A stretch of 38,830 bases of DNA from Lentimicrobium sp. (lineage in GTDB: Bacteria; Bacteroidota; Bacteroidia; Bacteroidales; Lentimicrobiaceae). Made by a program: the position numbers and the translations under genes. Below, piece after piece: positions 1-38,830 of the stretch. How positions within the stretch are numbered: position 1 is the first letter of the stretch; every line of letters begins with the position of its first letter. The stretch is from the NCBI GenBank assembly GCA_019429275.1, contig JAHYJC010000044.1, positions 1 through 38,830 on the forward strand, written 5' to 3'. The notes under the pieces are model-generated. The model was given only the letters and a program-made list of their open reading frames with translations. It did no database searches and was not told the DNA's origin.

Positions 1-535
1 TATCCTTTACTTTATTGAGTTCGGCTACTTTTTGATATTTTTCACGAATTACCTTGTTTATATGGCTATTAAATTTTACCAGAAAATCATCTACATTTCC
101 TTCTGCCAAGGCTTTATCGGTCATTTGAATAATTTGTTTGGTAGTTCCGGCAGGTTTTAATCCGGTGTAAGGAGCGCCTTCGGTTTCGCGGTGCAGGCGG
201 ACGAGGGTCTCAAAAAAATGCTTTTCCACAATGGTATATATTTCTATATCACCGTCTTTTAAACTGTAAGTTTTATTGAACAATGGAATGATTTCCTGTT
301 CCTGGTCATCCGTAATCCATTTCAATATTAGATTGACATTGTTGGTTTCAAGCGCCCTGGCAGCATCTTTAATTACCGGACCATCATACGAATCGCAATG
401 TGCTGAAGCGGGAAATGCAACAAATAACAGTAACAGCGAGCCGAATACAATCGGGAGGATTGTTTGCAATTTGCTTTTGCGGGGTTGAAGTCTTTCAGGA
501 CTTTCCGTTCTTAAATTAAACTCTTTTGTTTTCAT
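1..535 (-). CDS. DUF6448-like exported protein, 3' end cut by the window edge
   Basis: This reading frame stays open from an ATG at 535 to the left edge, so at least 178 residues are encoded and the C terminus is missing. The start reads MKTKEFNLRTESPERLQ, followed by a hydrophobic signal segment (roughly residues 26-44, ending PASA) and then AHCDSYDGPVIKDAARAL. That sequence right after the cleavage site resembles the DUF6448 family, small exported proteins whose mature form begins with an HCDxxDGP motif. The function of the family is not known to me. The conserved His and Cys just after cleavage could bind metal, which is only an inference. A -7-like box TACCTTTG lies about 40 bases upstream. 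Family assignment is from memory of the motif, with moderate confidence; the open frame itself is clear. Confidence 0.75.
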   Translation of the reverse strand, partial: MKTKEFNLRTESPERLQPRKSKLQTILPIVFGSLLLLFVAFPASAHCDSYDGPVIKDAARALETNNVNLILKWITDDQEQEIIPLFNKTYSLKDGDIEIYTIVEKHFFETLVRLHRETEGAPYTGLKPAGTTKQIIQMTDKALAEGNVDDFLVKFNSHINKVIREKYQKVAELNKVKD

Positions 536-576
536 AATATTTTTTTTTAATGGTTAATAATAGAAATATTCTGAAA

Positions 577-584
577 CAAAGGTA
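577..584 (-). promoter_or_regulatory. possible -7 box of the DUF6448-like gene
   Basis: On the minus strand these bases read TACCTTTG, matching the Bacteroidota -7 consensus TAnnTTTG, about 40 bases before the ATG at 535. I see no clear TTG -33 element at the usual distance, so this is a weak call. Confidence 0.35.
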
Positions 585-684
585 GATTAGGAAATATCCT
601 TGCGCGACCTACTTTGTAATGTAGCACCCATTAGCTACAAATAAAAATTTCGTTTTATAAAACCGAACTTCATGAAATAACATT

Positions 685-704
685 CATTGTAATGTTTTAC
701 AATG
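685..704. terminator. AT-rich hairpin after the AraC-type gene
   Basis: CATTGT (685-690) and ACAATG (699-704) form a six-base inverted repeat just after the stop of the AraC-type gene at 707. The stem is short and AT-rich, so it would be a weak terminator at best. Confidence 0.2.
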
Positions 705-706
705 TT

Positions 707-1831
707 TTAGAGTTGGTTTTTAAATTCACTGGGGGTTAATCCGGTTATTTTTTTAAATACCCTGTTAAAAGCCGATTTAGAATTAAAGCCGCACTCAAAT
801 GCTATACCTAACAAAGATAAATTATCGAATTCAGGATTATTTAGTTTTGATTTTAATTCATCCACCCTGTATTGGTTAATGAAGTCGAAAAAATTAAGTC
901 CAAATTTTTCATTAATAACCCTTGAAAGCAGGTGGGAAGGGATTTGAAGCCTGGTTGCCAGCTGTGGCAGTGTTAAGTCAGCATCCAGATATGGTTTTTC
1001 TGTGTTCATAAAATGCCGTATTTTGTTCACATGTTTCTCTGCATCAGTATCTTTCAACAGAACTCCAGCATACCTTGTCTTCGGTTCCGTTACATATTCG
1101 ATGCTGTTATCATGATATTGAATAAAGATTTCCTTTTGCTTTAGGCCGAAATACCCTATTAAGATGATGAAAACGGACAAAGAAAGAGATAAGCCGTGTG
1201 TACAAAAAATCCATGAAAACATATGGAAAACATGATGGACAGTGGCAAAAATCATTAATACTGTCCAAATAGCCCCAAAAGTATAGACAAGCTTTCTTAA
1301 CCAGTCGAGATTAACATTCTCATACGAAGAAAAATTATTGAAGATATTAATGTCCAGATTTTTAAAAAGCAGAATTGATAAAATAAAATAGAATGGCCCG
1401 GATAAAACAGTAAGAATCAGGAATAAATTAAACAGCAAAGGCGCCCCAGCTTCACTTTCCACATGGTCAAATCTTATTCGTTCCGATATTTCCGGAAAAA
1501 AGGAAGCAATAATTATAAAAAGGTTGAATAGAATAAAAGGAATAAAATGTAATAGTTTTTTACTGTTGAATGTAAACTTCTGGTCGATCAATGCAGAAAT
1601 ATATAAAAACAAGAATGGACCATGAAGTAAGAGTAATGAGATAAAACTTGCTGAAAGGAGGTGAAAATCAGTAAATAGCTTATTTGAATACAAAGCGTAT
1701 ATGCCTGTGTATAAACCCAAATAAATTAGCCAGTAAAAGAGTATTTTATCATGTAATGCTTTTTTCTTCTGCAAAACTAAAACCGCAAAAAATAAAGCAT
1801 TGAAAGCTGCTATCAAAAAAATATATTTCAT
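707..1831 (-). CDS. membrane-anchored AraC-family transcriptional regulator
   Basis: This 374-residue protein joins an N-terminal half of about seven hydrophobic segments (roughly residues 1-230) to a C-terminal AraC/XylS DNA-binding domain (about 275-374). The second helix-turn-helix contains the typical IAFECGFNSKSAFNRVFKK stretch and ends in GLTPSEFK. This architecture is common in Bacteroidota, where such proteins are presumed to sense membrane or extracellular signals and act on DNA from the membrane. No dedicated ligand is evident. It is a single gene on the minus strand, separated by 171 bases from the DUF6448-like gene and by about 590 bases from the next gene upstream. Its target is unknown; the neighbouring DUF6448-like gene is one candidate. 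The ATG at 1831 starts the first hydrophobic segment directly, which supports this start. Confidence 0.88.
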   Translation of the reverse strand: MKYIFLIAAFNALFFAVLVLQKKKALHDKILFYWLIYLGLYTGIYALYSNKLFTDFHLLSASFISLLLLHGPFLFLYISALIDQKFTFNSKKLLHFIPFILFNLFIIIASFFPEISERIRFDHVESEAGAPLLFNLFLILTVLSGPFYFILSILLFKNLDINIFNNFSSYENVNLDWLRKLVYTFGAIWTVLMIFATVHHVFHMFSWIFCTHGLSLSLSVFIILIGYFGLKQKEIFIQYHDNSIEYVTEPKTRYAGVLLKDTDAEKHVNKIRHFMNTEKPYLDADLTLPQLATRLQIPSHLLSRVINEKFGLNFFDFINQYRVDELKSKLNNPEFDNLSLLGIAFECGFNSKSAFNRVFKKITGLTPSEFKNQL

Positions 1832-2081
1832 GGTTTATTTCTGTAAAATTCAGCTATGTATATAAATCGCAGAATTGTCTTTAAGGCTGAAATCTAACGT
1901 CAGTTCGTCTCATAACCCCACCGGGATTCTCAATTTATTTCCAAATATAAACGTATTGATCAAATATTTTATGTTTTTCATGTGAATATCCACCGGGGGC
2001 ATCAGCACGAAAATTTTGCATAAATTGACCTTTGTGGCTCTTGAAAAGGCTGATGCCAAGAGAAAAAGGGTATTCAGTTAC

Positions 2082-2213
2082 TTAGTTCTTTAGTGGCAAT
2101 GAGTCCACAAAAAGATCTATGATACGCACTTCATTATCGGGGTCATTGGCTTGCTCCAGAGATACTGGGAAAAGGGTGGTTTGATTTCGGTCTTGTCCCT
2201 GGATGAATTTGAT
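2082..2213 (-). pseudogene. IS1182-type transposase N-terminal fragment
   Basis: The minus strand encodes KFIQGQDRNQTTLFPVSLEQ followed by ANDPDNEVRIIDLFVDSLPL and then KN and a stop. This resembles the first ~45 residues of Bacteroidota IS1182-family transposases (KFxxGxxRxQxxLFPxSL, then DNEVRxIDLFVxSL). The expected ATG appears as ATC at 2211-2213, and the remaining ~400 residues of a full transposase are absent, so the fragment is dead. The match is from memory of the family motif. Confidence 0.6.
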
Positions 2214-2316
2214 AGCCTTAAAGGTTGATTTTCAGTAATAAAGATACCGAAAAAGCTACTAATAAACAAGGGTTTTTATTCACAAATAACTGATTGTTAA
2301 TAAATTAAACAAAAAT

Positions 2317-2424
2317 GTTGGATATACCGGTCAAACTGAGCCACTCATTCCGGGATCAACTGAGCCACTATGGCTCTTTTGGATTTGTGGCTTAAAGTTA
2401 AATTAATTTAATTGTGATCCAACA
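2317..2424. repeat. GTGGCTCAGTT direct repeats, probable IS end relic
   Basis: On the minus strand two copies of GTGGCTCAGTT (ending near 2370 and 2345) lie about 25 bases apart, each followed by a CCGG-containing stretch. The block is bracketed by TGTTGGAT and ATCCAACA. Multiple closely spaced terminal repeats of this kind are typical of IS21-family ends. No istA or istB sequence is visible, so only an end relic can be proposed. Confidence 0.35.
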
Positions 2425-3801
2425 TTAAAAACTATATTTCAATTTAAACATAAACATATTGAAGTCCTTCAGATTGGAAAACAAATTATCTCCTTTGCCA
2501 TCAAAAATGGTGGTTGAAACAGTGATTTCTGAATTAATAGTGGCTTTGTAAGCAATCTCAGGCATATACACAAGGGCATAATTATCTTTTATATTATTCC
2601 AGTCGGTAACTATGAAACCACCACCAATAGGAGCTACTTTTAACTTTTCATTGAAGAAATTCTTTTCGTACCGCAAAAAGAAATAGTCATTCAGGTTTTC
2701 GGCTCCTCGCTCGTGAATAAATCCGTGCATATACTGAAAATTAAGATACGAACCATCTGAAAAATGGTAATCGCTACCAACAACAAATTTAATGTAAGGC
2801 TTTGTTTTGTCTAGAATTAAGGAATCCTGGGTAACGGGAACGGGTGACATAGGATAAAAAGCAGACAAATCATTGGTCATGATTATGTTTTCATCGGGGA
2901 TAAATGCTGCTGCTTCGCCCCAAAAACCTGCACCAGCAATGCTTGTCGAAAAATCGGCTCCTATTATGTGAGTTCTTGCAAACGAAAGTTGTGAATTGAT
3001 ATTAATTTCGCCAATGGCGTCAACAGGTAAAAAAGTATTTCTTGTAGCAAAAGGCAAGCCATCGTATCCCCAAACATAACTCAGAGAAAAGTCAACACCT
3101 TTAGCAAATCCTTTAAATTTTAAGGCTGCTGTAGAACTTTCGCCCAAATTATATTTAGGCATCATTAAAGTATCAGAGAAACTTTTTAAAACCATTCCTT
3201 GAGGTAATGTCATAGACGGATTTAAAGCATTTGCAAAAATGCCGATAGGCATATTGGCTGGTTGGAAAAATGGGATAAAAACCCCTTGAAGTGAGAAGTC
3301 GTTGTTTAAATAGTAATTTAGGTTAATAGCATCAGAACCACGTCGGCGACCAAAATCTAAAATGTCTTCCAAGTCCAACGGATTGAGATTGTCAGTAGGG
3401 TTTAGCTTATCGGCAGTTCCCCAAACAATGCGTTGACGACCAATGGTGACATCTAAATTTTTAGTAAGAAAACCATACAACTGAAGATATGCTTCCCTGA
3501 TTTCCAGATTGTAAGGGTCAATAATTCCTTTATTGTAAAGGTCAGATGATGAATTAATATTGGGCAGACCAATATTACGTAACCATACTTCGCCATGAAA
3601 TTTAGCTTTGTCTGTACTTTTGTCAAGGTTTAAAGTCAAACGGTTTTCGTTCCATGCCCAGTCATTCTTGTCTTTGAGCAGGAATCGGTCATCGATTAGT
3701 AATTCACCCGAAATTTTAAGGTTATTCTCTTCTTGAGCCTTAACAATGCTTGTAATGGCTATGAGAAGAAGTAGAATTGAAAATAACTTTATGTGTTTCA
3801 T
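2425..3801 (-). CDS. outer-membrane beta-barrel protein (DUF1302-like)
   Basis: This 458-residue protein starts with a signal peptide (hydrophobic to about residue 22, then AQEEN) and continues with alternating beta-strand-like segments ending in an aromatic C terminus (MFKLKYSF), as expected for an outer-membrane barrel. The stretch IGRQRIVWGTADKLNPTD resembles a motif of DUF1302-type barrels, which often accompany RND transporters. It is the last gene of the TetR-RND operon and begins three bases after the membrane-protein gene before it. The context suggests that it is the outer-membrane exit or receptor for whatever the MMPL transporter and LolA-like carrier move, which is an inference. 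Beta-barrel nature is well supported; family name is moderately supported. Confidence 0.75.
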   Translation of the reverse strand: MKHIKLFSILLLLIAITSIVKAQEENNLKISGELLIDDRFLLKDKNDWAWNENRLTLNLDKSTDKAKFHGEVWLRNIGLPNINSSSDLYNKGIIDPYNLEIREAYLQLYGFLTKNLDVTIGRQRIVWGTADKLNPTDNLNPLDLEDILDFGRRRGSDAINLNYYLNNDFSLQGVFIPFFQPANMPIGIFANALNPSMTLPQGMVLKSFSDTLMMPKYNLGESSTAALKFKGFAKGVDFSLSYVWGYDGLPFATRNTFLPVDAIGEININSQLSFARTHIIGADFSTSIAGAGFWGEAAAFIPDENIIMTNDLSAFYPMSPVPVTQDSLILDKTKPYIKFVVGSDYHFSDGSYLNFQYMHGFIHERGAENLNDYFFLRYEKNFFNEKLKVAPIGGGFIVTDWNNIKDNYALVYMPEIAYKATINSEITVSTTIFDGKGDNLFSNLKDFNMFMFKLKYSF

Positions 3802-3804
3802 ATG

Positions 3805-4536
3805 TTAAGGTTTATTAGTTTGATTTAAATTTTTTTTTGACGAAACATTGCGATTTGTAAAAAACCCGATTCCGGTCAAGATGAAGGCAGCCCCAAACAA
3901 GAAAATGGGCCAGTAAAAATTGTCAGGATAATATGTTGACGTTATATCAAAAAGATCTTTTGTGGGTAGTGACCAGATATCAACAAATGAATAGTATTTA
4001 AATATAAATCTGATATAGTCTTGGGTAAAAGATATAATGACAATTACTGAGCCTAAAATTAAAAATAAAAGTTCAATGGATTTTAAATGACCCTGTTTAT
4101 GGCTTGAAGAGAAATAGAGTATTAATAAGGCAAATGCAATCATAATAAATGATAGAATTAATGGAGCTATTACGGGACCAATCCAGGCTACAGGCAGCAG
4201 GAATAAAATATCCATTGTCAGAAAAGATTCGGGCCATTGTATTAATAGTTTCAGAAAGACATAGTAAAAAATATCCCAAACGGCAAAAGAAAACAAAAAG
4301 TAAGCAAACCTTGTAATGGCTGATTTGCCTGCAAGAATACTTACGGATAAAAGCATAAGCAAAGAAAACATTTCTCTTATTATTTCTGTTGTTGCAAGCG
4401 GTCTTTCGATAGGCTGTAAAGGGAAGTCAAATCCATTGGGATATATAATTTCCCTAAGGTAAATTACGATTGAACTTTCGAAGAAGCCCATGGAGACCGC
4501 AAAAACTGTTATCCAAATTATTGTTTTTAGTTTCAT
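3805..4536 (-). CDS. polytopic inner-membrane protein of unknown function
   Basis: This 243-residue protein has about six hydrophobic segments (near residues 5-25, 55-72, 78-97, 105-140, 153-172 and 210-227), with loops containing ESSIVIYLREIIYPNG and the aromatic-rich SFVDIWSLPTKD. I recognise no catalytic motif and no named family. It lies between the glycosyltransferase (with its decayed duplicate) and the outer-membrane barrel, in the same direction and three bases from the barrel gene, so it is very likely part of the envelope-lipid operon. It could be a membrane partner of the soluble glycosyltransferase or an accessory of the transporter; the sequence alone cannot decide. The start ATG at 4536 directly precedes the first hydrophobic helix. 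Confidence 0.8.
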   Translation of the reverse strand: MKLKTIIWITVFAVSMGFFESSIVIYLREIIYPNGFDFPLQPIERPLATTEIIREMFSLLMLLSVSILAGKSAITRFAYFLFSFAVWDIFYYVFLKLLIQWPESFLTMDILFLLPVAWIGPVIAPLILSFIMIAFALLILYFSSSHKQGHLKSIELLFLILGSVIVIISFTQDYIRFIFKYYSFVDIWSLPTKDLFDITSTYYPDNFYWPIFLFGAAFILTGIGFFTNRNVSSKKNLNQTNKP

Positions 4537-4542
4537 TTTTTT

Positions 4543-4666
4543 TAATAAATTAAAGTTTCCACACCAAATTTTGAAGTTCGCATTTCCTCCAAAAATTGGC
4601 AGTACATCCTTCTTTTATTGTTTTCTCCTGGTTATACGCACAAATTATGGCCGATATTTTACTCAT
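4543..4666 (-). pseudogene. internally deleted second GT2 glycosyltransferase
   Basis: An ATG at 4664-4666 overlaps the TGA of the upstream glycosyltransferase (ATGA) and encodes MSKISAIICAYNQEKTIK, identical at 14 of 18 positions to the start of that gene. The frame then breaks. KDVLPI and, one frame away, EEMRTSKFGVETLIY follow; these match residues about 142-163 of the intact gene (KEDIIPILDKMKESRFGVETLLY region). So a tandem paralogue has lost roughly residues 19-141 and everything after ~163, plus a frame slip in a run of T. The leftover open frame is 38 codons and ends at 4550. Confidence 0.8.
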
Positions 4667-5358
4667 TGTTTCACTCTTTTAGAAATTTGCTTTTCTACAG
4701 ATTTTAGCAAAAGCTCATAATTTTTAATGGCAGTATATGCAATTTCCCAACCTTCGTTAATATAGCCTGTTGTTGCCTTAAACGCTGACATTTTCTTGTA
4801 CTTATCCTTATGTGCCATCCCTTTTAATCTTATAAATTTTATGGATTTGCCAATCGATATATAATAAAAATACAATAGGGTTTCTACACCAAAACGTGAT
4901 TCCTTCATTTTATCAAGAATTGGTATAATATCTTCTTTGTATAAAGCTCTTTCGCCTGTCAATATTTTTAAAGGGTTTACGTCCTGATTTAAAATATTTA
5001 CAGTAGAATAGCCTAATACCATGTCCGATTCTTCTATTAATAATGGATTGGTTAATTGATTAATGTATCCCTGAATAATGTTCGACTGGTCGGCATCAAC
5101 AAATAGCATAATATCAAAGATTGAATTTTCAACTCCCACAGCCATTGCGTAGCCTTTCCCTCTGTTTTCTGTTAAATGGATTGCCGTTATCTCAATCTCT
5201 TTCTGCAGCTCCTCAATTATTTTCTTAGTACTATCCGAAGACCCATCGTTAACTACAATAATCTCACTAACAATTAAAGATTCTGAAACTGAAAGAATGA
5301 CATCTTTTAGCGTTTTCTCTTCGTTATATGCGCAAATTATTGCGGATACCTTTTTCAT
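4663..5358 (-). CDS. family 2 glycosyltransferase
   Basis: This 231-residue soluble protein has the GT-A nucleotide-sugar fold: an N-terminal SAIICAYNEEKTL strand, NDGSSDST (residues 38-44) for nucleotide binding, and FVDAD (about 87-90) as the metal-binding DxD. There is no transmembrane segment. Proteins of this type move a sugar from UDP- or GDP-sugar, or dolichyl-type donors, to a lipid or polysaccharide acceptor on the cytoplasmic side. It overlaps the upstream acyltransferase gene by four bases (ATGA), and a decayed duplicate starts with the same overlap at its 3' end. The context, with two acyltransferases, a lipase and a lipid-type RND pump, suggests a glycolipid head-group step. Acceptor and sugar are unknown. 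Confidence 0.88.
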   Translation of the reverse strand: MKKVSAIICAYNEEKTLKDVILSVSESLIVSEIIVVNDGSSDSTKKIIEELQKEIEITAIHLTENRGKGYAMAVGVENSIFDIMLFVDADQSNIIQGYINQLTNPLLIEESDMVLGYSTVNILNQDVNPLKILTGERALYKEDIIPILDKMKESRFGVETLLYFYYISIGKSIKFIRLKGMAHKDKYKKMSAFKATTGYINEGWEIAYTAIKNYELLLKSVEKQISKRVKQ

Positions 5359-6179
5359 ATTGCGTTTTTTAAGTTATACACCTGTTTTTTTACAAATTGT
5401 GCCCAATCGTGGTGAGACCTTGACATATCGAAGGTGCTATATGAAATTGGCTTGCCTATTTTAACCCTTATGGTTTTATTTCGTTTGTTAAATATTTCAT
5501 GAGGCAATAGAACTAATTCCAAGGTTTTACTTATTCCAAAAGTTTTTCGGGCGATGTATATAAAGTAAAATAGAAGTGAATTTCGCCCATAGAAATAAAA
5601 TGGAACAATGTTACGCTGACTCGCAACCGCTTTCTTAATAAAACTTTTTTGCCAATCTCTATCCTCAACTTTTCCTTTTTTAATTCTCGAAACAAGACCA
5701 GCCGGAAAATGAGTTATGGGGATATCAGAATTAAATACTTTTTCCAAATCTATAACATACTCTCTTGAATTAGTTCCAAATACATTTACCGCAGCAATAT
5801 TTCCTTTTAAATGGGGGATAAGCATAAATACGTTGTTGCCGATAGCCCTGAAATCGCCATATTTTTCACCAACTGTGTTGGTTAGAATTAAGCCATCAAC
5901 AAATCCAAAGGGATGATTTGCCACAAAAAAGCACCTGCCATTTTCAGGTAAATTTTCTTTGCCAACTATTTCAACCTTTATATTAAGCTCGTCAATTATT
6001 TTGGGTAAAAAATCAACTCCTTCGAAATTTGCGTAAACAGATAGAATTCGATTTATCTCATTTTGCCTGATAATTAGCTTAATCAGGTAAATCGCAAAGT
6101 CGGGCAATCGTTTAAGAAGTTTCGAATCACTTGCTTTAATGAGCTTGTGAATATTGATATATTCTCTTGTTGTTTGCAT
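5355..6179 (-). CDS. lysophospholipid acyltransferase-like protein (hemolysin/OlsA type)
   Basis: This 274-residue protein carries the acyltransferase motif NHPFGFVDG (His89, Asp95), an HX5D spacing seen in the OlsA/hemolysin-type branch instead of the usual HX4D. It also has FPAGLVSR (about residues 158-165), which corresponds to the glycerophosphate-binding block. Such enzymes transfer an acyl chain from acyl-ACP or acyl-CoA to a hydroxyl of a lyso-lipid or lyso-aminolipid at the inner face of the cytoplasmic membrane. It is nine bases from the patatin gene and overlaps the glycosyltransferase gene by four bases. With a second acyltransferase of the PlsC type in the same operon, the two may act on different positions of one lipid. 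Ornithine- or glycine-lipid synthesis is a possible role, but no OlsB partner is present. Confidence 0.85.
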   Translation of the reverse strand: MQTTREYINIHKLIKASDSKLLKRLPDFAIYLIKLIIRQNEINRILSVYANFEGVDFLPKIIDELNIKVEIVGKENLPENGRCFFVANHPFGFVDGLILTNTVGEKYGDFRAIGNNVFMLIPHLKGNIAAVNVFGTNSREYVIDLEKVFNSDIPITHFPAGLVSRIKKGKVEDRDWQKSFIKKAVASQRNIVPFYFYGRNSLLFYFIYIARKTFGISKTLELVLLPHEIFNKRNKTIRVKIGKPISYSTFDMSRSHHDWAQFVKKQVYNLKNAI

Positions 6180-6188
6180 TATATTAAT

Positions 6189-7043
6189 TCAAAATGCTTT
6201 AGTTTTTTGTAGCGCTTTTTTTGTTGCATTTTCTCCTAATTCAATGAGTTCCTTTGCCCTGTAAAAATCAAAAGTGTTGGCAGAATCGTGCGGGATGTTA
6301 ATTACCAAATCAGGTTTGTGTTTTTCAATACTCATTTTTGCAATTCTATGCACCATTGCCGATGTAGTACCGCTTAAAAGTGAGTAATACCCTGCACTGT
6401 TCTTGTCACCAGTTAAAATTAAGGTCGATATGGTGTTCATCAACCTATTTAGGTATCCATTGTTAGTATTTGTTTCTTTTGGAATATCAGTTTTTTTGTC
6501 ACCGTACAAGTTCACTACTATCAGCAAATCTCCATTCTTACGGGACACGTATTCAATAGGAATTGGATTCAGAATACCGCCGTCAACAAGAATGGTATCA
6601 GTGTATTTTACCGGTGTAAAAACTGCCGGGATTGCAACGGATGCCCGGGCAGCTTCATAAAAACTTCCTTTTGTAAATACTACTTCTTTTTCATGAAGTA
6701 TATCAGTAGCAACTGCAGCAAAGGGGATGGGCATATCTTCAATATTCATATCCGGGATAAAAGTCTTCATTTTATCAAAAACCCGCTCACCCTTTAATAA
6801 GCCATTATATGCAAGCGTAAAATCCATAAATCCCCAGACATCCCTTTTGTTAAAGGAGCTTACCCACTCGGTATATTCCTGTATTTTTCCCATGGCGTAA
6901 AGCCCTCCCATAACCGCTCCTATGGAAGAACCTGAAACAGAAGTTATTTGAAAACCTTGTTTTACCAATTCATTGATGACCCCAATATGGGCAAGCCCCC
7001 TTGAGCCTCCGCTCGATAGTACTAGTGCTACATTCTGTTTCAT
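6189..7043 (-). CDS. patatin-like phospholipase (RssA/NTE type)
   Basis: This 284-residue protein is a complete bacterial patatin: the glycine-rich oxyanion loop SSGGSRGLAHIG (residues 10-21), the nucleophile elbow GSSIG with Ser40, and the dyad aspartate in DGG (Asp154). These Ser-Asp enzymes cleave acyl chains from phospholipids or lyso-lipids. There is no signal peptide, so it probably acts in the cytoplasm or at the inner membrane. It sits between two acyltransferase genes, three bases after the PlsC-like gene and nine before the OlsA-like gene. That arrangement suggests deacylation-reacylation, which is remodelling of an existing lipid instead of synthesis from scratch. That interpretation is an inference from gene order. 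Confidence 0.92.
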   Translation of the reverse strand: MKQNVALVLSSGGSRGLAHIGVINELVKQGFQITSVSGSSIGAVMGGLYAMGKIQEYTEWVSSFNKRDVWGFMDFTLAYNGLLKGERVFDKMKTFIPDMNIEDMPIPFAAVATDILHEKEVVFTKGSFYEAARASVAIPAVFTPVKYTDTILVDGGILNPIPIEYVSRKNGDLLIVVNLYGDKKTDIPKETNTNNGYLNRLMNTISTLILTGDKNSAGYYSLLSGTTSAMVHRIAKMSIEKHKPDLVINIPHDSANTFDFYRAKELIELGENATKKALQKTKAF

Positions 7044-7046
7044 GGT

Positions 7047-7595
7047 CTATATTTTTATTTCAAGCGAAAAATTTTCGGGATATTTTGGTGACACATCAGA
7101 ATATAGTTCAGCAACTTCCCGCCTAACTGCTTCAATGCTATTTAAGTTATCGATTACTCCTTTAACCCCGATTTCCTTTCTCTTATAATCAATACTGCCA
7201 ACAACAATTGGAACATTTGCTCTTTCTGCCATATAGTAATACCCTTTTTTCCAGCGTGTTGTTTTTGCCAATTGCCCTTCCGGGGATAATACGATATGAA
7301 GTTCGCGGCTATTGTTAATCAATTCAGCAACATAATCAATGTATTTTTTGTTTTCATATACTGGTATCGAACCAAAGATTATGAAAAAGTATTTCAATGG
7401 AAATTTGAAAAATTCTTTTTTTGATAGAAATTTGTATTTTATACCTAACTGCATCAGATAAAGTTTTCCATATAAACCATCCCAGTAACTTGTGTGTGGT
7501 GCAAAAATTATAACAGATTTATTAAGGGTTGGAAAATCACCAACAATTTTCCAACCACAAACTTTTGTCAATATGTATCCTGAAAAGGTTTTCAT
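7047..7595 (-). CDS. PlsC-type 1-acylglycerol-3-phosphate acyltransferase-like protein
   Basis: From the ATG at 7595 (a TTG nine bases further up is possible but less likely) this encodes 182 residues. Motif I is APHTSYWDG (His34, Asp39, HX4D), and LSPEGQLAKTTRWKKGYYYMA (about 103-123) covers the EG block and the basic segment that binds the phosphate head group. GSIPVYE (about 75-81) matches motif II. The length is shorter than standard PlsC (about 240) but typical for compact bacterial versions of about 180 residues. It would transfer acyl chains to a lyso-lipid at the membrane. It lies 13 bases after the LolA-like gene and three bases before the patatin gene. Confidence 0.85.
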   Translation of the reverse strand: MKTFSGYILTKVCGWKIVGDFPTLNKSVIIFAPHTSYWDGLYGKLYLMQLGIKYKFLSKKEFFKFPLKYFFIIFGSIPVYENKKYIDYVAELINNSRELHIVLSPEGQLAKTTRWKKGYYYMAERANVPIVVGSIDYKRKEIGVKGVIDNLNSIEAVRREVAELYSDVSPKYPENFSLEIKI

Positions 7596-7608
7596 ACTAA
7601 ACAACCAA

Positions 7609-8343
7609 TTATTGCTTTAACCTCCTAACCGTAAAATCGTCATCGGTCAACCCTGTGTCGTATTCCACATCCGACATTCTCATTATGGTTTTGTGGTTCT
7701 TTTTAAGGTCGGTCATCTCAATCTCTTCGGCATTCCAATAATTACCAATCTTTTTGAAAGTATATTTAGCTTCTTTTACTTTTGAATTGCCCCTGTCGTA
7801 ATACTCCATTAATTCAGGATAGTAATTCGTTTTATTCACATGTACTATTACTTTTGAGTAATCGGAACGCCCTTTTGGCGTAAGTTCAAGAACGAAAACA
7901 TCACCATCATCTTTTATCAGTTTAGGCGTGTACTTATCCGAAAAAAGTACGGATTCCATATCATCATAAGAAAAATCGGTACCTGCAAAGTTTTGATTTT
8001 TTGCGCTGGTTGCAATTCGTCTTTCTTTACCAAATGCGGGTAAATACAAATACATTACATCATTAGGCAATGACAACACAGCAATGCCAGATTGCGAAGC
8101 AGGAGCAGTAAACCGAAATATTCGTTTATCGGTTCCTTTCTGCTGAATGGTTGCTTCACGAATTTCCTCCCTTCCATTCCTGTCAATCAGGATAATTGTA
8201 TTCTTGCCTGTCATGTCTTTGGGTGAATACATAACATCGTCCATTTTCTTTAAAATGGTACCTGCATCTTGTGCATTGGCCGAAAACATACTTCCTGCTA
8301 CTATAATGGCGGTAATTACCGCTGTTTGAATTCTTGATTTCAT
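7609..8343 (-). CDS. periplasmic LolA-like outer-membrane lipoprotein-sorting protein
   Basis: This 244-residue protein has a clear signal peptide (MKSRIQTAVITAIIVAGSMF, cleavage after ANA before QD). The mature part starts ILKKMDDVMYSPKDM and continues with beta-strand-rich segments, including YLYLPAFGKERRIATSAKNQ and GTDFSYDDME. That pattern is typical of the LolA_like / outer membrane lipoprotein-sorting family, which is regularly encoded beside MMPL-type RND transporters. LolA-fold proteins bind acyl chains in a half-open barrel and ferry lipids through the periplasm. The gene is 19 bases after the MMPL gene. I infer that it takes a lipid from that pump and passes it to the outer-membrane barrel encoded at the end of the operon. 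Confidence 0.87.
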   Translation of the reverse strand: MKSRIQTAVITAIIVAGSMFSANAQDAGTILKKMDDVMYSPKDMTGKNTIILIDRNGREEIREATIQQKGTDKRIFRFTAPASQSGIAVLSLPNDVMYLYLPAFGKERRIATSAKNQNFAGTDFSYDDMESVLFSDKYTPKLIKDDGDVFVLELTPKGRSDYSKVIVHVNKTNYYPELMEYYDRGNSKVKEAKYTFKKIGNYWNAEEIEMTDLKKNHKTIMRMSDVEYDTGLTDDDFTVRRLKQ

Positions 8344-8362
8344 AATTTTTACTTTTTAATTG

Positions 8363-10621
8363 TTAATGATTATTTGCTACTATTTTGCGTTTTCTGTTTG
8401 CCAGTATAAGAATAGCTGGCAGCAGTGATAGCGCGCTAAACCCGGAACCAATCATGCTAACGCCAATCAGTAATCCGAAATTCTGTAAGGGTACGATTTG
8501 TGAAAACAGAAGCACTAAGAATCCTGCTAAAACCGATACTACATTAATTATTATTGCCTTGCCGCTCAATAAAATAACGCTTTCGATTGATTTTTCGGCA
8601 TCTCCGTTTTTTAGCAGATGATTATTAAATCCGGTGATAATATGGATAGAATAATCAATGCCTATACCCAAAGCAATACTGCCTACCAGTACGGTTGCTA
8701 TATCGAGCGGTATTCCGGTTAGTCCCATAATACCTAACAGGACAATAATCGTTGCAACCACGGGAATCGCAGCAAAAACTCCTTTAGAAAAAGACCTCAA
8801 TATTGTACTAACAATCAATATAACCAGTGCGATAGCTATTAATAAGCTGTTCCGCTGGCTGTTTAATAAACTGCTGTTGAGCTTTTCGTAAACGGATGGC
8901 ATACCTGTAAGCTCTATTTTACAATATTCATTCTGGTTTTCTTCAATAAAACGGTTCATTTTTTCAGTAAATGCTTCAATGTTTTTAGTATCAACCGAAG
9001 CAAATTTTGATTGAATTACTCCTTTGGTAAGATCGTTGTTAACCAGTTGGGGCATCACATCCTGACCGTCGAGCAGGAACCATAATTGCTCAATTTTTGC
9101 CTTGTCATCGGGTATTTTTTTCCCTTCGCCCATAGCATCGTTCATTTGTTCTATAAGGTCGGCAACCGATTGGGCTACGTCAATACTTGGGTCTTCTTTC
9201 ATAAAGCGTTGCGTTTCAATCATCTTTTGCAGAACTTCGGGGCTTTGCATATCGCCCTCAAAAACAACGAATATGGGTAGCGAACCTCCAAACTTCTTTT
9301 GCATCACCTCTTCTGCCACCCTGGTAGGATTATCTGCTTTAAAATAATCCGCCATGTTTACACTGGTTTCAATTTGAAAAATCCCGATAACACCTACCAC
9401 AAGGATTATTGCCCATGCAGTAACTGTATATTTAGGATGTGTAAAAAGGGTTTTAGTTAGCGGTATTAATATCTTATGGGTTAAGACCGTTTCCTTTTCT
9501 GTGTCTTCAACAACTTTTTTCTTTCGGTACATTGACAAAGCCGAAATCAGGGCTGGAACAAAGAATATGGACAACAACAAAGCGATGATTGTACCTACTG
9601 CTGTGAATATCCCAAAGTCCCTTATCATTGTAAGGTATGCACCAAAAACGAACGAAACAAAACCTATTGCAGTGGTTACTGCTGCCAATATGACCGGAAT
9701 GGTAATATACGCAACCGCCTTAATTAATGCTTGTTTTCTGTCCTGAATGGCCATGTGGTTAATACTGTTCAGCACATGAATGGTATAGACGCTTCCCACC
9801 GCAAGCAGAACAACCGGAATGATGTTTGATATGATGGTAAGCTCATAGCCTGCAGCTGACATGATTCCCAAAGTCCAGACTACAGAGATCCCGGCAGTAA
9901 GCAACGGCAACAATACGCCGCGAAATGATTTAAAACTAAACAAAAGAATAATTGCTATAACAAGAAAAACAATGGGTATCAACCAAATAATGTCGGATAT
10001 TATTAAATCATTAATATCGTTCATCATCATTGGGAGCCCGCCAAAGTATAGTGTTTCTGGCAGGTTCATATTTTCAATCTTGTTCTTTATTTCTTTTGCA
10101 ATAGTTTGATTATCTGCATCCGGAAGCAGGGTAAACATAATTGCTGTCGCCTTACAGTCATCGGAAACGATTGCCCCCCTGTACATTTCTTTTGACAGAA
10201 CATAAGCTTTAAGGCTATCTAAGTCAGATTGGTCTGTCGGCAGTTCATACTCATCAACCAGCTTTCCTATTTCAATCCCCCACTCGGAGCTTTTGATATC
10301 AAGTATATTCGTTAAGCTGGTTACTGTAGAAACGCCTTGTGTGTATCGAATGCTGTCAGTAATTTGTTTGATATGCCCAATTACCTCTGCATTAAAAATA
10401 TTTTCGGTTTCCAAAACAATCATGGCCATATCATTCCCGCCAAATTCAGTTCCTATGTCCTTGTAAAGTTTAGCAACCGGTTCGTCATCGGGCAAAGAGC
10501 TGATGATATCGGAATTGATATGCAAATTTTTTGTCTGGTAACCAAAAAAAATGGTTAATGCCAAAACAGCTAAAACTATTAGCCATCTTAGTCTGATTAT
10601 TGATTCTACAAATCTGTTCAT
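8363..10621 (-). CDS. RND/MMPL-family transporter (HpnN-like)
   Basis: This 752-residue protein shows the two-fold RND layout: TM1 (residues 13-27), a periplasmic domain, a block of about five helices (about 210-365), TM7 (about 398-415), a second periplasmic domain, and a final helix block (about 600-745). The second half contains GSIALGIGIDYSIHII, the conserved proton-relay region of MMPL and hopanoid-transporter (HpnN) proteins, and GSVYTIHVLNSIN is the matching segment in the first half. Proteins of this group move lipids or hydrophobic molecules out of the inner membrane using the proton gradient. It is the first structural gene after tetR, and a second copy of the TetR-type operator lies just before its ATG. 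The cargo is unknown. Confidence 0.93.
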   Translation of the reverse strand: MNRFVESIIRLRWLIVLAVLALTIFFGYQTKNLHINSDIISSLPDDEPVAKLYKDIGTEFGGNDMAMIVLETENIFNAEVIGHIKQITDSIRYTQGVSTVTSLTNILDIKSSEWGIEIGKLVDEYELPTDQSDLDSLKAYVLSKEMYRGAIVSDDCKATAIMFTLLPDADNQTIAKEIKNKIENMNLPETLYFGGLPMMMNDINDLIISDIIWLIPIVFLVIAIILLFSFKSFRGVLLPLLTAGISVVWTLGIMSAAGYELTIISNIIPVVLLAVGSVYTIHVLNSINHMAIQDRKQALIKAVAYITIPVILAAVTTAIGFVSFVFGAYLTMIRDFGIFTAVGTIIALLLSIFFVPALISALSMYRKKKVVEDTEKETVLTHKILIPLTKTLFTHPKYTVTAWAIILVVGVIGIFQIETSVNMADYFKADNPTRVAEEVMQKKFGGSLPIFVVFEGDMQSPEVLQKMIETQRFMKEDPSIDVAQSVADLIEQMNDAMGEGKKIPDDKAKIEQLWFLLDGQDVMPQLVNNDLTKGVIQSKFASVDTKNIEAFTEKMNRFIEENQNEYCKIELTGMPSVYEKLNSSLLNSQRNSLLIAIALVILIVSTILRSFSKGVFAAIPVVATIIVLLGIMGLTGIPLDIATVLVGSIALGIGIDYSIHIITGFNNHLLKNGDAEKSIESVILLSGKAIIINVVSVLAGFLVLLFSQIVPLQNFGLLIGVSMIGSGFSALSLLPAILILANRKRKIVANNH

Positions 10622-10635
10622 ATTTTTATTTATTA

Positions 10636-10664
10636 TTTGTACTATTATCGTTTTATAGTCAGTT
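10636..10664. promoter_or_regulatory. second TetR-type operator, in front of the RND gene
   Basis: The left arm TTTGTACTA (10636-10644) is identical to that of the operator before tetR. The spacer is again 11 bases and ends in GTTTTA, and the right arm TAGTCAGTT keeps only the first four bases of TAGTACAAA. It lies 15-43 bases before the RND start codon at 10621. I infer a weaker second site for the same regulator. Confidence 0.6.
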
Positions 10665-10679
10665 TTAGTTAAAAAAAAA

Positions 10680-11261
10680 TCAGGTGGCTAAACCCTTATT
10701 CAATATGTTTATTAACCCATCGAAATAGGGTGAGTATTTCTCGTACTTATTTTGCAGAAAAAATGGTATTTCAAGACCTTTTAGGACCATTAAGAACATA
10801 TCCAGCAGAACGTCCATTTCTGTAATTAAAGTAAATTCGCCTGTATGAACACCTTGAAGAATGATTTTCCTCAGGTTTTCTTTTTCCCACGTATCTAAAT
10901 CAGTTCTTAGGTCGTCAATAAAGTGGAAGTGCTCAAAAAAATCGGCCCTTATCGTTTCATGGTAGCTTGCTGTTGCATTAAGGATTTCCATTCTTTTGAC
11001 AAGATAGCTATGCAGCTTTTGAGAAGCATCCAAATCAGAATTGTTAGTAATAAGTCCCAACTGGCTTTTAAGAATAGTAATTTCCTTTAAAATCACTTCC
11101 CTGAATAAATCCTCTTTACTAACGAAATGGTAGTATAAAGAGCCTTTAGCTTTGCGTGCAACCTTTGCGATTTCGTCCATAGAGGTTTTGTGAAACCCGA
11201 ACCGGCTAAACAGTTGGTTTGCAACTCTCAATATTGAATCTTTAGTAGAATCAATGCTCAT
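10680..11261 (-). CDS. TetR-family transcriptional repressor
   Basis: This 193-residue protein (ATG at 11261; a TTG two codons further up abuts the operator) has an N-terminal helix-turn-helix of the TetR type, with ILRVANQLFSRFGFHKTSMD followed by EIAKVARKAKGSLYYHFVSKEDLF (residues about 8-50). A helical ligand-binding C-terminal part follows. It is the first gene of the lipid operon, 58 bases from the RND gene. Two palindromic sites, one over its own -7 box and one before the RND gene, strongly suggest that it represses itself and the operon. The ligand is likely to be a fatty acid, acyl-CoA or membrane-active compound, as for many TetR proteins beside RND pumps, but this is inferred. Confidence 0.92.
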   Translation of the reverse strand: MSIDSTKDSILRVANQLFSRFGFHKTSMDEIAKVARKAKGSLYYHFVSKEDLFREVILKEITILKSQLGLITNNSDLDASQKLHSYLVKRMEILNATASYHETIRADFFEHFHFIDDLRTDLDTWEKENLRKIILQGVHTGEFTLITEMDVLLDMFLMVLKGLEIPFFLQNKYEKYSPYFDGLINILNKGLAT

Positions 11262-11267
11262 ATTCAA

Positions 11268-11296
11268 TTTGTACTAAAAATGTTTTATAGTACAAA
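11268..11296. promoter_or_regulatory. perfect palindromic operator of the TetR gene
   Basis: TTTGTACTA (11268-11276) and TAGTACAAA (11288-11296) are perfect inverted repeats with an 11-base spacer that is itself nearly symmetric (AAAA...TTTT). The right arm overlaps the -7 box TATCTTTG of the tetR promoter, the expected position for autorepression. Confidence 0.75.
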
Positions 11297-11321
11297 GATA
11301 GATGTATTTTTTTATCTCAAA
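11293..11321 (-). promoter_or_regulatory. promoter of the tetR-RND lipid operon
   Basis: On the minus strand TTTG (11321-11318) is followed after 17 bases by TATCTTTG (11300-11293). This is a good match to the Bacteroidota TTTG/TAnnTTTG promoter, about 30 bases before the tetR ATG. The -7 box overlaps the palindromic operator. Confidence 0.6.
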
Positions 11322-11592
11322 ATCTTTTCAATCTTTTTTAGCATAAATTAACGAATGTGTTATCGTACCGGTAGTGTGTTAGGGATATTGCAGTTTTTAC
11401 CGCATAAAAATAGGTTTGCGTATAGGCTTGTGCGCCGGCTGGCACGATCATGTGGCCGTGTAACTTCGCCAACAGATAGGGGCGGAGTACCAAGCTTCAT
11501 TCTATTTCAAAAGTTTAATTGAAGCAATCAACTCCAAGTTTGAACATCAGCCTGCCTGAGGAAAACCCGTGTAACCTGCATGCGATTTATTA
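11322..11592. other. intergenic stretch without a recognised gene
   Basis: Between the tetR promoter and the stop of the CRR6-like gene I see no open frame with recognisable content and no strong hairpin. A GC-richer part at about 11420-11490 stands out from its surroundings and may be a small dispersed repeat, but no second copy is visible in this window. Confidence 0.4.
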
Positions 11593-12090
11593 TTATTGAA
11601 AATAGGTAAATACTCGATTTGTCATTTGGATGTTTTCTTCTTCAGAAAGATTGGCCAGCTCACAAAGATGGTTCATTGCTAAAAACCCTCTTTGTTCTAA
11701 ATAATTCTGAAGCCGTTTACCATTAATTTCTTTTTCGGCTTCTGGCATTAGAAAAGGGAGGAGAAAACATTTTATTATTACAAATAGCCCTCCTCCATTT
11801 TTCGATAAGAAATATAGCCAATATGGAAATTGAGAATCTAATTCAACTACATAATCTCTTACTTCAGGAATTTCCCAAAGTTCTTCTGCTGTTTGATTGT
11901 AACCATCAAATGAAATATCAACACGTTCACGAAAATATTTTATAAAGGTAATGTTTGATGTTAACTGACCAAGTAAATTCATAGGCCCAGTAAAATCTTT
12001 TCTAACGACTTCTTCTTTAGAAATTGTAATGTTTAAGTAATCAATTCCAGTTGATATTAGCTCCTCTATTTTTAAATTTTTGTTATCCAT
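11593..12090 (-). CDS. CRR6-like domain protein of unknown function
   Basis: From the ATG at 12090 (MDNKNLKIEEL) the protein has 165 residues; a start 12 codons further up is open but adds a low-complexity basic stretch. It contains EELWEIPEVRDYVVELDSQF followed by PYWLYFL, which resembles Bacteroidota proteins annotated with a chlororespiratory reduction 6 domain. That name comes from a plant assembly factor, and the bacterial function is unknown. A hydrophobic stretch GGGLFVIIKCFLLPFLMPEA follows near residue 100. It lies about 175 bases after the metallopeptidase gene in the same direction and may be the last gene of that block or a separate unit. Assignment is by motif memory only. Confidence 0.65.
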   Translation of the reverse strand: MDNKNLKIEELISTGIDYLNITISKEEVVRKDFTGPMNLLGQLTSNITFIKYFRERVDISFDGYNQTAEELWEIPEVRDYVVELDSQFPYWLYFLSKNGGGLFVIIKCFLLPFLMPEAEKEINGKRLQNYLEQRGFLAMNHLCELANLSEEENIQMTNRVFTYFQ

Positions 12091-12266
12091 TATTTTATTT
12101 TTTTTGTTTATCTGAATGACATTCATTGGTGTTGTGCGTTCGTTGGACTACTTTATTTTTGATTGCCTGTTGGTTTAGCGTTGGGACCGGGAAGCTCTTT
12201 TGCAAATTTTGGGTTGTGTCAAGGCTTGTGTGGCTTTCAAATGTTGTGCTTTTTTGTTTAGGCAAA

Positions 12267-12962
12267 TCATGCTAATAGTTTCTCCAATTTCAATTTCCAC
12301 TTTTCCCAGTCCTTCATTTCCTTTGTTTGTAAATCTAAGAATTTCTTTGTGTGGTCGTGATAAATTAAATGGCAAAGTTCATGTAAGATAACATATTCAA
12401 TGCAGCCTTTAGGTGCTTTTATCAATTCAGGATTTAAAATGATTTTGCCTTTAGGAGTGCAGCTTCCCCAACGTGTCGGCATGTCTCTTAATACTATAGA
12501 ATCCGGTTCAACCCTATACTTTCTAAATTTATCAATCAAAGGCTCAGCAATTGCATGAAATTTTATCCGTGCATTTTGTAAATACCAACCCATAAGCAGG
12601 TCCTTCGCTCTGTCCTTATCCCGGGTAACCACCTCAATGAATTTGCCTTTTAGTTTTACCGATTCAACACTTCCGATCTTTATTTGCAAGCGATATTGTC
12701 TGCCTAAGTACAAATGTGTTTCTCCACTTACGTATTTCCTTTTTGGTGTCTTTGGTTGGAAGGTAAGAAAAAAGCTCAATTGTTTAATAATCCAGGGAGC
12801 TTTCTTTTTTACTTTTTCTTTCACCTTTTCGATGGAAGTGTCAACCGGGGCTTTAACCAGTACTTCCATTTCAGGAGTTACAGTAATTCCAAGTGACTTC
12901 CTTTCTGAGTACTCTAAGCGAAAATCAATTTTTCTGCTTCCAAATTGTATGGCTTCTGTCAT
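12267..12962 (-). CDS. YgjP-like (DUF45/M48-type) metallopeptidase of the RM operon
   Basis: The start is fixed by the neighbour: the HsdR stop TAA and this ATG share one base (TAATG at 12964-12960), giving 231 residues starting MTEAIQFGSRKID. The protein has the YgjP layout with RWGSCTPKG (Arg164-Cys168) and the zinc-metallopeptidase motif VILHELCHLIYHDHTKKF (His194, Glu195, His198; third ligand probably His204). Members of this family are common companions of type I restriction operons; their substrate there is not established. Translational coupling to hsdR suggests matched expression, and a role in processing or controlling the nuclease subunit is a reasonable inference. Confidence 0.88.
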   Translation of the reverse strand: MTEAIQFGSRKIDFRLEYSERKSLGITVTPEMEVLVKAPVDTSIEKVKEKVKKKAPWIIKQLSFFLTFQPKTPKRKYVSGETHLYLGRQYRLQIKIGSVESVKLKGKFIEVVTRDKDRAKDLLMGWYLQNARIKFHAIAEPLIDKFRKYRVEPDSIVLRDMPTRWGSCTPKGKIILNPELIKAPKGCIEYVILHELCHLIYHDHTKKFLDLQTKEMKDWEKWKLKLEKLLA

Positions 12963-15900
12963 TACTTGTAACGGATTTTGGCTACGTCTATGCAATCACC
13001 GGCAATTTTATCCATTTCTTCAAACGTTAACTCTATTTGATATTTATCGCGGACTTCGTCAATCAGGTAGTCGCCGATCTCTATCAATAATTTACCCGTT
13101 ATGTTTGACTTATACTGCCAGTCAACAATTGGCTTTTCGTTGTCCAAAACAGCAAGTTTTATCAGTTCATCAACCTTTAAAGCGGCTTGTGTTGATATCT
13201 CTTTGCGGATCATATCATCCTGAATCTTATCAGTAAGTGCTTCAACCGTTAAGCCGTAAAAAGCCTTTGCAACATCTCTGTCTTTAAGCTGTTCCGGTAT
13301 GTCATCATCAGTATGCGTCAAGACATTGTTCATGATATCTTGAACTCTTCTCAGGTATTGTGCTTCGCTAATGCGTTTGGCTTCATAATCGGCAATAGCC
13401 TCCCTTAGCATTTGCGAAAACTTCTTATAGAAAGCTGGGTCTTCATCCATTTTCTCGGTGATGTGCTTCGCTGTTCTGCTTGCAATCTTGTCTGCCTTGG
13501 CTGCTTTTCCAATTGTGTTTTCAACTTCCTGCTGAAATTTGTCTTTATCAAAAATGTTTACCAATTCGGTAATGGTTTCTATTTTCTCGGTGGTGATGTG
13601 GGTATCAATCAATTTTTGAATCTGCCCTTCATATTGTTTGTAGTCAATTTCATCGCTGTATCTTTCAATCACTGCCAAACGGAGTTTCAGGAACATAGTT
13701 AAATCTTCTTTGTAGCGATTGATGGTTTTTTCTTCAACATCTTTGTGAAATTGAATAGATGATAAGGCCAGTTTCAAACCCTTGGCAAAGGCTGCCAGTT
13801 TATCGTAAAATAGAACTCTGATTGCTTCATCTTTCAATAATTGCTGATAAGCTTCTGCATCCCTTTTGTTGGTAATGGTTTTAAAAATGTCCCACAAGTC
13901 AGAATGCTTTTGTGGCAGCTTTTTGATTTCATCGGCAATATTGGTGAGCGTTCCTGCCAAATCTTCCTCGTCAAAATCTTCAAATGAAGAATACATCAGC
14001 AAGGCATCATCCAAATTTTCAATTACTCCGTAATAGTCAATGATGTAACCAAACTCCTTGTCAGGATAAATTCGGTTTACCCTTGCAATGGCTTGTAAGA
14101 GTTTATGCCCTTGTAAGTTTCTTGTAAGATATAGAACCGTGTTTTTGGGTGCATCAAATCCGGTGAGCAGTTTATCAACAACGATAATTATTTCCGGGAC
14201 TTTCTGATTTTTGAAACGGCTGATAATGTTCTTTTCATAGCTTTTTGAGTTGCCATGTTCGCCCATCATTTTTTTCCAGAACTGATTTTCTTTTTGGGTT
14301 GATTTCTCATACGCACTATCTTCCCCTTCACGCTCGTCAATGGATGAGATCAAAACCTCACAACTAACAATACCAATTTCATCTAAGTATTCTTTGTATT
14401 TGATGGCGTTAACTTTCTTATCACAAACCAGCTGTCCTTTAAATGGTGTTCTGCCTTGCCAATTGTCGCGGAAATGATAGCTGATGTCCCATGCTATCAT
14501 TCGCATTTTCTGCTCGGCTGAATTCAAATGGTCGTATCGGGCAAACTTCTTTTTAATGTCTGCCTTTTGATAGTCGGTCAAGGGCTCTGAAACCATTCCG
14601 AAAAAAGTATCAATCGGACTGGCATTTACATCCTGCAAAGCCAACCTTCCTTCATACAACAATGGAACAACGGCTTTGTCGTATACTGCCTCGTCAACTT
14701 TGTAGGTATCAATCATACCACCAAATTTGGCTGCTGTGCTTTTGTCCTTTTTGAAAAGTGGTGTTCCGGTAAGGGCAATGAAACAGGCATTTGGCAAAGT
14801 CTTCTGCATGTCGATATTGAAAACGCCGTATTGTGTTCTGTGTCCTTCATCAACCAACACAAAAATTTCGTGGCTTTCTAAAGGCTTGCTGATCTTCCTT
14901 ACTGCTGCAACAAACTTGTTGATAATGGTTGTTACCACTGCATCGCTTTTGCTTTCCAGCAACTCTACTAATCGCTGCCCGGTAGTAGCGTTTTCTACAA
15001 ACTTGCCGCACTTGCGGAATGTGCCTGTGATTTGATTGTCCAAATCGGTTCGATCGGTTACCAAAATAATTTTCGGGTTGCGAATACTGGGTTCCATGGC
15101 AATGGCTTGTGCCAACATTACCATGGTTAATGATTTACCGCTTCCTTGTGTGTGCCAGATAACACCGCCTTTGCGTTTGCCATTTTCCACATGCTGAATC
15201 CGTTTCATGGATTTTTTAATGGCGAAAAACTGCTGATAACGGGCTACTTTCTTTTCGCCATTGTCGAACAAAACGAAATTGAAAATTATATCCATCAAGC
15301 GTTCTGGTTGGCATAAGCCAAACAAATACGCGTCCTGTTCTGTTGGAAGAATTTCTTCTTGCTCTAAAGCATCAAAGTATTGGCGAACATATTTGAAGCG
15401 GTCGGCAAACAGTTGGTCTTTTTGAATACCGGAAAGTGGTTGATTTTTAATCTCTTTTAATTTTTCATTGTGCTCTTTTAACTTTTCATTTTCTTCAAAC
15501 TTCTCCTGCCATTTTGCCCAAAACTTTTCTGGTGTGGCATTGGTGGCAAAGGCTGCTTCTTGTGTTGCTATGCTCAGTGTCAATTGAGAATACACATACA
15601 AACTTCGGATACCGTCTTCCTGCTGGTTGCGTAAATGCTGACTGATGGCCTGCTTCAACGGCTCTTTCATATCAGGTCGTTTGCACTCAATGATGCAAAG
15701 CGGAATACCGTTTACAAACAATACCAGATCAGGGCGGTAATGCTCTTTGTTTGCAGAACGCATCACACTGAATTCTTCGGTTACATGAAATACATTGTTG
15801 CTGATGTTTTTCCAGTCAATGTATTGCAGCGTAAAACTCTTTTTGTCGCCATCCACACTTTGTTCCAATGCCTGACCCAAAGTGAGCAAGTTGTATGCCT

Positions 15901-16192
15901 TTTCACTTGCTGCAATGTAGCCTTCGTTCATAGGAAGGTTTTTCAGAATCTGGATACCCTTGTCTATGTTTGGATCACTTATGTAGGTTGTTTTAGTAGA
16001 ACTTACATTTTTCTCTGCATTAATTTTCTTCAACTGCTTCCGCAACAAATCTTCGAGCAATACATTCGTGGTTTTGCCGCCTCTCAACCGTTCGGCTTCT
16101 GCCGGACTCACGTAGTTATAACCCAGCTTCACCAGCATTTGTAATGCAGGAATCTGGCTGATATGGTCTTCTTTAAAACTGGGTGTCTCCAT
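12962..16192 (-). CDS. hsdR: type I restriction enzyme, HsdR (R) subunit
   Basis: At 1076 residues this is a full-length HsdR. The N-terminal endonuclease domain has the PD-(D/E)xK signature YRPDLVLFVNGIPLCIIECK (Asp155, Glu169, Lys171). The translocase has the Walker A HTQGSGKS (about residue 345-352), the DEGHRTQYG box II, the LTGTP motif III and downstream helicase motifs (DKLLTGFDAPKNTVLY, QAIARVNRIYPDK). A C-terminal helical part binds the methylase complex. It uses ATP to pull DNA past the bound complex and cuts at a distance from unmethylated sites. It is separated from hsdM and hsdS by five genes, which is unusual; the order is M, AlbA, S, three cassette genes, AlbA, R. All key residues are present. 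Confidence 0.95.
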   Translation of the reverse strand: METPSFKEDHISQIPALQMLVKLGYNYVSPAEAERLRGGKTTNVLLEDLLRKQLKKINAEKNVSSTKTTYISDPNIDKGIQILKNLPMNEGYIAASEKAYNLLTLGQALEQSVDGDKKSFTLQYIDWKNISNNVFHVTEEFSVMRSANKEHYRPDLVLFVNGIPLCIIECKRPDMKEPLKQAISQHLRNQQEDGIRSLYVYSQLTLSIATQEAAFATNATPEKFWAKWQEKFEENEKLKEHNEKLKEIKNQPLSGIQKDQLFADRFKYVRQYFDALEQEEILPTEQDAYLFGLCQPERLMDIIFNFVLFDNGEKKVARYQQFFAIKKSMKRIQHVENGKRKGGVIWHTQGSGKSLTMVMLAQAIAMEPSIRNPKIILVTDRTDLDNQITGTFRKCGKFVENATTGQRLVELLESKSDAVVTTIINKFVAAVRKISKPLESHEIFVLVDEGHRTQYGVFNIDMQKTLPNACFIALTGTPLFKKDKSTAAKFGGMIDTYKVDEAVYDKAVVPLLYEGRLALQDVNASPIDTFFGMVSEPLTDYQKADIKKKFARYDHLNSAEQKMRMIAWDISYHFRDNWQGRTPFKGQLVCDKKVNAIKYKEYLDEIGIVSCEVLISSIDEREGEDSAYEKSTQKENQFWKKMMGEHGNSKSYEKNIISRFKNQKVPEIIIVVDKLLTGFDAPKNTVLYLTRNLQGHKLLQAIARVNRIYPDKEFGYIIDYYGVIENLDDALLMYSSFEDFDEEDLAGTLTNIADEIKKLPQKHSDLWDIFKTITNKRDAEAYQQLLKDEAIRVLFYDKLAAFAKGLKLALSSIQFHKDVEEKTINRYKEDLTMFLKLRLAVIERYSDEIDYKQYEGQIQKLIDTHITTEKIETITELVNIFDKDKFQQEVENTIGKAAKADKIASRTAKHITEKMDEDPAFYKKFSQMLREAIADYEAKRISEAQYLRRVQDIMNNVLTHTDDDIPEQLKDRDVAKAFYGLTVEALTDKIQDDMIRKEISTQAALKVDELIKLAVLDNEKPIVDWQYKSNITGKLLIEIGDYLIDEVRDKYQIELTFEEMDKIAGDCIDVAKIRYK

Positions 16193-16388
16193 TTTATTGA
16201 GCTTTGAATGATCAACTATGAGTTATGAATTGGGATGATCCCGCATTAAATGCAAAGAATTATCCTCTTGTAAGCCATTAACTGCTTATTCGTTTCTTCT
16301 AATAGCATTTCTAATTTGTTTAAATTAGAACGCGAGTTCCTTTTTCTAACTATTTGTATTTCAGAGTTTTTATTATAAGCGCCATTGG

Positions 16389-16437
16389 CTCTTCTCTTAG
16401 ATCTTCTCTTAAACCTTCTCTTAAACCTTCTCTTAAA
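16389..16437. repeat. 12-bp tandem repeat at the end of the second AlbA gene
   Basis: On the minus strand the unit AGGTTTAAGAGA occurs three times in a row, followed by a diverged copy AGATCTAAGAGA. The stop codon of the AlbA-type gene at 16433 lies in the first unit, and every unit repeats the same in-frame TAA. A different frame reads RFKR repeats for a while. Confidence 0.75.
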
Positions 16438-18094
16438 CCTTAAATGACCATTGTGGGTTTTTAGGTGTTCCTTTATTTGTGATTTTACCCCTCATTCTCA
16501 GTTCAGATAGCAAGTTTCCAACCTTATTCTTCTTTTGTTTATCATTCATCCAATCTGGAAGTTTCTTCCACAACAACTCATCAACATCTTTTCTATCAAG
16601 CGAACCGTGTTCTTGAACTGCTTTCACTATCAAGTCTAAATAGTAACTCTTATCAAAGGCCCTGTTTTTAGAATATGCAGCTTTTTGTCCAGTTTTTTGG
16701 GCAACCCTTAAACCAATAAAATAGTTAGGTTTTCTACCCTCTATCAAATTTTTGCTTCTCAGAAGTTTTTCTTCAAAATCTGTCAAAGATTGCTTCTTTT
16801 GAACCTTATCCAGCATAATAATTTCTTCCAAAGCCAGATCTTTATTTCTTGCCAGTGATCGCGCATATTCAATGTCGAGTATCTTGCCAGCAATGGTAAC
16901 CTTAACCTTACCACCTGAAAGGTCGTAGTCTGGCATTGGGAAAAAGCGTTCTCTTTGAAAATTGAAAATCTTTTTGATTCCACCTCCGGCGGTGTCCACC
17001 ATTTTCAGGTTAAACATGGCAGTAGCTAAGAAACGATTGCGATAATGTTCTTCAGGAGCATCTTCCTTTACCACTTTTTCCACACTGCCGGGAATGAAAG
17101 AACCAAGGTTGGTAAAAATCAACTGGTCGTCCATTTCTACTACATTGATTCGACCATGCTTGGTGTAATCCTGGTGTGCAATGCAGTTATTTAGGGCTTC
17201 TCTTATGGAATAGGGTTCGTATTGATTTACTTCATCAGGAAACAGCGTCCCTTCCTTAATGTATCGATATTTCAAATTGCGGATTTTAGCATACACTTTA
17301 TCAACTGCCAAAAGTATTGGGCATCCAAAAATGGCATAATCCTTATCATTCCCCTGAGCATCTTTCAGCAGCCAGCGTATTTTTGCCTCAGCCGGATTAA
17401 TATAATGTTCAGACTCTTCTTTACCCAAGAGTATAATGGCTGTACCTGTGATTTTACCTTTGATAGTAATTTTTGCCTTGTTTAAAAAAGTAACATCATC
17501 CCATGTGGCAACTTCTGCAACCTTTTCAGGAAACTTATTTGTAAAGTTTTTTCGAGCTAATGCAATGGCTTCATCATCAAGATCTTCAATCGTAGCACCC
17601 GAAACAATGGAAGCACTCCAATCTTCAGTAATGGACTGCGCCCTTATGCGTTCTATCTCTTCCAAATTCAAAGGGGATAATTCTTCGTCATCTCTGCCGT
17701 AATAGTGTCCATCAAAGGCAATGGGGAAGCCTTTTGGGGCAGCAGGTATCTGAAACATCACCACCCGACCTTCCGTCTCATTCAACTCATAAATCTCAAT
17801 AAACGTAATCCGGTTGGTGGTTTTGTTAGCTATCTCACTTTTCAGGCTGTCAAGGTCTTTGCGTCTTGGGCGAAACTGACTACCCACTATATTGTGCTTC
17901 TTATTTGCAACACCAAAAACCAGCCATGCATGTGGTTTTCCTTTCAGGTTGGCTTCGTTGCTAAGGGCAGAAAAGTATTTACCCAGTTTAGTGAAGTCAT
18001 AGCCGGTTTTGGCTTCCTTAAACTCCACAATCTCATTCTCGGAGGTTAGATTGCGGAGAGATTGGAGAATGTGTTTCAATTCTGCTATTGTCAT
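16433..18094 (-). CDS. AlbA_2 (Schlafen-type) ATP-binding protein, second copy
   Basis: From the ATG at 18094 this is 553 residues (a TTG two codons earlier is also open). The N terminus is an AlbA_2 domain: ENEIVEFKEAKTGYDF, then FSALSNEANLKGKPHAWLVF, ending around FDGHYYGRDDEELSPL (about residues 15-155). The centre contains REALNNCIAHQDYTKHGRI (about 295-315) followed by GGGIKKIFNFQRERFF, the GHKL-like ATP-binding module of the RecG-C/HATPase_c_4 family. The C terminus has a winged-helix-like part. Such proteins are presumed DNA- or nucleotide-sensing regulators and are frequent in restriction operons. It starts 24 bases after the kinase gene and ends 240 bases before hsdR. Whether it regulates transcription or takes part in restriction is not known. 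Confidence 0.85.
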   Translation of the reverse strand: MTIAELKHILQSLRNLTSENEIVEFKEAKTGYDFTKLGKYFSALSNEANLKGKPHAWLVFGVANKKHNIVGSQFRPRRKDLDSLKSEIANKTTNRITFIEIYELNETEGRVVMFQIPAAPKGFPIAFDGHYYGRDDEELSPLNLEEIERIRAQSITEDWSASIVSGATIEDLDDEAIALARKNFTNKFPEKVAEVATWDDVTFLNKAKITIKGKITGTAIILLGKEESEHYINPAEAKIRWLLKDAQGNDKDYAIFGCPILLAVDKVYAKIRNLKYRYIKEGTLFPDEVNQYEPYSIREALNNCIAHQDYTKHGRINVVEMDDQLIFTNLGSFIPGSVEKVVKEDAPEEHYRNRFLATAMFNLKMVDTAGGGIKKIFNFQRERFFPMPDYDLSGGKVKVTIAGKILDIEYARSLARNKDLALEEIIMLDKVQKKQSLTDFEEKLLRSKNLIEGRKPNYFIGLRVAQKTGQKAAYSKNRAFDKSYYLDLIVKAVQEHGSLDRKDVDELLWKKLPDWMNDKQKKNKVGNLLSELRMRGKITNKGTPKNPQWSFKV

Positions 18095-18117
18095 ATTCAA
18101 AAATTATTTATTGTCGG

Positions 18118-19224
18118 TTATGAAACTCTCGCAACCGATAGTGCTGATTCAATTGTACCACTGTGGCCATTATCCTTTCTCCAATCTTTGTTTGCAAGGC
18201 GTTTTTCTAAAACTACTTCATCTTTTTTGTTCTTAAACATTTGGTATTCCTTACCGTTTTCATGTTTAATAATGAGCCTATCCGGTTCATACATATAATC
18301 AGGACATGAACGTAAAAGACTGTGAACCTCTTTCAGAAAAAGAGAAGGGTTCTTATATCGCTTTTCATAGTGAAAGTTTAATGCTTTATTCAAAACACGC
18401 TTAAATCCGGCATCTAAATAGAAAGGCAAAGTGTTGGTGTCGGCTAATTGCCCCTTAATTACTTTTTTGCCAATGATTTCTTCAAACTTTCTATTTTTTT
18501 CCATTGAGTTTCGTATGGCATCAATCTGCTTTTTTTCTCTTGCAGTCAGCCAATCCATTGGGGCATTGATAGGGAAGTAACCACATAAGAGTTGAAACAT
18601 GATTACACCAACTTGGTAGATGTCGGATTGGTAGTAATACTCATTTGCCAATACTGCTTCTGGTGGGAGATACAGATAGGTGGATTTTGAAGCAGTTACA
18701 CATCCATCAGCTTTATGAATTTTCTTCACTGCTCCAAGGTCAGCGATGATAGGAATGTTCTTTTCAAGGTCTAAGAGAATATTTCCCGGCTTCAAATCAC
18801 GGTGAACCAATTTGTGCTTTGAATGAAGCTCAGTCAAACCAAGTAAAACGCCTGCAATAATTTCAAGAGATTCCTTGCTTGAAAGCCTTCTACTATCTAT
18901 AACTCCTTGTAAATCGCCACCAGAAATTCGTGGCGTTAAAAAGTAAGCATAGTTTGGTGGTAGAAAACGAAGGTCATGAATTTTTAAAATATTATCATGG
19001 TCTATATCTCGAAGGATAACAGCCTCCTCCGCTGCATCATAGTTGGGGTGCGACCAGTAGAACTTCAACACCACATCATCATTCATTTTTATTCGCTTGC
19101 CGAAATACACATCACCATTGCACCCTCTACGGATATATTCATATACGTTGATGTCAGGAGTATTTCTTACGAAATCCTGAATGGCTTTTACTGAATCTTC
19201 ATCGTTTAGTTCTACTGTTACCAT
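18118..19224 (-). CDS. Hanks-type serine/threonine protein kinase inside the RM operon
   Basis: This 368-residue soluble kinase has all core elements: glycine loop RRGCNGDVYFGK (about 32-43), beta-3 Lys54, helix-C Glu66/67, HRDLKPGN (141-148) with catalytic Asp143, a metal-binding DLG (162-164) in place of DFG, LPPEA in place of APE, and QSDIYQVGVIMFQLLCGYFP for the alpha-F Asp. It therefore looks active. No transmembrane or sensor domain is present. About 60 residues after the kinase fold (from PDRLIIKHENGKEYQMF) are unassigned and could bind a substrate. Its ATG follows directly on the stop of the DUF3010-like gene (TAAATG), so the two are translationally linked. Likely substrates are the neighbouring restriction or AlbA proteins, which is an inference. 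Confidence 0.92.
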   Translation of the reverse strand: MVTVELNDEDSVKAIQDFVRNTPDINVYEYIRRGCNGDVYFGKRIKMNDDVVLKFYWSHPNYDAAEEAVILRDIDHDNILKIHDLRFLPPNYAYFLTPRISGGDLQGVIDSRRLSSKESLEIIAGVLLGLTELHSKHKLVHRDLKPGNILLDLEKNIPIIADLGAVKKIHKADGCVTASKSTYLYLPPEAVLANEYYYQSDIYQVGVIMFQLLCGYFPINAPMDWLTAREKKQIDAIRNSMEKNRKFEEIIGKKVIKGQLADTNTLPFYLDAGFKRVLNKALNFHYEKRYKNPSLFLKEVHSLLRSCPDYMYEPDRLIIKHENGKEYQMFKNKKDEVVLEKRLANKDWRKDNGHSGTIESALSVARVS

Positions 19225-19641
19225 TTATTGACTTATTAAATAATACGCTACATCATAGGCATCATCCTGATACTTATTTTTTGCACTGCCATTTTTTGCG
19301 TTCTTTTTAAAATATGCAATTGTGGTTTGTTTCCATACTTGCTCCACATCAATCTTTTCGTATAGCTGTATAATGCCTTCCAATTTAAAGGAAATTGGAG
19401 AAGGGGCACGGTCTCCTTTTCCATTGGCATTCCTTGCAACAATGCCGATTTTTGCTGCTCCTATTGAGTCAAATGCTGCATTAATTTGGTCACGAAACTG
19501 CCTTACCTGATTGGGTTTGGTTGGGTCGTCAATACCAAACTTGGCAGATTCGTTTGTTTGCGTGATGTTTCCGGCTGCATCTTTTTCCAGCACAACCATA
19601 ATTGCCTCTGTGGACTTGATTTGTATTCCTATTGTCTTCAT
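19225..19641 (-). CDS. DUF3010-like protein with probable RNase H/RuvC-like fold
   Basis: The start at 19641 (MKTIGIQIKSTEAIMVVLEK) is chosen because it lies one base after the stop of the upstream gene; an upstream in-frame start would run deep into that gene. The product is 138 residues. The N-terminal beta strand GIQIKSTEAIMVVLE, the PNQVRQFRDQINAAFDSIGA helix followed by KIGIVARN, and ISFKLEGIIQLYE match the pattern of DUF3010 proteins, which are predicted to adopt an RNase H-like fold. The expected acidic positions are partly visible (Glu13, Glu97 region), so nuclease activity is uncertain. It is tightly packed between the unknown gene and the kinase, and is probably cotranslated with both. 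Confidence 0.68.
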   Translation of the reverse strand: MKTIGIQIKSTEAIMVVLEKDAAGNITQTNESAKFGIDDPTKPNQVRQFRDQINAAFDSIGAAKIGIVARNANGKGDRAPSPISFKLEGIIQLYEKIDVEQVWKQTTIAYFKKNAKNGSAKNKYQDDAYDVAYYLISQ

Positions 19642-19642
19642 A

Positions 19643-20143
19643 TTATTCAGGCTTGTTTTTAAAGAGTATATTGAATTGCTCTGAAATTCCATCCAATACA
19701 CCATTGGCTCTTAAATCATCAAGTGAGCCGGAACTACCGGGAGGAATAGATTTGTATGTGAAACTAGCGGTCATGCCACTAGCTCCCATGGCAGCAATCT
19801 GCCATGACTCTAATGGATATGTTCTATCAGGCCAATCCCCGTGGTGTATTATTCCTCCAAAGTTTTTCGATGGGTCATTATAATCATAGTATAAAACGAA
19901 AGGATGTTCGTCAATTACATTCCCTTTATCAGGTCTTAAGCCCACAAATGTGTATAGCACCCCAGCCGTGCTTCCTGAAGCAGCCATCACAAAACTGTTG
20001 CACTTGCTTACCAAACCGTTACTAGAAATAGGACCAGGGAGCTCTTGATTTTCAATTTTTCTATACTCAAAATTTCCAACCATTTTTTTCAGGTCTGATT
20101 CGTCTGGTAGTTTATCCAGCGGACTAAATTGATTTTTTTCCAT
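19643..20143 (-). CDS. unknown cassette protein encoded after hsdS
   Basis: I do not recognise this 166-residue protein. It is soluble, with no signal peptide, and is rich in Gly, Ser and Pro (SFVMAASGSTAGVLYTFVGL; IPPGSSGSLDDLRANG). The middle has an aromatic block HPFVLYYDYNDPSKNFGG and HHGDWPDRTYPLE. The glycine-serine loops give no known catalytic signature. Its ATG lies three bases after the hsdS stop, and its stop lies one base before the DUF3010-like start, so it is clearly part of the same transcript. It may be the sensor or target of the kinase encoded two genes further on, which is only a guess from position. Confidence 0.8.
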   Translation of the reverse strand: MEKNQFSPLDKLPDESDLKKMVGNFEYRKIENQELPGPISSNGLVSKCNSFVMAASGSTAGVLYTFVGLRPDKGNVIDEHPFVLYYDYNDPSKNFGGIIHHGDWPDRTYPLESWQIAAMGASGMTASFTYKSIPPGSSGSLDDLRANGVLDGISEQFNILFKNKPE

Positions 20144-20146
20144 GCT

Positions 20147-21367
20147 TTATTCTTTAATTTTCAATCTCACCTTCCCCGTCAACAACACCTGCATCAACCC
20201 CTTCTTCAACTCCCTTAGCTTCTCCGCTTTGGTTTTGAGCAGGCTGATTTCTTTATCTGCCGCTTGCAGCACCAGAGCAATGGCGCTTTGTTCCTCGATA
20301 GATGGAAGTTTCATTTCGAGTTGAAGGAATGTATCAAAATCAAAAGTCATTTTCTCAATATGTACTCCGTAACTTGAAATATAGGTTTGATGATAGAAGT
20401 AAGGTGTTTGTGAATACCATTGAAAAAACTTCATGTTCAATTGTTTCTTTTCTTTTGGAACTACAGCTATGTATGAGCCTGAAATCTTCGCACCATCAAA
20501 TTCCCTTGTAACCAATGCAGATGCCCCATGTAGTATTTGCATTTTTGAAAACAGAAAATCTCCTTCGTTTGCTGTTCGTAATGTTTTCACTAATATTTGA
20601 TGGCCATACAAAGCCTCACGATAAAATATCCCGCCTGACCTTCGTCTAACACTTATCAGTTTGTATATTTCGTTTTCATCCCAATCAAAATTCCGTTTCA
20701 CAATTTTTAGTATCTTCTCATAAGAAAGCTCCTTCCACTCCCCCTCAAACCCCTCCAACCGTTTCTTCCCCGTAAGCAATTGCTGCATAAGCCATTTTTT
20801 GCGGAGTTCTTTTTGGGCGATGAGTTTTTCGGTGGTGTGGATGCCCGCATCTGCTTTACTGAGTACTTGGGCTATGGCTTTTTGCTCGGGGAGTGGGGGG
20901 AGTAAAAAAGGAAAACTTGCAACATATTCCCAATCCGCCCTTGGCATCTTGGAACCCGAAGAAACATTTGCTACTTGAATGAATTTATTTGTTTGCACTA
21001 TCCGAAACAAAAACTCGTTTGTGCATTTTTTAGAAATCGAATTTAAAACCCAAATTTCACTCGAACAGACGCCATCAAACTCTGCAAGCCAATACTTCTG
21101 CAAGTATGGTCTTAGTTTACCAAAGAGTACTTGACCATTTTTAAACTTATTCTTAATACTTTTTTGCTCAACAGAGTTTGTCCATCCATTAATTGCTCCT
21201 GTGCCTTGCTCAAGATGTTCAAGTTCTAAACATTTCATATTCCCATTTTCTATTGGATTATATTTTCCTTTAGAAACTTCGGCAAACTCACCAAATTCAA
21301 TTACGTCCCAATCACTGGGGATTTCGGTGTTATAAAACGTTTTGGTATTTTTTGTTTCTGTGCTCAT
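20147..21367 (-). CDS. hsdS: type I restriction enzyme, HsdS specificity subunit
   Basis: This 406-residue protein has the two-fold HsdS layout. A first target-recognition domain (about residues 10-150) is followed by the conserved helical spacer LPPLPEQKAIAQVLSKADAG... ending in LRKKWLMQQLLTGKKRL. A second recognition domain (about 210-345) is followed by the second spacer MKLPSIEEQSAIALVLQAAD ... LRELKKGLMQVLLTGKVRL. Each recognition domain reads one half of a bipartite DNA site, and the helices set the spacing and bind two HsdM. It lies 229 bases after the first AlbA gene, across a palindrome-rich gap, and is followed three bases later by the unknown cassette gene. The DNA target cannot be read from sequence. 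Confidence 0.95.
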   Translation of the reverse strand: MSTETKNTKTFYNTEIPSDWDVIEFGEFAEVSKGKYNPIENGNMKCLELEHLEQGTGAINGWTNSVEQKSIKNKFKNGQVLFGKLRPYLQKYWLAEFDGVCSSEIWVLNSISKKCTNEFLFRIVQTNKFIQVANVSSGSKMPRADWEYVASFPFLLPPLPEQKAIAQVLSKADAGIHTTEKLIAQKELRKKWLMQQLLTGKKRLEGFEGEWKELSYEKILKIVKRNFDWDENEIYKLISVRRRSGGIFYREALYGHQILVKTLRTANEGDFLFSKMQILHGASALVTREFDGAKISGSYIAVVPKEKKQLNMKFFQWYSQTPYFYHQTYISSYGVHIEKMTFDFDTFLQLEMKLPSIEEQSAIALVLQAADKEISLLKTKAEKLRELKKGLMQVLLTGKVRLKIKE

Positions 21368-21385
21368 TGTTTTTAATTTGGGTTT

Positions 21386-21597
21386 TTTGCAAACAAACTT
21401 GCAAACGATAATTTTATAATTGCTTGATTATTAACAATATTTTCTTTGCAAACCGTTTGCAGTAACATTTGTTTTTGCAAACAAAACGCAAGTGGTATTT
21501 GGTTCGAATTGAATGAGCTAAGTTTGCAACTTTGCAAAGAAAACTGCAAAGAAGATTTTTTTAATACGCTGATATTCAATTTTTTGTTCTTTGCAAT
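21386..21597. repeat. cluster of TTTGCAAA-type palindromes between AlbA and hsdS genes
   Basis: At least nine TGCAA-cored sites lie in about 210 bases. Exact TTTGCAAA occurs at 21386, 21445, 21474 and 21531, with variants at 21398, 21456, 21523, 21544 and 21590. The minus strand has an open frame of 75 codons here (LQTVCK-like peptides), but its composition follows from the repeats and I do not call a gene. Confidence 0.65.
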
Positions 21598-23351
21598 CAT
21601 GGTTTTAACCTGTAAGTTCTTTGGTTGTGTTTGGTTTCTTCGGCTATCTCGATATACCCTTTCTCAACCATTTCGGCAAAAAGCCTCGACACATACGATG
21701 CGTTGGTGTCGGGTATATTCAACATTTTACGGGCGGCTTCGTTATCGATATCTTCAGCTGTTTTCAAATATCTGATTACAGACTCAATTTGCTCTGCACG
21801 TTCCTGTTTTTTTAGCTTCGAATAGCTGATTTTATCGTCAATATCTATCAGTTTACTCCTGTGAATAATGTATTTCTGCCCCGATGTTCTACCTGTAGTC
21901 TCAATAAATTCGATATCTTGCAATTCGGATAAAATTTTTCGAAGCTGATATTGATTTACAAAGGGCAGTTGCTCTAACTGCTGAAAAGTGAGTTTTTGTC
22001 CAGTGTAAATATGGTTGAGCACAATTAATTTTTCTAAGTCAATGTCTTTTTTAGTTGTTTGCTCATATAGTAAACTCAATTCTGCTAATTTTCCAGAATA
22101 AACATCGGCATCCACACGAAATAAAATGGAGTTCTCAGTCTGAATAGGTTGTGGTAATTTTTTACCTTTAGATAAAAGAGCCGTAAATATTTTATCAAAA
22201 CCGCTACCTGCTTTTTCGGCATAATTGATTTCCCGCAGCACATCCATAATACCAGGATTACGCGGATTGGTTTTCCTTAAAAAATTGGTTTCATCAATTC
22301 CCTGTGGGAAATGCCCCGGGCTTTCAAATTCAAGATAGTTAGGAAATTTTCTGATTTCGATAATCTGCTGTCGGCTATAATCGCGGTGGGCAATGGCATT
22401 GATTAACAATTCCCTGATTACAACTTCAGGATAGTCTTCAATATATTCCCTAAAAAGCCCGAAATGAAACTCCCTGACCTTCATCTCGGATTTTAATTGT
22501 TGAAAACAGGCATCGGCCATTTCTATGAGGTTGCCACTGTATTCAAATGGAGTATATGTTCCATCTTCGTAGTACCTGATGTATTTGATCTGGTTATACG
22601 GCAATTCTTTTAATGCTTTCTGATTTCCAATAAACAGAATACCAGTAGTGGTAGGAAGTTGTTTGCTGTTTTCTTCCTTAATCAGACCTAATGTTTCTGT
22701 AAATTCAGGTGAATTATTTTTCAGGTAGGGGCTTTGAGGTTTTTCTCTTTGAATACGAAGAAACAGATCCCTGGTTTTGTTAATATCTTGCCACCCCGGA
22801 ATTGGATTCCCTTGTTTATCATTGCCTCTGCCAGCAAGAGGTAAATCCCAGATTTTCTGGTCGAAAACAATTAAGCCTTTTTCAGCTTGAACAGTCGCCA
22901 TTTCATAGGTTTCTATCGGCCTGTTACCATCATTACTTCTAATCAAATATTCACTTTTCGAAGTTCTATGGAGTTGAGCGGTAAAAGGAATTTCAAGCAC
23001 CAATACATCTTGCCCATTAACATTTACTTTATGTGGTTTGATAGTTATGGAAGGAACCGTTCTATCCTGAATTTGTCGAATAAGCTCAAATACCTTGCTG
23101 TCTGCATATTCAAATTCAGGGTTAATTTCTTTGGTTTTATCCTCTATCCCGACAAATAAAAAGCCCCCTTTTTTATTGGCAAACGCGACCACATCTTTGG
23201 CCAATTCATCATACTTAGGAGCAAAATTTTTTAAAGACTTACCAAAAGCAATTTTGTCTTCCAGTTGTTCTTTGAAATCAACGATTTCACATTCTCCCCT
23301 GGATAGAATATTATAAAACCACTGAATACTATGACGGGTTAATTTTTCCAT
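21597..23351 (-). CDS. AlbA_2 (Schlafen-type) ATP-binding protein, first copy
   Basis: This 584-residue protein has an N-terminal AlbA_2 domain (about residues 10-150: GECEIVDFKEQL, DVVAFANKKGGFLFVGIEDKTKEI, HRTSKSEYLIRSNDGNRPIE) and an ATP-binding module of the RecG-C/HATPase_c_4 type (about 315-410: VIRELLINAIAHRDYSRQQI, EKAGSGFDKIF). A C-terminal winged-helix region (about 430-584: LTFQQLEQLPFVNQYQLRKIL, ending NQRTYRLKP) follows. It is a predicted DNA-binding regulator. The gene begins three bases after the hsdM stop. Its organisation is the same as the second copy nearer hsdR but the sequences have diverged strongly, so they are probably old paralogues or independent acquisitions. The palindrome cluster just downstream of it could be its binding site. 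Confidence 0.87.
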   Translation of the reverse strand: MEKLTRHSIQWFYNILSRGECEIVDFKEQLEDKIAFGKSLKNFAPKYDELAKDVVAFANKKGGFLFVGIEDKTKEINPEFEYADSKVFELIRQIQDRTVPSITIKPHKVNVNGQDVLVLEIPFTAQLHRTSKSEYLIRSNDGNRPIETYEMATVQAEKGLIVFDQKIWDLPLAGRGNDKQGNPIPGWQDINKTRDLFLRIQREKPQSPYLKNNSPEFTETLGLIKEENSKQLPTTTGILFIGNQKALKELPYNQIKYIRYYEDGTYTPFEYSGNLIEMADACFQQLKSEMKVREFHFGLFREYIEDYPEVVIRELLINAIAHRDYSRQQIIEIRKFPNYLEFESPGHFPQGIDETNFLRKTNPRNPGIMDVLREINYAEKAGSGFDKIFTALLSKGKKLPQPIQTENSILFRVDADVYSGKLAELSLLYEQTTKKDIDLEKLIVLNHIYTGQKLTFQQLEQLPFVNQYQLRKILSELQDIEFIETTGRTSGQKYIIHRSKLIDIDDKISYSKLKKQERAEQIESVIRYLKTAEDIDNEAARKMLNIPDTNASYVSRLFAEMVEKGYIEIAEETKHNQRTYRLKP

Positions 23352-23354
23352 CGA

Positions 23355-24935
23355 TTATTGCATTAGTTCTTTCAAATACATTTCAATATCGGATTGCACA
23401 ACTTTCAATTCCCTTTCAAGTTGTTCAATCTCCATCTGCACGGCAGCAATATCCACTTCGGCTTCTTCTTCAAAGGTATCCACATAGCGGGGGATGTTCA
23501 GGTTAAAATCGTTTTCCTGTATTTCTTCGGCAGTAGCCACATAGCTGAATTTATCTTCCACCACACCAGGCTGTAGTTTACCGGCTGCAAAATCGCGGTA
23601 GGTAGTTACAATGTGATCAATATCGCTACCGCGCAGTTTGTTTTGATTTTTGGCAGATTCGTAATGCTTGCTGGCATCAATGAACAATACATTCTGGCCG
23701 CCCTTGCCTTCGACTCCGCTCAGGCTGCGGGCTTTATTAAAAATGAGGATAGCAGCCGGAATGCCTGTGCCAAAAAACAGGTTAGCGGGTAAACCAATTA
23801 CTGCTTCTAGCAGGTTTTCTTCTATGGTACGTTGGCGTATGCGGCCTTCGCTGCTGCCCCGGAACAATACGCCATGCGGCACTACCACACCTGCTTTGCC
23901 ATGCTCATTCAATGTTTCTATCATGTGGCTGATAAATGCCCAGTCGCCTTTGCTTTTGGGTGGTACGCCTCTCCAAAAACGGTTGTATTTATCGGATTCA
24001 GGGTCGTAGCTGATGGTCGTTTTGTCGCCTTCTTTGTCTTCTACCTTTCCCCATTTGTCTAAAGAGAATGGCGGGTTTGCTACTACGGTATCAAACTTCA
24101 TCAGTGTATCGCCCTCTTTCAGTTTGGGGTTGCGGATGGTATCGCCCCAGCGAATGGTGGCATTGTCGAATCCATGTAAAAACAAGTTCATTACTGCCAA
24201 AGCCCAGGTACTGCCGTTGGCTTCCTGTCCATACAAAGAAAAATTATCAGAACCCACCTCCTGTCCTGCTTTAATTAACAGTGAAGCAGAACCACAAGTA
24301 GGGTCGCAAATACGGGAGCCCGGTTTTGATTGTGTTAGCTTCGCCAAGAGTGTAGATACTTCGCTTGGAGTATAAAACTCGCCAGCTTTTTTACCGGCAT
24401 CACTTGCAAAGTTTGAGATAAGGTATTCGTAAGCCCCGCCAATGATGTCGTTTCCCTTTAAATACGAAGGACGCAGATTCAAATTCTCTTTGTTAAAGTC
24501 CAGCAGCAAATTCTTCAGTCGGTTATTTTTATCTTTTGGTTCGCCCAGTTTGCTTGTGTTAAAGTCGATGTTCTGGAAAATACCTGCACCATCTTCGCTG
24601 TATAGTTTTTCACGGTTGGCTTCTTCCAAATCAGTTAATGCAATGTTGATGAGTTCGCCAATGTTCGCTTCATTCCGTGATTCATAAAGAAATTTGAAGT
24701 GGCTTTGAGGTGGAACCACAAATCGTTCATGTTGCATGGCGCGTTTGGCACGTTCCTCGTCTCCATTGTATTTTTCCAGGTAGCTTTCCATTTTATCGTC
24801 ATGTACATCGCTGAGATATTTCAGGAACAGCATGGTAAGCACATAGTCTTTGTAAACGCTTGGGTCAATGCTGCCTCTGAAGGTGTCGCAAGCTTTCCAA
24901 ACTGCATCGTTGATGTCTTTCTGAGTTATTTTCAT
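23355..24935 (-). CDS. hsdM: type I restriction enzyme, HsdM (N6-adenine methyltransferase)
   Basis: This 526-residue subunit has the N-terminal helical HsdM domain (TQKDINDAVWKACDTFRGSI onward) and a gamma-type amino-methyltransferase core: AGEFYTPSEV, motif I DPTCGSASLL (211-220) for S-adenosylmethionine, and motif IV NPPF (287-290) for adenine N6 methylation. The C terminus is a helical bundle that contacts HsdS. It methylates host target sites and, with HsdS and HsdR, restricts unmethylated DNA. It is preceded by the four-helix-bundle gene (33 bases) and followed three bases later by the AlbA gene. All key motifs are intact, so the methylase is expected to be functional. Confidence 0.96.
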   Translation of the reverse strand: MKITQKDINDAVWKACDTFRGSIDPSVYKDYVLTMLFLKYLSDVHDDKMESYLEKYNGDEERAKRAMQHERFVVPPQSHFKFLYESRNEANIGELINIALTDLEEANREKLYSEDGAGIFQNIDFNTSKLGEPKDKNNRLKNLLLDFNKENLNLRPSYLKGNDIIGGAYEYLISNFASDAGKKAGEFYTPSEVSTLLAKLTQSKPGSRICDPTCGSASLLIKAGQEVGSDNFSLYGQEANGSTWALAVMNLFLHGFDNATIRWGDTIRNPKLKEGDTLMKFDTVVANPPFSLDKWGKVEDKEGDKTTISYDPESDKYNRFWRGVPPKSKGDWAFISHMIETLNEHGKAGVVVPHGVLFRGSSEGRIRQRTIEENLLEAVIGLPANLFFGTGIPAAILIFNKARSLSGVEGKGGQNVLFIDASKHYESAKNQNKLRGSDIDHIVTTYRDFAAGKLQPGVVEDKFSYVATAEEIQENDFNLNIPRYVDTFEEEAEVDIAAVQMEIEQLERELKVVQSDIEMYLKELMQ

Positions 24936-24968
24936 TTGAGTGAATAGTTAATAGTGAAAAATGAATAG

Positions 24969-25328
24969 TTATGATTTTGAGGTTTTGATTGATGATACTA
25001 GCATTGCTATAAGTTCTCGACATTCAAATTGAAGCTGAATGAATTCTTCTTTGCCTAAATAATCAGTGTCATGCAAAAGTATTAGCCAATATTCGGTTTC
25101 GTTGGCTTCCTTTAGAGAAACTGTAAGTTTATTAATGAAGTCAGCTTTACTAGCCGCAAATTCTGATTCTCTGATAAGTGCTCCTATTGATGTTCCTGAA
25201 CGAAGAACCTGTTTGCTCAAAACAAACTCCTTCTTTTCAGAAACCAAGGATTGGCACAACTTCACAATTTTAATTGCGAAAGCATAACTCTTATCTCTTA
25301 ATGGGCTTTTTGATTTTTCACTATTCAT
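24969..25328 (-). CDS. four-helix-bundle protein (S23/IVP-like)
   Basis: This 119-residue protein belongs to the four-helix-bundle family typified by the 23S rRNA intervening-sequence protein. Recognisable parts are LRDKSYAFAIKIVKLCQSLV, then SKQVLRSGTSIGALIRESEF and KADFINKLTVSLKEANETEY, followed by WLILL. These proteins are pentameric, and their role is unknown. In Bacteroidota they are often found as small genes inserted among type I restriction genes, as here between the half-size S gene (10 bases) and hsdM (33 bases). It is probably not an rRNA-intervening gene in this context. Confidence 0.9.
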   Translation of the reverse strand: MNSEKSKSPLRDKSYAFAIKIVKLCQSLVSEKKEFVLSKQVLRSGTSIGALIRESEFAASKADFINKLTVSLKEANETEYWLILLHDTDYLGKEEFIQLQFECRELIAMLVSSIKTSKS

Positions 25329-25338
25329 TTTTCTCTTT

Positions 25339-25896
25339 TCATTTAATAGCGTTGATTATTTGTTGTTGAATTTGTTTTTCGCGTAGTGTTTCAATTTTCT
25401 GTTTCAATGCCTTTTCCTTGTTTCGGAGTTTAATGATTTGCAGAATTGTATTCTGTTTTTCGATTTCCGGAACAATTATTTCCAATCCTTCCAATACAAT
25501 TTTTGAAATAGAGGCGATGGAAGTGCCAATAGCTTGAGCTTTAATGGTTGCTTGTATTGAAGGGCTGTTAAGAAGCCATGCAAGATATTCAGGCATTACA
25601 TTTTTGTCTGTTATCCTCATTACAAAAAAAGAAGTAGAAGCAACAGCCGGTTTGTTGTGATTCTCATAAACGGCTGCAAAGTTTTTCGCTCCTTTGGCAG
25701 CAAACAGCACATCACCATCCTTTAGCAAATGCTTTTCAGAAATACCCTTAGCCGCTAAGTCTGGGTGAAGTAAAGCATGTAATTGTCCGTATTCGTCAAA
25801 GTGCTTCGACTGCAAATACACAACTTCTCCAGCGCCAGAAGGCTTTGCAAAGAGTCCGGTTTGGATGTTTGTAATTTCTTTTATTAGCGTTTTCAA
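25339..25896 (-). CDS. half-size type I specificity subunit (single recognition domain)
   Basis: The product has 185 residues: one target-recognition domain (about 1-145, with LLKDGDVLFAAKGAKNFAAV and PEYLAWLLNSPSIQATIKAQ) and one helical spacer (IIVPEIEKQNTILQIIKLRN and onward, ending REKQIQQQIINAIK). Full HsdS proteins have two such units, so this is a half subunit. The start codon is TTG at 25896, supported by AAAGGAA seven bases upstream and by a promoter about 25 bases further; no ATG fits. It is the first gene of the operon, upstream of hsdM, while a complete HsdS is encoded downstream. It could dimerise to give a symmetric target, or compete with the full subunit. Confidence 0.85.
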   Translation of the reverse strand: MKTLIKEITNIQTGLFAKPSGAGEVVYLQSKHFDEYGQLHALLHPDLAAKGISEKHLLKDGDVLFAAKGAKNFAAVYENHNKPAVASTSFFVMRITDKNVMPEYLAWLLNSPSIQATIKAQAIGTSIASISKIVLEGLEIIVPEIEKQNTILQIIKLRNKEKALKQKIETLREKQIQQQIINAIK

Positions 25897-25920
25897 ATTT
25901 ATTCCTTTGTAATGACGCTA

Positions 25921-25951
25921 CAAATATAATTACAATTTTCAAGATTCCAAA
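25921..25951 (-). promoter_or_regulatory. promoter of the type I RM operon
   Basis: On the minus strand TTTG (25951-25948) is followed after 19 bases by TATATTTG (25928-25921). This is an excellent match to the Bacteroidota sigma-ABfr promoter, and the spacing is ideal. The likely start of transcription leaves a short leader of about 20 bases before the TTG start of the half-size S gene. Confidence 0.75.
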
Positions 25952-26175
25952 CTTTTTATGAAATATTTTCAAGTATAGTTTCTACAAATTGCATAAATTC
26001 TATCCTCATAATCTTAGGTTAAAGTGGTACTTTTGGCCTTGGAGAAAGGTTGGCTTGCGGGCAGGACCATGTCTCGTCCTGAAAAAAGTTTACATTTTGA
26101 AGGCAAAAGCCCGAATCTTCAAATTAAAAGTTGTAACAAACGGCAATAGCTTCTCAGGAGAGTTACAGACTCTTA

Positions 26176-26243
26176 TGTATAGATTTTCCATTTTTCTTTA
26201 CAAATGGAACCCGATATGTATAGATTTTCCGGTTTTCTATACA
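26176..26243. repeat. pair of 27-nt palindromes, copy A
   Basis: Two palindromes, 26176-26202 and 26217-26243, start 41 bases apart. Each has 8-base arms and an 11-base centre starting TTTTC. The second has perfect arms TGTATAGA and TCTATACA; the first has TGTATAGA and TCTTTACA (one mismatch). A homologous pair is at 30767-30834. Confidence 0.8.
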
Positions 26244-26341
26244 AATAAAGGTCCTGGTTGCCGTGGCAATACCAAATCACCTGCATTCAAAACCTGAAAC
26301 CAATCCCTGCATAATCATGCTTGCTGCTATACCCCCTCTGG

Positions 26342-26463
26342 CTCCCCCTTCAAGAAGGGGGGAGAACCATTCTACCGGAATTTGAAATAAACAGACCACA
26401 TATAATGGTTTACACAATTCTGAACAATATCAGAATTTATCGTCCCCCTTTCCAGAAAGGGGG
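26342..26463. repeat. CCCCCTT(T)/(A)AAGGGGG hairpins
   Basis: CTCCCCCTT-CAAG-AAGGGGG near 26342-26361 and CCCCCTTT-CCAG-AAAGGGGG at 26444-26463 are strong hairpins with four-base loops. The second has a homologue at 31176-31195 (CCCCCTTT-CCTG-AAAGGGGG). They may act as bidirectional terminators or be dispersed palindromic repeats. Confidence 0.7.
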
Positions 26464-26523
26464 ATAAGAGGGGGATACAAAAAAGAAGAAATATCTGTCT
26501 CATCCTGAAAAGAGTTGCTGCAT

Positions 26524-26782
26524 TCAAAACCTCAACCCAATCCATGCATAAAAATGCCGTGGTAATCCGGGGTAGTAGTAGCGTGGTTCTCTTTTCCCCA
26601 AACTTAGGGCACAGACCAGCAGCATGCTTTTTTGATTTGGTATTGAGTTGCAGCCTTCAGGCTGAGCAGAAAATAGCCTTCGTAATTTAAAGTGTTGGCA
26701 TCGTTAACATACTGATAGCGGTTTTCGTTCAGAAGGATGTCATCCTTGTCGAGTTTACACTAATATCGCTCAGCAATTAGTT
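26524..26782 (-). pseudogene. remnant of a second TonB-dependent receptor
   Basis: The 3' end encodes YAWIGLRF and a stop at 26524-26526, matching the end YAGVGFRF of the intact receptor at 31256. Further pieces align to the receptor at about 31430-31508 and at about 32187-32275. Roughly 70 and 680 bases between the aligned pieces are missing, and in-frame stops are present. This is a heavily deleted paralogue. Confidence 0.8.
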
Positions 26783-27008
26783 TGTTTTTTGTTTGTTCAG
26801 TTTCCATTTTACGGAAAAATCGGCTCTCTGGTCTGAAATCCTTACCACCAAAAGCAATGCGGTAAAGCGAAAGGCTGCTTTTTCATCGATTAATTTTTGA
26901 ATAAAAATTGAATTTTGAAAATTTCTAAAGTTTAATTGTAATTCATTCAAATATATTGAACAGAAATAATAAAACACCCAATCATCCATCCCTCTATTCA
27001 TTTTTTCG

Positions 27009-27016
27009 TAATTTTG
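27009..27016 (+). promoter_or_regulatory. possible -7 box of the AraC/TPR regulator gene
   Basis: TAATTTTG matches TAnnTTTG and lies 40 bases before the ATG at 27056. No clear -33 element is visible. Confidence 0.3.
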
Positions 27017-27055
27017 ATATAGAAAAGTGAACATTTTCAGAGTGTTAAAAGTATC

Positions 27056-28993
27056 ATGACTGGAGGTAGGATTAACGACAGCAGGTTTATTGAGCGGTTA
27101 ACAGAAGTAATTACCGCCAACCTCACCATCGAACAGTTTGGAGTCACAGAACTGGCGCAGGAGATGGGAGTGAGCCGCTCATTTATTCACCGGCATTTAA
27201 AAAAGCACACCAACCAGTCCATCAGCCAATTTATCAGGACTGTGCGTTTGGAGAAGGCCATGGAAATGCTCTTTCAGGGTGACGAGTCCGCTTCAGAAAT
27301 TGCATTCAAAACAGGTTTTGGCAGCCCGGCCTATTTTAACCACTGTTTTCACGAACATTTTGGATTTCCGCCGGGAGAAGCGCGAAAACGTTATCTGAAC
27401 GACCCTGAATCAATAAACACAGGCAAAAATTCTGAAACTATCCGGCCTGTTTCTTCACAACTGCCAAAAACGGGTTGGATGAGCCAACGCAGGAATTTGG
27501 TTTTATCTCTTTTCGCTGTTTTCCTTTTTTTGGTTTTATTTTCGTTGATTTATTTTGGTTACAATAAAGCACCGGTTTCTGAAAAACAAATTGCCGGCGC
27601 CTACAAGTCGGTTGTGGTGCTGCCTTTCAAAAATCTGAGTCCCGATGCAGAAAACCAATACTTTGCCGATGGAATAGCCGAAGACATCCTGAATCATCTA
27701 TCCAGGTTTGAGGAATTGAGAGTTATTTCCAGAACCTCGTCCGAACAGTTTCGGGAGGGAACACATTCGGCTGCTGAGATTTCCCGTAAATTAAATGTAA
27801 ACTATATTCTGGAAGGAAGTGTGCGGCGAGAGGATGAAAAAATCCGCATCAGCGTGCAGTTTATCGAAGCCAGAACCGACCGGCACTTGTGGGCCGAGAA
27901 TTACGACCGGCAACTGGCTGATGTTTTTGCCATTCAAAGCGATATTGCCCAAAAAGTGGCAAACGCGCTGCAGTTTGTCCTGTCGCCGGCAGAAAAACAA
28001 CAGATGGAAAAAATTCCTACCAAAAATACAGAAGCGTATAACTACTATCTGATGGGGCGGTTTTTCTGGAATAAAAGAACTGAAGACGGAATGAAAAAGA
28101 GTGTGGAATATTTTGAAAAAGCCATTTCCGCTGATCCGGATTATGCAAAAGCTTACGCAGGGCTGGCCGATGCTTTTTTTATACAAACCTGGTGGATATG
28201 GGAAAAAAGACCTGATGGCTATGAAATGGCAAAACAAATGGCATTAAAGGCGCTGGAACTGGATAACAATTTGGCCGAAGCCTGGGCCACCCTCGGTTCA
28301 ATTTTATGCTATTCCGACTGGGAATGGGAAGAATCAAGAAAAATGTTAAAAAAAGCCATAGAACTCAATCCGAATTATGCCATTGCCCGGCAATATTACT
28401 CCGAATTGCTTGAGATTCTGAATGAAAAAGACGAGGCACTGGAACAAATAGACAAAGCCATTGAAATTGACCCCTTGTTTTTTATGTACAGAATTCTAAA
28501 ATCAGGTTATAATTACCGTGCCGGGAAATATGATGAAGCACTGGAAGCTCGTCTCGAATCAGAAGAATTATATCCCGGATATAGCTCAAGAGGTTATTAT
28601 TATTTTCTGATTTATTACAAATTGGGAAAGGACCAAAAAGCCATTGAGTCGCTTCAGAAAATATTGGCCAATGATAACACTACCATTAAATTTGTAAATA
28701 CAGCTACTGATGTTTACAGTGATTCGGGGATGAATGGTATTCTGAATTTGATCATCGATCTGGAAAAACAAAAAGTTCCGTCAAATTATCTTCGTATTGC
28801 CAACTGGTATTGTTTGCTTGGAGAAAAAGAACCCGCACTAAACTGGCTGGAAAGGGCAGTTGAAGAGCGGGTGCCCGATATTCCAAGAATGAATTGCAGC
28901 CAGGATTTAAATATCCTGCGAGATGAACCCCGGTTTAATTCACTTATTGAAAAAATGGGTCTCTCGCCTTACGCAAACCTTACTGAAAAATAA
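27056..28993 (+). CDS. AraC-type regulator with TolB-like domain and TPR repeats
   Basis: This 645-residue protein has four parts. An N-terminal AraC helix-turn-helix pair occupies about 5-115 (VTELAQEMGVSRSFIHRHLK; ASEIAFKTGFGSPAYFNHCF). One transmembrane helix lies at about 142-164. A periplasmic TolB-like/FlgO-like domain (about 178-310) has SVVVLPFKNLSPDAENQYFA and YILEGSVRREDEKIRISVQF, the pattern found after adenylate cyclase and CadC-like regulators. Tetratricopeptide repeats follow from about 325 to the end (AEAWATLGSILCYSDWEWEE and similar). It would be a one-component membrane regulator that reads a signal outside the cytoplasm and binds DNA inside. The tandem lipoproteins 227 bases downstream on the same strand are the most likely targets or partners. 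Confidence 0.92.
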   Translation: MTGGRINDSRFIERLTEVITANLTIEQFGVTELAQEMGVSRSFIHRHLKKHTNQSISQFIRTVRLEKAMEMLFQGDESASEIAFKTGFGSPAYFNHCFHEHFGFPPGEARKRYLNDPESINTGKNSETIRPVSSQLPKTGWMSQRRNLVLSLFAVFLFLVLFSLIYFGYNKAPVSEKQIAGAYKSVVVLPFKNLSPDAENQYFADGIAEDILNHLSRFEELRVISRTSSEQFREGTHSAAEISRKLNVNYILEGSVRREDEKIRISVQFIEARTDRHLWAENYDRQLADVFAIQSDIAQKVANALQFVLSPAEKQQMEKIPTKNTEAYNYYLMGRFFWNKRTEDGMKKSVEYFEKAISADPDYAKAYAGLADAFFIQTWWIWEKRPDGYEMAKQMALKALELDNNLAEAWATLGSILCYSDWEWEESRKMLKKAIELNPNYAIARQYYSELLEILNEKDEALEQIDKAIEIDPLFFMYRILKSGYNYRAGKYDEALEARLESEELYPGYSSRGYYYFLIYYKLGKDQKAIESLQKILANDNTTIKFVNTATDVYSDSGMNGILNLIIDLEKQKVPSNYLRIANWYCLLGEKEPALNWLERAVEERVPDIPRMNCSQDLNILRDEPRFNSLIEKMGLSPYANLTEK

Positions 28994-29001
28994 AAAGCAA
29001 C

Positions 29002-29021
29002 ACTGAAAAAGCAAGTTCAGT
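29002..29021. terminator. small hairpin after the regulator gene
   Basis: ACTGAA (29002-29007) and TTCAGT (29016-29021) form a six-base stem with an eight-base loop and are followed by TTATTTTG. It lies just after the regulator stop at 28993, a good place for a terminator, but the stem is weak. Confidence 0.35.
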
Positions 29022-29123
29022 TTATTTTGTCACCAAATAACAACCCATTCATTTCCCGTTTTTACATTTTTTACAATCCCCGGCAACATAATTGAAAGAA
29101 TGTGCAAAAAATTGAAAGTTTTT

Positions 29124-29136
29124 GCAACATAGTTGC
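29124..29136. promoter_or_regulatory. palindrome upstream of the tandem lipoproteins
   Basis: GCAAC-ATA-GTTGC is a perfect 5-base inverted repeat about 85 bases before the first lipoprotein start. It could be a regulator site, possibly for the AraC/TPR regulator, but there is only one copy and the call is weak. Confidence 0.3.
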
Positions 29137-29220
29137 TATGCACTGTCTCTTTTTTCTCCCGAAATTGAATGTGGATTAAATCATTTAAATCTGCATTGTT
29201 TAACTTAAAAATCAACGATT

Positions 29221-29811
29221 ATGAAAACACTGTTAAAGTTTTTCTTTTTGATGGCTGGCATCGGCTTTCTTGCCGGCTGCAACAAAACGGAAGCGCTTAT
29301 TGACGATGAAACTGTTGATCTGAAAAAAGCGCAGGTTGAGGTAACCGTGCCATTCGAGGTAAATCTTCTGGGCGAAATTAATGATCTCATATTTGACGAC
29401 CAGGAATGTCTGGATGGGGGTTATCCCGTTCGTGCTGTGGTTGAAACCAGCGGCAACGCTACTCACATGGGTAAAGTCACATTAACTTTTGCTTTCTGTA
29501 CAGGAGGGCCTCCCGATCCGGCTATCCCAAATTCGATCTACACATTTGCCGCCAGTTCATTTGAATTGATAGCTGCAAATGGCGATAAATTATTTCTTTA
29601 TAACGGAGGAGGCGCAGCTATTCTTGGCACAAACGTTCCTCCTGATTATGTAACGGACTACTGGACAAGTATTGCAATCGTTACCGGAGGAACCGGCAGG
29701 TTTGAAGGAGCATCCGGAGAATTGCAAATGAATGATTATTGTACGAGTATAGATGATTACACGCATCACCATTGGACCGGTGAAATTACCCTGGTAAAGG
29801 GGGAAAAGTAA
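29221..29811 (+). CDS. lipoprotein, first of a tandem pair
   Basis: This 196-residue protein has a type II signal sequence with lipobox FLAGC (Cys20). The mature part is acidic at first (DDETVDLKKAQVEVTVPFEV) and then beta-rich, with VVETSGNATHMGKVTLTF, ELIAANGDKLFL, IVTGGTGRFEGASGE and HHHWTGEITL. The GGTGRFEGA motif occurs in calycin or dirigent-like beta-barrel proteins; I cannot assign a ligand. Its paralogue follows 44 bases later with a duplicated leader before the ATG. I expect it to sit in the periplasm or on the surface as a lipoprotein. It is next to the AraC/TolB/TPR regulator and could be its output or its sensor partner. Confidence 0.88.
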   Translation: MKTLLKFFFLMAGIGFLAGCNKTEALIDDETVDLKKAQVEVTVPFEVNLLGEINDLIFDDQECLDGGYPVRAVVETSGNATHMGKVTLTFAFCTGGPPDPAIPNSIYTFAASSFELIAANGDKLFLYNGGGAAILGTNVPPDYVTDYWTSIAIVTGGTGRFEGASGELQMNDYCTSIDDYTHHHWTGEITLVKGEK

Positions 29812-29855
29812 TTTTTATCAAAAATCCAAATTACTTAACTTAAAAAATCAACATC

Positions 29856-30455
29856 ATGAAAACACTTCTTAAACTTTTCTTTTTAGCAGCATTAACCGGC
29901 CTCCTGGCAGGCTGCAACAAAACTGATGCGTTTATTGAGGATGAAACTGTTGAGCTAAAAAAAGCCCAGGTTGAAGTTACCATACCTTTTGAAGCCAATC
30001 TCGTTGGCGAATATGTCGGATTCTTTTTTCCGGGTGATGAAGGATTTGAATGTGATGAAGTTTTTAATTGCCGTGTTTTGATTGACGCACAAGGCACAGC
30101 AACGCACATGGGAAAAATAGAAGCGCATTTTAACTTTTGTGCCTGTGGCCCCGACGATCCTGAAATAGAGGGGCCCGACTCGATGTATGGTCCGACTGAC
30201 CTCTGTTTTATTGCCGCAAACGGTGATAAATTGTTTCTGTCTTGTGGTGGCAGTGTTGTGGATGGGAGATTACCGCATCACCCCGAAGATGTGAACAGTT
30301 ACTGGCAAGATCCTTTTGTTATTACCGGTGGCACAGGAAGATTTGAAGGAGCAACCGGCAGCGGCTGGACCGATGATTACAACAGGGACTCTTACCCGGC
30401 CAACTCATTCCATCACTGGACAGGAACGATAACAATGGTAAAAGGCGAAAAATAA
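29856..30455 (+). CDS. lipoprotein, second of a tandem pair
   Basis: This 199-residue paralogue of the preceding gene has lipobox LLAGC (Cys20), the same acidic start (EDETVELKKAQVEVTIPFEA), and the matching motifs ATHMGKIEAHFNFC, FIAANGDKLFLS, ITGGTGRFEGATGS and HHWTGTITMVKGEK. It differs by additional cysteines (GFECDEVFNCRV, FCACGP), which may form disulfides. The leader TTAACTTAAAAA shortly before each ATG is shared by both genes, so the duplication included the 5' region. Its function is unknown. Confidence 0.88.
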   Translation: MKTLLKLFFLAALTGLLAGCNKTDAFIEDETVELKKAQVEVTIPFEANLVGEYVGFFFPGDEGFECDEVFNCRVLIDAQGTATHMGKIEAHFNFCACGPDDPEIEGPDSMYGPTDLCFIAANGDKLFLSCGGSVVDGRLPHHPEDVNSYWQDPFVITGGTGRFEGATGSGWTDDYNRDSYPANSFHHWTGTITMVKGEK

Positions 30456-30609
30456 CTCACAAAAACTGTTGCCATGGAACCTTTTCAATTTCCGATTTAA
30501 TCCATTGGTTCAAAGGCATTGACGCAGTTTTTCTTCCCCTCCGTTTTTTTTACCGGCTTTAACAGTTTGGTATGGCGAAGGGGATTTTTAATGCATTTAT
30601 CTTTTCGGA

Positions 30610-30755
30610 TTAATACGCCCGCTGAAAAACAATTTCACTCAAACCTTCAACTTTTTCATTTTCAGTGTCAGTGTAAATTCTGACATTCAAGGTTCCGTCG
30701 TACACTTTCACCACCCGCTCACCGGTCCAGTTAAACTCACCGGCATCAGCCAGGG
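30610..30755 (-). pseudogene. C-terminal fragment of an unidentified protein
   Basis: The minus strand encodes TLADAGEFNWTGERVVKVYD, then TLNVRIYTDTENEKVEGLSE and IVFQRAY with a stop. The sequence reads like the end of a beta-rich secreted protein, but upstream of it the frame runs into the palindrome pair and no further protein-like sequence follows. I take it for a truncated gene. The family is unknown. Confidence 0.45.
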
Positions 30756-30766
30756 TGCATTTTTTA

Positions 30767-30834
30767 TGTAAAGATTTTCTGTTTTTCTTTACAGACGAAA
30801 CCCGAAATATAAAGATTTTCAAGCTTTCTATACA
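30767..30834. repeat. pair of 27-nt palindromes, copy B
   Basis: Two palindromes, 30767-30793 and 30808-30834, start 41 bases apart, exactly as in copy A at 26176. The first has perfect arms TGTAAAGA and TCTTTACA; the second has TATAAAGA and TCTATACA (two mismatches). A degenerate single copy with TGTACAGATTTTC is at 36676. Confidence 0.8.
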
Positions 30835-31029
30835 AATCCTGATATGCCCTGATTCAACGAAAATGAACAAACAGCGATTCAGATAACTCACTAAACGGGC
30901 TTAACCGGAATTTTTTCCGGTAGATACCCGGGAATGAAACTATCTCCCGCGCTCAAAACCCAACCCCCGCGTAATCCTGCCTGCTGCTATACCCCCTCCC
31001 GCCGCATACGCTGCGCTAATGAGGGCAGG

Positions 31030-31090
31030 TGTCTCCCCCGGTGCCTGAGCAGCTTGCCCCGCTTTTTCGGCGGGGGAGTCGAAGGCATCG
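31030..31090. repeat. nested inverted repeat CTCCCCCGGTGCCT ... AGGCATCGGGGGAG
   Basis: The outer arms CTCCCCCGGTGCCT and AGGCATCGGGGGAG pair with one mismatch, and inside them GCCCCGC and GCGGGG form a second stem around TTTTT. Part of the same repeat recurs at 36498-36550. It probably belongs to a dispersed palindromic repeat family. Confidence 0.65.
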
Positions 31091-31175
31091 GGGGAGAACC
31101 GTTCTATCAGGATTTGAAATAAACAGACCACTTATAGTGTTTAACACAATTCTGAACAAAATCAGAATCTATCGT

Positions 31176-31195
31176 CCCCCTTTCCTGAAAGGGGG
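31176..31195. repeat. CCCCCTTT-CCTG-AAAGGGGG hairpin
   Basis: A perfect eight-base stem with a four-base loop, homologous to the one at 26444. It lies 60 bases after the receptor stop and could end receptor transcription on the minus strand. Confidence 0.65.
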
Positions 31196-31255
31196 ATAAG
31201 AGGGGGATACAAAAATGAAGAAACATCTGTCTTATCCTGAGGAGAGTTGCTATGC

Positions 31256-33319
31256 TCAAAACCTAAACCCAACCCCCGCGTAACCATGCCTCGGCAATCC
31301 CGGGTAATAGTAACGTGGTTCATTGTTTCCAAATGCCACAGCATTCACCAGCAGCATGGAAGCGTAATGTGTGTTGGTGAGGTTATTGATACCGGCATAC
31401 AGATTCAAACCTCCTGTTTTTTTGATTTGAAACTGAGTTGCTGCTTTCAGGCTGAGCAGAAAATAGCCTTCGTATTTTAAAGTGTTGGCATCATTAACAT
31501 TCTGATTGCCGGTGTATTGCAGGTGGGTGGAAACCTCCAGTTTTTTTATCGGATTCCACGAAAGCTGCAGTTGCGCGTATTGTTCGGGGATGCCGGGCAG
31601 ATCATTGCCATTGTATATGTTTCCATCATCGGTAAAATCGACAAAACGGTTTCGGGAAAATGTGTAGCTCAAGGTGGATTTCAGGTTTCCCGGGAAAGCG
31701 CTGAAATCGAAAATCCGGTTGCGCAGCAGCAGTTCAAGTCCCTGGTGACGGGTTTTGCCGGCATTCATTCCGGTAAAAATATCTTCGGTTATTCGCTTGG
31801 TTACCAGCAGATTTCTGAGTTCAATCCAGTAAACAGAAATTTCAGCTTCAACAATTTTATCAAAGAAATTCAGGCGGGCTCCGGTTTCGTACTGCATGCC
31901 TTGTTCAGGTTTGATGTCAGGATTTACATCTCCAACAGGCAAAAGTGTTTCCTCGGGCGAAGGCATGGAGAAGCCATGGCTCACCGAAGCATAAAAGGTC
32001 AGGTGATTGCCGGCAGCGTAATTCATTCCTATCCTTGGCGAAAAAATCATCGGAAAATCGCGCCTGCCCGATTGATCGCCGTTTGCCGAAAATAAGTCGG
32101 TTAGCCGGTAGCGGATGTAGTTCAGGGTACCGGCTGCTGAAAAGCTGAGCCTGGAAGTCGGCCGGTAATTCACGATGCTAAATACACTGAACTGATAACG
32201 GTTTTCTCGGTTTTCATTCAGCAGTATGTTATCCAGGTCGATTTTCCACTTATACTGTTCGGCAATCCAGTCGATGCCCACCACCCAGTCGGTTATCGGC
32301 CGGTAGTAGTTCAGTTTGCTTCGGATTCCGGCACTCAGGGTTTGATCGCTGAGGTTGTTGAAAGGGCGTTTTTCGTAATTATCGCTCCACTTCCCGTGTA
32401 GGGTAAACTGACTGCTGAGCCCGGGCGACAGGAAGTTTGTGAGTGTGGCCCCGGCTAGGGCTTTCCGGTTTTGCTTATGTCCCTCAATGGCTGCCCAGTT
32501 GGCCGCAGCCGCCCGCGGGTCATTTTCAAACTGTGTTTTGCCCAGCGAGCTTGAAATCTGGCCATCAGAATCCATCAGCATCAGGGTTGATTTCAGGTTC
32601 CATCCCGATTTTTTCCACCTGGCTGTCGAAAGGAAAGAGGTGCGCCTGAATTCATTGTTGTCTCGGTAACCATCGGATTGCAGGTGGCTGAGGCTGCTCC
32701 AAAGGCTGGTGTTTTTGGAGTTCAGTGTTCCTGAAAGATTGGTTTTCAAGGTATTGAAACTTCCGTAATTCAGGCTGAAGTTTCCCTCATGCTGCATTTT
32801 TTCGGGAGTAAATAAATTGATACTTCCTCCCAGTCCCGAGCCATACAGGGCCGAGGAGGGTCCCCGGATCACTTCAATCCGGCCAAGGTTTTGCAGATCA
32901 ATTTCTTCGGGCGCCGAGATGCCATCGGAAGTGGTGATCGGTATGTCGTTCAGGTACGAACGGATGCGGTTGGTGTTGTAAGGCGTGCGGCTCCCCATTC
33001 CCCGGATGACGATGCGGTTGGTGGTATAGGTTCCGCTTTGCATACTCACACCGGGAAGTGAGTTGAGCGCGGTGGTCATATTGGTTCCGTCGGAAAGGGT
33101 AAGGCTTTCGCCCGACAGCACCGACAGGTTTCCCGGGAAAGTGCGTAAATGGCTGCTCAGCCGGTAGCCTTCAATGGTAACCTTTTCGAGTAAAATGGCA
33201 GAATCGGGTTGCTGATGGTTTGTTGGAAGTTGATCATCTTCCTGGGCATTGGCAGCAAACAGGCCTGAAAGGAATGCCAGGGTGATTGTGAGTCTGAAGT
33301 GAGAATTCGGCTTGAACAT
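31256..33319 (-). CDS. TonB-dependent outer-membrane receptor
   Basis: This 687-residue receptor has a signal peptide (to about residue 25, FAANAQ), a short linker with a probable TonB-box-like segment (LLEKVTIEG, about 43-51), and a plug domain (NMTTALNSLPGVSMQSGTYT, then RIVIRGMGSR and LGRIEVIRGPSSALYGSGLG, about 78-170). A barrel of the siderophore/vitamin type ends in RYYYPGLPRHGYAGVGFRF. Such receptors import iron chelates, cobalamin or other scarce ligands with energy from TonB-ExbBD. The substrate is not evident. A decayed paralogue lies at 26524, and a copy of its own tail lies 300 bases downstream. Upstream is a low-complexity tract, then a PQQ-dependent dehydrogenase on the same strand. 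Confidence 0.93.
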   Translation of the reverse strand: MFKPNSHFRLTITLAFLSGLFAANAQEDDQLPTNHQQPDSAILLEKVTIEGYRLSSHLRTFPGNLSVLSGESLTLSDGTNMTTALNSLPGVSMQSGTYTTNRIVIRGMGSRTPYNTNRIRSYLNDIPITTSDGISAPEEIDLQNLGRIEVIRGPSSALYGSGLGGSINLFTPEKMQHEGNFSLNYGSFNTLKTNLSGTLNSKNTSLWSSLSHLQSDGYRDNNEFRRTSFLSTARWKKSGWNLKSTLMLMDSDGQISSSLGKTQFENDPRAAAANWAAIEGHKQNRKALAGATLTNFLSPGLSSQFTLHGKWSDNYEKRPFNNLSDQTLSAGIRSKLNYYRPITDWVVGIDWIAEQYKWKIDLDNILLNENRENRYQFSVFSIVNYRPTSRLSFSAAGTLNYIRYRLTDLFSANGDQSGRRDFPMIFSPRIGMNYAAGNHLTFYASVSHGFSMPSPEETLLPVGDVNPDIKPEQGMQYETGARLNFFDKIVEAEISVYWIELRNLLVTKRITEDIFTGMNAGKTRHQGLELLLRNRIFDFSAFPGNLKSTLSYTFSRNRFVDFTDDGNIYNGNDLPGIPEQYAQLQLSWNPIKKLEVSTHLQYTGNQNVNDANTLKYEGYFLLSLKAATQFQIKKTGGLNLYAGINNLTNTHYASMLLVNAVAFGNNEPRYYYPGLPRHGYAGVGFRF

Positions 33320-33342
33320 AATCTGAATTTCGGACTATTTTT

Positions 33343-33480
33343 GAGACAAGGAGACAAGGGGACCTGGAGACCAGGGGACCTGGAGACCTGGTGACCTGGA
33401 GCCAAGGGAATATCTGGTTTCTGGCCTCTGACTTCCTGCTTCTGCCCTCTGACCTCTTACTTCTGCCCTCTTACTTCTAT
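33343..33480. repeat. low-complexity GAGACC / CTCTTACTTCTGCC tract
   Basis: A purine-rich part (repeated GGAGACC, GGGGACCTGG and GAGACAAGG units, 33343-33408) is followed by a pyrimidine-rich part (TCTGCCCTCT, CTCTTACTTCTGCC, 33420-33480). It separates the receptor and dehydrogenase genes. I see no protein-coding signal. Confidence 0.6.
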
Positions 33481-33482
33481 TT

Positions 33483-34913
33483 TCATTTCTCCACCGGAAC
33501 CAGCCGCACAATCTTACCGGGATTCTCAGTGGCCACGTAAATCAGCCCGTCATTGCTAACCACCACATTCCTTACCCGTCCGATGCCTTCGAGCAGTTTT
33601 TCGGTGTGGGTTACTGAATGGCCATTAAGCACCACCCTTTCCAGGTATTCGAACCGCAATGAACCAACAAACAGGTTGTTCTCCCATTTTTTATAGCGGT
33701 TGCCGGTAAGGAATGTCATGCCGCAGGGCGCAATGGAGGGAGTCCAGTAATACACCGGCTGCTCCATTCCTTCCCTTTCTGTCAGTTCTGTAAGGATGCT
33801 GCCATCGTAGTTAATTCCATACGAAATCACAGGCCAGCCATAGTTTTTGCCCGGTTCAGCCAGGTTTAATTCATCGCCGCCGCGTGGGCCGTGCTCCGAT
33901 ACCCAAAGTTCTCCGGTAACCGGATGTATGCTTGTGCCTTGCGGATTCCGGTGTCCGTAACTGTAAATGGAGGGCAGCGCTCCTTTTGTGTTTACAAACG
34001 GATTGTCTTTTGGAATGCTGCCGTCGTCGTTGATGCGGTGGATCTTGCCGTTGGCATTATCCAGCAATTGTGGAAAATCGAAATGCTGACCCCGGTCACC
34101 GATACCGAAAAACAGATGCCCTTTGTCATCGAAGGCCAGTTTGCAACCGAAGTGGTGCGACCTGTCGGTAAAAGGAACTCCTGTGAATATTACCTGCTGA
34201 TCCACCAGCGTATTACCATTGAGTCGGGCACGCATGATGGCTGTATTGCTGAGCGCTTTTCCCTTTTCATCACTTAATGCGCTGTAGGCGAGATAAATCC
34301 AGCCATTTTCGGCATAGTCTGGATGCAGACATAAATCGAGCAAACCACCTTGTCCTTTTGCCCTGATAGGCGGCAATCCCTGAATGGGTGGCGAAAGTAC
34401 TCCTTTTGAAAAGCGGTGCAGTGTTCCTGCCCGTTCCGAAATCAGCAGGTCGCCATCGGGCAGAAATACCAGCCCCCAGGGTACATTCAGTCCGGCAACT
34501 ACCGTTTCAACAATAAAATCCTGCACTTCCGATTTCGTTACGTCCCCTTCTTTAACGGCAGGTTTCAGTGCACTTCTGTCAGTGGGAATTCCCTTTTTAA
34601 CATAGGCAGCCAGCTCTTTAATTTCGGCATCCGTAAACGTATTCTGAAATGCCGGCATTCCTTCTGCTTCTATTCCCATTTTGATGCTTTTGATGACCGA
34701 AGCGTTATCCGGTTCATCCATCCACTTTTTGGCGGTAAATTTTTCGAGTTTTTCGCCATGGCAACCTGCACAATAGGTCTGGTAATTGATGGCAGCCGGA
34801 TTTTCTTCGCCGGATTTTGCGACAGGAGCGTCATTTCTCAAATAATTAAAACCTGTTATTCCTGCAAACGCAACAGCTATAACTACGGTTGAGATGATCA
34901 GTGTTCGTTTCAC
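33483..34913 (-). CDS. cytochrome c-fused PQQ-dependent sugar dehydrogenase (soluble GDH/Asd type)
   Basis: This 476-residue protein has an N-terminal signal or anchor helix (residues 4-22) and a cytochrome c domain with heme motif CAGCH (Cys48, Cys51, His52) and likely axial Met86 (GMPAF). The six-bladed beta-propeller of the aldose/glucose-sorbosone dehydrogenase family (GSDH) runs from about 130 to the end: GLNVPWGLVFLPDGDLLISE, HHFGCKLAFDDKGHLFFGIG, YSYGHRNPQGTSIHPVTGEL and SEHGPRGGDELN. The enzyme oxidises aldoses or similar alcohols in the periplasm with PQQ, and the fused heme is expected to take the electrons. The cofactor is probably imported, since no pqq genes are in view. A -7 box TATATTTG lies about 25 bases before the start. 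Confidence 0.92.
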   Translation of the reverse strand: MKRTLIISTVVIAVAFAGITGFNYLRNDAPVAKSGEENPAAINYQTYCAGCHGEKLEKFTAKKWMDEPDNASVIKSIKMGIEAEGMPAFQNTFTDAEIKELAAYVKKGIPTDRSALKPAVKEGDVTKSEVQDFIVETVVAGLNVPWGLVFLPDGDLLISERAGTLHRFSKGVLSPPIQGLPPIRAKGQGGLLDLCLHPDYAENGWIYLAYSALSDEKGKALSNTAIMRARLNGNTLVDQQVIFTGVPFTDRSHHFGCKLAFDDKGHLFFGIGDRGQHFDFPQLLDNANGKIHRINDDGSIPKDNPFVNTKGALPSIYSYGHRNPQGTSIHPVTGELWVSEHGPRGGDELNLAEPGKNYGWPVISYGINYDGSILTELTEREGMEQPVYYWTPSIAPCGMTFLTGNRYKKWENNLFVGSLRFEYLERVVLNGHSVTHTEKLLEGIGRVRNVVVSNDGLIYVATENPGKIVRLVPVEK

Positions 34914-35267
34914 GGTTGAAAAGTATTGATGAAATTACAAATATAACATTAACAGAGGAGAAATCCCGGCTAAATCTGACAGTTCCATTTCATTCATCAG
35001 ATATATATACCGACAATGTAAATTTTAATCAATTTATCTTGTATATTTAATGCAAGTTTGATAAGCACTTAATTCTGGTTTTCATTGAGACCATACACTG
35101 ATAATATTGAATTATTTTTCTTCATTTATGCCATTCCGGAGGCGTCCGATGGCTTTATATCCTGTGCTTATTTAACTTCAGAAGTGTTAAAGAAAAATGC
35201 TTCAGATTGCTTTGGGCAAACCCCTGAATCATTCGCACCCTTATATGTTGATTAAAATAGTGTGAAA
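34914..35267. other. divergent intergenic region
   Basis: These 354 bases separate the dehydrogenase (minus strand) from the SDR gene (plus strand). Apart from the -7 box at 34938 I see no gene, hairpin or repeat. Confidence 0.5.
34938..34945 (-). promoter_or_regulatory. -7 box of the PQQ-dependent dehydrogenase gene
   Basis: On the minus strand these bases read TATATTTG, a full match to TAnnTTTG about 25 bases before the ATG at 34913. The -33 element is not clear. Confidence 0.5.
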
Positions 35268-36254
35268 ATGAAAATATTTATCAGCGGTGCTACCGGTTTT
35301 ATTGGAAGTCATCTGGCATTAAGGCTTGCTGACGAAGGGCACAAGGTACATGCGCTCTACAGGAATGAAACTGCTGCATTTGTTTTAAGACATCCCAATA
35401 TAAGATTATTCAAAGGAGATATACTTACATATAAAAGCCTGGAGGACCCTGTTAAAGGATGTTCTCAAATTTACCATACTGCAGCTTATGCGAAAGTTTA
35501 CCATAAAGATATAAAATCAATTTACCGCCTTAACATCGAAGGGACCATGAATGTGGTAAGAGCTGGTATTAATGCCGGTGCAGATAGTATAGTATGCACT
35601 TCTACTGCCGGTGTGCTTGGAGCATCTGATAAGGTGGGATGTTGTGATGAAAACACTGCCCGGCCAAAGAACTATTTTATTGATTATGAATGTTCTAAAG
35701 CTATTATGGAGGAGGCTTTGAAAACTGTGGCAGCATCAGGAACACGAATAATAATCGTCAATCCAACCCGTGTATATGGTCCGGGTGTTTTAAGCGACAG
35801 TAATGGAGTGACCCGTATAATGCAGCGATATATGGCAGGCAAGTGGCGTGTAATACCAGGTAATGGCAGTAATATTGGGAATTATGTATATGTGGATGAT
35901 GTTGTAACAGGGCATATTCTGGCCATGGAGAAAGGCAAATCGGGTGAAAGCTATCTGCTGGGTGGTTCAAACCTGACGTACGATGAGTTCTTCCTTGAGT
36001 TGGCATTACTAACAGGCAAAAAATATGCAATGTTTCATATTCCGTTACCTCTGGCCGGTATTGTAGCTAAATTCATGCTTTTGCTGGCAGGTATAACCGG
36101 AGGATCACCACTGATTACACCCTCATTGGTAAGGAAATATCTTCACCATTGGTGTATATCCAGTGAAAAAGCTTCCCGGGAACTCAATTATCAACCTGCA
36201 GACTTTAAAACCGGAGCAGGTTTAACATTTGATTGGCTCAGAAAAAATAAATAA
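35268..36254 (+). CDS. extended SDR, dihydroflavonol-4-reductase/HpnA-like NAD(P)-dependent epimerase or reductase
   Basis: From the ATG at 35268 (a GTG two codons earlier is the alternative) the protein has 328 residues. It has the extended-SDR Rossmann motif GATGFIG (residues 7-13), an active-site CTSTAGV segment (Ser/Thr 112-113) and the catalytic pair YxxxK as YECSK (Tyr140, Lys144), followed by NPTRVYGPG. The overall pattern resembles the dihydroflavonol-4-reductase-like and hopanoid-associated sugar epimerase (HpnA) branch. It would act on a sugar nucleotide or a keto/hydroxy small molecule with NAD(P). It stands alone, with no pathway neighbours to indicate the substrate. Confidence 0.88.
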   Translation: MKIFISGATGFIGSHLALRLADEGHKVHALYRNETAAFVLRHPNIRLFKGDILTYKSLEDPVKGCSQIYHTAAYAKVYHKDIKSIYRLNIEGTMNVVRAGINAGADSIVCTSTAGVLGASDKVGCCDENTARPKNYFIDYECSKAIMEEALKTVAASGTRIIIVNPTRVYGPGVLSDSNGVTRIMQRYMAGKWRVIPGNGSNIGNYVYVDDVVTGHILAMEKGKSGESYLLGGSNLTYDEFFLELALLTGKKYAMFHIPLPLAGIVAKFMLLLAGITGGSPLITPSLVRKYLHHWCISSEKASRELNYQPADFKTGAGLTFDWLRKNK

Positions 36255-36516
36255 GTTATGGAAGTGCTAACCCATACTCCAATAGCGGGAGCCCTCTTTG
36301 GCAAAAAAGGGTAATGCTATGGTTTGTTTGCTGAAAATCTTTCACCAGGTGCCTGACAAATATTATATAGGTAAACAAGACAACAATACTCTTAACCTGA
36401 TTCAACGCAATTAAACCGTAGCGCCTTATTAATAACTTCATTTCTGCGATTGTTAAGTGATGATTTCAACACATTGAATCTCCTGATAAAATGGTTCTCC
36501 CCCGATGCCTGAGTCT

Positions 36517-36539
36517 GCCTGCCTGGCATTCAGGCAGGC
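36517..36539. repeat. GCCTGCCTG-GCATT-CAGGCAGGC hairpin
   Basis: A perfect nine-base stem with a five-base loop, within a CTCCCCCGATGCCT-type repeat also seen at 31030. It is typical of dispersed GC-rich palindromes in Bacteroidota. Confidence 0.7.
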
Positions 36540-36740
36540 GAAGCCAGAATTGCAGGGGAGTCAGAGCAGGTAAAAAGCTGTAAACTGCTTTCTGCGATAG
36601 CAGTTTGCTGATAAACCAAAATCATTACTGCTATTGTTAAGCAGCATGTGTAATTGCGACCGATGCCACCTTTTATGTACAGATTTTCAGATTTTTTTCA
36701 AAATCCGCACTGGATTTAACAGAGTTATCCTGTTTATAAT

Positions 36741-36879
36741 TATACCGTGGGGGTGTAAAGATTACAAATTACATAATATTTATACCCTATAAGGTATAAT
36801 ATAATTGAAATAATCATATTTATACCCGGAAGGGTGTATTTATCAAATATTTTATTATATTTGTACCCGAAAGGGTATA
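36741..36879. promoter_or_regulatory. array of four operators of the hip toxin-antitoxin operon
   Basis: Four related palindromes of the type TATACC-N5/6-GGTATA occur at 36741-36757 (TATACC...GGTGTA), 36781-36798 (TATACCCTATAAGGTATA), 36821-36838 (TATACCCGGAAGGGTGTA) and 36862-36879 (TGTACCCGAAAGGGTATA). Their starts are 40, 40 and 41 bases apart, close to four DNA turns. The last overlaps the -7 box TATATTTG (36856-36863) and ends four bases before the hipB ATG. They are the expected binding sites of HipB. Confidence 0.8.
36856..36863 (+). promoter_or_regulatory. -7 box of the hip operon
   Basis: TATATTTG matches TAnnTTTG and lies 20 bases before the hipB start, giving a very short leader. 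It overlaps the fourth operator palindrome. No clean -33 TTTG is visible; the third palindrome ends just where it would be. Confidence 0.55.
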
Positions 36880-36883
36880 TATT

Positions 36884-37105
36884 ATGCAACTTGGTAAATT
36901 TGTCAAAGAAAAAAGAGGGCTTACGAACCTCACTCAGCAGGACCTGGCAGAAAAGGCCGGTGTTGGTCTGCGTTTCCTGAGGGAACTGGAACAGGGCAAA
37001 GAGACTATCCGACTGGACAAGGTAAATCAGGTAATGAACCTTTTTGGGTATGAAGTCGGAGCAGTACCCTTAAACCGCAATCATTTAGCCAATGAGGAAA
37101 GCTGA
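36884..37105 (+). CDS. hipB: HipB-like antitoxin/repressor
   Basis: This 73-residue protein is a single helix-turn-helix of the Cro/HTH_3 type: QQDLAEKAGVGLRFLRELEQ, then GKETIRLDKVNQVMNLFGYE. In Hip systems HipB binds operator palindromes upstream of its own gene and holds the kinase in an inactive complex. Here four such palindromes precede the gene. It overlaps the next gene by 14 bases, which couples their translation. The product has no long C-terminal tail beyond VGAVPLNRN, so kinase inhibition may depend mainly on the separate HipS-like protein. Confidence 0.88.
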   Translation: MQLGKFVKEKRGLTNLTQQDLAEKAGVGLRFLRELEQGKETIRLDKVNQVMNLFGYEVGAVPLNRNHLANEES

Positions 37106-37424
37106 AGTAAAAATACGGGATATTACCGCCGGCTGGCTGACTCAGGACGAAAATGGGTACAGATTTGAATATAATTCGGATTATCTGTTGAGCAAGAGTC
37201 CCGAACCAGTAAGTCTTACTTTGCCTTTGCAGGCTGACCCATTTTTAAGCAATGTTTTATTTCCATTTTTCGATGGGCTGATCCCTGAAGGATGGTTACT
37301 TGAAATTGCAGAGAAAAACTGGAAACTTAATCCACGCGATAGAATGGGCTTGTTAATGGCCTGTTGCAGGGATTGCATCGGGGCAGTCAGTGTACATCCG
37401 GTGATTGAGGAGGACAGGGTATGA
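37092..37424 (+). CDS. hipS: HipS-like protein (split HipA N-terminal domain)
   Basis: This 110-residue protein corresponds only to the N-subdomain of HipA: an N-terminal beta part (VKIRDITAGWLTQDENGYRF), VSLTLPLQ, and the conserved LFPFFDGLIPEGWLL (about residues 56-70), ending GAVSVHP. In HipBST systems, first studied in enteropathogenic E. coli, this separate piece (HipS) acts as the antitoxin of HipT. Gene order (B, S, T) and length fit that arrangement. It overlaps hipB by 14 bases and the kinase gene by four bases (ATGA). Confidence 0.82.
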   Translation: MRKAEVKIRDITAGWLTQDENGYRFEYNSDYLLSKSPEPVSLTLPLQADPFLSNVLFPFFDGLIPEGWLLEIAEKNWKLNPRDRMGLLMACCRDCIGAVSVHPVIEEDRV

Positions 37425-38371
37425 AAAAGTGTTTAGCCTGTTACCTGCCCCTTAACACAGATGAAGTTGATTTTCATCGGGCATGTAGTAAGATACTCTT
37501 TGGACTGCCCTTCGCACCCATCATCCCTTATGGCGAAAAGCAAGTGGGAGAGCTGGCCCTGGAAGTTATAAAAAGTCAGGTTACAGTTACAGGTGTTCAG
37601 CCGAAATTATCGCTGAAAATTGCAAAAGGCGCAAGTATAAAAGACCCGGGCCGGTTCACCATAGTCGGGTTGTGGGGAGGTTATATACTAAAACCCCTGA
37701 GCCCTGATTATCCTCAATTGCCTGAAGTGGAAGATGTGACCATGCATCTGGCAGCTATCGCTAAAATCAAAGTGGTGCCACACAGTCTGATTCGCATGCA
37801 ATCAGGAAATCTGGCTTACATAACCCGAAGAATTGACCGCAGCAAAGAGGGTAAACTTGCAATGGAAGATATGTGTCAGTTGACCGAACGCATGACTGAA
37901 AATAAGTATATGGGCTCTTATGAGCAGGTAGCAAAAGCTATTTTAAAGTATTCGGTCAATCCCGGATTGGATGTCATCAATTTTTTTGAGTTGGTTTTGT
38001 TTTCTTTTCTGACAGGAAATGCGGATATGCACCTGAAGAATTTTTCATTAATCAATCAGCCCGGGATTGGATATACGCTTTCGCCTGCGTACGATTTGGC
38101 AGCTACAAAGTTGGTCAATCCTGCAGATGATGAAGAATTAGCCCTGACGTTGAACGGGAAAAGAAAAAAACTCAGACGAAGTGATTTTACGGCAGCTTTT
38201 GATACAATGAAAATTCAATCCAAACAACAGGAGAATATTTTCAATAAAATGGATAAGGCAAAAGAAAAATGGATTGCATTTATTAAAACCAGTTTTTTGA
38301 GTGATGAATTTAAGGAGGCTTATAAAGATCTTCTCCTTGAAAAGTTCTCTGCAATCGCAACCAAAGACTAA
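37421..38371 (+). CDS. hipT: HipT-like serine/threonine kinase toxin
   Basis: This 316-residue protein is the kinase core of HipA. The glycine-rich loop region is TVTGVQPKLSL (Thr55-Val-Thr57-Gly58), where E. coli HipT has Ser-Ile-Ser. ATP-binding Lys91 (GGYILKP) and the catalytic segment GNADMHLKNFS (Asp202, Asn206) follow, then the metal-binding SPAYDLA (Asp225). The first 28 residues add a Cys4-x2-Cys7 ... His19-x2-Cys22 pattern that looks like a small zinc ribbon. Kinases of this group phosphorylate aminoacyl-tRNA synthetases (HipA acts on GltX, HipT on TrpS) and stop translation. All key catalytic residues are present; the target here is unknown. Confidence 0.87.
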   Translation: MKKCLACYLPLNTDEVDFHRACSKILFGLPFAPIIPYGEKQVGELALEVIKSQVTVTGVQPKLSLKIAKGASIKDPGRFTIVGLWGGYILKPLSPDYPQLPEVEDVTMHLAAIAKIKVVPHSLIRMQSGNLAYITRRIDRSKEGKLAMEDMCQLTERMTENKYMGSYEQVAKAILKYSVNPGLDVINFFELVLFSFLTGNADMHLKNFSLINQPGIGYTLSPAYDLAATKLVNPADDEELALTLNGKRKKLRRSDFTAAFDTMKIQSKQQENIFNKMDKAKEKWIAFIKTSFLSDEFKEAYKDLLLEKFSAIATKD

Positions 38372-38830
38372 TAAATCACACAGCCGGTAATTTGAGAAAC
38401 GGGGATATTGCACCAATCCACAAGGGCTGCACCTTTGCTTTCTGAACCTCCTTGTCTCGCCTCTCTTTGTCTGCTGATAAAGAGACGAAACCACTGCACT
38501 TATTTGATGGTAATTGCTGTTTAGCCAGATTTTTTAAAATTCATGAATGCTAATAAATGATTATTCAAGAATTCTGGTTATCGGGTCATATGAAAATTGT
38601 TCGTACTTATTTTTATTAAATCTTTGCAAATAGTCTGTATATATGTAATTGTAATTAAGCTTTTTCAAAGGGATGACGAAAAGATGTTCCGGATTACCAC
38701 CTTCCTGTTTTGTGCGGCGCATGAGCGCTAAAATTGCAACTATCTGATTAACTGTTATGATTAAAAATATTTTGGGTGCTTTTGGGTGCTGCAAGCTATA
38801 TTTGTGGCATGTTTATCAGGCGTAACAGGA
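38372..38830. other. terminal stretch without a recognised gene
   Basis: The last 459 bases hold no gene I can name. A minus-strand open frame of 77 codons (38561-38794, starting MQHPKAPKIFLIITVNQIVA) has no recognised motif and may be chance. A plus-strand TATATTTG at 38797-38804, with TTTG 22 bases upstream, could be a promoter for a gene beyond the window. Confidence 0.4.

Follow-up and report, generated by a model that had tools for sequence, protein, structure and literature searches.

What would a nine-gene operon that links an inner-membrane pump, a periplasmic carrier, an outer-membrane barrel and a repressor to possible cargo-tailoring enzymes move across the cell envelope, and what would the enzymes contribute? 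The routes by which Gram-negative bacteria bring lipids apart from LPS and lipoproteins to the outer membrane are, to our knowledge, largely open, and the locus presented here offers a compact case of this kind. It lies in a stretch of 38,830 nt from a Lentimicrobium sp. (GenBank assembly GCA_019429275.1, contig JAHYJC010000044.1, positions 1 to 38,830), hereafter the window.

The operon and its proteins

The nine co-directional genes, whose ORFs are all present, run on the minus strand from 11261 to 2425 in the order TetR, MMPL, LolA-like, PlsC-type acyltransferase (AT1), patatin, GlsA-like, GT2, six-helix protein and DUF1302 barrel (Table 1), with intergenic gaps, measured from the ORF starts, of 58, 19, 4, 3, 9, -4, 126 and 3 nt. 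The initial annotation had described nine same-direction genes and their families, divided between envelope-spanning transport and lipid tailoring, and this is borne out, the Pfam matches exceeding the curated cut-offs; of its span (2425-11321) the genes stand and the upper end probably does not, positions 11262-11321 being read here as leader because tetR most likely starts at the ATG at 11261 (the TTG ORF begins at 11267). AT1 probably starts at the ATG at 7595, which gives 182 aa as in the closest relative (locus L106), rather than at the TTG at 7604. Measured against L106, dN/dS is 0.08-0.21, with the single exception of 0.53 in one 109-codon piece of the split GlsA gene of L106; by this measure the nine window genes are shown to be under purifying selection. 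Their grouping is more than chance, since the same gene types share one operon in many genomes.

Table 1. Features of the operon and its upstream region (window coordinates)
Feature	Position	Strand	Evidence
TAnnTTTG promoter -7 box (TATCTTTG), 5' of tetR, overlaps operator	11293..11300	-	pattern match
Putative TetR operator 5' of tetR, 27-mer, inverted repeat TTGTACTA...TAGTACAA	11269..11295	-	
TetR-family repressor, 193 aa	10680..11261	-	TetR_N 59.9 bits, cut-off 24
Weaker operator-like site (the second) 5' of MMPL, 3 mismatches	10638..10662	-	
MMPL / HAE3-like RND transporter, 752 aa	8363..10621	-	MMPL 150.9 bits (Pfam)
LolA-like periplasmic carrier, 244 aa	7609..8343	-	PF17131 LolA_like 168.2 bits
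AT1, small PlsC-type acyltransferase, 182 aa	7047..7595	-	PF01553 34.6 bits, cut-off 23
Patatin, RssA-like, 284 aa	6189..7043	-	PF01734 103.8 bits
GlsA-like (lyso-aminolipid) O-acyltransferase, 274 aa	5355..6179	-	PF19576 Acyltransf_2 183.2 bits
GT2 glycosyltransferase, 231 aa, DAD motif	4663..5358	-	PF00535 77.8 bits
Relic of second GT2 gene	4549..4660	-	two pieces, 4609-4660 and 4549-4615
Six-helix inner-membrane protein, 243 aa	3805..4536	-	AlphaFold2 pLDDT 88
DUF1302-like outer-membrane barrel, 458 aa	2425..3801	-	PF06980 28.4 bits, cut-off 23.2

Among the pump parts, the MMPL protein has TIGR00921 (HAE3) as its best NCBIfam match (300.6 bits, E 2e-89, below the cut-off of 351.9). The LolA-like carrier has an N-terminal signal peptide, as read from the sequence, and a PDB relative (3bk5, E 2.2e-22); besides PF17131 it matched no Pfam family at E<=0.1, DUF1329 included. 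The barrel protein likewise reads as having a signal peptide and a C-terminal Phe, and its predicted model is a barrel (pLDDT 79, with some weak stretches) resembling porin-like folds among solved structures (best E 8.2e-12, TM-score 0.42 by query length).

The enzymes retain their motifs: HTSYWD and PEG in AT1, GSSIG and DGG in the patatin, which is recognized by the Pfam patatin model and scores 176.9 bits with the RssA model, under the cut-off of 272. Searched as plain text patterns, such motifs recur among the enzymes of the family (patatins, GxSxG 38/38 and DGG 35/38; AT1, HX4D 35/37 and PEG 35/37; GT2, D[AG]D 38/39; GlsA-like, NHPxGxxDG 11/12). The GlsA-like enzyme passes the NCBIfam GlsA model (269.9 against a cut-off of 260) and is 36% identical to the genome's own glsA, which forms a separate glsA-glsB pair on contig C63 (346.5 and 470.4 bits); no GlsB partner is present in the window operon. 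Neither Pfam nor NCBIfam matched the six-helix protein at E<=0.1, and its model had no fold match among the solved structures of the PDB (best E 0.52); the protein has 26 invariant columns across 12 sequences. Within the 126-nt gap that precedes its gene lie the two pieces of the GT2 relic. Compared with the second GT2 gene of L106, one piece (52 nt) is 87% and the other (67 nt) 91% identical; some 360 nt that separated them are gone, as is the 3' end.

Candidate TetR control

Allowing at most three mismatches, 40 of 67 loci have the operator pattern 5' of tetR, as does 1 of 1340 single-base shuffles; this count is partly circular because the patterns came from the same data that were counted and the shuffles are single-base. 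In 26 of these 40 loci the operator is overlapped by a TAnnTTTG box, the -7 element of the Bacteroidetes promoter consensus; the mean frequency of TAnn in these upstream regions is 0.12. An operator-like site with at most three mismatches is present in the gap after tetR in 30 of 71 loci, compared with 3 of 1420 shuffles. In loci with intervening genes between tetR and MMPL, a site with at most four mismatches is found before MMPL in 10 of 16 loci (5 of 320 shuffles), and the gap directly after tetR in the 16 loci with another gene there has a site with at most three mismatches in two and with at most four in five. These counts show that the second operator-like site accompanies MMPL and not whichever gene comes after tetR, so that a site need not lie directly ahead of enzymes encoded before MMPL. 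Control by one TetR, as first proposed, is supported: operator-like sites precede both tetR and MMPL, and TetR, which presumably binds them, would therefore have all nine genes under its control.

A constant pump and a variable cassette

Of 189 confirmed relatives the search supplied the 80 best, so that the survey leans to close ones; removal of 13 near-copies (>=98% MMPL identity) from 118 loci left 105 non-redundant MMPL loci, the genes of which are plain open frames labelled with profiles built from the same loci. TetR-MMPL-LolA-barrel is the recurring unit, complete in one run in 52 of the 105; the other 53, which have no complete TetR-to-barrel run owing to contig ends or real absence, were excluded from the cassette counts. 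An enzyme cassette is carried by 26 of the 52 complete operons, another insert by three and no cassette by 23, among them L107, the MMPL of which is 89% identical to that of the window; because these 23 operons are without enzymes, the pump needs none in cis. Patatin was counted in 22 operons, AT1 and GT2 in 20 each and GlsA in nine (one of which, L102, is a weak match and rather PlsC-like), together with methyltransferase (seven), KASIII-like, GNAT and SDR genes (six each). Conserved co-occurrence, expected of the whole nine-gene set, thus holds for the TetR-MMPL-LolA-barrel unit and fails for the set as such. Conserved order similarly applies to MMPL-LolA (LolA directly after MMPL in 48 of 52) and to patatin-GT2 (patatin first in 17 of 18), and not to AT1, which lies upstream of MMPL in eight operons and downstream in 12, or to GlsA, which occupies the window's position in five of nine. 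The window's patatin-GlsA-GT2 core is shared by L110 and L119, and the host of the cassette-bearing L109 is a named strain, Marinilabilia salmonicolor MSL42, not a metagenome bin. The close GlsA-like subfamily is also found outside the pump operon: among the matches listed, 18 of 132 genomes with a match were taken, closest first, and two of the 18 neighbourhoods (L236, L238) are in the pump operon, several of the 18 being at contig ends.

The locus had been called an operon without a biosynthetic core, which is true of the window copy, in whose nine proteins Pfam and NCBIfam detected neither ketosynthase nor dehydratase nor ACP, and not of the family, since relatives carry such genes. In 10 of the 105 loci, L106 included, the operon run contains a ketosynthase III-like (KASIII-like) gene (against NF006829, with a cut-off of 249, L069 scores 249 bits, and L106 and L086, both under it, 231 and 217), and acyl-carrier genes are present at L069, L086, L113 and L144. 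The KASIII-like gene of L106 is absent from the window copy, its best match in the window's genome being 27% identical. A methyltransferase of L086 has phthiotriol dimycocerosate methyltransferase as its best model (241.5, cut-off 300), and an OlsG/PmtA-like methyltransferase in relatives scores 60.7 bits (cut-off 350). Serine palmitoyltransferase-like genes are present at L102, L126 and L132, that of L126 lying just downstream of the barrel gene (676 bits, cut-off 640) and being followed by a GNAT (c0) and an SDR (c1) gene, both absent from the window operon. An assignment of c0 and c1 as ceramide synthase and reductase is suggestive, but was set aside, as c0 matched nothing in NCBIfam at E<=1e-5 or in the PDB at E<=0.01. 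Since the best serine palmitoyltransferase match in the window's genome reaches 351 bits against the cut-off of 640, a sphingolipid is not the preferred candidate for the cargo in that genome.

Apparent recombination and transfer

The nearest relative varies along the operon: the window MMPL is 90% identical to that of one locus, and the GT2 97% identical to that of another, the MMPL of which is 79%. Moreover, MMPL is up to 90% identical between genomes with MraY only 61% identical, and these identities suggest that the operon passes from lineage to lineage, with recombination among its parts. Distances of LolA and barrel follow those of MMPL closely (Mantel r 0.81 and 0.86) and those of AT1 and GT2 weakly (0.28 and 0.25), where r fits shared ancestry and joint transfer alike. 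The MMPL tree was computed quickly under LG+G4; it leaves 29 of its 98 inner branches open and groups some long branches together. On it the cassette label must change 12 times, a number as low in one of 500 shuffles, and is thus clustered; one clade of 16 MMPL rows is without a complete TetR-to-barrel operon. A plasmid origin was rejected: 68 of 72,556 plasmid records match MMPL, all at <60% identity.

Proposed function and alternatives

We suggest, with about even confidence, that the nine genes are a single operon, autorepressed by TetR, and that they encode an exporter of amphiphilic lipid that spans the envelope, together with an exchangeable tailoring cassette. The lipid would be extracted from the inner membrane by the MMPL protein (HAE3-like and presumably proton-driven), ferried through the periplasm by the LolA-like protein and delivered into or beyond the outer membrane by the DUF1302-like barrel. 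Before export the cassette would tailor the cargo: the patatin may strip one acyl chain, AT1 and the GlsA-like enzyme may add acyl chains (the latter probably at the 3-hydroxyl of an N-acyl amino lipid), and GT2 with the six-helix protein could add a sugar or move the lipid across the inner membrane. Here we infer the direction of export, the lipid nature of the cargo, the reaction order, glycosylation and the role of the six-helix protein, and the earlier wording, in which 'every step' of a path that begins with deacylation and ends with exit is supplied and the cargo is a 'glycolipid', has the same standing. A bolder version, which we regard as possible but tentative, is a modular outer-membrane lipid island that moves horizontally, with repressor, pump, carrier and barrel constant and the enzymes swapped through recombination within the operon; its new six-helix component would be a flippase or transferase working with GT2, and would be replaced in other cassettes by a LysE-type protein. 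If this is true, Bacteroidota vary their exported surface lipid as O-antigen loci vary surface sugar.

It seems rather unlikely that the pump exports instead a small hydrophobic or metal-linked compound (a porphyrin, lipophilic siderophore or toxic amphiphile), with the enzymes acting in co-regulated envelope repair or membrane hardening and not making the cargo. The 23 enzyme-free operons and the monoterpene phenotype of AmeABCD (see below) would agree with this, as would Porphyromonas gingivalis PG1178-PG1181, which has the same annotated gene order and was compared by annotation alone; in the available parts of its sources, and unlike the window operon, it is iron/heme-regulated and no lipid enzymes are named (PMC10434189, PMC10470040, PMC13227078, PMC10101095). 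According to the same partial accounts, it is strongly induced by iron depletion and limited hemin (PG1175-81, 13.4- to 136.2-fold by iron depletion; the four genes PG1178-PG1181, with hemin in excess, log2 change between -7.4 and -8.1; PMC10434189, PMC10470040), and a non-lipid cargo is therefore possible. The likeness, however, is one of annotation order, and such a function leaves unexplained the frequent lipid acyl-, methyl- and ketosynthase enzymes, as well as the KASIII-like and ACP genes of L069 and L086.

Most bacterial RND pumps of known function are exporters, and GT2, the two acyltransferases and the relatives' KASIII-like and methyltransferase genes are synthetic, which argues against an inward system, in which amphiphiles of the outer membrane or the environment would be imported or recycled, with hydrolysis by the patatin and salvage of the acyl chains by the acyltransferases. 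We consider it improbable, even though patatins are hydrolases and, as far as the accessible text of the sources goes, import is possible because Pseudomonas putida DUF1302/DUF1329 proteins are required for growth on Tween 20 (PMC10866462), and in Thalassolituus an MMPL and LolA-like-domain protein and the adjoining predicted porin rise on a long-chain alkane (PMC6304351).

The weak tracking of MMPL by AT1 and GT2, the 12 label changes and the lack of a cassette in the close relative L107 could mean that the enzymes are passengers, unlinked lipid genes collected by a recombining operon with no shared cargo. This is distinctly improbable in our view, as random genes would not so often be lipid genes, patatin would not so regularly precede GT2, the enzymes sit behind shared operator-like sites and the label is still clustered. 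That the window copy is a productless, decaying remnant of a KASIII-containing cluster, as the GT2 relic and the missing KASIII-like gene might suggest, is highly improbable given nine intact frames with low dN/dS outside the split-GlsA piece, retained motifs and operator-like sites, and the core shared with L110 and L119.

The tailored-lipid exporter thus has our preference, and the operon may serve to vary the lipids of the cell surface; because natural variants share the pump and differ in their enzymes, close relatives would allow the lipid to be compared.

Comparison with known systems

In mycobacteria, MmpL7/LppX exports phthiocerol dimycocerosate by an MMPL pump and a LolA-fold carrier, with lipid-synthesis genes. 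The window family shares MMPL, LolA-fold carrier and lipid genes with it (L086 has a methyltransferase with the dimycocerosate enzyme as its best model, below cut-off), and differs in envelope, in having no polyketide synthases and in having an outer-membrane barrel instead. Bacteroides GlsB-GlsA glycine lipid synthesis is resembled in the O-acyltransferase that passes the GlsA cut-off, whereas its GlsB partner has no counterpart in the window operon. The Bacteroides thetaiotaomicron BT2793-2795 bile pump, described in the accessible part of its source as a tripartite efflux pump, was dropped as a match.

Aryl polyene clusters, in the available part of the report, pair RND, LolA-like, acyltransferase and GT2/acyltransferase genes, those of the E. 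coli cluster including ApeD, ApeJ, ApeL, ApeM and ApeN (PMC8253772). The window operon resembles them in its RND pump and LolA-like carrier (ApeM and ApeL being compared), lysophospholipid acyltransferase and glycosyltransferase/acyltransferase, and its relatives do so in methyltransferase, KAS-like and ACP genes; the window operon differs, as far as that account goes, in its DUF1302 barrel, patatin and GlsA-like enzyme, and in that no ketosynthase, dehydratase, ACP or acyl-ACP synthetase was found among its nine proteins (Pfam, NCBIfam). We reject a degraded aryl polyene or flexirubin cluster, as these proteins gave no dehydratase, reductase, ligase or DUF3261 match.

Finally, AmeABCD of Castellaniella defragrans combines an HAE3 RND protein, a DUF1329 protein of the LolA superfamily, a COG4447 protein and a DUF1302 barrel; cassettes of HAE3, LolA-superfamily and DUF1302 proteins are known, and in the accessible part of the report the deletion of this one reduced monoterpene tolerance (PMC6394551). 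As there, an MMPL/HAE3-kind RND protein stands in one cassette of the window with a LolA-fold periplasmic and a DUF1302 outer-membrane protein, the DUF1302 family being confirmed and the HAE3 score falling short (300.6 < 351.9); no COG4447-type Pfam match was seen among the nine proteins, judged without COG models. The carrier is DUF1329 there and PF17131 here, and, going by the same partial account, the window operon adds the TetR gene and the lipid enzymes. On our best reading, an RND/LolA-fold/DUF1302 amphiphile exporter is of a known kind, and what differs here is the exchangeable lipid-tailoring module.

The window operon and its relatives

Comparison of the operon with its relatives indicates that the pump and its operator-like sites are the stable part, and that the lipid enzymes behave as an exchangeable cassette. 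The initial annotation of nine co-directional genes was right: Pfam and NCBIfam place their products as TetR, MMPL, LolA_like, a small PlsC-type acyltransferase (AT1), patatin, an Acyltransf_2/GlsA-like protein, GT2 and a DUF1302 barrel, and give no family for the six-helix protein encoded just ahead of the barrel. The window is one complete contig of a 4.19-Mb draft genome. Intergenic gaps within the operon are short, except for 126 nt ahead of the six-helix gene, where a relic of a second GT2 gene lies (see table). About 360 nt have been lost between its two pieces (which overlap by 7 nt in the match) and its 3' end is absent; the second GT2 is intact as a tandem copy in the relatives L106 and L119. 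Catalytic motifs, searched as plain patterns, are kept in the window and, with few exceptions, in its relatives. Against L106, dN/dS of the window genes is 0.08–0.21; GlsA is split in that relative, and one of its pieces (109 codons) gives 0.53.

Features of the window and their positions
Feature	Position	Strand	Remarks
Nine-gene operon	2425–11261	minus	tetR ATG at 11261; barrel gene ends at 2425
Second-GT2 relic	4549–4660	minus	in the 126-nt gap; two pieces, matching the second GT2 gene of L106 at 87% and 91% identity
27-mer operator-like site	11269–11295		upstream of tetR; TTGTACTATAAAACATTTTTAGTACAA; perfect 8-bp arms
TAnnTTTG box	11293–11300		upstream of tetR; overlaps the start of the 27-mer
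ORF matching Crr6 (chlororespiratory reduction 6)	11593–12126		29.6 bits against a cut-off of 25, in a Bacteroidota genome
Type I restriction cluster	12962–24935		HsdR, specificity subunit and HsdM, among which lie genes for a Schlafen/AlbA_2 protein, a protein kinase and DUF3010; located two genes upstream of the operon

Among 198 genomes of the order, 36 have an MMPL match at E≤1e-100; across the phylum, 3 of 296 do. The loci compared were the best 80 of 189 relatives, 37 further stretches and the window (118 in all), of which 105 were left after removal of near-copies. In 52 of these, tetR, MMPL, LolA and barrel genes form a single run, 23 being bare, 26 carrying at least one lipid gene and three another insert; one relative with a cassette, L109, is from Marinilabilia salmonicolor. 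The single dedicated pathway proposed at first is plausible but too fixed. The complete operons contain patatin (22), AT1 (20), GT2 (20), GlsA-like (9, one of them, L102, a weak match), methyltransferase (7), KASIII-like (6), GNAT (6), SDR (6), six-helix (3), LysE-like (3) and ACP (2) genes. Gene order, the conservation of which had been put forward as a check, is kept for LolA (immediately after MMPL in 48 of the 52) and for patatin (ahead of GT2 in 17/18 operons), whereas the positions of AT1 (before MMPL in eight, behind it in 12) and GlsA (between patatin and GT2 in five, between MMPL and LolA in three, elsewhere in one) vary.

The operon was also described as being without a biosynthetic core. 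This holds for the window, whose operon has no KASIII-like gene (the nearest match in its genome is 27% identical), but not for all relatives: KASIII-like genes occur in 10 runs across all 105 loci, and L106 has the order TetR-MMPL-LolA-KASIII-AT1-patatin-GlsA-GT2-GT2-TM6-barrel (TM6, the six-helix protein), its two GlsA labels being one gene split into two overlapping frames. The missing core is thus a trait of the window's copy.

The window's genome has a second, enzyme-free TetR-MMPL-LolA-barrel operon (L091, G000:C67), with an MMPL 45% identical to the window's. The version in L102, from a genome of another class, is longer, its LolA and barrel genes being separated by phasin-like, ABC1 kinase-like, LysE-like, thioesterase and serine palmitoyltransferase-like genes. 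In a further genome of another class (G035, L186:10096-19899), PlsC-like, patatin, six-helix and GT2 genes lie behind an AcrB-type RND pump and a TolC-like-looking gene, in place of MMPL/LolA/DUF1302; judged by this locus, these enzymes seem to combine with more than one kind of pump.

Operator-like sites

A site with at most three mismatches to the family pattern lies upstream of tetR at 40 of 67 loci, against 1/1340 single-base shuffles, a count that is partly circular since the pattern was derived from the same loci; at 26 of the 40 a promoter box overlaps the operator. The gap between tetR and the next gene has such a site at 30 of 71 loci (3/1420 shuffles); the pattern used for this count derives mostly from the site upstream of tetR. 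At 16 loci another gene follows tetR, and there the post-tetR gap has a site in two (≤3 mismatches) or five (≤4), against five and 10 for the 112 nt at the MMPL start (shuffles, 2/320 and 5/320). Where that gene is an acyltransferase (five loci), the best sites have three (L148, L140), four (L169), seven (L158) and nine (L081) mismatches. The second operator-like site (10638–10662 in the window) therefore goes with MMPL, and TetR probably controls two starts: that of tetR itself, and that of MMPL together with all genes behind it. In the window, every enzyme gene lies behind MMPL.

A probable mosaic history

Transfer of the operon between lineages, with recombination inside it, is the best explanation of two patterns: the MMPL/MraY mismatch across lineages (MraY alone serving as yardstick of the host lineage) and the change of nearest relative along the operon. 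MMPL is 89–90% identical in L106, L107 and L124, the MraY of which are 61, 68 and 61% identical to that of the window's genome; two genomes of the window's genus, with MraY 79 and 81% identical, have no MMPL match at E≤1e-100. The closest relative is L106 for tetR and MMPL, L132 for LolA, L119 for AT1, L110 for patatin and GT2, and L124 and L119 equally for the barrel, while GlsA best matches a 156-aa piece of L106 (92%), followed by L110 (90%). Identities to L110 are 79% for MMPL, 90% for patatin, 97% for GT2 and 86% for the barrel, and to L106 90% for MMPL, 87% for GT2 and 81% for the barrel. Against L110, MMPL has a dS of 2.18 and GT2 one of 0.16.

Distances correlate with those of MMPL at 0.86 for barrel, 0.81 for LolA, 0.60 for TetR, 0.58 for patatin, 0.49 for GlsA, 0.28 for AT1 and 0.25 for GT2. 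Cassette status, mapped onto the MMPL tree (26 rows with a cassette, 25 others), needs 12 changes, against a shuffled mean of 17.3, and 1/500 shuffles reached 12 or fewer; the cassette is clustered, yet often gained or lost. One 16-row MMPL clade has no complete TetR-to-barrel run. The region of the restriction cluster is variable, which fits transfer. A contig labelled Candidatus Marinimicrobia (L114) has a cassette operon with MMPL 77% identical, the MraY of that genome being 46–47% identical; this is either a between-phyla transfer or a mis-binned contig.

Enzymes, membrane proteins and cargo

The window's GlsA-like protein scores narrowly over the curated GlsA model (269.9, cut-off 260), and a separate glsA-glsB pair lies elsewhere in its genome. 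GlsA matches occur in 132 of 149 genomes surveyed; among the matches listed, 14 genomes besides the window's are at 52–64% identity and others at 30–46%. Of 18 neighbourhoods fetched, closest first and several at contig ends, two (L236, L238) are inside the pump operon, and in five (L235, L240, L243, L245, L246) the gene adjoins a PDIM-methyltransferase-like gene; no pump gene was seen in these five stretches, some of which are at contig ends.

The six-helix protein has a confident predicted fold (pLDDT 88) and no match among solved structures (best E 0.52). A LysE-like protein adjoins GT2 in five loci, in which no six-helix gene was seen. The predicted barrel structure is porin-like.

The KASIII-like, ACP, methyltransferase, serine palmitoyltransferase-like and thioesterase genes carried by relatives point to acylated lipids as the putative cargo. 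Downstream of the export genes, L126 (17728-22055) and L132 have serine palmitoyltransferase, CDP-alcohol phosphotransferase-like, small membrane protein, SDR and GNAT genes, the serine palmitoyltransferase exceeding its cut-off in L126, and a sphingolipid link is possible in these two loci. We infer both the order of the reaction steps and the addition of a sugar.

Comparison with known systems

A metal-linked cargo, instead of a purely lipid one, is a real rival. The annotated order of PG1178–PG1181 in Porphyromonas gingivalis is that of the bare TetR-MMPL-LolA-barrel unit, a likeness by annotation, and these genes are strongly induced under iron or hemin limitation (PMC10434189, PMC10470040), which counts against the purely lipid reading. 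PG1178–PG1180 are also raised in an hmuS mutant (PMC13227078), and PG1178–PG1181 are up about fourfold in a diguanylate cyclase mutant (PMC10101095). Acylated lipids are what the genes of the relatives point to.

The nearest system tested is AmeABCD (HAE3 RND, DUF1329, COG4447 and DUF1302), deletion of which lowers tolerance of monoterpenes (PMC6394551); by the models used here, three of these four features are not recovered in the window operon. DUF1302/DUF1329 proteins are required for Tween 20 use in P. putida (PMC10866462), and aryl polyene clusters (PMC8253772) have RND, LolA-like and acyltransferase genes in common with the window operon. No description of an enzyme-bearing form of the MMPL/LolA/DUF1302 exporter was found in the literature searched, most subscription journals lying outside it.
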